Origin: Cristatella mucedo
Taxonomy: Eukaryota > Bryozoa > Phylactolaemata > Cristatellidae
Direction: 5' to 3'
Length of the DNA stretch: 64,000 nt
NCBI GenBank assembly: GCA_009760855.2
Contig: WPIO01000005.1
Coordinates: forward strand, 11,820,001 to 11,884,000
The translations under genes and the position numbers were made by a program. The notes under the pieces are model-generated. The model did no database searches. It had not been told where the DNA came from and saw only the letters and a program-made list of their open reading frames with translations. Shown piece by piece: positions 1 to 64,000 of this stretch; positions within the stretch are counted from its first letter, which is position 1, and the number at the start of each line of letters is the position of its first letter.

Positions 1-88
1 GTGATTCTCTTGAGCATTTACGAAGTAGCAATGCCTCCGATGTTTTGGATTCTGATGGTCCTCTGCAAATAGCAAATCATTGTGAGAC
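1..88 (+). other. Possible host exon fragment at window edge
   Basis: Reading frame 3 is open from the window edge for 28 codons (starting Asp-Ser-Leu-Glu-His-Leu) and meets a good splice donor, 'gac|gtaagc', at 88/89. It lies upstream of, and on the same strand as, the TRAF exons below, so it could be an earlier exon of that gene. The peptide has no motif I recognise. Ending here would leave intron phase 2, so at least one more exon would be needed before the phase-0 TRAF exon. Low confidence; it may be chance. Confidence 0.15.
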
Positions 89-1273
89 GTAAGCAAAAAC
101 CTTAGAGATATAGGATGCTTTCAAGGAAGGATTGGCTTACGGAGGCTGCTGAAGCTAGTCTACAGGAACGGCTGAACTTCGTAGAGCCTGCCTTTTGGCA
201 GTGGGAGCAAGTCAGAAAGTTGGAGGGAGCAGTCCATTCACATGCCTGTTTAAACTAAACAGTGTGCTTCAAGGTCAGGCTGTAGGTTTTGCTCTCGTGG
301 CTTGATTAGCAGACAGCCTCAGCATAGTCTACTTTGGCTACGAAGTCCGTGCTCACTCTGCACTCGTAAAGCTAATGAACAATAGCAAAGCAAGGAGCAA
401 GCATGCATCGGTAGGAGTAATGTGATTATATCTGATAGAAAAAGCGAAAGGGAGCTATGTTGCACTTAGTTTAAACTGCAGCTACTGGTGCAGTGCTGTG
501 CTTTGGTTTCATACATTGTTACAGTTTAAAGCCTCCATGTAGATGTCGAGGTACAAGGACGAGAAACAGATGTAAATTCTTAGTCCTTATCATGTGATAC
601 CGAAATGGCCGATGTAGTGGTTTTTCACTTTTCTATTGAATATTCTTCTTGTCCCTATCTTAGTGACCACTGGCTTATGGGCAGTATTCTGATAAGGAGC
701 AAGGTTTCTGGATCTATTTACTGTATCTATTCTCTGTATCTATTTATTCGACACTTCAAAAGTAGTTGTGTGGTGGACCAAGCGATTGGTCTGTCCATGT
801 CGTCTGAGATAAAATTTCTAGGTCAGCAAAAGGCAGTGTAGGCAGAATAGGTATATATATATATATGTACAGTGTTATTTGTTTTCATGTTTTAAGCCTT
901 GACATCACTGTTAGTCGACCTAGGGTGTATACTTATTTCCACGATCGTTCATATTTGTATCATTGTTAGTTAAGAATTTTGTGATTGGCATCTTGTTTTG
1001 GGTTATTTGGCAGCAGCCGTGTAAGAGGAAGAGGAACGTAAAACCTCAGTTGCCATCATAGTTCACACAACCGCTAGAGTGGCACTAGTGAGGCAATGAT
1101 TTGTTATGGTTCCGCCTTCTGTTTGACGTGGTCTTGATTTGGTTGCATTTTAATATTTGCTGTCAGAGCTTATTGATAGGTCCGGCTCTGTCGAGGGATG
1201 TGTTGGTCATGCACTTGTCACTAGTTACAGCCTGTTAAAAGGTGTTATTAAATTGGGTCCCTGTGGCTGCTAG
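89..1273. other. Region without recognised gene (upstream of TRAF exon)
   Basis: AT-rich DNA with no recognised coding family. A 48-codon open stretch from about 115 to 258 (+) contains Trp/Gln/Glu-rich residues but no known motif. A 78-codon open frame at 605-841 (+) is not recognisable either. A short AT run lies near 852-864. Most probably intron or intergenic sequence of the TRAF gene. Confidence 0.4.
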
Positions 1274-1445
1274 CCCATTAAATGTATTTTGAAGGTTCAT
1301 CACGATGGCATCTTACTCTGGCGGATAACAGACTTTCAACGGAAGAAGAGAGAAGCCATCAGTGGTAAAGCAACACAAGTGACGTCACATCCGTTTTTCA
1401 CCAGCCCTGTGGGGTACAAGATGTGCGCACGTGCCTATCTAAACG
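1274..1445 (+). CDS. TRAF: TRAF-family adaptor, exon encoding first part of MATH/TRAF domain
   Basis: TRAF proteins are cytoplasmic adaptors, and many E3 ligases, that link TNF-receptor/Toll-like receptors to NF-kB and MAP-kinase signalling. Their C-terminal MATH (TRAF-C) domain forms trimers and binds receptor tails. This exon reads through the classic start of that domain: an 'HDGILLWRI' strand, a Lys/Arg-rich turn, then 'SHPFFTSPVGYKMCARAYLNG' (the family hallmark is [YF]TS..GYKMC.R.YLNG). It ends at a strong donor, 'aacg|gtaagc', splitting a Gly codon in phase 1. The next exon restores Gly (GGC) and continues in frame. The 5' limit is uncertain: AG acceptors at 1272-1273 and 1293-1294 both keep the frame (phase 0). 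The open frame continues past the donor to 1576, but that part has no TRAF similarity and is intron read-through. RING, zinc-finger and coiled-coil exons must lie outside the window or be too short to see. Confidence 0.88.
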
Positions 1446-2067
1446 GTAAGCAGTTGGCAGTGCACTGGTCGTACCACATTGCCTGGTTGAGCCGTGCTGA
1501 CATAATTGGAGACTTCCTGTTAGCACTATTTGTGTCGACAGACTCGTGGTACCTATTGGTCTCTTTGGAAGAGTAATTAGTTGGAATAGTTGAAATAATG
1601 TTGAAATAACTGTTGTCAGTGGCAGAAGGGAAGTGAATTATTATTATTAATTATTATTAAGGGAAGGGGAGTAACCAGGACACGTTGGTGCTGCTACTGA
1701 CACAGTGTAGCGGTGACAGGGGGCTTTGTGGTTGGGATACTGGAGAGCTGTCGAACCCATTCAGGCCCCAAATATCTTTCGGCACCTTCGCTTCGGCCGG
1801 TGGTGTACTAAAGCACATCCACGCAGAACAAAGTTAGAAGTAGAAGCAGAGCACCAGTGAAAGAACAGGCAAGGTAGTAACGATAAAGAGAATTCCTGAA
1901 TGGTTTACTAAAACCGGCTATACTAGTGGTCTGGGTTTACGCTGTGAGTGAGGGTTGCTGGTTAAGCTGTTAAGCTAAGTATGTTAGAACCCAGCTATGG
2001 AATGCTATGAGAATGGCTTCGAGTTTTTAATGTATGTCAGTGTCAGAGGTAGAAGCACAACAGCCTC

Positions 2068-2712
2068 TATATCTCCATCAGTAGCTCCACAAAGTCATAA
2101 AGACTATGTGGGTGTTATGCAGGAGAGTTTTGTATAGCGCACTCACAGCCTAAGAGGCTTTCAGTACGCATTCGGTAGCCAACAGACTTCGTCTCACGCA
2201 ACAAAGAGAAAGTGGGAAGCATAGCAGAGTCGGGAGAGCAGTTGAGGTAGTGAGTAGCATAGAAGTAGCAGTTCAGGACCGCTGAAAAAGATGAGCCATA
2301 GCCGGCAGTTGGAGAGTAGTTGTCGTTGCGTAAGAATTGTGGAAGCGAGTTCCACAGTCTAGGACCTGCAGAGCTAAAGCTTCTGTCGCCAACTGTCTTT
2401 AAGCGGAGGAATGGGACAGCTAATTTATTGTCCACACAGGACCTGAGGGCGCAAACAGGCTGAAACTGATGCAGCAGTTCAGCTAGGTACGAAGGAGCAT
2501 AGCCGTGGCGGACCTTGTGGGTCAGTGTAAGAACTTTGCTCTGTATCCTTTGCTCAACCGGCAACCATTCAGCAGAGGTGACACGTGCTCAAACCGCTGG
2601 GACTTGAAGACCAGCCTTGCAGCCATATTCATAGTCAGCTGTAGTGGCATAATAGCTCTCTTTGGCAGCCCAGCCAAAAGGGAATTACAAGCTTCTAGAT
2701 AATGATCTAAGC
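2068..2712 (-). mobile_element. LINE family B, 5'-truncated copy (3' part of RT ORF)
   Basis: CR1/L2-like non-LTR retrotransposon fragment on the minus strand. It encodes the RT C-terminal region: thumb-like segments around 'LPVEQRIQSKVLTLTHK', 'LRSCVDNKLAVPFLRLKTVGDRSFS' and 'PRLWNSLPQFLR', ending 'CECAIQNSPA' followed by a stop. At least one frameshift lies near 2520-2570, where the frame changes. It is 5'-truncated near 2712. The 3' side (2068) begins at the standard family B tail ('tatctcc' on the + strand). Old insertion within the TRAF intron. Confidence 0.88.
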
Positions 2713-2799
2713 GCTCCGAACCATCTTTATTATCTATCACCAGGGTTGCCACATGGCTGCCAATGTTGTTGTTCAATTCAAATTGCTATACGTATACGA

Positions 2800-3190
2800 T
2801 AGCTAAAAAATGAAGCTGTTAGACGTTTACGACATGTATAGCAATACTAATCCAACTGAAGATATAAATTGACTTATACGGTTATGTAAACGCATAGGTG
2901 AACTCACAGTTCATACTTTACGTTGATTTGTGAAGTATTGGCCGGTTATGGAATTTACAAGTGGTTATGGAATTTACAAGTAACAAAGCTGCACTGTAAA
3001 TGAAGCCGTCTCAAAGTAACAAGCATGCATCTTAAGCTGCTAACATGTAAGCTATGTATGCTAATATGTAGCTTCCGGTTTACTTCTGGAATGGATTGAA
3101 TACTATTTTGTTCCTTTTATATGTAGATCGACAGATCTTCCGATTTTATTTAAAAGTATTTGTCTTTTGAAAGGTATGCAAAATGTCTTT
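2800..3190 (+). repeat. Repeat family D, copy 1
   Basis: Unclassified interspersed repeat that aligns by eye with 8140-8490 (+) and with 11815-12440 (minus, interrupted). Shared blocks in order: 'gaactcaca', 'cggttatggaatttacaag', 'gcttccggttta', 'ttccgattttat' and 'tttgtcttttgaaag'. A 19-bp piece is tandemly duplicated at 2944-2962 and 2963-2981. No coding potential is seen. Possibly a non-autonomous DNA transposon. Confidence 0.6.
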
Positions 3191-4245
3191 GGTCGTTAGA
3201 TCCATTTTCTCAGTATTTTCTTACCCTTAAGTAGATCTAGATCTAAACCAAAGAATAATCGAAGGTAACACTTAAGGTTGCAAGCCATCGAGGACTAACT
3301 TACCGAAGATATTTGAAATTTTTGTAACTCGTTAATTTAGGATTTGAGCCTAGCAAAAGCTAATGCATGAGCAGAAGCTATGTTTATCGAGTCGGTCAAG
3401 TATATTTGCATTGTGAATTACTTGCCTGTGAATTGAGTGCTAAGACTACCTGTCTGTGTGCTGTCCTAACTCGGGCTACATGCTATCGGGGTAGCAGTAG
3501 GTGCTAAGATGGTAAACGTAAATGCCTATGTCCTTAATTGCCTGTGCAAGCGGTCATGTACAGGTTATCTGTGGTGGGCCAATTCTCTTGTAATTGTACT
3601 TACATTGTATTTGTACATTGTACTGTTGTAATTGACATCGAACTGAAATAACAGTGAGCTTAATATTGCATGGTATAGACTGTGTCTGTTTGATCGACCA
3701 GTCAGTTTGTATAGCTGTAGTGGTACGATGGAAACGAGTGATGATTTTGCTCATAGCTTTTGAAGCTTTGCTAGAATGCTAACTTTCCCATGCTGCTTAT
3801 CGAGAACTTTGACTGGAAAAGCAGAAGCAAGGGTTGCTTAGAGAGAACGGGTTGTTTATAATGGAATATAGCTGCTCGCGAATTTCCTCGTCTTTCACCT
3901 CAGATGCAGGGCATATAACGTTTGCTAGTCTTTGTAGACGTGTGATCAATACACGTAAGAGCTCTAACCACCAAGGACTGCTAACAAGTGGTCAGTGCAG
4001 CACCAATAAGAGCAAGTATTCCGGTAGCAGAGCTGGGCAGCTATCAAGAATGCCCCAACGTGAATAGCTAGTCCACGTCCTTGCATGCTTGGAGCTGAAT
4101 ATTCGACAGTTAAAGAAGAGCTACATACTTATAGGACGAGCCGTGGCATTCAGTTTCCATATAACTCAAAGGCCAAAGCACAACCGACCAACAGTCGGTT
4201 AAGAGGCTATTTAGTTTGGTCTAAAAAAAATATTACGGCATCCAG
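3191..4245. other. TRAF: Non-coding stretch, nothing recognised
   Basis: AT-rich intronic DNA. No repeat family, RNA gene or conserved coding segment was recognised. Confidence 0.4.
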
Positions 4246-4330
4246 TTCCTAATCATTATAATTCAGGAACCACTGATAACTTTTAGCACTCTTATAATAG
4301 AACCAAAATAGTATGTACACGTTTCTAATT
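4246..4330 (+). repeat. Repeat family E, copy 1 (palindromic core)
   Basis: Core 'gttcctaatcattataattcaggaac' style palindrome at about 4250-4276, followed by 'cactgataacttttagcactcttataat'-like sequence. Related copies occur at about 31322-31420 and 40940-41030, each with 'gttcc...caggaacc/taggaacc', then 'gctgataa/gctaagct' and a later 'cacacgaacg' or 'tacacg' element. Non-coding; could be a MITE-like element. Confidence 0.5.
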
Positions 4331-6960
4331 GGCTGTAAATAGTTTTAACTTCTTAATCTATTTTGGGGTATTTTGTTGTATGGGTCGAATGATATTGATT
4401 TGAGTGGCTTGAGAAACATCTCCATGTAGTGCAAGCATGTGGCCAGGCAAATGCTCTATTTCAGGAAGCAGCAAAGAAGGCTTGGAATCTAATCTGCAAA
4501 GGGTTGAGCTTTGCTTTACTAGGCCTTATTATTCTGGCTACACCATCTTAATAGTTGAATAACTTATTTAGGAGTTTCTTGCGACTGATCAGATGAAGGT
4601 GTTGTATAACTAATCGCTTGACCTTCAGCTGAATTAGTTTAGCACTTAACATCCCAAAGGGATAGTATAGAAATTAAAAGAAAAGGCAAACTGGGCTATT
4701 TTGTTTTGGAAATTGAACCCGAGGCCTAAGAGGCCAGAAACGAATTGTGCTACTCAACAAAAAAGTTTGCAGAAAAAACATTAGCTGAAGTGTCAGTAGT
4801 ATTTATTTAGGGATACTGCCACGGCTAATTGTAGATGCATGCATTCTTTTTTAAATTCAACACTATGAGACTACCCTATCCACATTGTACTATAGGAGAG
4901 ACAATCGCGGTTTTTATCACGGTCAATTTTTGACCTGCATGACTGAAGCTCACCTGGAAGAATAAAAACCTTAGCTTTACTCACCTTCAATCCTCAAGGC
5001 AAGGAGGTCAAAACCTATACTTGCCCAGCTGCATTTTTGCCTTTATCAGCGTAGATGAAAAAAGCATTTCCTTGCTTCTTATCTCTTACACACAGAATTT
5101 TTAATCGCTTCATGTGCATGCCAGTGTTTTGAGTTCGTGGCACTAGCAAGAGCATCACAACAGGGTGTAGACCCAGTAAATTCGACATTGTGAGGGGATT
5201 GTCGGCACCTTAAAGAGAGCCAAGTTAAAGTACTAACATTTTCTTTACTTAATAGGCTTTAGGATCGCCAGCTACCGCAGCTTAGTGAGGTCACCTGTGC
5301 AAGCATGATGACACGAGTGCTTAGGACGTTAGGTTTGCTAAGACGAAGATGACTGGGCTGAAGTTAGATTTATGTGCGTCCGTGCAAAGATTTCGAGCAG
5401 TCAAGAGTGGCAGATCAGGCAACATCAGGCAACACCGACAAATCGCAGTGTTGACATTTAACAATAAGATCAAACCCGATCTGCTTCTCACAGCATTTTT
5501 TCTGTCTGGAATTTCCACTTGCTTATTGTTCTGACACACCATGTTATCACTCACTAATCAGCTAACATGCTTTCTTTACAGTGTATGTAACGTACTTTGA
5601 GCTTTAGTTTTCTTAGGGTGCCACATAAAGATCTCATAATTATTATAATTTATAGGTGACCATGCAGCAACTCATTCAAATAAAGACACGTAGTAGACAG
5701 ACGCTAGACGATTTATTGCCTTGAGTTGTGTACAGCAGCTGCAACCCTGCCTTGTAATCTTTAACCACACGTCTTAGAAAATCATATGGGTCTAGTCTGG
5801 GGCAGAGTCAGGGGGCAGGGTTCGAACGCCCTCCCCCCCAATGGACAGAGGGAAATAGCTAGATCATGGGACACATTTTCCCTGGCCCAAGGGGCAGGAG
5901 GTGTGTACATTGCCCAAACTGAAAATCCTTACCTTGCCCCAACCTGAAAATTGTGGCTCCACCCTTGGGTCTAGTAGTGAAGTTTGGTACACTAGTAGTG
6001 GTTCTATGAGTTATCTTCATCTCTGTTAATATCAATGCAGCATTCTGCTTTTAGGATAATTTGGTTGCAAATAATTTGGCTGAACGAAGTTCTTCGATTT
6101 TAGTGAATGTAGAAGTTTTTTCAGCTGGTAGAACTGATGGGACTATCTAATATATTCTATCTGCATTCGGTTATTCACTTACCAGCTCAGAAATGACAGC
6201 AGATTTATATTTGCAAATGATGCTTGAATCGTTTTTATACGTTTGAATTAATACCTCAAAAAGTGGGAAAAGAGCCTAAGAGACTGGATACACCCTTTGC
6301 TCCGGAATTTCAACCTCAAGATATCCGAAACCTGAGGTTAGAGTAATGCAATTCACAAATGCCAACTTGATTTAGAGGTATGTGCGACCTCTGTATGTGC
6401 GAAATATACAGAAATAGCACTCGATCACCTTAGTAACAGTTGTCTAATGGCACATAGTCTTGTTTAAAGTTGCAAATAGTCTTGGGCTCCTGTCTGTTGT
6501 TGTCGTACTTAAAATCGTAGCTGAGTGCTCTGTATTCTTTTGAGATGTCAGAGAGGCACACTGGCAAGTTTCTTCGGAGATCAGCATTGTGCTTACCCAA
6601 TGCACATCTCTTTGAGCCTTTTGAAATAGAATCGTTCTACCATTGTAAAGAGGAGTTCCTCTTCTGCTGCCCTCTCCCCCTGCTGCTGATGCACTGGCAG
6701 CCTCAGGTTGCATTTCAATTTTACTTCCATTAAGTGCTTTCTGCCTCACAGCTGTTGTGAATATAGTAGCAGCAGCTGTAATATTCTCATTTTCCTGAGC
6801 CTCTCTCTGTCTGCCTACATTGTTCCTGCAATGTAAGCATGCATGTGCACAGGTACACGCATTCTAGCGTTTGTCATGGGTCAGTGTATCTTGTGTCCTC
6901 GTGTGACTTAGTGATGGCAAATGCCGCACGCTTTTTTGAATAAGATAGCGACTGTACTCA
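4331..6960. other. TRAF: Intronic DNA, nothing recognised
   Basis: No gene family is recognised. There is a purine/C-rich patch at about 5800-5950 ('ggggcaggg', 'cccccccaa', 'aaggggcagga'). Open frames at 5321-5554 (-), 6444-6749 (-) and 6545-6733 (+) lack motifs and overlap one another, as expected by chance. Confidence 0.4.
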
Positions 6961-6983
6961 CCTGCTCATGACGCTTGTTGTAG

Positions 6984-7297
6984 GCGATGCCAGTGCCAAA
7001 GGTACCCACCTTTCTATATTTTTCGTCCTAATGAAAGGTCCTTATGATGCTGTTCTGAGGTGGCCATTCATTCAGAAGGTCACTATCATGCTGCTGGACC
7101 AAAATACTTCTAAAGGTCATGTTAAGGACTCGTTCCAACCAGATCCGATGTCACAATCGTTTAAGCGGCCAACAGAAATGAACGTACCTGTTGGGTGTCC
7201 TCAGTTCTGCTCACTGAAAGACTTAGAAGATCCGAACCGTGGGTACCTTAAGGAGGATGCCATATTCATAAAAATGATTATCGAAAGAACAATGTGA
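6984..7297 (+). CDS. TRAF: TRAF-family adaptor, terminal coding exon (rest of MATH/TRAF domain)
   Basis: Acceptor '...cgcttgttgtag' at 6983. The first two bases complete the split Gly codon (G|GC), giving the family sequence Asn-Gly-Asp. The exon encodes about 103 residues covering the second half of the domain: 'KGTHLSIFFVLMKGPYDAVL', 'RWPFIQKVTIMLLDQN', 'VKDSFQPDP', 'SFKRPTEMN', 'GCPQFC', then 'YLKEDAIFIKMII' just before a TGA stop at 7295-7297. The phrases 'FFV.MKGP.DA.LRWPF.QKVT.MLLDQN' and 'DDAIFIK' are most like TRAF2/TRAF1 among vertebrate TRAFs, so a TRAF2-type orthologue is likely (inference). The segment between 'FKRP' and 'MN' looks one residue shorter than usual. No frameshift or stop is seen, so the domain looks functional. 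A donor-like 'ctaaggtaag' at about 7317-7327 could mark a spliced 3' UTR. Confidence 0.9.
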
Positions 7298-8139
7298 TAT
7301 TGCAGTGGTTGCCATCTAAGGTAAGTTTAATGCCATAATTGCTTGTAGTTGCCGATAAGGCTTGAAATCCTCAAAGAAAAATATGTAAATGTCGCTGTTA
7401 CCCAAAATGACAGTAGAATATGGACGGCTTGTGACTTTGGAAGACAGCAGATAACTTTGATAAGACGAAAATGGTTTTTAAGAAATCATAATTTTGATCA
7501 GTTCGTAGAAGGAGATTGATTTCATCTCCTAAATTGAAATCCTAAATTGAATATATAAAGTAACAAGGAACGAACGACAAGCACTTAACGTGTTCTCGCT
7601 ATCCAGGCTATTTTCATGATGACTTAAACGACAACTGCCAAGGCATTGTGTATCGCTCATAAAGCCAAAGAAGTTAATCTTCGATGCTACTAATTCCTAA
7701 CGGACTTTGTGTTAATTAATTCATGATTGCACCTGCTTCTGACGAATACATACTGCAGTGCAATTCGCAATTCGTATAGACCATTAACATTTCTGAAAGG
7801 AGTGCTTCTAGTCCAAGTCCAGTTGCAGTTCTGATGAGTATTCTACTTTAAGTCAAAGACATCATCAATGATCCATTCTGTGTTCACAGCCACTCGTACT
7901 TGCTAATTCGAACACTTGTGGATGGACAGCAGTATGTGGCTCTGTTAACTAGACCTGTCAAATATCATGCAAATATGCTCCTAGAACCAAGCCATAACCC
8001 TCGTGTGAGTCCTCAAACTTCGCTGGAGCAATAGGAAGATCGCTCTTCTACTTGGAATCAGACATCAAACTTCCTAGAGCTGTATTTTCTGCTGCCGTGG
8101 ACATTTAAAGCAATCCCTACCTGACCAAAATCAGAAATG
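7298..8139. other. Likely TRAF 3' UTR / flanking DNA
   Basis: Directly downstream of the TRAF stop. No AATAAA is visible close to the stop and no further coding family is recognised. Probably 3' UTR or intergenic sequence. Confidence 0.3.
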
Positions 8140-8490
8140 CTTGTGAGGCTGATGTATACTGAACTCACATTTCAAATATCACTCTAATACCCAAGTTAAT
8201 GGCCGAGTTATCGAATTTACAAGGTGCAAAGCTACACTGAAAAGTGAAGCACTTTAAACGTTACAAACGTGCACCTCTACCAGCTTCACGCAAGTACTTC
8301 GATCTACCAATGTTCTGCAAGTTGGGATGCAAATCGCATATGCTGAGATGCGATGATGCTCGGTAACATTTTATTTGTATAGATATTTTGCTTCCGGTTT
8401 ACATAGTCACAGTTTGAATAATCACATTTTCTTTTACGTTAAAGTCATCCAAATTTCCGATTCCATTTCCAACACATTAAATTACATTTT
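8140..8490 (+). repeat. Repeat family D, copy 2
   Basis: Aligns by eye with copies at 2800-3190 (+) and 11815-12440 (-). Shared blocks: 'ctgaactcacatttcaaatat', 'gccgagttatcgaatttac', 'tacttcgatctaccaatg', 'gttgggatgcaaatcgcata', 'gcttccggtttaca', 'atccaaatttccgattcc' and 'aacacatta'. Non-coding. Confidence 0.62.
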
Positions 8491-9480
8491 TTGTAGTATC
8501 AAGAATCGTCAGAGGATAGTGTTGCACACCACTTACTTAGACGATGCGTTGTTATGAAGAAGGGAGGAAGGAGGAACCGAAAAAGGAAGGAGCTTGTAGA
8601 AGAACTGAAGAAGGAGAAGAAGTCGGGATGTTGGATGATGGGACCGTGCTCGTCGAAGCGTGTGTCATTCGATCGGGCTATCTATTGTCGAATACTTCGT
8701 AATTGGTCTGCCTGTATGGTCTATATACCCGGCATATGTGCATTGTTTTCAGCTGACCGAGGTCAATTATGAAGGAAGGCAAATAGGATCATTTGTCTCA
8801 ATTATGAGTCAAGTCACCACTGCTAGTTTGGCTCAACAGCAGCCACCTGAATAGTGCAAAGTCATGCACCGAAGCTGCTTTAGACATCCTACATAAGCCC
8901 TTCAAGCTGCTTAAAAGAACGGAATGCAAGCTTTGAGTTCTGGGGGCTATTGTGAGCTTGTTAAGTATTGTTGAATAAGCTAAAGGATTTTTGTGACAGT
9001 CCTACGGCTGTGCTGTCCTTTATGTTACAGTATAGTTTAATAAGCATCTGGGATGATGTGATTGAATGAGAATAAGTGTATCTCAAATGTTCCGTCAGGG
9101 ACTATTCTTTGTCTCTCCCTTTTTTTGGGAGACATATTTGATGGCTCGTTTGTGGGCTGTTCTGTAATCGTTCACCACTGCAGTTGTTTTTGTTGTACTG
9201 CTCTATTATGCTTGGCTGAAATGGCTGCTGCTTGACATTAAGCAATTCACTTTAATCTATTGCTCATAAGCAACGATAAACGTCAATAAAAGGATAAAGT
9301 TTTTTTTTCAAATCCGACCAGCCTGTATGCTATTTGCTAAGTGTTGTGATAACTTTTTAAGTGGAGAAGTTTATAGTGCATGCAACAGTAAATGTTTCGG
9401 ATAAAATCTACTCGTTGCTGGCATTATTGCAGACAGAATGTGCTCAGTTTTAACCCCAAGCTATTCGTCTTGGTTCAGAT
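8491..9480. other. Unassigned DNA with short open frames
   Basis: A purine-rich stretch (8554-8640) encodes Lys/Arg/Glu-rich peptides in two frames. An overlapping 64-codon frame (8660-8854 +) has a hydrophobic centre. Neither is recognisable. 'caataaaagg' near 9281 could be a polyadenylation signal, but no gene was established for it. Confidence 0.25.
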
Positions 9481-9499
9481 AGAGCCTTATGGGGTTGAG

Positions 9500-9777
9500 G
9501 GTTTATTTAAATTGAATGGTGACAAAACGAACTTGCTTGTTATGGGAAAACCTAATTCGACTCAGAAATTGGAAAACGTGACACTGAAAATCGGCTTGCA
9601 AGCATATCCTCTAATGAATCTACTTAATCTAAGTGTCGTGTTCCAAAGTGACCCTTCATTAGACGACCACATCAGCTCTACAGTCAAGTCTAACTACTTT
9701 CAGCCCATAACATTCTCAAATTCGGGCTTGTTTAGACAGGAATTCAACATTTAAATTGGTCCATGAATTTGTGACAT
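9500..9777 (+). mobile_element. LINE family A copy 1, left part (interrupted by SINE)
   Basis: RT-region remnant with the family phrases 'KLNGDKTNLLVMGKP', 'VFQSDPSLDDHISSTVKS', then 'HEFVT'. It is interrupted at 9777/9778 by an S2 SINE and resumes at 9903, so 9500-10526 is one CR1/L2-like copy. Several frameshifts; inactive. Confidence 0.85.
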
Positions 9778-9895
9778 AAAATACATCAAGTAAAATTCAT
9801 TCGTATAGCACCCTGTGAGAACTTAAAACTCTATTCAGGCACGCTACATATACCACTGGGCTCGAGCCCACGACCTCGGCCAGACCTTGGTCGGG
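9778..9895 (-). mobile_element. SINE S2 copy a, 5'-truncated, nested in LINE A
   Basis: Minus-orientation S2: LINE-A-like tail ('gtgagaacttaaaactctattcaggc' on the + strand), then the tRNA-like part with 'gggctcgagccca' (B-box region) up to 'ccttggtcgg'. The A-box end of the head is missing (5' truncation). It is flanked by a perfect 7-bp direct repeat GTGACAT (9771-9777 and 9896-9902). The LINE A consensus has a single 'gtgacat' at this point, so this is a target-site duplication. Confidence 0.88.
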
Positions 9896-10526
9896 GTGAC
9901 ATCCCGGCTTGACTTCTGTAACACTGCTTGCTGGTCTACCGGCCCGTGTAATCAGGTGCTTACAGTTGGTACAAAAATAGCTAGGCTCATATGTCGTGAG
10001 CGTCGAAATGGCCACATCACACCACTTCCTGCCGATCTGCACTAGCTCCCAATCGAGCAGAGAATCGACTTCCGAGGTTCTGTCACTCACTTTTTGATCC
10101 CTTCATTCTCTGTCTCCAGCCTACCTATCAGAACTACTTCCCCATCAGGCGAGAAACCGTAAAACCCGCTGTTCTGACTCAAATCGTTTAGCCATACCTC
10201 GTACAAACCTCAAAACCGTTAGAGACCGTATCGTTGGTATGCTCCCAAAGCCTAAAAACTCGGCTTACGAATGTAACAAATGTCCCCTGACATGACATTT
10301 AAAGAAAGCTTCAAACGCACACGTTTGTTACAGCATTTGGTGGGTTTTGGCGATACGTCCTTCGTGTGCATGTATATGCTTATATCATGACTCTTGCTTT
10401 CGGATGTTTTGCACAAACTGTAAGCACCAAACATTTGGTAATGCTTAATATGCAGCATTTGTAACGTGCCTAGAGAGAGGTTCAGTTCTCTGAGGGTACT
10501 ATACCGTTGTATTATTATTATTATTA
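9896..10526 (+). mobile_element. LINE family A copy 1, right part with 3' tail
   Basis: Resumes exactly where the SINE broke the LINE ('gtgacatcccggcttgactt'). Continues through degenerate RT C-terminal sequence and 3' UTR to 'gcctagagagaggttcagttctctgagggt' and the (ATT)n end at about 10508-10526. Many frame disruptions. Confidence 0.85.
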
Positions 10527-10574
10527 CCACTTCTTATCGACCTGCAGAGGGCATCGACTTCATGGTTCGGCCAC

Positions 10575-10928
10575 TCACTTTTAGTTTGTATGCCCTCAAA
10601 GCCTGGAACTCACTACCGACTGACGTCACGACATCTGAATTGACCACATTTAAAAAGAAACTAAAAACGCACCTATTGATCACACCATTTAGTGGGACCC
10701 TGCGATTCATCCTTTATGTGCTTATGCGTGCTGACACTGCATGCTGCCACTAACCTTACTTGCTATGTCTATTGACTATGTGCCTGTCACCCCTAATCAT
10801 GTTATTCTTGTTTATCAAGCATACTACCACAAACCGTTTGATCGTGCTACCTTAGCAGCAAATTTAAAGCGTCTGGAAAGATACTGTGTTCTTTGGGGGC
10901 GCTTTGTCAAACGTATTATTTTATTATC
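10575..10928 (+). mobile_element. LINE family A copy 2, 3' end
   Basis: Contains 'YALKAWNSLPTDVTTSELTTF' coding remnant, the 3' UTR with the 'gtgcttatgcgtgctgacactgcatgctgccacta' type of motif, and a diverged tail ending in 'attattttatta'. Severely 5'-truncated. Confidence 0.85.
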
Positions 10929-11800
10929 ACAAGGATGGATTTCGTAGCTCATGCTCGCCTGAGCGGTAGTTGGTCCATCCAACTCCAGCTGAGAGTCTTA
11001 GTCGGCTCACGAAAATAATCCAAGGGCGTTTGTGTATATCATCGCAATTATTCAGTTATCGCAATCTCAATTATCGCAAAGGCAGGCGAGAAGTCGACAA
11101 AAATATAAACCCCACTTGGCTAGGCCAAGTGACTAGTCCTGGAATATAAGTTACCCTTCGAATAGGGAAGCGTTAAAAGAACTGCTTCTAGCACATTCAC
11201 GTCGGTTACCGATTCTCACAGCATTATTGCATGGCTGCCCATCGTTGACTGCTGTAGTGACCCTTGCCGCTATAGGCCTCAATTTCTACTCTACCCCGAA
11301 GTCAACGACATAATGGCAGTGACAAGCCATCGCAGCTTGTTACCCATTCGGTTTGAGGACGCTTTTCCCTGCGAAGTCCTTGGCATATCTTGCACTGTGT
11401 TCCTTGAACCTCAAGCTTCTAGTGGTGGAAGTAATTTATTGACCAATGGAACCAAGCCTTGCTTTATTTAAGTTGTGTCTCATTTTTAATTATTTGTGTT
11501 CCAGAAATGGTCTCTGCCCTTCTGGACGCTTTTACATTCATTTTGATAACCCAACCGAAAAGCCAATGATTTTCCATAGGCTCGTGTGATGGTCCCACTC
11601 ACAATAAAGGTTCTCTTTTCGATCAAATATTCTCCTGCGTTTTTTCGCTCTCACGTCATACTATTATCTAAGTAAGGACATCTAGCCACAAATAGACGGC
11701 TTTTTCTGCAATGTGCATAGCGTGCGATAAAAGAAATAGTCTCTTATTCACGAAGTTTATTGGGGAATATCAAAAAAATACTTATACAATTTGTTCAGCA
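10929..11800. other. Unassigned DNA
   Basis: No coding family, SINE or LINE was recognised between the LINE A tail and the repeat D copy. Confidence 0.35.
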
Positions 11801-11814
11801 ATCAAATATGTGTT

Positions 11815-12020
11815 TAGGTTAGCTTTCAAAAGACAAATGTGTTAGAACTGGGATCGGAAGTTCTGATGACTTCCGCATAAAAGAAAAAAGGTTATGCAAG
11901 CGACGTCTAATCCGGCTGTGAACCGAGAGCAAAAACTCTAAAACTAAACAAATTACCGATCTGCATCATATGCGACTTGCATCCAACTTGTCGAACCTTG
12001 ATAGATCGAGATACATGCTT
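11815..12020 (-). repeat. Repeat family D, copy 3, part 1 (interrupted by SINE S1)
   Basis: Reverse complement matches 8330-8490 and 3060-3190: 'gacaagttggatgcaagtcgcatatg', 'ctctcggttcaca' and 'acttccgatcccagttctaacacatttgtcttttgaaag'-like blocks. It is separated from its other half (12200-12440) by a SINE S1. Confidence 0.6.
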
Positions 12021-12191
12021 GGTGAGCCGTGATGGCACACTAGGTAAGGCGGTTGCTTTCACGACCTCGGTCCCGAGGTCGTGGGTTCGATTCCTGCGGT
12101 GGGCGATCCTTTATCGCCTCTGCAAGCGGTGGTGATAGCCGTAAAGGCTCTTCTGTCGCTATACAAAAAGAGGCTGTTTAATCAGCTAGGA
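12021..12191 (+). mobile_element. SINE S1 copy a (near full length, tRNA-derived)
   Basis: Head 'ggtgagccgtgatggcacac taggtaaggcgg' contains an A-box-like 'tggcacactagg' (12032 on). A perfect B box 'ggttcgattcc' lies at 12084-12094. Between them is a 10-bp perfect inverted repeat, 'acgacctcgg/ccgaggtcgt' (12061-12082), as in a long-variable-arm tRNA. The body ends 'ggtggtgatagccgtaaaggctcttctgtcgctatac' and 'ttaatcagcta'. Inserted in repeat D. Confidence 0.85.
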
Positions 12192-12440
12192 TTTTTTTGA
12201 AGCCTGTTGAGGTGTATTCTTGTGACTTATACAGATTCATTTCCAGGGTAGGGTGCCTTATAAATTCCATAACTCGGCTAATACTTCACGTATCGGAGTG
12301 AAATTTGAAATGCGAGTTCAGCCCTGCTGTTTTTAAACTAACCCATACAAATTTCTGATTTCGGCTTAATACATTTTGCTTTATATGTCCACGATTACGG
12401 AAAATAAAGCTCCAGTACGTTTATAGCCCAGAGTTAGCAG
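12192..12440 (-). repeat. Repeat family D, copy 3, part 2
   Basis: Reverse complement matches 8080-8230: 'cgtggacat...aaagcaa', 'aaatcagaaatt', 'ctgaactcgcatttcaaattt' and 'tagccgagttatggaattta'. Continues copy 3 beyond the SINE. Confidence 0.6.
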
Positions 12441-12490
12441 CTGTTTGCATTCAAGTTCCTTCTCGCTCTTTCTGCTCCAACCTACATAAA

Positions 12491-12628
12491 TGTAATTCAT
12501 TTATATGGCGCCCCAAGAGAACTTAATCTCTATTCAGGCGCTTCACATATGCCTCGGGGCTCGAGCCCACGACCTCAGTCAGACCTTGGTCGGGGCGAGC
12601 ACCTTAACCGCTAGACCAAACCAGCTCG
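12491..12628 (-). mobile_element. SINE S2 copy b (near full length)
   Basis: Minus orientation. The tail reads 'ggcgccccaagagaacttaatctctattcaggcgctt' on the + strand, then 'ggggctcgagcccacgacctcagtcagaccttggtcgg', then 'gcgagcaccttaaccgctagaccaaaccagctcg' (the class-II tRNA-like head reversed). Closely matches copy d at 49317-49455. Confidence 0.88.
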
Positions 12629-12796
12629 TAAAACTTGCCTTCACTGTTGAAATGGGATTATGTAATGCTTGCCAACTTTGTGGACGAGTTTTTTCCTCCA
12701 ATAATAAACGCAGCCTTGAAAAAGCACACAACACCGATGAGGACTGAGTGTTTTGAATTGGCACACTATTATTGGTATATAAAGACATGATGATTC

Positions 12797-12952
12797 AACA
12801 GCCTCATTTGTATAGCGGCAGAAGAGCCTCCAAGGCTATCACCACTGCTTGTAGTGGGCAATAAAGGATCGCACAACGGCAGGGCTCGAATCCACGACCT
12901 GGGTCGTTTTGAGCGAGCACCTTACCTCCTGGGCTAAGGCCCAGGGGTGATA
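12797..12952 (-). mobile_element. SINE S1 copy b (variant head)
   Basis: Minus S1: 'aacagcctcatttgtatagcggcagaagagcctccaaggctatcaccactgcttgtagtgggcaata', then 'cagggctcgaatccacgacctgggtcg' and a head reading 'gcccaggaggtaaggtgctcgctc' in sense. The head differs from copy a, pointing to an S1 subfamily. Confidence 0.78.
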
Positions 12953-13280
12953 CAAGAACTATTGTAAATCACACTAATTCACTTTAGCCTTAGCTAAGCC
13001 TAGCTTCGATAAGCACACAGTTGAAAGGCAGCTGCACCGTCCGGAAATGCTTTAGTCGACCTCAACTAACTAACACTCCTTAACTACTTTCACGTCAGCA
13101 TCGTACCTAACGATCGTTGCAAGAATCTAGCAGATGGTTTTTTTCAACCTTTTTTACAAGTAAGATGAACTTGATCAGTGGCCATCCTACAGCCGTGACC
13201 GCTGCAATGACCCTTGAGCGTCACAAAGCCGTCAATCATAATTGGTGTCTGAAATATGTGGAATAACTGCTGAAGGACCC

Positions 13281-13348
13281 TGGTGGTGATAGCCGTAAAG
13301 GCTCTTCTGTCACTATACAAAGCAGGGTGATTAATCAGCTAGTATTTA
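13281..13348 (+). mobile_element. SINE S1 copy c (5'-truncated)
   Basis: Only the 3' body: 'ggtggtgatagccgtaaaggctcttctgtcactatac' and 'ttaatcagctagta'. Confidence 0.72.
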
Positions 13349-13379
13349 TTTATGTACTTTTTAAGAGGTGGTTTCGTGC

Positions 13380-13990
13380 TTGCCTCATTGTTTGCAACTT
13401 TATAGGCAAGCGCTAAAGCTGGAAGATGGACTACTGTATGTTAAAGTTAAATGTGTCAAAGTTACGAGCTGAACGTAAGTCTTTGAACGATGAAATAGCT
13501 GACTGCTATGCCGAGCTTCGCGAGTCTAAAAATTTCCCCCGCTGAACTTCTGAGAATGTTGATACACTGCTTAGTCAAAATTCAGGAAATATGCAAACTA
13601 TTATTCTGACCTTACGGGACTATGCTCACACCATGGAATGAATGTCGAGGCATATTGGTAGCAGAGCACCATAAAGCTGCATTTAGACGCACAAATTCGG
13701 ATGGAATGGATACAGTTAAGGTAAGCGGTTGAAGCAAAAGTCAAAACAATCTTTTCTTCTTGTCACGGATAATCTGCAGTCTGCTAAGAGTAAAATGGAG
13801 ACAGCTACAAGGCTGGATATTGAGTGTTGTGACGACGGCAGCAAGGTTGAATTTCTTGCTGATGACGCTGGGCTTGTCAATCATGTTGTTGTCTTACTTA
13901 GCCGATGAAGTGTTTCCAAAACTATTTTTTCGATACAGTTTTGATCTGATCGAGAGTCTTTTGGCAATTCCACACATGGTGATTTGATGC
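13380..13990 (+). pseudogene. Possible coding relic (unidentified)
   Basis: Several short same-strand open pieces suggest an old gene or element. One is a charged, helix-prone peptide around 13440-13545 ('KLRAERKSLNDEIADCYAEL' then stop). Another at about 13795-13890 reads 'LDIECCDDGSKVEFLADDAG'. In-frame stops separate them. No family is recognised, and chance is a real alternative. Confidence 0.2.
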
Positions 13991-14030
13991 CACTAAGCTG
14001 AAGATTTAACTAACGCCTATCTCAAGTACG

Positions 14031-14051
14031 TGTATCTGTGTGAGCAGTCGC
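14031..14051 (-). repeat. LTR-end-like 21-bp match to the Gypsy-1 LTR
   Basis: The 21 bases here match 25376-25396 (the 3' end of the minus-strand Gypsy-1 LTR) with one mismatch (c/t). May mark the remnant 3' LTR end of the Gypsy-2 relic; too short to be certain. Confidence 0.35.
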
Positions 14052-14187
14052 AGACCCGAATGTCGAATTGACAATGTGCCGGGCAGTGTATTAACAATCG
14101 CATGAGGCCACGCAGGAGCTCATGACCGTCATGACTAATCCTAGGCCACCTCTCGCGGCGCGAGCCTCAGCTCCTGTACGACTGCCT

Positions 14188-15218
14188 TTATAAACTCCGC
14201 CGGCCACTCCTGCGCCATTGCCTTCGGTCTCTCGGTCTGTCACGCCTCCTCACGTCTTCTGCTGGCCTCTCGCGCCTCTCCGCTACCAGCAGTTTGGAAA
14301 CCGAATCGACCGCAAAATGCGCATCGTCTGTTGCTGCCACTGCTCGGTCTTCGCTTCCGACAGCTCGGCGAACATCTCTCGTGCCTTCTCGGCCAGCGTC
14401 TCGCCTGCCGCCATAGTAGCACTTCACGAACTTCCGTCGATGCTAACGCTTCGCTCCATGCCACCGTCGCCTACGAGACCATTAGCGCCGACTCGCTGGC
14501 AACCAGCGCTGTCCCGGTCTTTACCAGTGGTTTCCCAGCCGCCACCTCTTCTCTGGCAGACGGAGCGTCCTCTCTGGCAGACACGGCCGTCTCTCTGTCA
14601 GACGCTGCCGTTGCTCTGACGGACGCTGCCGTCTCTGGGCCGGATGCCTCCGTCTCACTCGTGGTGTCGCCTCTGCGGGGTCTGCCGTGGTCTCTATCGC
14701 CACCTCTGCGGGCTCCACCAGCATCTCTGCTGGCTTTGCCTTCGTCGCCCGGCACACCGTCGGCGATTTCTGCTACCGCTGCTGTCACTCTTGTTGGCCT
14801 CCTCAGTCCGACCAGCGTTTATCACACCCGAGCGAAGCAGCCGCGCTTTACCGGCCTCCTCCTCCTCCAGCCGCTTCTGCACTATCGCCTCCGCTTTCCT
14901 GGCACTCTGCAAGTCCGACCGCCGAAGCCTCTTCTCACCTCCAGGGCTTGCAAACGCCTTCACGAGTGTGGCACGCTGCTAGGCGTAGTCCTCTTGAACC
15001 AAGTCAGTAAGGGTCGCGGCGAAAGTTGATGCACTGCCTCCCAGGAACATAAACATGTACATGTGCCACAAAGCTGGATCGACACCTCGTTCATTAAGCC
15101 TCCTTCCCGAGTTGAGCTGCCAGCTTACGAAGTCGTCCCCGACGTCGCAATATTTCAGTATCATCTCCTGGCATGGACTACTCTGCAGCTTCGGACGAAA
15201 TAGCTTGTAGTTTAACAT
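14188..15218 (-). pseudogene. Ty3/Gypsy-2 gag relic
   Basis: Read on the minus strand. The first 80 codons (15218 to 14979) start 'MLNYKLFRP' and include 'DVGDDFVSW' and 'FLGGSASTFAATLTDLV', typical of the retrotransposon capsid-like Gag. A stop and a frame change follow. A charged, helix-rich region comes next ('ARKAEAIVQKRLEEEEAGKARLL', 14963 on), then an Ala/Glu/Arg-rich heptad region in another frame (14788-14471). GC- and CpG-rich compared with the surroundings. The + strand has an equally long open frame (14331-15029), but it is Ala/Ser/Leu/Pro low complexity. No protease or RT follows at the left, so the element is truncated. Confidence 0.62.
14550..14654. repeat. 21-bp minisatellite, 5 units (heptad repeat inside gag relic)
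   Basis: Five consecutive 21-bp units, each starting 'tctctgg/tctctgt/gctctga/tctgggc' and containing 'cagacg.../ggacgct/ggatgcc', then ending 'gtc', 'gtt' or 'tcc' (14550, 14571, 14592, 14613, 14634). In the gag sense this gives seven-residue units (e.g. 'REDAPSA', 'RETAVSA'), compatible with coiled coil. Confidence 0.75.
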
Positions 15219-15239
15219 TCTCTAAGCGGCAGGTATGCG

Positions 15240-15500
15240 ATACCACACAGAAAACCGAAGCGGGCTCAAAGACGTTTATTCACACGGACGCCGCAGCGGG
15301 CCAGTACGCGACTGCCCTCCTGGCGTCCTCGACCTAACTCCCCGGGCCTTTTCCACCCGTTACTTATATACCATTGCCCTAAATCGCAACAGTGCATAAT
15401 CCAACGACATTGTCATAATCTTAAAATAGCCACAGACTGGAATCCTGGCAGTGCCAGGACTTCGCATTTTAAGTAGGTCACAATTGTTCATGTAATGATG
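15240..15500 (-). repeat. Gypsy-2 5' LTR (boundaries uncertain)
   Basis: Immediately 5' (minus sense) of the gag relic. Minus strand shows a TATA-like 'gtatataagtaac' (about 15361-15373) and about 85 bp later AATAAA (about 15280-15285), the U3-R layout of an LTR. I see no matching second LTR, so both ends are approximate. Confidence 0.5.
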
Positions 15501-15680
15501 CTGGGGGTCTACTTCTTCCTGAGTTAAGTGAACTTATTACGCTCCAATTTGAGATCATTTCAGGCATCTATTAAGAAAGCCCTAAAGCACGGAAGAAATT
15601 GAGCTCAGTCATAAGCACAAAATGAATGCATTTCCTCTCTCTCCTACCTGAACTCGCGTTTGCTGCTCCTGTCATAGGAC

Positions 15681-15803
15681 TAATAATAATAATAATAACA
15701 ACAATAATAATAATTCATCTGCATAACACCCTCAGAGAACTTTAAATCTCTTTCTAGGCACTTTACAGATGCTGTATAGAAAGCATTACCAAACGATTTG
15801 TGT
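15681..15803 (-). mobile_element. LINE family A copy 3', left part (split by LINE B)
   Basis: Minus-oriented A tail: (AAT)n, 'cataacaccctcagagaactttaaatctctttctaggcacttta', then 'gctgtatagaaagcattacc'. The remainder continues after LINE B at 16336. Confidence 0.75.
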
Positions 15804-16335
15804 TAATGTAATGTAATGTAATGTATCTCCGTCTGTAAAGACTATGTGGGTGTTACGCAGGAGAGTTTTGTATAGCGCACTCACAGCCTAAGCGGCTTTC
15901 GCTACGCATTCGGTAGCCAACAGACTTCGTCTCACGCAACAAAGAGAAAGTGGGAAGCATAACTGAGTCAGGAGAGCAGTTGAGGTGGTGAGTAGCATAG
16001 AAGTAGCAGCTCAGGACCGCTGAAAAAGATGAGCCATAGTCGGCAGTAGGAGAGTAGTTGTCGTTGCGTAAGAATCGTGGAAGCGAGTTCCACAGTCTAG
16101 GACCTGCAGCGCTAAAGCTTCTGTCGCCAACTGTCTTTAAGCGGAGGAATGGGACAGCTAATTTATTGTCCACACAGGACCTGAGGGCACGAACAGGCTG
16201 AAACTGATGTAGCAGTTCAGCTAGGTACGAAGGAGCCAACCCATGGCGGGCCTTGTGGGTCAGCGTAAGAACTTTGCTCTGTATCCTTTGCTCAACCGGC
16301 AACCATCCTAGCTCTTTCAGCAAAGGTGACACGTG
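15804..16335 (-). mobile_element. LINE family B, 5'-truncated, nested in LINE A
   Basis: Starts with the family end (taatg)n 'tatctccgtctgtaa' and runs through the RT C-terminus ('CECAIQNSPA' stop, 'PRLWNSLPRFLR', 'LGWLPVEQRIQSKVLTLTHK') to 'aaggtgacacgtg'. The open frame continues past 16335 into LINE A sequence only by chance. Confidence 0.9.
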
Positions 16336-16520
16336 TAACATCCGAAAGTAGAAGGCACAATGTAAGCAGGCATATGTGCGAGAAAGACGAATCACAAAGA
16401 CCCAGTAAATGCTGTAATAAACGGTTGCATTTAAGTTTCTTGTTTTAATTTCCTCCTGTCAGGGGATGTTGTGGTGTGTGTCAGTAGTGAGTTCCTGGCT
16501 AAACTTGGAGGCGCCTAAAT
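16336..16520 (-). mobile_element. LINE family A, right part of split copy
   Basis: Resumes A-type 3' UTR/coding antisense: 'agacgaatcacaaagacccagtaaatgctgt', 'cctcctgtcaggggatgtt' and 'agtgagttcctggct'. Diverged. Confidence 0.65.
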
Positions 16521-16996
16521 TTCTTTTATCCCCCCAGCTCTGACTCATCTCTCACATTAAAATGCGGTGTCAATCACATGAATGCCTCATTAACACAAAT
16601 ACATGCAATAACATACATCCTTAAACGATGCATGGTTCTGCACCAGAGGACACTCCTTAAACCAAAATAAAAGACCATACTTATGAAAATGTAAAATTCA
16701 GCCACACCCATCGATCTAAAGATCATACACCACCAGGCAAGCTGGCAAGCACCACAACCAAAACAGGAAAGATAGCAAACCAAGCACGAGATAAGCTCAC
16801 CATGGAAGGACGTTGCAAGTAGCAAAAGAAACAGTACGGCAGGCACCAAGCGTAGTTTTTTTTATAATTTCATGCATCTTTGGGGTGGCCCGCAGTGCAG
16901 GCCACGGCACGACTGCTATCGACCAACCGGAGTCTTATGCTGCGAAATTATTTAGGCACTGCTGGAGAAAAGAAAAGAAAAAAATATATAAGATAT
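16521..16996. other. Unassigned DNA
   Basis: No family recognised. A 91-codon minus frame (16574-16849) is Leu/Cys/Phe-rich with a signal-peptide-like start, but has no motif, splice context or homologue I know. Confidence 0.3.
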
Positions 16997-17165
16997 TAGC
17001 TGACTCGAAGCCTCATTCGATAGTATAGCGGTAGAAGAGCCTTATCAGTTTTCACCCTCCCCCCCCCCCCCCGCTTTCAGTTGGCAATAAAGGCTCGCCC
17101 ACTGCAGGATTCGAACGCACTACCTAGGTTGAGGAGAGCGAGCAGCTTGCCTCACGGGAAATCAC
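16997..17165 (-). mobile_element. SINE S1 copy d with C-run expansion
   Basis: Minus S1: 'tagctgactcgaagcctcattcgatagtatagcggtagaagagcc', a C14 run at 17059-17072, 'agttggcaataaaggctcgcccactgcaggattcgaacgca', then a degraded head. Confidence 0.72.
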
Positions 17166-17915
17166 GGCCGCTTCTCAAGTATCCTTTGCTCAGGCACACT
17201 TTTTTTGCACAGGCTTGGATACTTGCTTAGGCTCGCACGCCTAGTGGCCCGTCCCTCCAAGCACGAGTCTCCACGAGCCTTCGCCATAGCACCGGCCGCT
17301 ATCGCGTTATTGCCACATACCGTTGCTGCACTGTCCGTCATCGCTGAGCCGTACACTGCGTTCACAACAGCGCCCGTGAATGCTTACCGGCTGCCGCATC
17401 TGACCAGGCAGAGTCGCAGTCAAACGATTAAAGTGTAGCCGCGAAAGTATTAGTCCCCCAAGTGCTCCGCCATGGACCGTGCAATGCAGCGCTTTAGTGC
17501 GTTTAAAACATACGGGGCCACAACTGGGCGTCGAAAGCGACAGTTTTTGTGGGCCGGCAAGCTGCGGTTGCGCGCTAGTGCAAGCGCTTTAAGCGGTGCA
17601 AACCGGTCGGACGGTGTTAACTATGTCAAAAACCCTAAGCTCGAGTGTAATACCAATTCCGTATGGCTGCAATCGCTAGCGCTGACCCGACCGCGAAGGC
17701 GGACCGCTACAACACAACTAGAGACAAGAGCGGCTAACTGAGTAGCCGGCGGAATACAACAAGGCAGTCTAGGTTACACTTAGCTATTCGTCGTCGCAGG
17801 TTTGAACTCTTGTGCTCTCGAAACGAAGTCTCTCGCATGAACTACTGAAGCTGCAGCAGCGCCGCTGTCCCAGATTAATCCAGCTCCGATATTCAATGTA
17901 TCTGCATCCAAATGT
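17166..17915. other. CpG-containing DNA with unidentified open frames
   Basis: Higher GC than the flanks. A 67-codon minus frame (17162-17365) is Ala-rich. An 89-codon plus frame (17472-17741) is Arg/Ala-rich. Neither is recognised. Possibly unrecognised element or promoter-proximal sequence. Confidence 0.25.
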
Positions 17916-18845
17916 TTATGAAACTTGAAATTAAATGACGATAAAACCGAAGTGCTGCTCATAGGACACCCTAACCGTGTGGCTGGATTAAGAGGCTTTG
18001 CTCTTCTAATAGGTGATGCTATAGGGCGACCATCACCATTTCCAACAGCTGCCTCAATTTTTAGAAGCTTTATTCAGAAGATTGTTTCTACAGCTAGCCA
18101 TCACGTCCGATCCCTATCAAAGGTTAGGAGCTGTCTTCCACAGTTGCTTGCAAACAATTTAGCTAGCTCTTTAGTTCTCTCTTGGCTTGATTGTTGCGAT
18201 TCACCTTTGTCTGGACTGCCAAAGAAAGCAACTATGCCACTGCAGCTGACTATGAATATGGCTGCAAGGCTAGTCTTCAAGTCCCAGAGGTTTGATCATG
18301 TGTCTCCTTTGCTAAAAGAGCTAGGATGGTTGCCGGTTGAGCAAAGGATACAGAGCAAAGTTCTTACGCTGACCCACAAGGCCCGCCACGGCTTAGCTCC
18401 TTTGTACCTAGCTGAACTGCTACATCAGTTTCAGCCTGTTCGTGCCCTCAGGTCCTGTGTGGACAATAAATTAGCTGTCCCATTCCTCCGCTTAAAGACA
18501 GTTGGCGACAGAAGATTTAGCTCTGCAGGTCCTAGACTGTGGAACTTGCTTCCACAATTCTTACGCAACGAGAACTACTCTCCAACTGCCGACTATGGCA
18601 CATCCTTTTCAGCGGTCCTGAGCTGCTACTTTCATGCTACTCACTATCTCAACTGCTCTCCTGACTCTGCTATGCTTCCCACTTTCTCTTTTTTGCGTGA
18701 GACAAAGTCTGTTGGTTACCGAATGCGTACCGAAAGTCGCTTAGGCTGTGAGTGCGCTATACAAAACTCTCCTGCGTAACACCCACATAGTCTTTATGAC
18801 TTTGCGGAGTTACAGACGGAGATACATTACATTAAATTACACTGC
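17916..18845 (+). mobile_element. LINE family B, long open copy
   Basis: Open for 284 codons (17925-18779) through the RT C-terminal half: 'LNDDKTEVLLIGHPNRVAGL' (after the YADD box), 'LPQLLANNLASSLVLSWLDC', 'LSGLPKKATMPLQLTMNMAA' and 'LGWLPVEQRIQSKVLTLTHK', ending 'CECAIQNSPA' stop. Then the short 3' UTR and 'gagatacattacattaaattac' end. A ~25-residue internal block ('ARNLGVVFDN' region) is degraded. The catalytic core is missing by 5' truncation, so it is inactive despite the open frame. Its 3' end abuts the Gypsy-1 integrase C-terminus. Confidence 0.9.
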
Positions 18846-21800
18846 ACAGCCATTCGCTGCCTTTATGGTTCCCGGAGACCAAATTGTTGTCCCGTCATGA
18901 TAATCCCTGTACCCCAATACGCCTAGTTGAAGATGAAGGCACGGTATCACATCTAGTGGCAGGATGCAGCAGCTTCAGGCACGTGCGAAAGTTCAGGCCA
19001 AGCAGCAATGGCGATGGGGTGGACCCGGTCGTAGCGTTTTCAGAGTAGCGGTACTTTACACAGAAAGCGGTTTACGCGCCGCAGGGATCGCCAGTGCCAT
19101 ATGCATTTACCCGCTTGAGATTTTGCGAAAAGCGCTCAGCTAGTCCATTGCTCTGTGGGTGACGAGGTGCCGAAAGAAAGTGCCTGATGCCGTTAGCCTG
19201 TAGAAAACTAGCAAAGTAATGAGAGGTGAACTGGTGCCAGTCGTCAGGCACAACTGCACTGGGTAGACCCAATCGGGCAGTGTCCACCACGTCGAGACTG
19301 TGATGCCAGACGTTGCCTCCCTCACGCGGAACACTTTGGGCCACTTCAAGAACGCATCTACCACTACTAGGAACTAGTGATTGTCAAGTGGCTCAGCAAA
19401 ACCGATGCGAAAACGTCTCCAGCGTCCCGCTGGGTCACTCCACTTATGCGAGCTCGCCGGCGGTGCATGCCTCACTTGGTTGCAATGGGGCAGCGACGGC
19501 ACGCAGATTCTATATATCTGTCTATGCTCCACCACCATACGTAGTTTCTAGCAGTCGCCTTCATTTTAATTACGCCGAGATGAACGTCGCTAAGCTCATG
19601 CACGAGCTGGCCGCGGAGGGAAGTGAGTGCGTCTCGTGCCCCAAAGCAGACGCCCACCGCGTAATGCCAGCTCCCGTCTGCAGTTTTAGTATGGGGTCGT
19701 CTTGGCCGCTGAGGAATTTCTGGCCGGAAACCCCATCAGCATTGTGTCAAAAGTAGCAGACACTGTTAGGTTGCTTCTAAGCGCTGCCCAAACCACTTGC
19801 ATAGTCACAGGAAACATAGAAAAAAAAATGTTCAACGTAGAAAAAGCAGTCTCTGGACAGGGTCTTCCTTTTGTGGCAACGGTAGTCGCTACATAGCATC
19901 AGCGTTAGCAAGATCTTCTAACCGCCTGTACTCGATGCTATAGGTATATGCAGATAACACCGCAGCCGAGCGATGCATACGCATGGCAGCAATTGGCGGT
20001 CTTAGGGTTGGGGGATAGTCATGAGTGGGCAGTGCTCGGTAAGCAGCAGGAACGCCCGTGCATACAAATATAGAGCAAAACACACCAAGCTGAAAATTAG
20101 TGCCGAGGCAATGCCTTCTCAATCTACGAACAGTTTTTATGACTAGTAGATAGAGTACGGTAAGCGAAGGCGATGGGTCTCTCCAGTCCGTGGGTGATAT
20201 CGATGAGATAAAACAGCACCCAGTCCATAAGATGACGCGTCGTAAACTAGCACGAACATTTCGTTGGGGCTGTATGATGCCAGGACGCGTTTGGAGCTAA
20301 TTATCTCCTTAACTTTTATGAAAGCCGGTTGACATGGAACAATCAATAGCCACATACTTTCCTTTTGAAGCAATTCGTACAAGGGGTGCTATACCTGTGC
20401 CAGGTTGGGCAAAAACTTGGGATAATATTGCACCATCCCAATAAACGACCGGAAGCCACTGACGTCCGTTGGCGGCGGGGCGTTTTTTTAGCTGTCACTT
20501 TGTCCTCCATGGGGTGCATGCCAATATTGTTTATCTGATGCCCAAGGTGTACTATAGACTGTTTTAAGAAGGATAACTTGGAGGCCGTGCCTTGCAGTTA
20601 TGCCAACACCGAAGCAAGATTATGCATGTGAGAAGTTCGGTCATTTCCGGTCACAAAAATCATCTCATCCTGGTATCACTAGGCAGTCCAGGCAACAAGT
20701 GATCCACAGCCCTTTGGTGAATGGTGGGAGCGGAGGCAACAGTAAATGGCAAGCGGTTATATTTAAACAAACCCTTGTGCGTAGTAATGGTAACAAAAGC
20801 TTTGGACGCTTCCTCAATCTCGATCTCCGTAAATTCAGAGATAGGTCCAGCTTTGAAAATAAGGTCTCTCCATTTAGTTTCTCCTGTGAGTCGTCTATCG
20901 AGAGCATTGGATATGAGACACTCATTAGCTGAAAGTGTCGCGGTGCTCTTTAGTCTTCGCAGAGGCGGATCGAGCCGTCGGATTTAACTATTGGTACTAT
21001 TGGAGTCACCCATTCGCTATGCTCGACCCGTGAAATTATCCCCTCAGAGAACAATTTGTTTAGCTCAGACTCAAACTTCTCGCGTATCGCAAATGGCACT
21101 TTTCGTTTAGTATGCGTGGGTACAGCATTTTCTCAGACATGCAACTTTGACTTGAAGCTGCTGAACTTACCCAGCGTCTGGTGAAAGATATCGTCATGCT
21201 ATTGTAGAAGAGCGTCAAAGTCTCGATGCTCGGTCAATAAATTCGCAGAAACTATCCTGCTGATATAAAGGTCGAAAGCCGCCGTCCATTCTCTGCCAAG
21301 CAGCAGTACAGTGGTTTCGGTAAGGACAACAAGTTGAGCCTGGACCCTTTTTTATTGGTATTCAGCCTGAGGATGACTTACGCCAACAGGAGATATTTCC
21401 ACAGTAGCACCATACGACCGTTGTGTAATAGTCGTTGGCTCTAGGGACAGGCGAGAACAGAGGCGCTCATACTCGTGCAAGGATAGCGCAAAAAATGCTA
21501 GATCTCATGTCGAATTCCGTGTGAGCGGGTTTTCCTTCAACATGGACTCGTATCATGCACTGGGTCGCACTTCCCGCAGAATGAATGAAAACGACGTCGT
21601 CTGACACTTTTCTGACATCAGCGGAGTTGTTGAGCTAATTGTTGATCTTGTTCTCAGTTGCTCTCAATTTTGCTCCCGCTCGCATTCGATGCTGATCGTC
21701 ACACTTTTCGGAGATGACCTTTAATCAACAGACGTGGCATACGCTGCGGTAATGAGGGCATCTGCGCCGTTCGTGGTGCGTTGAACCGAAAGAGGCGCAT

Positions 21801-21940
21801 TCGCCAGCGATTGCTTTGGAATGCCGCGTGCTGATCTTGTCAACGGGCAAAGGTTCGGCAGTCCAATGCTAGGAACCATTTTCAATCGCTTCAACCTCTT
21901 CACACGAATATTATACCGCGGTCACAATGTTCAACGCTAC
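18846..21940 (-). pseudogene. Ty3/Gypsy-1 pol relic (zinc knuckle/protease, RT, RNase H, integrase)
   Basis: Minus-strand pol in pieces, in the order expected of Ty3/Gypsy (PR-RT-RH-INT). About 21720-21940: knuckle-like remnant ('KGHLRKV'). About 21360-21620: protease-like ('VHVEGKPAHTEFDM'). About 20665-20925: RT with 'LFSKLDLS' and a degraded 'CLDCLVIPG'. About 20143-20382: RNase H with 'FVLVYDASSYGLGAVL'. About 19472-19657: integrase zinc-binding 'HLGVIKMKATARNYVWW...CRRC'. About 19072-19364: integrase core, with an Asp in 'VDAFLKWPKVF', a degraded second acidic site ('VPDDWHQFTS') and a Glu in 'NGLAERF'. About 18846-19070: C-terminal part. Many stops and frame changes; inactive. The left LTR is missing; LINE B lies there. 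Confidence 0.85.
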
Positions 21941-21994
21941 CTCCAGTGTCAGACTTTTCACGTCAGCAGCCTTTACCGAGTAGCTGCGTGCCGT

Positions 21995-23749
21995 AGCTTT
22001 TGGGAGGCAGAGGCCGCGGCCCGCCCCGTAGACGCACAGAGATTGCAACGCGCCCTACTCAAGGCGTCGCCGCCGAGAGAGCAGCCCCTGCACCCGATTC
22101 TCCTGCTCCCACTCTCCCCTTCGGAAGTGGCGAGGAAACTGAAGAAGGCCAGCAACACCTCCCCTGGAGCGGACCGGCTAGAATACCGGCACCTCAAGGC
22201 GGTGGATGCACAAGCAACTCTCCTGGCGACCATCCTCAACGGCTGCCTAGAGTTTGGCGACGTGCCCCCCCCCCGCGTGGAAGACGGGCCACACGGTCCT
22301 GATCCACAAGAAAGGAGATCCGAAGGTGCCGGGAAACTTCCGGCCAATCTCGCCCCTGCCAACAATATATAAACTCTTGTCGGGCTGCTTGGCCACGAGG
22401 CTGTCGCTGCTGCTGCGGGAGAACAATGTGCTGTCCCCACAGCAGAAAGGCTTTCTTCCAGGCTGTGAAGGCTGTCAAGAGCAGACCTTCCTCGTCGAGT
22501 CGGCCCTGAGGGATGCGGCCAAAAGGAAGCGCACCTTGTGCGGAGCCTTTTTGGACCTTCAGAATGCATTCCCCAGTGTGCCACACGAGGCGCTCTACTC
22601 CACTCTTTCCCACTTGGGCGTGGACCAGCGCTTTGTAGGCTTCGTCCGCAACATATATGCCAGGCCTCTATCGCGCTGAGAGTTGGCTCGACCACCCTGG
22701 ATCCGTTCCCAGCTGCTGCGGGCGTCCGCCAGGGCGACCCACTCTCACCCATCCTTTTTGATGTGGTGATGGAGCCGCTTGTCAGAAGGCTAGCGGCTGG
22801 GGCGGAGAGGCATGGATATGCACTGGACTCGGCCAAGATCTCTGTTTGCGCCCTGGCCGACGATCTGGCCATTTTTTCGAACTCGCCGCGCTCCCTTCAG
22901 CGCCAGCTCGATCGAGCACATCGGGCTGCCTCGAGCATAGGCCTCAAGTTCAGGCCGGAAAAGTGTAGGACGCTGGTGCGCTACCCTGCGGCGTCGGAGA
23001 GCCTGGTCTTCACCATCGCCGGCTCCCCGCTTCCAATGCTACGAGACGAGGAGGCGCACCTATACCTAGGTGCCCCCCAGGGCTTTGCTTACCCTCGGGC
23101 GGAGGTAGAGACGGCGATCTCCCTCCTCACCCGGGATGTAGCCCTGCTTCAGACGTCCCTCCTGGCTCCGTGGCAGAAGATGGACGCCCTCCGCACGTTT
23201 CTTATGCCCAGACTGGAGTATCTGGGATGTGCGAAATGGCTCCGAAAGAAGCTCCTGGTCCCAGCCGACAGAGCGATTAAGGACTTCTGCAGGTCGGTTT
23301 GCTCCCTTCCGGACAAAGCCACTCTGGGCTTCTTCCACGCCTCACGCTCCAGTGGTGGAATTGGCCTTCTCCCGCTCTCGCAGGATGTGGACATCCTTCG
23401 CGCCACGCAGGCGTGCCGCATGCTGTCCTGCCCGGACTGGAAGGTGGCAGGAGTTGCTCTGGAAGGGCTTGATGGCGCCATAAAAGTACTTAAAGGGTCG
23501 CCCTCGGACGAGGCCAGAACCATCTTCCTGTCGGGCGGTTCCTTTGAACATGCCGTGGGTGCTGGATCAAAGTCGCTCTGGTCTGAGGCCCGCCAGGCGC
23601 TCAAACGCCTGGGTGTTGGTGCCCAGTACGCCGATGGAAAGATTCAGCTCCACTGGATCGAAGGGGACCATGAGCGCCCTCAGTTCTCCCCCTCCGAAAT
23701 GGTCTTCACCATCAGACAGGATCTGGCAAAGTTATGGGCGGTATATTAG
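21995..23749 (+). pseudogene. RT domain of the R2-like LINE (2 frameshifts)
   Basis: Reverse transcriptase for target-primed reverse transcription. Three consecutive frames cover it: about 21995-22280, 22254-22679 and 22625-23749. The catalytic Asp in 'FLDLQNAF' and the Asp pair in 'LADDLAIF' are intact. The last frame (about 375 codons) extends through the thumb region ('LMPRLEYLGCAKWLRKKLL', 'LGFFHASRSSGGIGLLPLSQ') to 'FTIRQDLAKLWAVY' and a stop created at the inversion boundary. The C-run at 22264-22274 is the likely first frameshift site. Confidence 0.85.
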
Positions 23750-24222
23750 CGCGAGAGGCGTGCCACCTCCAGCGCGAGCTCGCCGTTGTCGAACGGGACC
23801 GCTACGTCGACCACTACCGCGTAGGCTCCCGTGTCGATGACAAGGTCTGGGCGACGATGCTGGGTCGGGTCGAGCTCATGGTGCTGGTCCACTCGGGCGT
23901 GTCTCCTTAGTGCCCAAGGCAGCGCCTCCAGGAGCCGGTACAGGACCGCGTCATGCCGTTTAGTGATGGCAACCATCATGCTTGGGCAATTGTTCAGGAC
24001 GTGCGGCAGCGTCTCGCGCTGACCGCAGCCCTTGCGGCAGAGGCGCTCCGACGTGGGGTCAAACCTGGCCCTGGCAGCGGCCACCGGCAGGAGGTCCAGT
24101 CTGGCACGGAAAACAAAGCGCCAAGCAGCAAAAGTGACACCGAGGCCCGAAAAGAGGAAGTGGGTGTGGTTGCTGTGTCTGTCTGTAGCCAGACAGCGAG
24201 CCACTTTCCCCTGATCCTGAAA
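23750..24222 (-). pseudogene. Inverted segment: zinc finger and endonuclease N-half of the R2-like LINE
   Basis: Opposite orientation to its flanks. In order on the minus strand: 'FQDQGKVARCLATDRHSNH', 'HFLFSGLGVTFAAWRFVFRARLDLLP', a CCHC-type motif 'CRKGCGQRETLPHVLNNCP', then the PD-(D/E)-like endonuclease part 'RRPDLVIDTGAYAVVVDVAVPF' and 'LALEVARLSR'. The + strand flanks carry the preceding (RT) and following ('KYIELVDELRV') parts of the same protein. Turning the segment round would restore the normal domain order. Confidence 0.85.
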
Positions 24223-24224
24223 GG

Positions 24225-24902
24225 AAGCTCCTCAAATACATCGAGCTGGTGGATGAGCTTCGCGTCCGAGGACGCCAGGTTGAGCACTGCGCCTTCATCG
24301 TGGGCTCCCTCGTTGCCTGGCACCCTGAGAACGAGAGGACCCTGGCAGCCCTCAGGGTGAGCCAGCGCCACCGCAGGCTTCTCAGGAAGCTCTGTGTAGC
24401 GGACGCCATTAATGGCTCGGCCAGGGTCTGGCTGCAATTTGTGGGCACTACAGACAGCCCACAAGAGGGAGCGCGGCCGACACATGACCCGCCAGCGCCT
24501 GGAGACAGTGAGGCGTCGCCCACAACGCACTGGACGGACGCCCCACCTATCTCTGGATTGGAAAGGCATAGAGGAAAGCTGCCCCAGCCCGTGACTACAC
24601 CACCCGAGATAGCTCCCCTCCAGAGTCCAGCCGGCTCGGTAGAGCGGGACGTTCGCGTGAGAGCTCCAGAGAGAGCCGGTCAGTCACAGCCAGTAAGGCT
24701 CAGTGGCGCCGCCCTCCAAAGAGCAGCGGCTCAGTACACTGTGACACGCCCTCCCGCGCCGCGCGCGACCGTGGTGGACCCTTGGAGGAGGGCTACGCCG
24801 ATCAGGCTCGGAGTGCCCCAGCAAGCAAGCGCGACACCGGAGGTCCGGCCACCTCCAGATCGCGATGCTGGCTCCACCCGAGAGGTGTCTTGGAGGACCT
24901 AG
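24225..24902 (+). pseudogene. C-terminus of R2-like LINE protein plus Pro/Arg-rich tail
   Basis: Begins 'LLKYIELVDELRVRG', then 'VEHCAFIVGSLVAWHPENER', 'RHRRLLRKLCVADAINGSARVW', the well-conserved C-terminal part of REL-endonuclease LINEs. The frame stays open about 150 more codons in Pro/Arg/Ala/Thr-rich sequence to the TAG at 24900-24902. Such a long tail is not usual in the family. It may be chance read-through of GC-rich 3' UTR. Confidence 0.75.
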
Positions 24903-24904
24903 GC

Positions 24905-25345
24905 CGACCATGTACCCCACCAGTAATTAAACAAATGAAGATATTGCAAGAAAGGCCACATACCAGCTGGTGGCGCCGAGCTTTCGGCAAAAATGGTTCG
25001 AATCAGAAATTCTGAGCCAAAAGACGCAAGGCAGCTAAATTTTCCCTCGCAGTGTTTCTCCTGGTCATTGATGAAGACAGTGGAACTTGTAGGTCTCAGC
25101 AATTTCAAGCGGTACGAAAGCGCCCGCGTGAGATCTTACAAACTCTTATCCGACAGTTTAGCCGGTGATACAAGGCTACGTACCAGCGCGTATGCCTTAG
25201 CTCCAATAGAATTCAGAAATAAGGCTTTATGGCGATCTACCGGAACCTCATGACCTAGCAAGCACTGTTCGAAAATATCCCGGTAGTAGCCGAACGCCTA
25301 TCTTTCCTCATCAAACGAGAGGAATCCTTCGCGTGTCGCCATTGG
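24905..25345 (-). pseudogene. Ty3/Gypsy-1 gag relic, split by the R2-like LINE
   Basis: Minus strand: begins near ATG at about 25343 ('MATREGFLSFDEE'). Continues in broken frames through 'FEQCLLGHEVPVDRHKALFL', 'NSIGAKAYALVRSLVSPAKL' and 'LTRALSYRLKP', and on to 'RRHQLVCGLSCNIF' at about 24925, where the LINE begins. These phrases fit the Gag of Ty3/Gypsy elements (e.g. 'IG.KAY.L.RSLV.P.K', '..D..VCGL'). Several stops. Confidence 0.72.
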
Positions 25346-25372
25346 TCAACAAAAAATCCATCGCGTCGCCAC

Positions 25373-25943
25373 TGTTGTATTTGTGTGAGCAGTCGCGCAA
25401 AACAAAAGACGGCTCAGACTGATGCCGTTTATTACGAAAAGACGAACCAGGCCGAAGCGGCACCACGCAAGCTCATACGCGTCCACAAAAGTGGGTCCGC
25501 TTTTCTTGGTTGGAAGAGGGTGGTAGCTAGGCAAGTCAGGCGTACCCAACAAGTCATTTTCCTTTTATACCCTTCCACCCGAACTCTTGAAATCGTGCGT
25601 AGTTGGTATTCTCGCGGACCCAACTCTCTGCGTCCATTCTTAGGCTTATTCATTTTCGCATGAAGCCTATTGGGTGACTCCTGAGCATGCTTATCGGCCT
25701 CGAGCACAGTTGTGGGCGCCTGGTGCTATTGTAATTAGCACAGCAGCCTGCCACTAATGTAGGTCCCACCTGCAGCAGGTAGTTGGGCAATTGTCTGGCC
25801 TTTGAGGTAAAGATGTGGCCCGCCACAGATGCACTCCCCCATCTGCAGTGAGTCAGCCAGCTCGCATATGTACCAGTTTAGGGAATAAAGATCGAGTCTC
25901 GTTTACCGCTCATGTCCTCGTTGTGTCTCCGTTAGACTCCACA
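25373..25943 (-). repeat. Gypsy-1 5' LTR (~571 bp) with promoter and poly(A) signal
   Basis: On the minus strand the block starts TGTGGAGTC (25943) and ends ...AATACAACA (25373), i.e. TGT...ACA ends. It contains TATAAAAGG (about 25562-25570) and, about 130 bp on, TAATAAA (about 25428-25434). It is followed at once by 'gTGGCGACGCGATGG' (25372-25358), a primer-binding-site-like sequence, and then gag. The opposite LTR is not present, so identity between LTRs cannot be used for dating. Confidence 0.62.
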
Positions 25944-26849
25944 AGAATAGCCGCCGCCGGAGCTGGTCGTACAAAAGCATTTGTGTAATGCAGCATATTA
26001 GTCGACCCACATCCTGAACGAGTCATCTGCCCAAAGCTCTACTCTAACCTGAGCGAATCTCACTGTCAGATTACCCCTAGCTCCACTACCGGTTAACTAA
26101 TGGGTCCCCTACCCGGGTTCTACTTAGCAAGATACCCTTCCGCTACGGGCAGTTTTAGGTGCCCTAACCTAACCCGCAAAGGCAAGGGCTCGTATCGTGG
26201 TTAAACTAAGAGCTGCTTCTGTGCATTACTCTCCTTTCCCGAGAGATATGGCCTGATATCCCGTATCACATCGGCCATTCAAGCCTAGACGCCAGAGTGA
26301 CTGCATATGCCTAGCCAAAGTGCTGGATCGCCTTTAGACGGCACTTGAATTGCTCATGAAAAAATGAGCTCTTGAATGCAGTCATGCATTCTTGCCGTCT
26401 TTGGGTATGGCCTGATGCAGCCGCAGGCTGCGATGGTTACAATGCCATGCCACCGGTGTTACACTGTCGCTTCGTCGATGGTACCGAAAAGAGGACCATT
26501 CAATACCAACCACCAGCAGACGATAATCAAGAAATACGCAGTCCTGCTCAAGAAGGCATCGATCCGCGCCAAAGACCGATCCCAAAGCTTATTAGTTGCC
26601 TCTATGGGGAGCCAGATGGCGACAACTGTCGCTTCAAAGATTGAAACCTCAGCTGTCTGTTCCCCTTAAGTCAATCGTCAGCCGGTGACGGTGTCTTGCT
26701 ATGTTGGTAGAAGCAGTCATCAGCCTACAAAACGGGTTGCAGCTCCACCGTGGTAGCATCTCCACAGCCTGGTGATGGAGCAGTATCGGGGAGTTATCGG
26801 ACTTCTGGTCCAAAATTGAAGGGGCTGTTCATGTTAGGCCGTGAACGCC
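25944..26849. other. Unassigned DNA
   Basis: No gene or repeat family recognised. Two overlapping 90-97 codon open frames (26372-26669 +) have no motif. Confidence 0.3.
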
Positions 26850-27000
26850 CCAGGAGTTAAGGTGTCGCTCTGCACGACCGAGGTCATTGGTTTGAACCCT
26901 GCAGCTGAGCCATAATTTATTGCCAACTGCAAGCGGTGGTGATAGTCAGTAAGGTTCTTCTGCCGCTATACAAATGAGTCTATTTTAAATCAGCCGAGAC
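26850..27000 (+). mobile_element. SINE S1 copy e
   Basis: Sense S1 with 'ggagttaaggtgtcgctctgcacgaccgaggtcattggtttgaaccctgc', then 'caactgcaagcggtggtgatagtcagtaaggttcttctgccgctatac' and 'aaatcagccga'. Confidence 0.76.
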
Positions 27001-29084
27001 TTTTTATTGGTGCGAACAGTGAGATTCAAAGACGACAATCGTGACGCAGGGCTGACGTATAATCAATTTTAGGAGACGACAGTGACGCGATCGGCGTGAT
27101 AGTTTTCGCACATACAACCAGCAAAGAACTGACGACAGAGGATTAGGACAAAAGAAGATGATGCCGACATGTCCAAGCGCTGCATTTCAGCATGCTGAGC
27201 GGTCTGTAGAATCAGCAGGCCTTTGCGTCAACAAGAAAATATGACAACCTGACCAAAAGATCGCTTCTGGAAAAAAGAGTTCTTTGGTCACGTTATCCTG
27301 TTCTATACATAAAGGTATAAGCCATAAAGTTACATACATAAAGCCAGGTCATAAGTCAAGCATCAATGTGGTTTCATAATTAGATATAGAGCTGTTCATA
27401 AGCTTCAGGGTATCAGTACTATTTCATAAATGGTCGTCAGTTCATAGTCAGTCTGTCCCGGGATTTTTGTTAACTTATAGCCACGTAAAGTTTCGGTGTT
27501 TTTGAAGGTTTTACGTGACCAATTGGCCTCATGACGTCTTCTGGGTCGCTCGTGTGATTTGAAAGTCGGAATTTTACTGCAACGGAGCCGTTCTCCATAC
27601 TCTGGCTGTATTGGGATGTCGCTGTCTGCCGAAATGGACATAAGCACTTGGAGGCCAGCTGTTCGCCTCTAGCTATCTGCCATCAGTAGCTGCTATTTAG
27701 CTCCGCCGTCAAGACTGTTGATCGTCTAATCTTCTTACGCAACAGCATCGGTTTACTAGAGACGAATTTGTGGAAACTTCAGCCCCAAATCAGAGAAGAA
27801 AAAACAGAGAACTAAGTAAAAGACCAATATCCTTGCCAAGGAAGTGGACTGAACATGAACTGACACTGTAGAGTCGACCTTAAACACGAAGCACATACCT
27901 ACTGCCCTCTAGTTTCAATGATGAAATACGAGTTGACCGACATAAGATCAAAAGATGTACACAGATTTCAGCCGAAGAAAAAAAATAAGACGTCAGCATT
28001 ATAAAATTACAAAGCTGGGCAGATCTTTTGATTCATGCGTTTAATACTAATAAGAGCGGTTCTTGGTCAGGAATATCCCGTGTTTCAATATAACCGCATG
28101 CTCTATTGAATGTCACGTCCTCTGAACGATCGCTTGAGCAAATTTCTTTGGACTACTATCCTCGTTAAAAAACTAAAGACAGATAGATCACCATACGGCC
28201 CCCTTGCCGAGTTAACCGAAAAGTAGTTAATGCGGTTAGATATGTTTCTTTGGATACAAAAGAGATCGTTAAAGACGTATACGGTACCTCAATCTTTCGA
28301 AAAAGGCGTTGAATGACGACAACATATACCAAAGGTTGCCACTTAATATGACACGAGAGATTTGCTGGGAGCTCATGTAACCCAATATCCCGCTAGCTGC
28401 ACCTGTGACAACATCCCGTATGGAAAGGTGACACTTGAATAGGTAAGTGCAGGGCTCTAAAGTACGGACCTAGCGGCCGTCTAGATTTGTGAAAGACACA
28501 CAATTATTAAATGAGCTACAGCACCGCGATGCACATTACTAAAATATGGGCACGGCTCTATTTGCAATCGATTCGATCGGGCGCGGATAAGGATCCCTTG
28601 TCCACTCTACCAACGAACATAGACGAGAAGCATCAAAATATCCATCAAAAGCTCCGATCAAAGCCGAAACATCAAGCGAGCCAAGTGACGAAGTGAATCC
28701 AAAGTTGAGACTCTCCTTCTAGTTGAAGATTCCTTATTATTGGCGATGGGCCAAGTGATGTGAACAAGTGGAGTCAACAGCCAATTAAATCCACCCCATG
28801 CCTGAGTGCGTTAATTTGGAATACAAGTTGATCCCCCACTGGATCCTTCCGAAAAGCCAAACCGCTGGTCGCAGGGACACGATGCGTTAGGAACAGTGAC
28901 AGCGGCGGTGCAGCGGACGTCAAGTGCGTTCTCATTCCACCGGGTATCGGAAGCAGTCCGGGAATTAGTCAAGATGCGCTTCATTTGCCCCCTCTAAGAA
29001 ATTCTCTAAGATTGGTGAACAAAAAATCTATTTCTTTCTCGATTTATGAATGTAAAAACAGTAAAAGTATCGAGCGGGTTGGAT
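27001..29084. other. Long stretch without recognised features
   Basis: About 2.1 kb with no gene family, SINE or LINE by eye. Open frames at 27405-27647 (-) and 28511-28696 (+) are short and motif-less. Confidence 0.35.
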
Positions 29085-30265
29085 GGATGCAAGGCAAGCC
29101 CTAAGTACAAGTCAGGTCTCATCCACCAGATCAGTCACCGATGAACTCCCTCAAGGGTCCGTCCTCGGTCCCTTGATGTTCTCCATGTACACTCAACATC
29201 CAGAGAAAGTGAATCTTGCCTGTGGAATAGGCTATCACTTTTTATGGTGACAATACTCAGCCTAATTAGTCATTTAAACAGTCAGAATCTGCTGAAGCGT
29301 CTGATAAACTGAACGCTTGCCTTGCAGACATTCGATCCTAGCTGTCGGAAAATGTCCTTAAACGAAATGACGATAAAATGAAACCGACGCTGATGGGACA
29401 CGCAAAGCTCGTGGCTTGACTGGAAGACTTTGCTCTGTTAATAAATGATGCTGTTGGCGACCATCGCCGTGTGCTTGAAATTTAGGTATCTTCTTCGACA
29501 GCTGTCTAAATTTTTAAAGCTTCGCCAAGGAGAGTGCTTTCACAGCTAGCCATCACGTCCGATCCTTTTTAAAGATTAAGAACTGTCCTCCACGGTGGCT
29601 TGCAAAAATTTAACTAGTTCATTGGTGCTAGCTCGGCTATCTATTGCAATTCTCTTTTGGCTGGACTACCAGAAAATGCCACTAGGCCACTTCAGCTGGT
29701 GATAAACTTGGCTGCAAGGCTAATTTGAAAATCCCTGAGGTTTGACCATGTATCTACTCTGCTGAAAGAGCTTGCATTGCTGCCGGTTGATCGACGGGTA
29801 CAGAGCAAAGTTCATACCCTGACCCACAAGGCCTGCCACTGTTTGACTCTTTCATACCTTGCCGAACTGCGCACTAGTTTCAGCGTCTTCTACCTTCAGG
29901 TCATGTACGGATAATGAATGAGCTGTTTCATTCCTCCGCTTAAAAAGCGTTGGCGACAGAATGTTTTGCTCTGCAGGATATAGACTGTGGAACGCACTTG
30001 CACTATTCTTACGCAACGACATCTACTTCCTGTTTCCGACTATGGCTGCTCATCCTTTCCAGCAGTTCTGAGCTGCAAGTTCCATGCTGCTCACTGCCTC
30101 AACTGCTCTCCTGACTCTGCTGTGCTTGTCATATTTTTCTTTTGTTGTATGAGATTAAGTCTGTTGGCTGCCGAATGCGTGGCGAAAGCCTCGTAAGCTA
30201 CGAGTGCGCTTTAGAAAACTTTCCTGCATAACACCCACACGGTCTCTGCGGCTTCGTAGTGTTGC
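29085..30265 (+). mobile_element. LINE family B, old diverged copy
   Basis: Recognisable RT core 'LPQGSVLGPLMFSMYTQHP' (motif B), 'GIGYHF', 'KLNACLADI', then 'LINDAVG', 'RLQSKVHTLTHKACH'-like sequence and the tail 'taacacccacacggtctctgcggctt'. Many stops and frameshifts; clearly older than the other B copies. Confidence 0.8.
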
Positions 30266-30569
30266 GTAGATAAAAGTTCTGGCTCGGCTACTGTGAGCGA
30301 GTGCTGGTAATTTCTATTAAACGTATATTTGTGACCGCCTCTTCTATGTTTCTCCTGCGGCTCCGTGTCACGCTGCAAGTCTTCAAAATATGACACCTTG
30401 CGCAATGTTGCCGTAAATAACATAAATTTTTTAGTGTAGAGAGGGCTTACGTGCCTCAGAATCATAACAACGGTGATACAGTATGGGAATTCTTAGACCA
30501 AGCCTTGGCTATTTTAAAAGCTGTCTTGTTACGAACGTGTGTAACTTATCTCCGTCAGTAACTCCAGTC
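30266..30569. other. Unassigned DNA
   Basis: Nothing recognised between the old LINE B and SINE S1. Confidence 0.3.
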
Positions 30570-30728
30570 CCCGGGTCTCAGTCCAGGGGTAAGGCGGTTT
30601 GTGCTTCATGACCCAGGTCGTGGGTTCAAGTCCTACTGTGGGCAATCCTAAATTTCCGACTGCAAGCTGAGATGAAAGCCGTTACGCCTCTTCGAATGCT
30701 ATAGAAATAAGGCTATTGAGTCAGTTAA
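30570..30728 (+). mobile_element. SINE S1 copy f (variant head)
   Basis: 'gtctcagtccaggggtaaggcggtttgtgcttcatgacccaggtcgtgggttcaagtcctactgtgggcaatcc' with B box 'ggttcaagtcc', then a diverged body 'agccgttacgcctcttcg'. Shares the 'cccaggtcgtgg' head variant with copy b. Confidence 0.75.
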
Positions 30729-31118
30729 ACTTTGCATTATAAAGTCCCAAAGACTAACTGGGTGTTACGCATCACAACTTACAGAAGCCAACTCAAAGGC
30801 TAATCGGTTTCAGCCTGTCTCACTAAAAAAGTTACGACAAATGCAGTGCCTGTAAAGGATGAGTCTTTTTAGACGCGTGACATAAACTGGCGAAGCTTGC
30901 GCATCCAAGCGCAGCCAATAAGTCATGAAGGTCTCAATCCCCGACACACGCAGTAATGTTGATGACTGCGCATGGCGGGAATTGAGAACGCAATTAAATC
31001 TGTAACGAGTACATGTCCTTAACATATAGCTATGTATTCCACAGCACGGTAGGGTCACATTTTTTCACCAACGGAAATGCAATACCACTCCTCAATATGC
31101 ATATATGTATCTATATAA

Positions 31119-31275
31119 TTTATTTGTATAGCGTCCTAAGAAAAACCTAATCTCTATCAACACGCTTCACCTATGCCGCTGGGTTCGAGGCCATGATCTT
31201 GGTCATCAAATGCATGCCCTCTGACCTCGGTCATCGAAGATAAGCATCTTAACACCCGAGCGAAATCAGGGCGCC
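31119..31275 (-). mobile_element. SINE S2 copy c (diverged)
   Basis: Minus S2: 'tttgtatagcgtcctaagaaaaacctaatctctatcaacacgcttcacctatgccgctgggttcgaggcc', then a duplicated 'cttggtcatc/ctcggtcatc' segment and 'agcatcttaacacccgagc'. Confidence 0.7.
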
Positions 31276-31321
31276 ATTTCTTTAGATGATCTGGTAAAAT
31301 CTCCCAGTAATAGATTATGAT

Positions 31322-31430
31322 CTATACAGTTCCTAACGATTATAACTTAGGAACCGCTGCTAAGCTATAAAAACTTTCATAATCTGGCTGAATTAGCACA
31401 CGAACGTTTCACATCTCACTCCTTTTAAGC
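31322..31430 (+). repeat. Repeat family E, copy 2
   Basis: 'cagttcctaacgattataacttaggaaccgctgctaagct', then 'aactttcataatctggctgaattagcacacgaacg'. Palindromic core as in copies 1 and 3. Confidence 0.5.
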
Positions 31431-31570
31431 TACGTCCTTTGTCAATCAGCGAATTAACGCAACTCATTAATTCGTAGTCACCGAAATCATTAAGGTTGAA
31501 GAAGTACCAGACTGACGCCGTTACTTCTAGGTTCTCTTAGGTTGTTATGTAAAACGCGAATGCCAGACAT

Positions 31571-32158
31571 AATTATAATAGTAGTAATAATGCACTTGAT
31601 AAAGCACCCTCAGAGAACTCAATATCTTTCTATGCGCTTTAGATTTGCTGCAAAGGGAAACGCAACTGAATGGTGAGCAATATCATGCTTGATGAACAAC
31701 ATGAACAACGTGGTTAGGAGTGACGTGCACAGGGTAAGCAGGCAAGTGTGGTTAATGGCAGCATGCACAGTGTCAACATGCATAAGCACATGAGGGACGA
31801 ATCACAGGGACCCACTCAATGCTGTCCTAAATAGGTGTGTTTTTAAGCTCTTTTTAAATGTGGTCAAGTCAGGGGATGTTCAGACGCAAGTCGGGAGTGA
31901 GTTCCAGGCTTTGGGAGCGTACGCACTAAATGCACGGTCTCCAAAGGATTTGAGGTTTGTACGAGGTATTGGTAGACTGTTGGATTCCGAAAAGCGGGTG
32001 GTACGATGCTTGGCCTGGTTGGGGAGTAGATCTGAGAGATAGGCTGGAGCCAAAGAATGAAGTGACCTAAATGTGTGCGACAAAACCTTTAAGTTAATCC
32101 GTTGCTTGACTGGTAGCCAGTGCAGGTCGGCGAGAGGTGGTGTGATGTGGCAACTGCG
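31571..32158 (-). mobile_element. LINE family A copy, 5'-truncated
   Basis: From the (ATT)n end through 'cttgataaagcaccctcagagaactcaatatctttc', the 3' UTR and the RT C-terminal ORF ('YAPKAWNSLPTCV', 'LKSFGDRAFSAYAPK', 'LHWLPVKQRINLKVL'). Breaks off at about 32158, at the edge of CpG-rich DNA. Confidence 0.9.
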
Positions 32159-34873
32159 TATTGAGACGAACGTTCGTAAACGTAGCAAAGGGATATCGCG
32201 ATCGCCTAACGATCGTGATGCGAATAGCTTCAAAATGGCCCAAGAAACGACAGCGCCGGCCGCCCCCCCAGCCGTTGAACAGAGAAGCAGAGTCTGACCT
32301 GCTTCCGTTCTCGATTCTCGCCACGCTTCGTTTGAAAGAAAGGGCGCGAGGCTCGCGGTAACGACTGCGTCGGAAAGTGCGCCCGACGCCCCAGCCCGCT
32401 GCTTCGAAAGCCCGTTAGGGTAAGTCCGGTCACCCTCATTTTGTTCTCGGTCTGCTACCGGTCTAATGCCGGCGTAATGTGCTCGTCGAGGGGCGTCGTC
32501 TCTCAGAGAGGCCGATATTCGGCGGGTGCGCGGGCGAGGCCTCCGCCCAGACTTCGCTGCGTCAGCAAGACCCTGACATCGCCCATACGCGGGCGCGCAC
32601 CCTATCGATTATGAGAAACGAATTAGTGGGTAATTTCCTTTGTCGCGTCCTCTAACGGCTGCTGCTTAACGCAATTGTCACGCGCAGTCCAAATGTCCGC
32701 TAGCGGCTCGATCGGCGCTCTCCGGCCCCTCCCCTACCGAGTCGGCGTCCGCAGCCGATTAACCGCCTCCGCCAGACGGGAAGAGGGCTGGCGTGACCCC
32801 GCGAGCCCCTGGGCGTGCGCCCGCGCAGAGGCCGGCGCGACGCGCTCCGCGGTCGCGCGCGACCGGCAGCCACGTGCCGACTCGCCGACGCACTTTCCCG
32901 CGAGCCCGCTCACGTCTGGCGGGGGTCGTCCGTACGACATGCGCGTGAGAATGCGCGCTCGCACGCTACGCCCACCGCTGCGGCGAGCCGTCTGATCGAT
33001 GAGAGTAGCCCGGAAAATATCTAACGAGGTTATGAGACGAGCTTCTACTTTATCTGAAGAGGCGGCCTCTTGGACGCGGCCGTTTTCAAGACCCGGCGAG
33101 CGTGCACCAGTGAAGCGGCTCTGACTACCAGCCCTCCGCCTCTCCGACATGGACCTAGGTGCGGCTGTGACGGCAACGGCGGAGCTGCGATCTGTGCGGC
33201 TCGGTGTGCGCCCGACGCTAGTACGCCCGCCGCACCAGCAGAGCGTCAGCTCCGACCGCGGCAGCCGCAGGAGAAGAGCGTCGTGGCTGCAACAGGGAGC
33301 GGCGGCCGTGAGCCGATGGCTTTCCGGTGAGACTACTCAGATGCTTCCGCTTGTAGTGCCCCTGTTGGCAGCCGCTGCAGCCACTGCAGCGGCAGCGGCG
33401 GTGGCTACGGCGGCGGTGGCTACGGCGGCGGTGGCCACGGCGGTGGCTCAGTTGGCGGCGGTCGCCGGCCGGGGGGGGGAGAGTGACAGCGGCTACGAGG
33501 GGTGGCGATCGCTACGGAGGAAGGGATTCGGTAGATGGCAACGGGGGGAGGGGCGGCAGCGGCAACTGAGGGACGTTGTTGCGACGGGGGGGGGGGGGTC
33601 GGCGGCTGCTTCGCTGTAGGTGGCTACGCGCACGGCAGAGGCTACGGGGCAGCTACAGGAGCGGTTACGGGGGCGGCGACGACGGTGGATGCTGGAGGTG
33701 AAGGCAGCTGCAGTAACGGCGACAGATGCTGTCGCAAAGACGCCGACATCATTCTGTGAGGAGCAAGGAGCGACCGCGGTCGCTTCGACCGCCAGGTCTC
33801 TAGCGCCCGAGGGCCTTTGAGGCGGCACGCCGCCGCCCACGTAGGCGCGTTCCTTTTTGCCGACGCCCCTAGCTAGCCTGGCGGCGGTCGTGTGCCGCTG
33901 CGGGGACGGCCGCCCGCGCGCGGCGCTCGGTTGCCGGGGAACGCATGCGTGGCCGCAGCCCCCGAGTGAACCGCCCGGGTAAAGGTGCCGAGTGCAACGA
34001 CAGACGGAGCGTCCGCGGTCGGACTGCGAAGCCTGCCTGCTCGCTCGCTCCTTCAGCGTGAATTTCGCGTCGAGCCTGCCTGTAAGCGAGTGGGGGGGGG
34101 GGAAGGCCCGCGGCCTGACCCGGACTGCGGTAGCTATCTAGAATCGTGTAGGGATTCCGTAAAAAAGGGCAATACAGGAAATAACGAGCCGCGTCCTCTG
34201 CCAAGTGCGAGGAGGATGGAGGAGGAGCGCTGACTTGTTCAGCCCAGCCAGCCGGAGCCGATAGGCCGCTGAGAGGCACTACTCTGGAAGGCGCCCCGCG
34301 GGAGCCGATGCTTGGCCACCGGCTGCCTTGCATCAGCAAGTGCCGACTGTTGTAATGGCATCAATCTTCGCAGGCTGCGCAAGGGAACCGTACGGCAGTG
34401 GCCGACTAATATGGCCAAATCGAGCGACCGTAGTGAAGCAGCTAGCTGCTGCAATCGCGGATCATTCGAAGAAAAAAAGCCTCGCGCTCACATCGCGGGA
34501 ACCAGGTTAAATTAGATATGGCGTGTAGTTTGATTGCCGTCGCAGGCAGCGTGGAATGCCCACCGATGACCAACACCACCAGTTTATTTCACTACGCAGG
34601 TAGCGGAGGGAAGCACGACTCTCCTCGCCCCTCTCGCCCACCAGAGTCCCCCGCGACTCCCTTGTCATAACAATCGCTAACAGCACTTCCCGGCCGCACA
34701 CCGCATCGGATGTCGCAGCCCACTAGTACAAAGATCAGGGGCAAAGCCACATTTAAACGAAACCACACACTGTACGCTTCATTCTAACGCAACTTCAGTT
34801 TCAGAATCTTAATTAAATTCTAACATCCTTCGTCAAGATCATTAAATGTTGGTACAATGGCACGATGATCGTT
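32159..34873. other. CpG-rich island-like region, no gene identified
   Basis: About 2.7 kb that is far richer in G+C and CpG than the rest of the window, lying between two minus-oriented LINE A copies. Many overlapping long open frames on both strands (e.g. 32675-32995 +, 32734-33150 -, 33149-33619 +, 33869-34339 -) are Arg/Ala/Pro/Gly-rich, as expected from GC content alone. G-runs lie at about 33472-33479, 33588-33598 and 34092-34101. Could be an unmethylated promoter region or first exon of a host gene. Confidence 0.5.
33385..33475 (+). repeat. Gly/Tyr-encoding GC-rich repeat
   Basis: A 15-bp-like period of 'ggcggtggctacggc' variants, giving 'GGGYGGGGYGGGGHGGGS' in one frame and poly-Ala/Val in another. 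A second, weaker Gly/Tyr patch ('GGYAHGRGYGAATGA') follows at about 33618-33680 in frame with short gaps. Either low-complexity DNA or a decayed Gly-rich domain (RNA-binding/cuticle type). Confidence 0.45.
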
Positions 34874-35485
34874 AATAATAATAATAATAATATTGCACTT
34901 GATAAAGCGCCCTCAGAGAACTTAATCTCTTTCTAGGCGCTTTACATTTGCTGCAAAGTGATACGCAATATAATAGTAAGTAAAATCATGCTTGAAAAAC
35001 AAACAAAATGAATAACATGGTTAGGGGTTACATGCACTGGGTCAGCATGCAAATGTGGTTAGTGGCAGCATGAACAGTGTCAGCACGCATAAGCACATCG
35101 AGGACGAATCACAAGGACCCACTAAATGCTGTCCTAAATAGGTATGTTTTTAAGTTTCTTTTAAATGTGGTCAGGTCAGGGGATGTTCTGATGCAGGTCG
35201 GGAGGGAGTTCCAGGCTGTGGGAGCATACGAGCTAAATGCACGGTCTCCAAAGGATTTAAGGTTTGTACGAGGTATTTCTAGACTGTTGGATTCCGAACA
35301 GCGAGTGGTACGATGCTTTGCCTGATGGGGTAGTATATCTGAAAGATAGGCTGGAGCCATAGAATGAAGAGACCTAAAAGTGAGCGACAAAACCTTGAAG
35401 TCAATACGTTGCTTGACTGGTAACCAGTGCAGGTCGGCGAGAAGTGGAGTAATGTGGCAACTGCGACGCTCACGACAGACAAGCC
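34874..35485 (-). mobile_element. LINE family A copy, 5'-truncated
   Basis: (AAT)n then 'attgcacttgataaagcgccctcagagaacttaatctctttc' and the RT C-terminal frame (35109-35510 minus: 'LLADLHWLPVKQRIDFKVLS', 'DRAFSSYAPTAWNSLPTC'), ending near 'cgctcacgacagacaag'. Nearly intact over its length, so rather young. Confidence 0.92.
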
Positions 35486-35695
35486 GTTCTATCGGTTTTC
35501 GATACATCAACAGTCATTTATTCCGAAGGGATATATTCCACGTTTAGGAATTATGACTCTCCGACCCTTACCGTGTCCGCGCTTCTTGTACCCTAACACA
35601 GCGCTCCACTGGCCGCCCCTTGGACATGACGCGCATCAGCGCAGTAATACACAGGCTTTTCGGGAAGACGGCGAGGCTATTAAAAAAAAAAAAAT
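35486..35695. other. Unassigned DNA between LINE A and SINE S1
   Basis: On the minus strand a 'ggaatatatccc' and an AATAAA at about 35517-35525 could suggest an LTR fragment, but no ends are seen. It finishes in an A-run (35683-35694). Confidence 0.2.
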
Positions 35696-35866
35696 ACTAG
35701 CTGATTTAACAGCCTCTTTTGTATAGCTGCAGAAAAGCCTTTACGGCTATCTCCACCGCTTGCGGCGGCGATAAAGAATCGTCCACCGTAGGGTTCGAGC
35801 CCACGACCTCGGGACCGAGATCGTGGAAAGCAACCACCTTACGTAGTGTGCCATCGAGGCTCACCG
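35696..35866 (-). mobile_element. SINE S1 copy g (near full length)
   Basis: Minus S1 closely matching copies a and k: 'ctagctgatttaacagcctcttttgtatagctgcagaaaagcctttacggctat', 'agggttcgagcccacgacctcgggaccgagatcgtgg', 'ccttacgtagtgtgccatcgaggctcacc'. Confidence 0.85.
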
Positions 35867-36283
35867 ATACCTCTCTTTTGAACGCCCCGTCGCCGTCCGC
35901 GTCGATTTAGAAGGCTGACTAGGGCGTTTACTCTTACTGCGACAACATCGTCGAGTAAGCCGCATTACCATGCTCAAATCGATAAACAGTTGTTATACAC
36001 GAATATTCTATTATTTAGCTGTTTACGTCTTCGTACGCACGCATGCGAACACATGTCTTACTGCGCGTTGTTTCTACTCCGTAAGGCTTTCGCGGCGCGG
36101 CATTGTCTCCTCTTGAAATCTTTTGCCTAACTTAGCCAAGAAGTGAGAGCCAGATGGACGCGCGTGCAGAACTCGAACAAGTGTGTCTCGTGAGTGGTGA
36201 AAGTAACCAGTGGACTCGGGCTGCGTTCGTGGTCGGTCGGAGCAACGCTACGCCTAATTGGCACTCCATCACTGTCCTTACCT

Positions 36284-36356
36284 CCTCTCTCTCCCTCTCT
36301 CTCCCTCTCTATCTCTCTATATATCTCTCTCTCTCTCTCTCCCTCTCTCTCTCCCC

Positions 36357-36390
<34 letters not shown>

Positions 36391-36433
36391 CGCTCTCTCT
36401 CTCTCTCTCTATCCTTCTTTCTCCCTGCCTCTG

Positions 36434-36515
<82 letters not shown>
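36284..36515. repeat. (CT)n microsatellite, ~230 bp
   Basis: CT dinucleotide array with interruptions (CC, TATA, CTGCC) in its left half and about 80 bp of pure CT at its right end. Long Ser/Leu and Arg/Glu frames across it are artefacts. Confidence 0.95.
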
Positions 36516-36519
<4 letters not shown>

Positions 36520-37336
36520 AGGCTGCTATAGCTGCTTGGCGTCGGTCCGGTCTCGGTTGTACTGGCGATGTGCTTAATTCAGCATGCACAGCGGACTCTT
36601 GAGCTCACAAGTAGTACTTAAGCTACATCTATAGCAGCATTAGTCAAGGTAATTACATGGCATACCAAGCTGCTCCATTACATTGGCTAATTGACAAAAA
36701 TTGATCGCGATTGAGGTCAGAGCGAGAGGCTCCGAGCGTGACTTGGCAGTCGATGTTTGAGAATGAGCGAGCGCTTCGGATGATTTCTCTAATCTCTCAA
36801 AACTAGGCGCCCTCAAAATACCCTGGCCTTGACCTTAGTGAACGTGACGTGCCTACTCCGTACGAGCGGCCGCACGTTTGCCGACGACGATTCTGCGCGG
36901 TCTCTGCCAGCGGAGCGCAACCGACGTCCCCCAGTCGGCGGAAAGCACGAAAGCTGCTGGCGCTAACTGTCGCACTGGAGCTCCGCTCCAGTGCGCAGCG
37001 AGCGGTTCTAGCGAGCAGCAGCTTACAGCCAGCTAGTGCCGCTGTGCCGTCGTACAGGTCGGCGGCGCTAAAGTGGTCAATGAGGGAATGCGGAAGCGCA
37101 GCTTGGAGCCTGCAGAGAAGCTGCACCGAAGCTCGCTAGCCGGCTATCGAGCGAAGTGTCGGAGCGACGTGGCGCTGTGGCGAGGAGCAGAGCTCGTGTC
37201 GGGACGCAGCTCGGGCGGCGGCGGCGGCAGCGGCGAGGCAGGAGCGAGCAGCGAGGCAACGGGCTAGCCCCCTCACTTCCCTTCTCTTCATGCTGCTGTT
37301 TTCGCAAAAAAAGCCGCCGATTTGCTCGTACTCGGT
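36516..37336. other. CpG-rich DNA, no gene identified
   Basis: CpG-rich from about 36840 to 37270, with overlapping Arg/Ala/Ser frames on both strands (e.g. 36849-37139 +, 36803-37126 -). Contains (GGC)n-like 'gggcggcggcggcggcagcggcg' at about 37213-37235. Possible promoter-type DNA. Confidence 0.35.
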
Positions 37337-37345
37337 ACACACACA

Positions 37346-37393
<48 letters not shown>

Positions 37394-37402
37394 CACACAC
37401 AC
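37337..37402. repeat. (CA)n(CGCA)n(CA)n microsatellite
   Basis: 'acacacac', then about ten 'gcac' units, then (CA)11. The His/Thr and Cys/Val frames over it are artefacts. Confidence 0.93.
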
Positions 37403-38236
37403 GTATATACAGCGATTTTATATTTTCATAAAGTAGTCTACTCAGGTGTGAGCCCTTCAATGAAACAGCGATCGGCAGCCTCCGTACTCTTCAGTCAGCA
37501 ATCCGCTTTTGCTCAGCTCGGAAGCCTGCTGAGCCGACCTGCCGAAAGTTGCCTTCCTGTCCCGATTGGCGCCTTAGAGCAAGCAGCTTCTTGGCCGCCG
37601 ACGGTAATGTCAGCTTTTCTAGCGGAACTGACGGCCGTTCTTTGGTTCCTTCCCGTGATCTGAGCCTGGCAATATGGTATGAACATTGGCCCACACACTG
37701 GCGAGCACAGGTCACCGGATGTGAGAATTGTCGAGAGCGTCGCCCGTTTGCCATGGGCCAGCCGCGGCCGTCAACAGGTAACACGATGGCGGATTCTGGA
37801 CAGTGAAATTGCACGCTCGAATCGTTCCGGTGGTAGGACTATTCACCGGGCAAAGATGTGTCAAAACCGAGCGGGCCACCACTGCCTTTTTGGCTCTTCC
37901 AGCCGAACGGCAACTCGAAGGGCGTTTTTAAGCTTCGTAATTGAGGCCTACTGTAAATGTGGCACCGCTAAGCTTGTGTATCCCTTCCATGTCACCAGCA
38001 ATAACCATTTGGTACAATATGAACATTTAGTACCAAGATCTCGGCGGCCCGGTATTTGTTCTAATCGACTGGCTGGCGGCTCGCAACTCGATTTACCTCG
38101 CAGAGGCCCCAGTCTCAGCTAGCTACCGAAGCGATGCCGCATGCTTAAAAAGTTCGTAGGCACTAGCTAGCAAGGCTGTACAATTTATAAATAATGTGTT
38201 ATTTTATTTTTATCGGTAAAAACTTCTTTAAGTGGT
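37403..38236. other. Unassigned DNA
   Basis: Open frame 37679-38122 (+, 147 codons) is not recognised; frames at 37491-37814 (-) and 37549-37806 (+) overlap. No splice or motif support. Confidence 0.25.
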
Positions 38237-38332
38237 GCAATGGCCAATCCTTTATTGTTCACTGCAAGCAGTGTTGATAGTCGCTCGGGGTCTTCTGCCG
38301 CTACATCAGTGGCGATGTTGGATCAGCTAACT
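38237..38332 (+). mobile_element. SINE S1 copy h (5'-truncated)
   Basis: 'gcaatggccaatcctttattgttcactgcaagcagtgttgatagtcgctcggggtcttctgccgctaca' and 'ttggatcagcta'. Confidence 0.72.
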
Positions 38333-39535
38333 TTAAAAAGAGATTGCTTCCGATAAATAAGATTCTGTTGAATCTTGCGGAGCCTCTGCAGCATCAGGTT
38401 TCTCCTTCTTTTTTGAATCACAGATGCAGCACTTGAATTGCCACTCGGCTCTTCCTTCTGCAAGCTTTGCAGCCATAGGTGCCGCAACCGCGGAGCGTAC
38501 ATCGTGTTAGTGTCGGCGCCTCGCCGCTGAACGAGAGCATTGCCTCGACGGTAGCAAGCCAAGCGGACGCTGCCTATCCACACGTTCGTATGGACGATAG
38601 CTACTTTAGCTGACTGTACCCGACTTCCCATCTGTTCGGATTTGTGTACATGCGATTAGTTTGTCTGGTTCACAGGCTCACAGAAGCCACTCGTAAGCTG
38701 GCTTCGTTTGAGTGGTAATTATGCCGATCAGTGATCTGCGTGATGCTATTTAGCCACTATTTAATGTACCGCAGGCCGACACCCCCACTGGGAGTTAACC
38801 AATTGCCAAGCCGTACTACCCCTTGTTGACTTAGTGGCATTGACGATGCCCCAAGGGCTTGACTGCCAGCCAGAGGTCGACGCGTGGAGCCTGCGCTGTT
38901 TGCTTGAGCCGTGGCTTGTTCGTTAGCTTATTGTGTGCGTCAGGCGGCAGAGCGTCAGGCGGCCTAGCGCTGCTCGGCTAGCCCCGTCGTGGCATTGGTC
39001 ATAACTGCTCTTCGATAGCGAGTTCGATAAGGGCTCTTCGTTGCGAGTGGCCAGAATATTTCGCGAATATTAAACTACCCGAGCTGTCCAGGAATTGCTC
39101 AGTTGATGTGCGATGGGTTGGCGACAAATCCTTACTCAGAAAGATCATGCTCTGCTTCGCATCGGTTTGATGTACACAATTTAGGATGGCCGATTTCGGT
39201 CGCTCTGTAGCAGGCGCTAGAAACGCGTCGATGAGCGTGGATCAATTAAGGTCTAAGGGCTTGGGGATCAGTTCCGCCTTCTGATTAGCCAGAAACCGTA
39301 ATTAGCGGCACGGACGCAGGCTTGTCGCTGCGGCCGTGCTAAAACTTCTCTTTGACTCTACTGTCGGCTGCTTAATTAGCGATTAGACCGCGTCGTCTGT
39401 TTGCCTAGCATATGACATTGCGTACGAGCCATTTTATGGCTAGTGCGTGTTATCAATCGATGACGAATTCAACTAAAAATTCAACTATATAAAGTGTGCT
39501 GTTCGTATTTTAGCTTTTGCAAAGGACACCGAACC
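38333..39535. other. Unassigned DNA
   Basis: About 1.2 kb without recognised genes or repeats; the 102-codon minus frame (38323-38631) is motif-less. Confidence 0.3.
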
Positions 39536-40375
39536 AATAATAATAATAATAATAATAATACACTTGATACAGCGCCCTCAGAAAACTCAATCTCTTTCCA
39601 GGCACTTCACATTTGCTGCAAAAGAAACACGATCGAATGGTTAGTGGTATCGTGCTTGATAAACAACATGAATAGCATAGTTAGGGGTGACATGCACAGG
39701 GTCAGCATGCAAGTGTGGTTAGTGGCAGCATGCAAAAGTGTCACACGCATAAGCACATACAAGGACAAATCACAGGGACCCACTAAAGGCAGTCATAAAT
39801 AGGTGCGTTTTTATTTTCTTTTTAAATGTGGTCAAGTCAGGGGATGTCGTGACGCAAGTCGGGAGTGAGTTCCAGGCTTTGGGAGCATATGCACTAAATG
39901 CACGGCCTCCAAAGGATTTGAGGATTGTACGAGGTTTAGGTAAACAGTTAGATTCCGAAAAGGTTGGCTGGAGCCATAAAATGAAGGGACCAAAAAGTCG
40001 AAGACAAACTTTGAAGTCGATACTCAGCTTGGCTAGGAGCCAGTGCAGGTCGGCGAGAAGTGGTGTGATGTGGCAATTGCGGCGCTCACGAAAGACAAGC
40101 CTAGCTGCAGAGTTTTGCACCAGTTGTACGCGCCTGATTGCACATGCCAGTAGGCCAGCAAGCAGCGAGTTACGTAAGTCAAGACGGGATGTAACAAATG
40201 CATGGACCAACTTAGACCTGGTATCCTTATCTAAAGAAGCCCAGATTTTAGGACTGTTATGTATCTGAAAGTAGGCAGACTTGATTGTGGAGCTGATGTG
40301 GTTATCTAACGAGAGGTCACTTTGGAACATGACACTTGGATTTCGAGCAGATTCAACAGGAGATATACTGGTAAG
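39536..40375 (-). mobile_element. LINE family A copy (~840 bp)
   Basis: From (AAT)n through the tail and RT C-terminus: minus frame 39770-40378 with 'ISPVESARN', 'VMFQSDLSLDNHISSTIKSA', 'KIWASLDKDTRSKLVHAFVT', 'LLADLHWLLAKLSIDFKV' and 'AYAPKAWNSLPTCVTTSPDL'. A ~40-bp block ('HQAKHRTTR' region) is deleted, but the frame is kept. 5'-truncated. Confidence 0.92.
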
Positions 40376-40421
40376 CAAGCAAGTACGTGTACCTGGTCTT
40401 GGCCCAGAAGGTAAGGTGCAA

Positions 40422-40546
40422 TGTATTCACGACCCAGGTCTTGGTGTTGAGTCATGCAGAGGCAATCCTTTGTTGCCCACTGGAAGCGTTGGTGATAGCC
40501 GTTCAGGGTCTTCTGCCGCTATACAAATGAAGCTGTTAAGTAAGAT
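40422..40546 (+). mobile_element. SINE S1 copy i (head truncated)
   Basis: 'attcacgacccaggtcttggtgttgagtcatgcagaggcaatcc', 'gttggtgatagccgttcagggtcttctgccgctatac', 'gctgttaagta'. Confidence 0.75.
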
Positions 40547-40939
40547 TATATTTAATATTTAAGTAAATAATAATATAACTTACTCGCTACAACAGCATCA
40601 GAATTAACGTCTTTCGCTGAAACATAGCTCTCGGAACCGGCGCCTTTCCTTACAGACGTGTGACAGATGCAGGCGAAGCTGATGACTCAAAGCTCAAACA
40701 GGGAGTCGTAGTAGTGAACCCACATATGGAGGTATGGTGATAGTGGCAAGGTAAGGCAGCAATCAAAATAGTAGGTAGCGCGGCAGGGCAACAATCGGGA
40801 GCGCTAGGAAAAGGTCACTATACGGTAACTTCTTTACAGAACCAGCTATCGTGTACGACTCACTTCGAAGCCCTAACTATAGCCGAGCAACCTTCATTTT
40901 AAATGGGCTTCATACAAAAACTTAAGCTTAGACCATCAA
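40547..40939. other. Unassigned DNA
   Basis: Nothing recognised between SINE S1 and the repeat E copy. Confidence 0.3.
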
Positions 40940-41030
40940 ATATCCGGTTCCAAATGATCTTTATTCAGGAACCGCTGATAATTTTAATCACCGTCATGTT
41001 TAGAACAATTTAGGACAAACACACACACGC
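40940..41030 (+). repeat. Repeat family E, copy 3
   Basis: 'ccggttccaaatgatctttattcaggaaccgctgataat' followed by 'catgtttagaacaatttaggacaaacacac'. Matches copies 1 and 2 around the palindromic core. Confidence 0.5.
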
Positions 41031-42165
41031 ACGAATGTGTCGCTGCCCTATCTTTATTGTAAAGCCTTTAAAATAATAAATAATAAAAATAATAAAAAAT
41101 AAATTAAAAATAATAAAGCCTTTTTCAGCGGCCGGGATAATTAAAGAAGCTTAAGAAAAATTCTACGGAGGGGGTAACTTTTGGCTTCTTCGTACAGGCT
41201 CTAGCATGAACTGCAAGCAAAGATTTCCAGCAGCCTTCTTAAGAGTGTGGTTGCAGCTGTCTTTCCCTCACCTTCATCTACGACCGACGTCGCAGCATCG
41301 AGCTAGGCTTCACTGCGTTTTCTGAACGCTTGGTTTTCTTGAAGTCAGGTCAGGCTGGAGAAAGATATATTCAGCCTCAGCACTGTCTTGATAGGTACCC
41401 GAGACGATCTCAAACCTAGATCATGATTAGCACAAAGAGCACGAGAAGGAGAGAAACATGAATGCACTGTTGCCATCCATGCACTGTTGTGCAAGCGATT
41501 GAGACTTCGACTTATCATAATCATCTCAGTCATTTTCTCATCTGTTCAGTCTTGTTTCTCTTATAATCACTTAACAGTGCAGTATGGTAGACAGCATCCA
41601 GCACATCTCGTAGCTTTGCAGACATGCACTGGCAGACTTTAGAAACAAAGTGAACAATAAGTTATTGCGAGTGTGAACAGGAAGTTAAATCCATTTGATT
41701 TTACAAAAGGCCTAATTGCATTGTCGGAGCCTTTACGAAGTTGGTTGTAATTAAGGTCAATAAGATCTCGGCATCGCTTTCACCAGATTGAACTCTCAAT
41801 GATGTAAGTGACCTTTTAAAACGCTGAGGGTGCCTCGTGTACTTCAGGACAAGAAAAAAAGGCTTCCCGAGTAGGAAAAACAAGAAGAAGAGACTGGCCG
41901 GCCTTCTTGCCTCGGGTTGCATGTGATCTCGCAGTCAAAGCCGTGCAATCTGATCAGGGGGTAACTGCACAAAGATGACAGATATTTGAGATAGCATGGA
42001 TCGTTGGAGCGAACAGGATCTGAGGTGGCAGCGAGTCGTGAGGCATTCAAATGTGGAGATACAATCAAAGGCTGACGGTTCAAGAGGAGAACGCTGACAG
42101 AAGAAGCGCAAAGCGAAATGGAGCGCGATGAGACCAAACGATCTAGCCGCAGGGTCGGACTCACC
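41031..42165. other. Unassigned DNA with A/T-rich simple sequence
   Basis: (AATAAA)-like simple sequence at 41070-41120. Minus frames at 41701-41922 and 41844-42164 are not recognised. Confidence 0.3.
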
Positions 42166-42285
42166 GGGAATTTAGATTGGCGAAGGGTTGGGTATTTTGA
42201 TTGTCGAAGGGTCGGGAGTTTAGATTGGCTAAGGGTTGGGTATTTGGATTTGCGATCGGTCGGGAACTTGGATTTGTGAACTGCG
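42166..42285 (+). repeat. 24-bp minisatellite, 5 units
   Basis: Five 24-bp units starting at 42166, 42190, 42214, 42238 and 42262. Each opens 'gggaa/gggta/gggag' and contains 'tttagattgg' or 'tttggattt' and 'cgaagggt/cgatcggt'. The period is a multiple of three, and the open frame at 42201-42485 (+) runs through it with an eight-residue repeat; function unknown. Confidence 0.8.
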
Positions 42286-42924
42286 TTCTGTGGAAGCTCA
42301 GGCTCAATACAAGGGAAAGAGAGGGTCAGGGTGTAGCAGACCTTACTAGTATGGTCCCCCCTGTAGGTACTGGTGACGCGTCAGCATGCGGTCCCGTGGT
42401 CCTGCTCCTAAAAACCTGTGCAATAGGTAGCATTCCATATTTAATTAGCAACGAACCAGGGAATAAGAGTAGCAACCAACAGTAGCGAACGACAGGTAGC
42501 AGGGAAGTGCTGGAATAAGCAGCAAATCGAAGAGACATATTTCGGGCAAGAATTTTGGAAATGAGTTAGTCATTTTAGGCCATTTGTTGCAAACTTAACT
42601 AAAGAAAATATAGCTTATTTAGGGTGATGAGAGAACGGATAGTGATAGCACTGTGCAGCACATTTGTTTTCTTCTTGGCTAGCAAGCGCTATTTTGCAGG
42701 AGCATACGCCTTAAAAAACAATGATCCTGATTATTCTCCACAAACTTTCCATTTGTGATCAGGAAATAAGAGACTTCATGAATCCGAGCCTGGTGAAGGT
42801 TTTAAATATAAAAATGGTACACCAAACAACAGACTCCCATGTCTTTACCTGACTGCCACTGCCTTATCTCCTGCCCCGGCCTGACATAGCGGGCTGCCGA
42901 GGTCTTTGCTACCCTTTCACGCAG
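42286..42924. other. Unassigned DNA
   Basis: Contains the motif-less rest of the 94-codon frame ending at 42485. Nothing else recognised. Confidence 0.3.
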
Positions 42925-44261
42925 ACATGGGTAGAGTGTCTCTGCTTGTTTTGCTCGATCTTTTGGCAGCTTTTGATCCCATCGATCCCAAAGTTCTTCA
43001 AGAGCGCCTCTAGTCTCGCCTGGGCTTCACTGGTACTTTTCTGCAGTAGCTCAGGTCCTATCTCAGTGGGAGACTCCAGAGTATTGACGTGAATGGACAA
43101 AGATCATCTGGAGTACCTCTGAAATATGGCGTACCTCAGGGCTCCGTGCTGGGTCCGGTTCTTTTCACGGTTAATGCTCTCCCTCTTGCTGATGTGATTG
43201 CCAAGCACAATCTAGGCTTTCACTTCTATGCGGATGACACTCAGTTGTACCTTTGCTTTGATCCCTCCCAGCCTTCGAGCACCTCAAATTCTCTCAACTC
43301 ACTTGCTGCATGTATTGATGGCATCCGCACATGGATGGCAGCAAATTTTCTAACTAAATTATGATAAAACTAACTTGCTAGTTATGGGCAAACCAAGTGT
43401 GATTCACAAATTGAAAAGACTGAAGCTCAAAATTGGCTCTGCCAGCATATCTCCAGTTGAATCAGCTCGAAATCTATGTGTTATATTCCAAAGCGACCAC
43501 TCGTTAGACGACCATATCCGCTCCACAGTCAAATCTGCCTATTTTCAGCTACATAACATTGCTAAAATTCGGGCTTGTTTAGATAAGGATACCACATCTA
43601 AGTTGGTCCATGCATTCGTGACATCTCGCCTCAACTTCAGCAACTCAATGCTCGCTGGCCTACCGGCATGGGCGATCAGGCGATTGCAGCTGGTGCAAAA
43701 CTCTGCACCTACGCTTGTCTGTCGTGAGCTTCGCAGTTGCTACATTACTCCACTTTTCGCCGACCTGCACTGGCTACCAGTCAAGCAACGGATCGAATTC
43801 AAGGTTTTGTCACTCACTTTTTGGTCACTTCATTCTTTGGCTCCAGCCTATCTCTCAGATATACTCCCCCACCAGGCCAAGCATAGTACCACCCGCTTTT
43901 CGGAATCCAACAGTCTACAAATACCCCATACAAACCTCAAATCCTTTGGAGACCGTGCATTTAGTGCGTATGCTCCCAAAGCCTGGAACTCCCTCCCGAC
44001 TTGCGTCAGAACATCCCATGACTTGACCACGTTTAAAAAGAAATGAAAATACGCCTATTTAGGACAGCATTTAGTTTGTCCCTGTGATTCGTCCTTGATG
44101 TGCTTATGCATGCTGACACTGTGCATGCTGCCACTAACCACATTTGCATGCTGACCCTGTGCATGTCACCCCTAACCATGTTATTCATTTTGTTTGTTTA
44201 TCAAGCACGAGTTTACTCACTATTTCAATCGCATTTCCCTTTGCCGCAAATGTAAAGCGCC

Positions 44262-44343
<82 letters not shown>

Positions 44344-44396
44344 AAGTTCTCTGAGGGCGCTTTATCAAGTGCATTATTATTATTATTAATATTATT
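42925..44396 (+). mobile_element. LINE family A, longest RT-containing copy (~1.47 kb)
   Basis: Covers most of the RT: 'DLLAAFDPIDPKVLQERL' (motif A, active-site Asp), 'YGVPQGSVLGPVLFTVNALP' (motif B), '[13 protein letters not shown]' (motif C, Asp pair) and 'MAANF', then after a one-base frame change 'TNLLVMGKPSVIHKL', 'ISPVESARN' and on to 'LLADLHWLPVKQ'-type sequence and 'TCVRTSHDLTTFKKK' stop (44044). The 3' UTR holds an (AG)n array and ends with the A tail and (ATT)n. Only a few disruptions: stops near 43012 and 43048 and the shift near 43365. Confidence 0.93.
44263..44341. repeat. (AG)n microsatellite inside LINE A tail
   Basis: 39 AG units placed exactly where other copies read 'gcgcctagaaagagattgag'; flanks are normal tail ('gtaaagcgcct' and 'atcaagttctctgagggcgc'). 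Confidence 0.95.
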
Positions 44397-44451
44397 CCAC
44401 TCTAAGGCAAGGGGCAATTGCTTCCTGCTCAACCTCTGGCGCCACTTCAGA

Positions 44452-44986
44452 TAATAAAAATAATAGTACATTTGATTTAGCGCCGTGAGAGAACTCGATC
44501 TCTTTCTAGGGACTCTACATTTGCTGCAAGGAAGCATGATCGAATGACTGGTGCTAACATCCTCAATGACTGCCAGCATATAACATGGTTAGGGGTGACA
44601 CGCACACGGTCAGCATGCAAGTATGGTTACTGGCAGCATGCACAGTGTCAGCTCGCATAAGGACGTAAAGAGCAAAGCACACAGACGCACTAAATGCTGT
44701 GATAGGTAGACGTGTTTTTAGTTTCTTCTTAAATTTGGTTTTTATGTCAGGGGATTTCGTGATGTAAGTCGGAACTGAGTTCCAGGCTTTGGGAGAATAT
44801 TAACTAAAGGCATGGTCTCCGAAGGATTTGACGTTCTTATGAGGTTTAGGTAAATGATTATATTCCGAAAAGTGGGTGGTACGATTCTTAGCCTGGTGGG
44901 GGAGTAGATCTGATAGATGGGCTGGAGCCAAACAATGATTGACTGGGAGCCAGTGCCGGTCGGCGAGAAGTGGTGTGGTGTGGCAG
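44452..44986 (-). mobile_element. LINE family A, left part (split by LINE B)
   Basis: (AAT)-rich end, 'gatttagcgccgtgagagaactcgatctctttctaggg', 3' UTR, then degraded RT C-terminus up to 'gtgccggtcggcgagaagtggtgtggtgtggcag'. Continues after LINE B at 45438. Confidence 0.87.
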
Positions 44987-45437
44987 TGTAATATAATGTA
45001 TCGCCGTCTGTAACTCTGCGAAGCCACAAAGACTATATGGGTGTTACGCAGGGGAGTTTTGTATAGCGCACCTACAGCATAAGCGGCTTTCGGTGCACAT
45101 TCGGTAGCAAAAAGACTTAATGTCACGCAAGAAAGAGAGAGTTTGAAGTATAGCAGAGTCAGGAGAGCAGTTGAAGTAGTCCGTAGCATGGAAGTAGCAG
45201 CTCAGGACTGCTGGAAAGGATCTGCCATAGTCGGCAGCAGTAGAGTAATTGTCGTTGCCTAAGAATCGTGGATGCGAGTTCCGCAGTCTAGGATCTGCAG
45301 AGCTAAAGCTTTTGTCGCCAACAGTCTTTAAGCGGAGGAATGGAGCAGCTAATGTATCGTTCATACAGGACCTGAGGGCACAAGGAACCTGAAACTGGTG
45401 CAACCTTTCAGCTAGTTATAAAGGAGCCTAGTCGTGG
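44987..45437 (-). mobile_element. LINE family B, nested in LINE A
   Basis: Starts 'taatgtatcgccgtctgtaac'; minus frame 45044-45403 encodes 'VPCALRSCMNDTLAAPFLRL', 'KTVGDKSFSS' and 'CAIQNSPA' stop. 5'-truncated at about 45437. Confidence 0.9.
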
Positions 45438-45475
45438 CTTGCAGAGTTTTGCACAAGCTGTAAGCGCCTTTCTCA
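45438..45475 (-). mobile_element. LINE family A, short right part of the split copy
   Basis: 'ttgcagagttttgcacaagctgtaagcgcc' equals the A antisense 'ctgcagagttttgcaccagttgtacgcgcc' (compare about 40100-40133). About 30 bp of A sequence is missing at the B insertion point. Confidence 0.65.
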
Positions 45476-47526
45476 AGACTTAACTGTCAGCTGTCTGCCT
45501 ACAAGGTCTCAAGAAAATAAACTGAGAAGTTTGCACGGCCCACTACTGAAAGGACCACTCATCAACCCCACCCATTTGTAGGATTACATTTGAAGCTCAA
45601 TTTCTCAGAAAATCCTCCCTCTGCCAAATTCCGTGAAATTTAGCAAGTAAACTTTGCTTACAGTGCTGTGTACTCACTACCTTTATTAGAGGTTCACACA
45701 GCTTATTTATGGTGTATGGTGGATTGCATTCGATTCGCTGGACTCTGGCATCTATGAGTTCCGCGACTCATGCTGGGACCCTTTGTCGTGACTCTTCGCA
45801 CGAAATAGAAGTAACGAGATGCTGTGATGATGGTTAACGAAATCTCTCAGGTCAAATTTAGGCTTTGCTTGCATGTGTCTAAATATGGCACATTCAACGG
45901 CTTGGGCATGACAGATTCTTGATTAAAGTATTGAGAACCTGAGCCACGACTGAGTTGGCGTTCTCAACCAATAAACCCAACAGTGGAAGTAGTTGAAAGC
46001 CAGACTCAACTAGTCAAACTAGGCAGCGAGAGCCTTGTCACTAAAAGTGACTCAATAGTTATTTCTAACTTGGAGGAACACATATTTTCATCGATCAGTT
46101 TTAAAATTTTGAGCAATAACCTACGGGCATATTTCAAACGTGGACAAATTAGTGCTCTGCTTTGCACCAATTGGCCTCCAGGACCTTCGGAGGAGACATA
46201 AACGTACATGCCTCAAACCATTTGTATAACCGTGAGAGAACTAAGTTCTATGTACAAACTTTATATATGACTAAAACCATAACTTACTCTCTCATTTTTT
46301 CTTTTCTCTTCTCGTACTATACATCCAACTTTGAGTTAAATCAAGTTTCAGCATGAGAAGAAAAGAAAACACGTGCGAGTTAAGTACGTAGCGGCAAGTA
46401 TCTCACCATTCAGGCTCCACAAGTTTTCAACTGCAAGAGGCTCCAACTCAAGACTTCCCGGTATGTCTTAAACTGACTTGATAGGTAGCAATAGCAATTG
46501 GACGATCAAATATGCTACAAGTAAATATAAATACTTAAATCACAAGCGTGTGTAGGTGCTGTAATACTAATGCAACCAGAAGAAACGTTAATCTAGAAAA
46601 GAAGATGTAATGACCGTGTCGTGTGCAATAGGTAGGACGTGTGTGCATTGTTTTTTTAATTATTGCTCGGACGATCTTTTGGCTTAGATTTTTGTTTAAG
46701 CGTTTTACTTTCGTGGATTCATTTTCCTACCATTGCGTCTATGCACAGACGTAGTGGTAGAAAAAGCCACCCGACACTATGGTAGGACTTTGCACCAGAT
46801 TCGTACTATGCTTTGAAGAGATTTTTCTGTTAGAACATCTGGCTCAGAGATCTATTCAGTTTAAAATCTCTAGCCTAACACGTCCATGTCAGAGAAAAGT
46901 AATACCATCCTGTTTGCTACTTTGCTAAGAACAGCTTCTCTCCATTCTGTGCATTTTTAGTTACACAAATCGGTAAACATTGACCGTCTTTGGCCAGTGC
47001 GTGTTGAAATTTCAGAGTCTTCCTGCTATAGAACTCTAAAGCTGGCAATAGCTTGTTGCCATTTTTATTAGACATGACGGCATGAGGCTCAATTGTGGAC
47101 TGACCGGCTGGCGGCACTTTTTTAATAAAGAGAGCTGAGAAGAATGCATGTCAGCAACAGATACGACGGCTGGAGTATGCAATAGCATGAGATCAGATTA
47201 GAGTCATTGTAAGAAGAACAAACATCGCTACGTTAGACGACAAAGTAATAGTAGGTATGCTAGATAATGTGAGATCAAAGCAACATCCAAAAGCTAGGAC
47301 CAATACAAGAGGCACACCTAGAGTTAAGCCAAGCAGAGGCCAAATCTTGAAATATGTGGATAGCCAATCTTCAGAGAGCTGAAAGGGCATGTAAGATGGC
47401 CATCCTCATGGAAAGCCCTTGTAGAAAGCTCCGTAGAGAGATTAAGGGCCCGCTGGCAATCCTTCGGTACCCTGATGGCCAGCACTTGTGCATGCACACC
47501 TTCTCAATCGTACCGGTGTAGAAAGT
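45476..47526. other. Long stretch without recognised features
   Basis: About 2 kb, AT-rich. Open frames of 60-72 codons at 45983-46201 (+), 46006-46209 (-) and 46917-47117 (-) show no family. Could be intron of the gene containing the calcium channel exon, if that gene extends this far. Confidence 0.3.
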
Positions 47527-47690
47527 ATTAGCTGATTTAGCAGTCTCTTTTTTACAGCAGCAGAAGAGCCTTAGCGGATATCCCCGTCGCTTGCAGTTGG
47601 CAATCAAAGATTGCCCACAGCAGAATTCGAAACCTCTACCTTGGTAGTAAAGTGCGAGCACCTTACCTCCTGGGCTATTATGATTCACTA
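47527..47690 (-). mobile_element. SINE S1 copy j
   Basis: Minus S1: 'ttagctgatttagcagtctctt', 'gcagcagaagagccttagcggatatccccgtcgcttgcagttggcaatcaaagattgcccac', then 'attcgaaacctctacc' and 'agcaccttacctcctgggct'. Confidence 0.8.
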
Positions 47691-47733
47691 GAGAGCTTTT
47701 AAAACTTATTTAATGCAGTTTAATATGAACTAA

Positions 47734-49010
47734 TATGTATGTATCTCCGTCTGTAAGATCACAAAGCCACAAAGACTATGTAGGTGTTACGCAGGAGAGT
47801 TTTGTATAGCGAACTCACAGCCTAAGCGGCTTTTGGCACGCACTCGGTAGCCAACAGATTTCATCTCACGCAACAAAGAGAGAGTGCGAAGCATAGCAGA
47901 GTCGGGAGAGCAGTTGAGGTATTGAGTAGCGTGGAAGTAGCAGCTCAGGACTGCTCGAAAGGATCGGCCATAGTCGGCAGCAGGAGAGCAGCTGTCGTTG
48001 CGTAAGAATCGTGGAAGCGAGTTCCACAGTCTAGGACCTGCAGAACTAATGCTTCTGTCGCTAACGGTCTTAAAGTGGAGGAACGGAACAGCTAATTTAT
48101 TATCCATACAGGATCTGAGGGCGCGAGCAGGCTGAACTGGTGCAGCAGTTCAGCTAGGTAGGAAGGAGCCAAGGCGTGGCAGGCCTTGTGGGTCAGCATA
48201 AGAACTTGGGTCTGTATCCGCTGATCAAACGACATCCATCCTTGCTCTTTTAGCAAAAAAGACACATGGTCAAACCTCTGGGATTTTCAAACTAGCCCTG
48301 GAGCCAAAGTCATAGCAATCTGCAGTGCAATTAATTGCTTTTTTTAGCAGCACAGCCAAAAGGAAATTAAAAGAATCAAGCCGTGGCAGAACTAAGAAGC
48401 TATTATTTTTTTCAAGCTACCGCGGAAGACAGCTCCTAATCCGAGAGAGGGATCGGACGTGATATCTAGCTGCAGAAGCAGTCTTCAGAGTGAGGCTTTT
48501 AAAGTTTATGCAGTTGTCGAAAACGACACCTAAATTTCTAGCACCTGGTGATGGTCGCACACTAGCATCATCTATTAGAAGAGCAAAGCCTTCTAATCCA
48601 GCTACACGCTTAGGGTGTCCTATGACCACCAGTTCAGTTTTATCGTCATTTAGTTTCAAGAAATTTCCCGACATTCAGGATCAAATGTCGGCAAGGCAAG
48701 CATTCAGTTTATTAGTTGCTGCAGCAGTTTCCGACGGTTTGAATGACAAATACAGCTGAGTATCATCAGCATAAAAGTGAGATCCTATTCCATGGGCCTT
48801 AATTACTTTTCTCAGTGGTTGAGTATAAATGGAGAGTAGCAAGGGACCGAGGACGGACCCTTGAGGGACTCCACACGTCACCGGTCTCGTGGGTGAGACC
48901 TGATCCCTACACGACACACGGATTGAGCAATCAGACAAGTACGAGTTAAACCTATGAATACGGCCTAAAGTTCTCTCATGAGAAAAGTGAAAAGTGATCG
49001 CTGAAATAGT
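47734..49010 (-). mobile_element. LINE family B, longest copy (~1.28 kb, RT core present)
   Basis: Minus strand in order: 'SYLSDCSIRV', 'CGVPQGSVLGPLLLSIYTQP' (motif B), '[15 protein letters not shown]' (motif C), '[10 protein letters not shown]', 'FLKLNDDKTELVVIGHPKRV', 'ARNLGVVFDNCINFKSL', then the C-terminal region and 'CEFAIQNSPA' stop. Three or more frame changes. The endonuclease is missing. Confidence 0.92.
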
Positions 49011-49043
49011 TGCTGATGAATAATAAGGCCTCATCATTAATTT

Positions 49044-49312
49044 GTTCGATTGCACTCAAAGCCTGGAACTCATCCCGACTGACTGACGTTTGGACATTCT
49101 CTGTCTTGACGACATCTAAAAAGAAGCTGAAACGTACTTGCTCCTCCATTTGCATTGCTTCCTCCATTGCATTTTCTTGGTCAGCAAGAAATTTCTTGTT
49201 CGCGCTCATGAGGGCTGAAACTGTCCAAGTTATTACTAACCAATTGATATTCTTACTTTACAGAACATGCAAAGTGCCTGGAAAGAGAGTTCCATATTCC
49301 AACACACGTAAT
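49044..49312 (+). mobile_element. LINE family A, short diverged copy
   Basis: 'ALKAWNSSRLTD', 'LTTSKKKLKRT', 'RNFLFALMRAETVQ' (the usual '...VLMRADTV' region), then 'catgcaaagtgcctggaaagagagttcc'. Ends just before SINE S2 copy d. Confidence 0.72.
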
Positions 49313-49316
49313 TATT

Positions 49317-49452
49317 GCCGAGCTGGTTTGCTCTAGCGGTTAAGGTGCGCGCTCCGACCAAGGTTGGACTGAGGTCGTGGGCTCGAGCCCCGAGGCATAT
49401 GTGAAGCGCCTGAATAGAGATTAAGTTCTCTTGGGGCGCTATCTAAATGAAT

Positions 49453-49455
<3 letters not shown>
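49317..49455 (+). mobile_element. SINE S2 copy d (full length)
   Basis: Class-II-tRNA-like head 'gccgagctggtttgctctagcggttaaggtgcgcgctccgacc', then 'gaggtcgtgggctcgagcccc' (B-box region), then the LINE-A-like tail 'gtgaagcgcctgaatagagattaagttctcttggggcgctat' and 'aaatgaatta'. Followed at once by (TA)n. Confidence 0.9.

Positions 49456-49526
<71 letters not shown>
49456..49526. repeat. (TA)n microsatellite at SINE 3' end
   Basis: About 35 TA units directly after the S2 tail. Confidence 0.95.
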
Positions 49527-49529
<3 letters not shown>

Positions 49530-49584
49530 GCACACACGCGCACACACAAACACAAACAGCCATACTCACACCCACATATATGGG

Positions 49585-49610
49585 TATATATATATATATA
49601 TATATATATA
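49585..49610. repeat. (TA)13 microsatellite
   Basis: Second short TA run, separated from the first by a CA-rich segment ('cacacacgcgcacacacaaacacaaacagcc'). Confidence 0.9.
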
Positions 49611-50104
49611 GTGGATACAAAAGTAAGTATTTGTACAATTATATATACAAATATTTATCTGTCAATAAATATCTATGCTTCCGACTATCTTTAGGTCCAC
49701 AGTAGCCAAATCTAAGCCATGGATAACAAGTGGATATTATGCTAAAGCTGTTTCTACTGGCTCAAATGCTTTGAGACCATTGACGTGCATCCATAAATAG
49801 CATTTTTCATCTCGTATCAAAGAAAAAATAGATAAACATTGCTGAAGTAGGGAGGAGGAGAGAGCTTCTGAAGTACATAGAATGGAAGTAACATAATAGG
49901 GTGATTAGAAAATAAATAGTAAAATTAGCCAAAAGAAATGAGCAATCGTCGTTCATAAGAATTTTACGAGCACCCCTCTTCAAATTCACATATGCGGACG
50001 GACCAAGTAATTGCTTCCCCAGAGAATCTTCTATAGTGCAATTGCAGTCTAAGCTACTTTCGTGCACTACCGATGATCCGAAACAGCATACACTTTATGC
50101 AGCA
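49611..50104. other. Unassigned AT-rich DNA
   Basis: The 86-codon minus frame (49807-50067) is motif-less. Confidence 0.3.
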
Positions 50105-50300
50105 AAGCTAGAGACAGATGGCTAAATATGTGCATAGTAGCCTAAGAAGTAGCACTTAGTTGTAGGAACAGTGAGACTGGAAACCTGTGGCAGGAAGATT
50201 GTCAGTAAAGCTGAAGATGAATAGTGGAGGTGATTTACGTAGTCTAGGATACGCAGATCAAATGCTGCAATTTCTAATGCTCTCATCTTCGCTTTAGTTC
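50105..50300 (-). mobile_element. Very diverged LINE B-like fragment
   Basis: Order of blocks resembles B antisense: 'agtgagactggaaacc...gcagg', 'cagtaaagctgaagatgaat', 'gatttacgtagtctaggatacgcagatcaaatgctgcaattt' against the usual 'gagttccacagtctaggacctgcagagctaaagct'. Weak but colinear. Confidence 0.4.
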
Positions 50301-52042
<1,742 letters not shown>

Positions 52043-52117
52043 GGTAGCTAGCCTAAAATACTTGACTCCTCACTCAGAGGAGACAGAATCGAGACAAGTT
52101 TGGAGAATAGGTAATAA

Positions 52118-52208
52118 TAATAATTCTAATAATAATAATACACGATATAGCACCCTCAGAGAACTCAATCTCTCTCGAAGTATTCCATACGTGCTGCAAA
52201 GGAAATAA
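52118..52208 (-). mobile_element. LINE family A tail fragment 1
   Basis: (AAT)n, 'acacgatatagcaccctcagagaactcaatctctctcgaagt', 'gtgctgcaaaggaaa'. About 90 bp only. Confidence 0.8.
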
Positions 52209-52219
52209 CGATAATCATT

Positions 52220-52327
52220 GTACATTTTTAAATTTGTGAAGTGCCCTAAGAAAACTCAATCTCTTTCTAGGCACTTTACATTTTCTGTAAAGGAAGCATA
52301 GTCATATGGTTAGTGGTAGCACGCACA
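52220..52327 (-). mobile_element. LINE family A tail fragment 2
   Basis: 'gtgccctaagaaaactcaatctctttctaggcactttacattttctgtaaaggaagcatagtcatatggttagtggtagcacgc'. Confidence 0.8.
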
Positions 52328-52925
52328 ATAATAATACACTTGATAAAGCGCCCTCAGAGAACTCGATCTCTTTCTAGGCGCTTTACATTTGCTGCAAAGG
52401 AAACACGATCGAATTTTGAGTGGTATCATGCTTAATAAACCACATAAATAACATGGTTAGGGGTGACATGCACCGGGTCAGCATGCAAGTGTGGTTAGTG
52501 GCAGCATGCACAGTGTTAGCACGCATAAGCCCTAAAAGGACGAACCACAGGGACCCACTAAATGCTTTCATAAATAGGTGCGTTCTTAATTTCTTTTCAA
52601 ATGTGGTCAAGTCAGGGGATGTGATGCAAGTCGGAGTGAGTTCCAGACTGTGGGAGTATACGAACTAAATGCATGTTACCAAAGGGTTTGAGGTTTCTAC
52701 TTGGTATTGGTGAACACTTAGCTTCCGAAAAGCGGTTGGTACGATGCTTGGCCTGGTGGGGGATTAGATCTGATAAATAGGCTGGAGCCAAAGAATGAAG
52801 AAACTTTGCTTGACGGGTAGCCATGAATGTCGGCGAGAAGTGGTGTGATGTGGCGACTGCCACATTCACTACAGACAAGCGTAGCTGCAACAAAGCTTTC
52901 ATTGGCTAGGATACGTCTCGAGATA
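52328..52925 (-). mobile_element. LINE family A copy, 5'-truncated
   Basis: Third A tail in a row, then 3' UTR and RT C-terminal remnants ('FEKKLRTHLFMKAFSGSL', 'RQAKFLHSLAPAYLSDLIPH', 'FATLHHFSP'-like frames), degraded toward 52920. Confidence 0.88.
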
Positions 52926-53889
52926 CGTCTCGCCGACTCCGGGTGATATTGCCCTAGTGTGGCCAATCCATGTCTGGCACGCACCGGTGCTGTCAGTGCC
53001 TGCCTTTATCTATCGACCCGAAGAGCAATCTGTTCTAGATGAGTGGTCTAATCCAGCAAGATGTCGCGTGGTTTATCGTCAGATCATCGATTTTATTTGC
53101 GAGCTGCCCACTATCGAATGATGCTATGCTCTCACACGAACCGGCCACACAAACCTAAGGCTAAGTGCTCTGGTGTACCAAAGACGCAGGCTGAAAGGAG
53201 AATTTCGTGCCAGCTCGATCGCCGTGCGGTGACTTTAACAACGTCTGGGTAGTCGGTGGCATAGGAAATCTATGCACGGTTAGCTGCTCTTTGAGCTAGT
53301 AGTCTAGCAGCAGACTTTTTCTTGAGTGCAGTTTAGTATTTGGTAGCTGGTAGGCCGCTGATTGTGCTGCCGGTCACTTACCCCTGGTCTAGCTGTAAGG
53401 AGACACGGCACGTGAATTGGCTTGGCAAAGGGCATCCACTGGAGTAGCTGTGGTCGATGCTGTGACCCTAGAGCCTGGCTGTATACGTGATGCGACTGGC
53501 TGCAGGGGGAAATTCCTGGTGCAGCCGAGGACCCCACCTGCATGGGGTCGGTACGAGTGCTGTATAAGATGATCCTGTTGCCTACTGTGACCGAGCTAAT
53601 ACATTGGGTCTACATACAATTTCACTGCAGTGGATATTGAGCCAAGCTACTACCGATTTCCTCATGGCAATCAGTCTTTTAGCTCAGCCGGCAGTAGCTG
53701 CCCAAGCGAGTAGCATATTCCAGACGAGGACAACAGGTTTCGTGGCCTGTGCAATAGTAAACACTGATATAGCATTCATAAGGATCCAGCACTGTCGCTT
53801 TTATGTGCAGAAGGTACAGGTGCGTTGTCGATCTTCACTACGATGTGCGAGTACACCTGAATGGACATGCACCTAGATGCACATGCATG
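52926..53889. other. Unassigned DNA
   Basis: No family recognised. Open frames at 53061-53252 (+), 53304-53543 (-) and 53604-53876 (+) lack motifs. Confidence 0.3.
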
Positions 53890-53986
53890 TTTCCTTTGCA
53901 GCGTATGTAAAGCCCCTAGAAAGAGATTGAGTTCTCTGATGGCGCTTTATCAAGTGCATTATTATTATTATTATTATTATTATTAT
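53890..53986 (+). mobile_element. LINE family A tail only
   Basis: 'gcagcgtatgtaaagcccctagaaagagattgagttctctgatggcgctttatcaagtgcattatt' with (ATT)8. Extreme 5' truncation. Confidence 0.88.
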
Positions 53987-54996
53987 GGATGGCCATGGCC
54001 AATCATGCGTGTATTGATACATAATATTGCAAAGTATATTGAAGTACCTGCAGGCAGATATTTCATTTACATATTCGTGTACATTGATTTGTTTTTAGCA
54101 TCATTCTTAACGTAGTAGCATTCCACAGAGTTAGTTTTATCTCAAGGCAATGGTGTCAGCATCCTTAGTAAGATGTTCAGTCGAAAGATAGGTGGTTTTT
54201 TATGGGCACAACTGTTAAGGGTACAACACCAGTATGAGTCTAGAAGCTGACTGGCTTCTCTGCAACGCTATTACAATCGTCTGCATTCCCTCTGTCGAAG
54301 GTAACTTTACTGAAACGTTTTTGATTCCTGAAAATAACTCGTAGCATTCTTAAATGCTACGGAGTATTCTCGAATGTCTGTTCGTCGGTGATAAGTGAAA
54401 CTTCATCCAGTTATTGAAGTCTTGAGGATTGCTTATAGCAGTGACTATTATTAAGGCTTCGTAAAAACCTCTTAGTTTGTATTTTGTGCACTTTGTTGCA
54501 TGAGATACAAAGATCTGTAAAGCCTTTACTTGCCAGCTTTTCACACCAGTCACGGTTCTGTTGCAGGATGTCCGTGCAGCGACCGATCATTGTTCTTATT
54601 CAGCAAAGACAATGCCGTGAGGAAATATGCACTAATCGTCATTGGCTGGGGATATCCTTTTCATGTTTAAGGAATAGCAGTCTGCCAGCCACTAGAAACT
54701 TTGTCTGTGCCGCGACTTTCAGCGATTCCTTGCCACCAGTATATTGTTTTGCAATGTATCTATATGCATGCTTCTGGTAGTACAAAGCCTTAGCAGGAGT
54801 TCAGCTCACGCCCTTTGAGTTTCTTGTTCTGCTGACCATCATAGCCAACTGCTTCGTGCTAGCTCTCGAGGAGCACTTGCCTGATGAGGACAGGACACCT
54901 CTTGCCTTGCGGCTGGTAAGTGGGTGTATATCCCTGGTGTGAGCTGCAGTTTACATCGCTGCATGTGACAAAGACAGTAAAGTCAAAGTAGAGGTC
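53987..54996. other. Unassigned DNA
   Basis: Nothing recognised. A 98-codon frame (54484-54780 +) is motif-less. Confidence 0.3.
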
Positions 54997-55158
54997 AGCT
55001 GATTCAACACCCTCATCGTATGTGTCTGTAGAAGAGTCGTAGCGGCCATCGCTCTCTCGCTTGCACTGGACATTGCATAATCGTCTGCTGCCGTACTCGA
55101 GTCCACGAACGGGGTCGCAAAGATCGAGCTCCTTAACCATCACCCCCCCCCCCCCGCT
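54997..55158 (-). mobile_element. SINE S1 copy l (diverged, C-run)
   Basis: Minus S1: 'gtcagctgattcaacaccctcatcgtatgtgtctgtagaagagtcgtagcggccatcgc', 'ctcgagtccacgaacggggtcgcaaagatcgagctccttaaccatcacc', then a C13 run (55144-55156). An apparent 182-codon minus ORF runs through it. Confidence 0.7.
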
Positions 55159-55884
55159 GCTAAGGCCCAGAGGCAACCAAAACAGTAGCCCGTAAGTAGC
55201 CGCAGCCAGATATTTACCCAGCAGAGAGATGTAATGGACACCGAAGTCCTTATTGTAATAAGTGAATACATTTCCGCGAGGTGAGGACAAGAAGATTTGG
55301 ATAGGCGTGCAAAAATGCGTATCTAATCTATGCAAGGGTATGCATGTGCATGAGTCTAGGGCTCTAAGGCATGCATGCACACTGAATATAGAATTGCATT
55401 TGGCCACAAGTTCATTGAAATCTAGAATTTAAAAAAAATTAACCAGCGATGATAACTGCAGAGTAGTTCTTGCAACTGCTCTGGATTGAGGCAAATTATG
55501 CGAAACAACGCTTTCATCATTTGAGTCCAGTAAGGAAGGAGGCCTTCGGGCATTTTAGCTTTCCACTGATATCTTGGATGCTCGTGTTAAGACAGAGCTC
55601 GCACAACGACTGAAGCCTGAGCCTCGAAAATGGAATCGCCAAAGTAACTAAATTTCGCAGAACCGGTAAAACTGCATATACTAATGCAATAAATGTATCC
55701 AAAGAAATAAACGTCGTAGTTTTGCCAGGGGCTAATGTAATCAAGTGAACGTTAACAATAAGGCACCACTAGCAGAATATTTATCCCTGTTGAGTGTCAG
55801 TACCACATTATGAAGTCAGCTATGCACATAAACCTTGCACTAGGCATACAAATAATAAGTTCTAATCACTACCATTGTATAAAC
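55159..55884. other. Unassigned DNA
   Basis: Nothing recognised; the 75-codon minus frame (55517-55744) has no motif. Confidence 0.3.
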
Positions 55885-56562
55885 AACATTTGCATAACAC
55901 CCCAAGAGAAAAATCCCTTTTATGGCACTTTACATATGAAGAAAGGGGCCATGTCAGTTGGTTAGGGATATCATGCAGAATTTATGTGCGCTCATGCACG
56001 CGAAGGAAATTCACACCGACATTGAAAAGGCTGCGAGTAGCAGATAGGAATAAGCTTCTTTCTAAAATCTGAACCGAGCCAATGTCTTGCTGTCGATCAG
56101 TAGTGAGCTCCAAATCTTTCCAAGGATAAGAACTGAAGGCACAGTCTCTTTAAAGAATTCAAAGTATTTTCAAAATCACAATAAAAAGACGGGAAATGAA
56201 AGAGGCGGTCGTACGAATAGAAGCCTGATGAGGAAGCATTTTCAGTAGGACAGCAGAGTAAGAGTATGAAGGGATCTAAAAGTGAGTAAGTAAGTAAGAA
56301 ATCCGTGAATACGATAAGCTGTTTTATCGGGGCTAGTGCGAACCGATCGGAAGAGTAGTTATATGACAGTTGCGACGTTGACAGCAGACAAGCCTAGCTG
56401 TTGAGTTTTATACCAAGTGTAAGCATTTTACTATGCATGCATAAAGACCTGCTAGCAAAGAGCTACACAAAGTTTATACCGGATGTCACCAATGTATGGA
56501 CCAGCTTTAGCCTTGCATTTTTTTTATCTAGGCTAATCCAATTTTTGGCAATATAAAGTAGC
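55885..56562 (-). mobile_element. Diverged LINE A-like subfamily (C)
   Basis: Tail 'cataacaccccaagagaaaaatcccttttatggcactttacatatg', then A-like antisense landmarks in order: 'gtgagctccaaatctttcca', 'aaggcacagtctctttaaag', 'gacagttgcgacgttgacagcagacaagcctagctgttgagtttta', 'gacctgctagcaaagagctac', 'ccggatgtcaccaatgtatggaccagctt'. Older or distinct lineage. Confidence 0.65.
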
Positions 56563-57945
56563 AGCTTTTGATTCTATCGATCACAAAGTTCTTCTAGAGC
56601 GACTCTCATCTCACCTGGGCATCACTGGTACTTCTCTGTAATGGTTCAGGTCCTGTCTCAGTGGGACTCCAGAGTATTGACGTGAATGAACAAACATCAT
56701 CAGAGGTATCTCTGAAATACGGGTTACCTCAGGGCTCCGTGCTAGGTCCGGTTCTTTTCACGGTTGGTACTCTCCCTCTTGCTGATGTGATTGCCAAGCA
56801 CAATCTAGGCGTTCACTGCTATGCGGATGACATTCACTTGTACCTTTGCTTTGATCCCTCCCAGCCTTCGAGCACCTCGAATTCTCTCAACTCACTTGCT
56901 GCATGTATTGATGACATCCGTACATGGATGGCAGCAAATTTTCTGAAACTCAACAATGATAAAAAAATACCTTACTAATTATGGGCAAACCTAGTGTGAT
57001 TCACAAATTGGAAAGGCTTACGCTCAAAATTGGCCCTGCCAGCATATCTCCAGTTGAATCAGCTCGAAATCTAGGTGTTATGTTCCAAAGTGACCTTTCG
57101 TTAGACGATCACATCAGCTCCACAATCAAGTCTGCCTACTTTCAGCTAATTAACATTGCTAAAATTTGGGCTTGTTTAGATAAGGATACCACATCTAAGT
57201 TGTCCATTTATTTGTGACATCCCGTCTCGACTTCTGTAACTCACGCTTGCTGGCCTACCGGCAAGTGCCATCAGGCGATTACAGCTGGTGCAAAACTCTG
57301 CAGCTAGGCTTGTCTGTCGCGAGCGTCGCAGTTGCTATTTTACTCCACTTCTCGCCGACCTGCACTGGCTACCAGTCAAGCAACGGATTGACTTCAAGGT
57401 TTTGTCGCTCACTTTTAGGTCACTTCATTCTTTGGCTCCAGCCTATCTCTCAGATCTACTCCCCCATCAGGCCAAGCATCGTACCACCCGCTTTTCGGAA
57501 TCCAACAGTCTACAAATACCCCGTACAAACCTCACATTCTTTGGAGACCGTGCATTTAGTGCGTATGCTCCCAAAGCCTGGAACTCCCTCCCGACCTGCG
57601 TCAGAATATCCCATGACCTGACCACATTTAAAAGGAACTTAAAAACATACCTATTTAGGACAGCATTGAGTGGGTCCCTGTGATTCGTCCTTCACATACT
57701 TATGCGTGCTGACACTGTGCATGCTGCCACTAACCACAGTTGCATGCTGACCCTGGGCATGTCACCCCTAACCATATCATTCTTGTTGTTTATCAAGCAT
57801 GATGTTACTCACCATTTAATCAAGTTTCCAGCAAATGTAAAGCGCCTAGAAAAAGATTGCGTTCTCTGAGGGTGCTTTATCAAGAGCACTGTTATTTATT
57901 TATTTGTTATTTTTATCTATTATCAAGTGCATTATTATAGCTCTA
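56563..57945 (+). mobile_element. LINE family A, long RT-containing copy
   Basis: Starts in RT motif A ('AFDSIDHKVLLERLSSHLGI'). Then 'YGLPQGSVLGPVLFTVGTLP' and 'VHCYADDIHLYLC' (motif C), 'KPSVIHKLERLTLKIGPASI', 'VMFQSDLSLDDHISSTIKSA', and the C-terminal half complete to 'KTYLFRTALSGSL' stop (57681). The tail ends in '(tta)n...ttatcaagtgcattatta'. Frame changes near 56965, 57200 and 57290. Well preserved. Confidence 0.93.
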
Positions 57946-58360
57946 AATAGGCAGACTGGATTGTGGAGATGATGGTGTTACTTGGTCTGATTTCCTTCTG
58001 GTAAATGTTTTAGGCGTTGTGGCAGCTGCAAACGTAATGGTCGTAATGCTACAAGCACAGCCCACGAAGTGGTTGCTAGTCGTTGCTTGAGAGAGATAGT
58101 GGTGGAGCTTGTTCCGAGTTAACGTCGAAAGAGACATACGTAAACACTGCAGTAATAGTATCGTCATCTCGTGAAAGGTCTCTTCGGAACAGGACACTCA
58201 AATTGCTTGCATTGGCTACATGTTATTTGCTGGAACAGCCCAATTTTACGGGCTATTACAATTTCGGAGTGCCCCCAGGTTTCCCATATCTATTAAATTA
58301 GTTTTACTGTCATTAAATCTGAGACACTCCACTGACATCCAAATGTAAGAGTCATCAATA
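57946..58360 (-). mobile_element. LINE family A-like fragment, diverged
   Basis: Antisense landmarks: 'aaataggcagactggattgtggagatgatgg' and 'cgtgaaaggtctcttcggaacaggacactcaaatt'. Then 'ctattaaattagttttactgtcattaaatctgag' (sense 'LRFNDSKTNLI', the 'LKLNDDKTNLL' site), followed by 'actgacatcc'. Old, with an insertion at about 58000-58150. Confidence 0.6.
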
Positions 58361-58949
58361 ATTACTGCATGGAAGTTGAGAGAGTTTAAGATAGTGATGT
58401 TAAGGTTAGTTGATAGGATAGTAAGATAGGGATGTTATGTTTAAGATTAGCGAATGTTAGGAAAGTTTAAAACACAAGTAACAACTGGCATAATATGTAA
58501 TGTACATTTGTATAAAAAATTAAACCTAGATTATAATGGGCAATAACAGCATCAAGAAGGAAACTATAGATTAAGAAAAAGTGGACCAGAAATGATCCCA
58601 ATGGTAACCGAATCTTTACAAGATTACTGGATGACTTTTTTGGTCATTTCTATCAGTTCCAAACTCACCTATTGAGATAGAATAGGAACTCGGTTATTGT
58701 AGTGGTATACCTATAGTGCCAAACAGAGGTGCTCAAGAAGGACTCAGTGATCCGTGTTATCAAAACCTTTCAAGACCGAGCATAACTAGCAGAAACACTC
58801 TATTTAATTTAAATTTCAAGCCGTTCTAGGTTCCTGCAAGAAAATATCTGTTATATGTCCAGCTAATGGTTAGTTATCGATTGAACCTGCTATTTATCTT
58901 TAATCAGACCAAAAAAACTCAGCTCTTGCACTGACTTTTCGGACTTTTT
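58361..58949. other. Unassigned AT-rich DNA
   Basis: Nothing recognised except possible very degraded LINE sequence towards the right end. Confidence 0.3.
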
Positions 58950-59220
58950 CTTTGGCTGACTTTTTTGGACTCTCTCTAAAAATCGCCCTCTTCTATTTCT
59001 AGGCGATTTTAATGTCCAATTCGATAGACCATCTGATCCAATTTATTCTTACGTGCTTTCACTATCTGCCTCCATCTGCCTCCATCTGCTCACGCCCAAG
59101 CTCCTATACATAAATAATTCACATTCTTTGAAAAATTTTCTCCCACAATTCTTCTTTCTCGACCTCTATCGCCACCCCTTTGAGAGTAGAATCATATGCG
59201 GATTTAATTTTTCCTGAAAA
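58950..59220 (+). mobile_element. LINE endonuclease-domain remnant
   Basis: Reads 'KNRPLLFLGDFNVQFDRPSDP', carrying the GDFN motif of APE-type endonucleases of CR1/L2-like LINEs, followed by about 40 less clear residues. The only EN piece seen for family A; a deletion joins it to the RT fragment at 59290. Confidence 0.6.
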
Positions 59221-59289
59221 GTGCTTCTCTTTCAGCATTCAAAATTACACACGAGATAAGAAACCTAAAGTCTCTTGAGATTGACAGTA

Positions 59290-59814
59290 TCCGAAGCATA
59301 TTTGCAACTTTACTTAATTGAATGATGATAAAACTAACCTACTAGTTATGGAAAAAACAAGTGTAATTCAGAAATTGAAGAGGCTACCGCTCAAAATCGG
59401 CTAAGCCAGCATATCTCCTGTTAAATCTGCCCGAAACCTAGGTGTCACGTTCCAAGTGACCTTTCGTTAGACGACCACATCAGCTCCACGGTCAAGTCTG
59501 CCTACTTTCAGCTACCTAACATTGCTAAAACTCGGGCTTGTAAACTAGGCAGGAATACCGCATCTAAATTGGTCCATGCATTTGTGACATCCAGTCTTGA
59601 ACTCTGTAACTCACTGCTTGCTGGTCTACCGACCTGTGCAATCACGCATTTACAGCTGGTGCACAACTCTGCAGCTAGGCTTGTCTGTCGTGAACGTTGC
59701 AGTTGCCACAACCCACAACGTCTCGCTGACAGGCTAATTCATTCAATTTAAAGTTTTGCCGCCCACTTTTAGGTCCATTTATTCGTTAATTCTAGCCTAC
59801 CTATCAGATCTACT
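59290..59814 (+). mobile_element. LINE family A, left part (split by LINE B)
   Basis: 'NDDKTNLLVMEKTS', 'LSLDDHISSTVKSAYF', 'VHAFVTSSLELCNSLLAGLP', 'LVHNSAARLVCRERCSCH', up to 'YLSDLL' ('cagatctact'). Continues at 60827. Confidence 0.88.
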
Positions 59815-60826
59815 GTGTAATTTATCTCCATCTGTAACTCAACAAAGTCATAAAGACCATGTTGGTGTTGCGCAGGAGAGTTTTGTATAGCGCACTCACA
59901 GCCTAAGAGGCTTTCGGTACGCATTCGGTAGCCAACAGACTTCGTCTCACTCAAGAAAGAGAAATTGGGAAGCATAGCAGAGTCAGGAGAGCAGTTGAGG
60001 TAGTGAGTAGCATAGAAGTAGCAGTCGAGGACCACTGAAAAGGATGAGCCATAGTCGGCAGTAGGAGAGTAGTTGTCGTTGCTTAAGAATTGTGAAAGCG
60101 AGTTTCACAGCCTATGACCTGCAGAGCTAAAGCCTCTGTCGCCAACAGTCTTTAAGCGGAGGAACGGAACAGTAATTTATTGCCCACACCGGACCCGAGG
60201 GCGCGAAGGGGCTGAAACTGGTGCAGCAGTTCAGCTAGGTACGAAGGAGCCAAGCCGTGGCGGGCCTTGTGGGTCAGCGTAAGAACTTTGTCCGTTGCTC
60301 AACCGGCTGCCATCATAACTCTTTTAGCAAAGGTGACGCGTGGTCAAACCTCTGGGACTTGAAGGCTAGCCTTGCAACCATATTTCTAGCCAGCTGCAGT
60401 AGCCTTAGCTGCTTTCTTTGGTAGCCCAGCCAAAAGGGAATTACAATAATCAAGCCGATATAGAACTAAGGAGCTAGTTAAATCTTTTGCAAGCCACTGT
60501 GGAAGACAGCTCCTAATCTTGGATAGGGATCGGACCTGATGGCCTTACCTAGTGAGCCATTACGTCTCACCTTATGACCACCAGTTCAGTTTTATTATCA
60601 TTTAGTTTCAAGAAATTTTTCCACATCCAAGATCAAAAGTCGGCAAGGCAAGCATTCAGTTTCTCAGTTGCTGCAGCAGATTCCGACGGTTTGAATGACA
60701 AATACAGCTGAGTATCGTCAGCATAAAAGTGATATCCTATTCCATGGGCCTTAATCACTTTTCCCTGAGGTTGGATGTAAATGGAGAACAGCAAGGAACC
60801 GAGTACAGACCCTTGAGAGTTTTCAC
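59815..60826 (-). mobile_element. LINE family B, nested in LINE A
   Basis: Starts 'gtgtaatttatctccatctgtaac'. C-terminal ORF pieces ('CECAIQNSPA' stop at left), 'CLADF' and '[17 protein letters not shown]' (motif C) near 60700, then '[16 protein letters not shown]' up to the break. An internal deletion around 60540-60570 removes the 'ARNLGVV' region. Confidence 0.92.
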
Positions 60827-61272
60827 ACCCCCACCAGGCTAAGCATCCAACCACCCACTTTCGGAACCTAATAATTACCTATAACTCGCACGAACCTCAA
60901 ATCCTTTGGATACCGTGCCTTTAGCTCCTATGCTCCTAAAGCATGGAACTCCTTTCCGACTGGCGTTACGACATCCCCTGACTTGACCAAATTTAAAAAG
61001 CGGCTAAAAAATGCATCTATCGCAACACTTAATGGGTCGTGGTGATTCTTCCTTTGTCTGCTTATGCCTGTTGACACTGCATCTGCTACCACTTGCCATA
61101 TTTGCATGCTGACTCAGTGCATGACACCTCAGACCATGTCATGCTTGTTTTCATTACCGTGCTAACACTAACCATGCGATCGTGCATTCTTTGCAGCAAA
61201 CGTGAAGTGACTAGAAAGAGATTAAGTTCTCACGGGGTGCTATAAAAAATGCGTTATTATTATAATTATTAT
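60827..61272 (+). mobile_element. LINE family A, right part after LINE B
   Basis: Resumes 'ccccaccaggctaagcatccaaccacccac' (the 'LPHQAKHRTTR' site), then 'AYAPKAWNSL'-like remnants, the 3' UTR and the diverged tail 'gtgactagaaagagattaagttctcacggggtgctat' with (ATT)n. Confidence 0.88.
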
Positions 61273-61369
61273 CATCTATCCTTTTACTCAACCCTCCTAC
61301 CATCCTCTACTGTCTTCAGACTCAAGTCGTGTTGTTGTGCCACTAACCAAACTCAGATCCTTCGAGACC

Positions 61370-61459
61370 TACTCCCCCTGCAGCAAATGTAAAGCTCCTA
61401 GAAAGAGATTGAGTTCTCTGAGGGCGCTTTATCAAGTGCGTTATTATTATTATTATTAA
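61370..61459 (+). mobile_element. LINE family A tail only
   Basis: 'gcagcaaatgtaaagctcctagaaagagattgagttctctgagggcgctttatcaagtgcgttatt' and (ATT)5. Confidence 0.85.
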
Positions 61460-61464
61460 AGCTC

Positions 61465-61725
61465 ACATGGTTCTAAAACTGGAACTCACTCTCGACTGGG
61501 GTCGGGAAGTACCCTGATGTAACGGCCTAAAAAAAGAAAGTGAAAACCCACTCGTTCCGTTCCTCACAGTTATTGATGAGTCTGTGAAAATTGCCTTTGT
61601 TTGCATGTTTTCTCTGAAACTTTGCATGATGTTACTAAAGAATTAACGTGCTTCGTGTGTAGCATATTTAAAGTGCCTAGAAAGAGTATATAGTTCTCTT
61701 AATGCGCTATGTAAATATCCTCATA
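61465..61725 (+). mobile_element. LINE family A-like 3' end, diverged
   Basis: 'aaaactggaactcactctcgactggggtcg', '...taaaaaaagaaagtgaaaacccactcg', then 'tttaaagtgcctagaaagagtatatagttctcttaatgcgctatgtaaat'. Confidence 0.65.
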
Positions 61726-61829
61726 GTTCTATTTCTGTAAAGTAAAAAATAATAACTACCGAGAACCATACTGTCGAGTAGTATTTAAGCGCGTGTCCCA
61801 ATCGCAGGTACAGAGCATTAGCATGCTTT

Positions 61830-62178
61830 AAGACCGTTGGCGACAGAAGCTTTAGCTCTGCATGTCCTAGACTGTGGAACTCGCTTCCACAATTCTTAGG
61901 CAACGACAACTACTCTCCTACTGCCGACTATGGCTCATCCTTTTCAGCGGTCCTGAGCTGCTACTTCCATGCTACTCACTACCCTACCTTAACTACTCTC
62001 CTGACTCTGCTGGGCTTCCCACTTTCTCTATGCTGCGTGAGACGAAGTCTGTTGGCTACCGAATGCGTACCGAAAGCCGCTTAGGCTGTGAGTGGGCTAT
62101 ACAAAAATCTCTTGCGTAACACCCACCTGGTCTTCATGACTTTGTGGAGTTACAGACGGAGGTACATTACATTATGCC
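61830..62178 (+). mobile_element. LINE family B, 3' fragment
   Basis: 'KTVGDRSFSSACPRLWNSLP'-like reading across a frame change, 'LRETKSVGYRMRTESRLGCE', then 'taacacccacctggtcttcatgactttgtggagttacagacggaggtacattacatta'. Confidence 0.88.
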
Positions 62179-62749
62179 GCTACGTATTTTCCAAGTTCAG
62201 AGGCTCCAAGGTGCTGAGCTGCTTTTGGATTCAAGCAGTGCCCGAGGGGTGCACAGAGCTCAGCGCTGCGGGTCGTGCCACGCTTGCACTTAAACCTGAG
62301 GCTGAATATACGATGCTCCTCAATAGGTTCCAGGTCAGAGCACCGAAGCCCAAAGAGCTAACATTCTCTATATATTCATTGTAGCAGCTCAAAAGCAAGC
62401 AAGCCAGCCACTCGCCGAGTGGGATCGGCTAAGAGCATGCAGACGGTCCGACCAACGTCTGCATCTGTCACATCCCGATTCGCTTCCGATTAGCACACAA
62501 CAAAGTCTTGCAGTCTTACCCATGGTCGAATTAGACGATGCTCCTCAATAGATTGTGGGTCAAATCACTTACGCTCAAAGAAAACGGTCTTCATCTGCCA
62601 CATGCATTTCAGTTGATACCTTTCTCGCGTAGCCTCGTGGCAGATGACGCCCACAGGGTGACTTGTATTGCAGGTTCTTGGGACCTACAAGGAAACCTAG
62701 TCTTGCTCTGTGATGTATATTGTTGACATCACCTAGACCATCAACTATA
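62179..62749. other. Unassigned DNA with a partial duplication
   Basis: 'cgatgctcctcaatag' occurs at about 62311 and about 62536, suggesting a small repeated unit. No gene recognised. Confidence 0.3.
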
Positions 62750-63089
62750 GTAATAATAATAATATGAATAATACATATGATATAGCGCCCTCAGAGATCT
62801 CAATCTCATTTTATACCTTTTACATTTGCTACAAAGACGTCACGATCGAATGGTTAGTGGTAGCATGCTCAATGACAACAAGCATAACATGATTAGGGGT
62901 GATATGCACAGGGCCAGCATGCAAATATGGTCAGTAGCAGCATGCACAGTGTCAGAAAACATAGCACATACAGGACGAATCACATGGATCCAATATATAC
63001 TATGATAAATAGATGCGTTTTCAGTTTCTGTTTAAATGTGGTCATGTCAGGGGATATCGTGACGCAAGTCGGATGTGAGTTCCAGGTTA
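62750..63089 (-). mobile_element. LINE family A 3' fragment
   Basis: (AAT)n, 'gatatagcgccctcagagatctcaatctcattttatacc', then 3' UTR landmarks up to 'gacgcaagtcggatgtgagttccagg', where it stops. Confidence 0.87.
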
Positions 63090-63340
63090 ACTTTATAAAA
63101 ACTCATTGTGTGTCATCTCTTTTCTAAGTTGAAATAATTTTAGTTAAGTGTAGTTTCATTTTGAAAGCGCTTGCTCATGGTTTTCTGGGTTTGAAAAAAC
63201 GGCAAGATGTGCGACCCTTCCACTAGTCAATCAAGGATCAAAGCTCATGCTCTCGGTAGGCCAGCCTGGAGGAGTTTCAACACACGAAAAGCTCACTGCC
63301 ACATTGAATTTAGTGTCCTTATATAATTTGCAAGAATCTT

Positions 63341-63511
63341 GGTGAGCCGTGATGGCACACTAAGTAAAATGGTTGCTTTTCACGACCTCGGTCCCGAGGT
63401 CGTGGATTCGAATCCTGTATTGGGCGATCCTTGATTGCCACTGAAAGCGGTGGTGATGGCCGTAAAGGCTCTCCTGTCGCTATGCAAAAGAGGCCGTTAA
63501 GTCAGCTAGTA
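63341..63511 (+). mobile_element. SINE S1 copy k (near full length)
   Basis: Almost the same as copy a: 'ggtgagccgtgatggcacacta', the palindrome 'acgacctcggtcccgaggtcgt', B box 'gattcgaatcc', then 'ggtggtgatggccgtaaaggctctcctgtcgctatg' and 'ttaagtcagctagt'. Lies in the intron 5' of the calcium channel exon. Confidence 0.85.
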
Positions 63512-63767
63512 ACTTCATGAGGATTTGAACAACAGCCGTGATATAGAATGAGAAGATTTTCACTAAACTGTAAGACACAGTTTCTCTTTAAATGAATGAG
63601 ATGAAGCCCTTTTCGAAGTGCTCAGGCTGAAATTGCATAAGCTTTTAGAAACTGTCTTTTTCTATGTTAAAAAAGCGTGGACTTCCAAGTCAGGCCATTT
63701 TAATAGTTCCTGCTCAGAAGTACCTACTGACAATAAATAGCGAAACTGCGATCTTTTTTGCTTTCAG

Positions 63768-63907
63768 GAAGAAACCGAAAAATACTTCCTCGGCATATTT
63801 TGCATGGAGGCGACAATGAAAATATTAGCACTGGGCTTTATTTGGAACAAAGGTGCTTATCTGAGGAGCGTTTGGAACATAATAGACTTCGTAGTGGTTA
63901 TTACTGG
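63768..63907 (+). CDS. CACNA1: Cav2-type voltage-gated calcium channel alpha-1 subunit, exon for domain I S2-S3
   Basis: The alpha-1 subunit forms the pore of presynaptic (N/P/Q-type) calcium channels in the plasma membrane. This exon reads '[20 protein letters not shown]', then '[20 protein letters not shown]', then 'FVVVITG'. It follows the Cav2 pattern TE.YF.GIFC.EA..KI.ALGF...KG.YLR..WN..DFVVV.TG. This covers the end of the S1-S2 loop, S2 with its conserved Glu, the S2-S3 loop and S3 with its Asp (the charge-transfer centre acidic residues). The acceptor 'ttttttgctttcag' ends at 63767 and the donor 'ctgg|gtaagc' starts at 63908. The exon is 140 nt, phase 0 in, phase 2 out, which as I recall equals exon 3 of vertebrate CACNA1A-type genes. 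Cav1 has 'AYGL.FH..AYLRNGWN.LDF' here, so Cav2 fits better. 'RSVWNIID' in place of the usual 'RNGWNVMD' is slightly unusual. No stop or frameshift. Confidence 0.9.
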
Positions 63908-64000
63908 GTAAGCAGGCTTAATGTTGTCACTACATCGTCTTTTGGTCTTGCTAAATCTTTTATAAGTGCAAGTCATAGTGAGTGCAATAGGCGGGACAGA
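63908..64000 (+). other. CACNA1: Start of the next intron of the calcium channel gene
   Basis: Begins 'gtaagc'; no further exon before the window ends. The following exon should start with the third base of the split Gly codon. Confidence 0.75.

Follow-up and report, generated by a model that had tools for sequence, protein, structure and literature searches.

A SINE with a tRNA-like head and a 3′ hairpin tail shared with a LINE lineage in Cristatella mucedo

In stringent SINE/LINE pairs, the tail common to both elements is the place where the LINE reverse transcriptase (RT) binds. SINE/LINE pairs in which the LINE is of the CR1 or L2 type are numerous (PMC3747384). For the L2 LINEs of zebrafish, a published study describes a region before the RT that binds the 3′ hairpin, with its residues numbered, and a loop that decides specificity; a conserved part of the protein region is proposed to read the stem and a variable part the loop (PMC4176376).

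A comparable arrangement is found in the window, the whole 64,000-nt stretch of DNA analysed here, between a SINE family, S2, and a LINE family, LINE A. The favored reading, to which we assign a probability of roughly 0.78, is that the LINE A lineage was the source from which S2 captured its hairpin and would mobilise S2 in trans. The literature searches listed no publication that could be tied to the host or to S2/LINE A, which does not in itself show that S2 is unpublished.

The S2 copy at 49317–49455 is present as the preliminary description had it, with a LINE-derived tail directly behind a tRNA-like head. The following S2 features lie in the window:

49317–49394, plus strand: tRNA-like head of S2, with A-box-like GCTCTAGCGGTTAAGG and B-box-like GGCTCGAGCCC (sequence)
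49395–49455, plus strand: LINE-derived tail of S2, a composite hairpin and the start of the A/T-rich 3′ end (alignment, folding)
12488–12630, minus strand: another well-preserved copy of S2 (94.9% over 136 nt; core match, profile)
9785–9915, minus strand: diverged S2 copy with a damaged head, inside a run of LINE protein matches (profile)
31118–31275, minus strand: S2 of an older type, its head carrying an insert and its tail keeping the GCGT/ACGC pairing (profile)

Four copies had been claimed, and a profile built from all four recovered each of them in the window at E < 1e-34; two carry the exact tail core and two are diverged. The 28-nt core matches without mismatch at 49404–49431 (+) and 12516–12543 (−) and gave no match in 100 shuffles, and the copies at 9785–9915 and 31118–31275, not matched by the core within three mismatches, were recovered by the profile. 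At lower scores the profile found a row of LINE A tails, over the tail part only, and copies of another SINE over most of the length. Plus-strand LINE protein matches at 9512–10274 enclose the minus-strand copy at 9785–9915, a likely nested insertion. A LINE A tail relic at 49252–49288 (+; E 1.4e-5, profile) lies 28 nt upstream of the S2 copy at 49317–49455, and at one genomic locus (L002) an S2 stands directly behind the tail of another, both hinting at insertion of S2 into the A/T repeats of older tails. Target-site duplications of at least 8 nt are not demonstrable, being found for 2 of 39 S2 copies against a mean of 0.61 and a maximum of 4 under shuffled pairing.

The head carries GCTCTAGCGGTTAAGG and GGCTCGAGCCC, which we take to be A-box and B-box motifs, giving S2 the tRNA-like head with both boxes that is expected of a tRNA-derived SINE. 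It had been described as a class-II tRNA-like head; its tRNA-like character stands. ARAGORN found no tRNA in the window, and the Rfam tRNA model none at E 10 for two S2 copies. Recognition by tRNA finders is not required of SINEs. A class-II tRNA box pattern occurs at 27 places in the genome, and the 14 that were fetched yielded nine tRNA genes with ARAGORN, four of which (one Ser, three Leu) were compared with the head. Scores for the S2-I head were 12.5–15 over these genes and 14–15 for the three tRNA-Leu genes; such values were reached by 1 to 5 of 1000 shuffles. The S2-II head is weaker (6 to 71 of 1000), and that of the older type seen at 31119 is not significant (42 to 771 of 1000). Between the D-arm GGTTAAGG and the B box, S2 has a spacing of 42, compared with 42 in Leu UAG, 46 in Leu CAG and 47 in Ser; the value of 31 for Leu AAG is an artefact, the motif having been found in the anticodon arm. 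Box spacing and the modest tRNA-Leu match would thus indicate, and do not prove, a class II head, the comparison having been made with class II tRNAs alone.

That the S2 tail resembles the LINE A tail had been noticed earlier, and the likeness extends further than the string then quoted. The best local alignment with LINE A consensus tails spans 61 columns and scores 33.5 against the consensus of 16 A-type tails aligned from the window, 35.5 against six young and 37.5 against ten older ones, far above 1000 shuffles with means near 8 and maxima of 15.5–16. The shared region starts at GCA(A/T)ATGT, about 9 nt ahead of the quoted string, and continues into the ATTA with which the repeat is written; the LINE-derived tail of S2 is about 61 nt long rather than the 39 first given. 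In the window the LINE A tail string matches at six places within three mismatches, with no match in 100 shuffles. These places are listed below with an older tail resembling class A′ (GCATATGT...CTATACAAATG) and the protein used in the genome search:

34904–34943, minus strand: LINE A tail with hexaloop TTAAGT as in S2 (string match, folding)
52345–52384, minus strand: LINE A tail (string match, folding)
31601–31640, minus strand: LINE A tail (string match)
53909–53948, plus strand: LINE A tail with (ATT)n (string match)
57839–57878, plus strand: LINE A tail (string match)
61391–61430, plus strand: LINE A tail with (ATT)n (string match, folding)
15711–15780, minus strand: older A-type tail GCATCTGT...GATGAATTATT, A′-like, with a fold no better than shuffles (z −0.75) (folding)
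43354–44043, plus strand: C-terminal part of LINE A ORF2, query of the genome search (protein match)

Terminal (ATT)n repeats are found on S2-II and some other S2 copies, including 16 of 20 sequences retrieved from a list of 1,829 places; many S2 copies end in AATTATATTT or similar and lack clean (ATT)n. At 44254–44363 (+), the AGAGA stem of a LINE A tail has expanded into a long (GA)n microsatellite, the remainder of the tail being recognisable.

Several other retroelements lie in the window. LINE B (2098–2588 −, 15836–16458 −, 17922–18824 +, 47739–48659 −, 59816–60538 −) has a C-terminal protein 37% identical to that of LINE A and a different tail with TTACA-type repeats at its end; it was considered as the partner of S2 and rejected, its tail score of 5.5 lying below the shuffle mean of 6.5. 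A second SINE-like family occurs on the plus strand at 12102–12177, 13282–13344, 26909–26984, 30642–30717, 38244–38319, 40462–40537 and 63423–63498. Its head is tRNA-Leu-like, scoring 20.5 with tRNA-Leu(UAG) against a shuffle maximum of 16.0, and its tail is a two-part hairpin ending in GCTATACAAATGA (z −2.22). A third retroelement at 21785–24231 has an RT frame at 22469–23749 (+; RVT_1 1.3e-15) beside a minus-strand frame at 23746–24231, which we take to resemble the endonuclease end of an R2/NeSL-type element.

In the fold predicted for the class consensus tails, an irregularity separates a lower stem from one around GCGCC/GGCGC, which is followed by an internal loop, an AGAGA/UCUCU stem and a hexaloop. 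The stem in the GCGCC/GGCGC region is predicted to have 7 bp in S2 and A′ and 10 bp in young LINE A, and the internal loop to be 4×2, except in one young consensus (A-young1) where it is 2×2 and the inner stem 6 bp. The predicted S2 hairpin accordingly combines a 7-bp stem, a 4×2 internal loop, the AGAGA/UCUCU stem and the hexaloop UUAAGU. The proposal that the inverted agttctct...agagatt portion forms a hairpin is thereby supported, in a longer form that adds the flanking GCGCC/GGCGC stem and the lower stem. Fold z values of the consensus tails are −4.95 (S2-II), −5.04 (S2-I), −5.01 (A-young1), −5.68 (A-young2) and −5.87 (A′); those of single copies are −3.35 and −3.96 for S2 and −4.84, −2.70, −4.15, −0.75 and −2.78 for A types. 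When the structure is laid over 20 tails of the window, pairing holds in 86.6% of cells; when it is slid, the figure is 32.5–64.1%. Covariation on the same tails is hardly above shuffles, the score being reached by 39 of 500 and the two-sided pair changes by 171 of 500, a weakness expected for dead copies. Pairing thus appears kept in the modelled hairpin and is not proven by compensation.

An A·A mismatch is common to the predicted folds of S2 and A′, and at this position young LINE A has an A-U pair, with a bulged U further down; the lower stem of young LINE A (CTTTATCAAGTG) also differs from that of S2. The hairpin starts close to the end of the S2 head, which suggests that S2 took it complete and without anything upstream of it. 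Hand counts of the first 100 listed places gave, for S2 (of 3,451), 86 UUAAGU, 12 UUUAGU and 2 UUGAGU loops, and for LINE A (of 17,252), 54 UUAAGU, 44 UUGAGU and 2 others (one T and one C at the varying base). The same commonest loop in S2 and LINE A among these places fits recognition of both by one protein. The stringent-type partnership with the LINE A lineage that had been put forward is supported by two features: the 3′ ends of the SINE and of a LINE from its own genome are homologous, and a hairpin is common to both tail RNAs in predicted folds with weak covariation.

Searches of the assembly containing the window (572,011,866 bases, 688 contigs) found the S2 tail pattern at 3,451 exact places, the LINE A tail pattern at 17,252 exact places and the A′ pattern at 3,971 places within two mismatches, all counts being of pattern occurrences rather than elements; each backwards control gave 0. 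In viral and prokaryote contigs the tail patterns had 0 places. The 139-nt S2 query produced 723 first-look candidates, and the 40 scored gave 42 matches, 94–96% identical with the exception of the window copy and two short pieces. For the LINE A C-terminal protein there were 151,526 first-look candidates; among 150 that were scored, identity is never below 86% and open frames reach 870 aa, from which we infer that LINE A was recently active.

The preliminary description had S2 carrying the tail of LINE A. The lineage holds, but the nearest class of LINE tail is the older A′ and not young LINE A in 65 of 66 S2 matches. A′ was chosen partly by a letter common to S2; on the 3′ half, which played no part in the choice, A′ is best in 66 of 66. 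These comparisons used 29 young LINE A loci of two types (19 + 10; L040–L068) with the best-scoring tail of each, 20 A′ tails (L093–L112) picked by a pattern in the 5′ half, and 66 S2 profile matches in fetched loci, a few of them weak (to about 16 bits). Divergence is 16.7% in the A′ sample (75-nt windows with some flank) and 2.0–2.4% in young A tails, and from the full-length consensus it is 3.0% for S2-I (n = 7) and 2.5% for S2-II (n = 8). These values are a rough guide to age, since groups were picked by closeness or pattern, the S2 groups by tail motifs and S2-I also by closeness to the window copy. A homogeneous S2 subfamily with GGATAG, loop UUUAGU and clean ATT repeats was recognised by eye (L069–L072, L074–L076, L078, L079); script grouping of this subfamily gave 8 copies with 2.5% mean divergence.

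The better fit of A′ lends some weight to an alternative that we regard as unlikely but the strongest of those considered: that S2 is driven by an L2-type LINE outside the sample, or by a side branch of A, with a tail nearer to its own, and that its match to young LINE A reflects only the common descent of LINE tails. The second half of the S2 internal loop (TTGGGG or TTAGGG) is indeed found in LINE tails, at 4 of the 20 places fetched from 1,829 (L085–L088), so that there are, or once were, LINE branches closer to S2 than the A′ consensus is. These four tails also end in CTATA(C/T)AAATG like S2; half-loop and end together form the pattern by which they were chosen. S2-II, moreover, is only about 2.5% diverged, whereas A′ copies look old. 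Against such a driver, the first half of the S2 loop (GAAT) in a LINE context, searched genome-wide with one 3′UTR string that could miss other 3′UTRs, has one place at one mismatch, which reads GAAAAG and is no true case. The element at L085 itself looks old, because the protein upstream is broken and 61–80% identical to LINE A. A pool of young LINEs combining an AAAGAG first half with the CTATACAAAT end was also considered and rejected: of 61 exact places 20 were fetched, and by eye 8 are S2 (TTG/TTA) and 12 LINE-type, the latter scattered and having no tRNA-like head; L085 is a further LINE place among the 61. An S2 head with a LINE-type half-loop occurs at 140 places at up to one mismatch, one of them exact (GGAAAG), and among the 100 listed places there is no CCTAGA and no sign of tail exchange. 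The simplest account of these sequences would be capture from an A′ side branch carrying the second half-loop, followed by separate evolution, in which S2 may be read as having kept CTATA(C/T)AAATG as LINE A moved on to CTTTATCAAGTG.

It is still less probable that S2 is a dead passenger, captured from A′, amplified only while A′ was active and not recognised by the LINE A of today. Such a history would agree with A′ as the nearest tail class and with a lower stem unlike that of young LINE A, but S2-I and S2-II, at 3.0% and 2.5% over their full length, are less diverged than the A′ tails at 16.7%, on ages that are rough. A coincidental or convergent likeness between two palindromic ends rich in A/T and GA might draw on the simplicity of the AGAGA/UCUCU inner stem and on the score that the S2 tail reaches with that of the other SINE, 15.5, which equals the maximum among 1000 shuffles. 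This explanation is refuted at the sequence level by the 61 aligned columns, the absence of shuffle matches, the same commonest hexaloop and outer stem, and the dissimilar LINE B.

Under the favored reading of capture from, and mobilisation by, the LINE A lineage, S2 would be a tRNA-derived SINE with a Leu/Ser-like head that took over in full the 3′ hairpin of this lineage, an L2-type LINE, at the older A′ stage. It would be transcribed by pol III, and its RNA would display the composite hairpin of LINE A, namely the GC-rich stem, internal loop, AGAGA/UCUCU stem and mostly UUAAGU hexaloop followed by A/T repeats. The LINE A ORF2 protein would bind this hairpin, probably via the basic region before the RT domain, and copy S2 in trans through target-primed reverse transcription.

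One LINE A copy (L113) has an 861-aa frame (817–3399) with an RT domain (RVT_1, E 5.8e-31) and a below-cut-off match to Exo_endo_phos_2 (E 5.9e-4). An overlapping earlier frame matches Exo_endo_phos, also below cut-off (E 4.9e-4), the endonuclease start being out of frame in this one copy. The best solved proteins for the LINE A frame are LINE-1 ORF2 entries (8sxt, 2.2e-16) and 8c8j, an RNA-directed DNA polymerase (1.1e-15). At the zebrafish offsets, LINE A has W +1, K +7, K +10, R +14, E +17, K +18 and K +21, including all four basic positions (+10, +14, +18, +21) whose mutation abolishes binding in zebrafish (PMC4176376). It departs from the zebrafish pattern in having L for P at 0 and Y for W at +20. 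W +20 is needed for binding in ZfL2-2, and W +1 is not (PMC4176376); Tyr at +20 therefore counts against hairpin binding by LINE A. The stretch is covered by 5 of 30 LINE A loci, 4 of which keep all basic positions, the other having E at +7. By its residue pattern, LINE A would carry the conserved tail-binding region before the RT that marks the L2 clade.

A further, tentative suggestion, held at somewhat less than even confidence, is that S2 may be a still-moving molecular fossil. The lower stem and 3′ flank of ancestral A′ would persist in it beside a half-loop acquired by S2 itself, whereas in LINE A, its driver, the lower stem has changed. The core that both mostly kept, of GC stem, AGAGA/UCUCU stem and UUAAGU loop, might then be the minimal element read by the LINE A protein.

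S2/LINE A is a further pair in the already known class of stringent SINE/LINE pairs. Like UnaSINE1/UnaL2 of eel and other L2/CR1-type pairs, it joins a tRNA-derived head to a 3′ tail common with a LINE of the same genome (PMC3747384; PMC4176376). UnaL2, however, ends in TGTAA repeats (PMC3747384) rather than ATT, and the UnaL2/HAmo loop is reported as GGAUA (PMC2653535), whereas that of S2/LINE A is mostly UUAAGU on a two-part stem. Unlike in UnaSINE1-type pairs, the S2 head runs directly into the tail. As in the HAmo SINE/HAmoL2 pair of cyprinid fish, a structured tail is common to both partners and several SINE subfamilies correspond to one LINE (PMC2873951); the HAmo tail of about 42 bp is one base off its LINE (PMC2653535), in contrast to the S2 tail of about 61 nt, which resembles an older LINE branch more closely than it does the young one. 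ZfL2-1 and ZfL2-2 of zebrafish resemble LINE A, known from sequence alone, in the tail-binding region before the RT and differ from it in the Pro at offset 0 and Trp at 20 that are Leu and Tyr in LINE A (PMC4176376). What S2/LINE A likely adds to this class is a separation between the LINE branch that supplied the tail, A′ or a side branch, and the likely present driver, young LINE A, with the hairpin core mostly preserved in both. The nearest LINE tail of a SINE, this suggests, need not belong to the LINE now active, so that tail identity, used on its own, can name a partner that is no longer current. With thousands of naturally occurring variants of a single RNA hairpin, divided between two families that have diverged since capture, the pair also narrows what the LINE protein must recognise.
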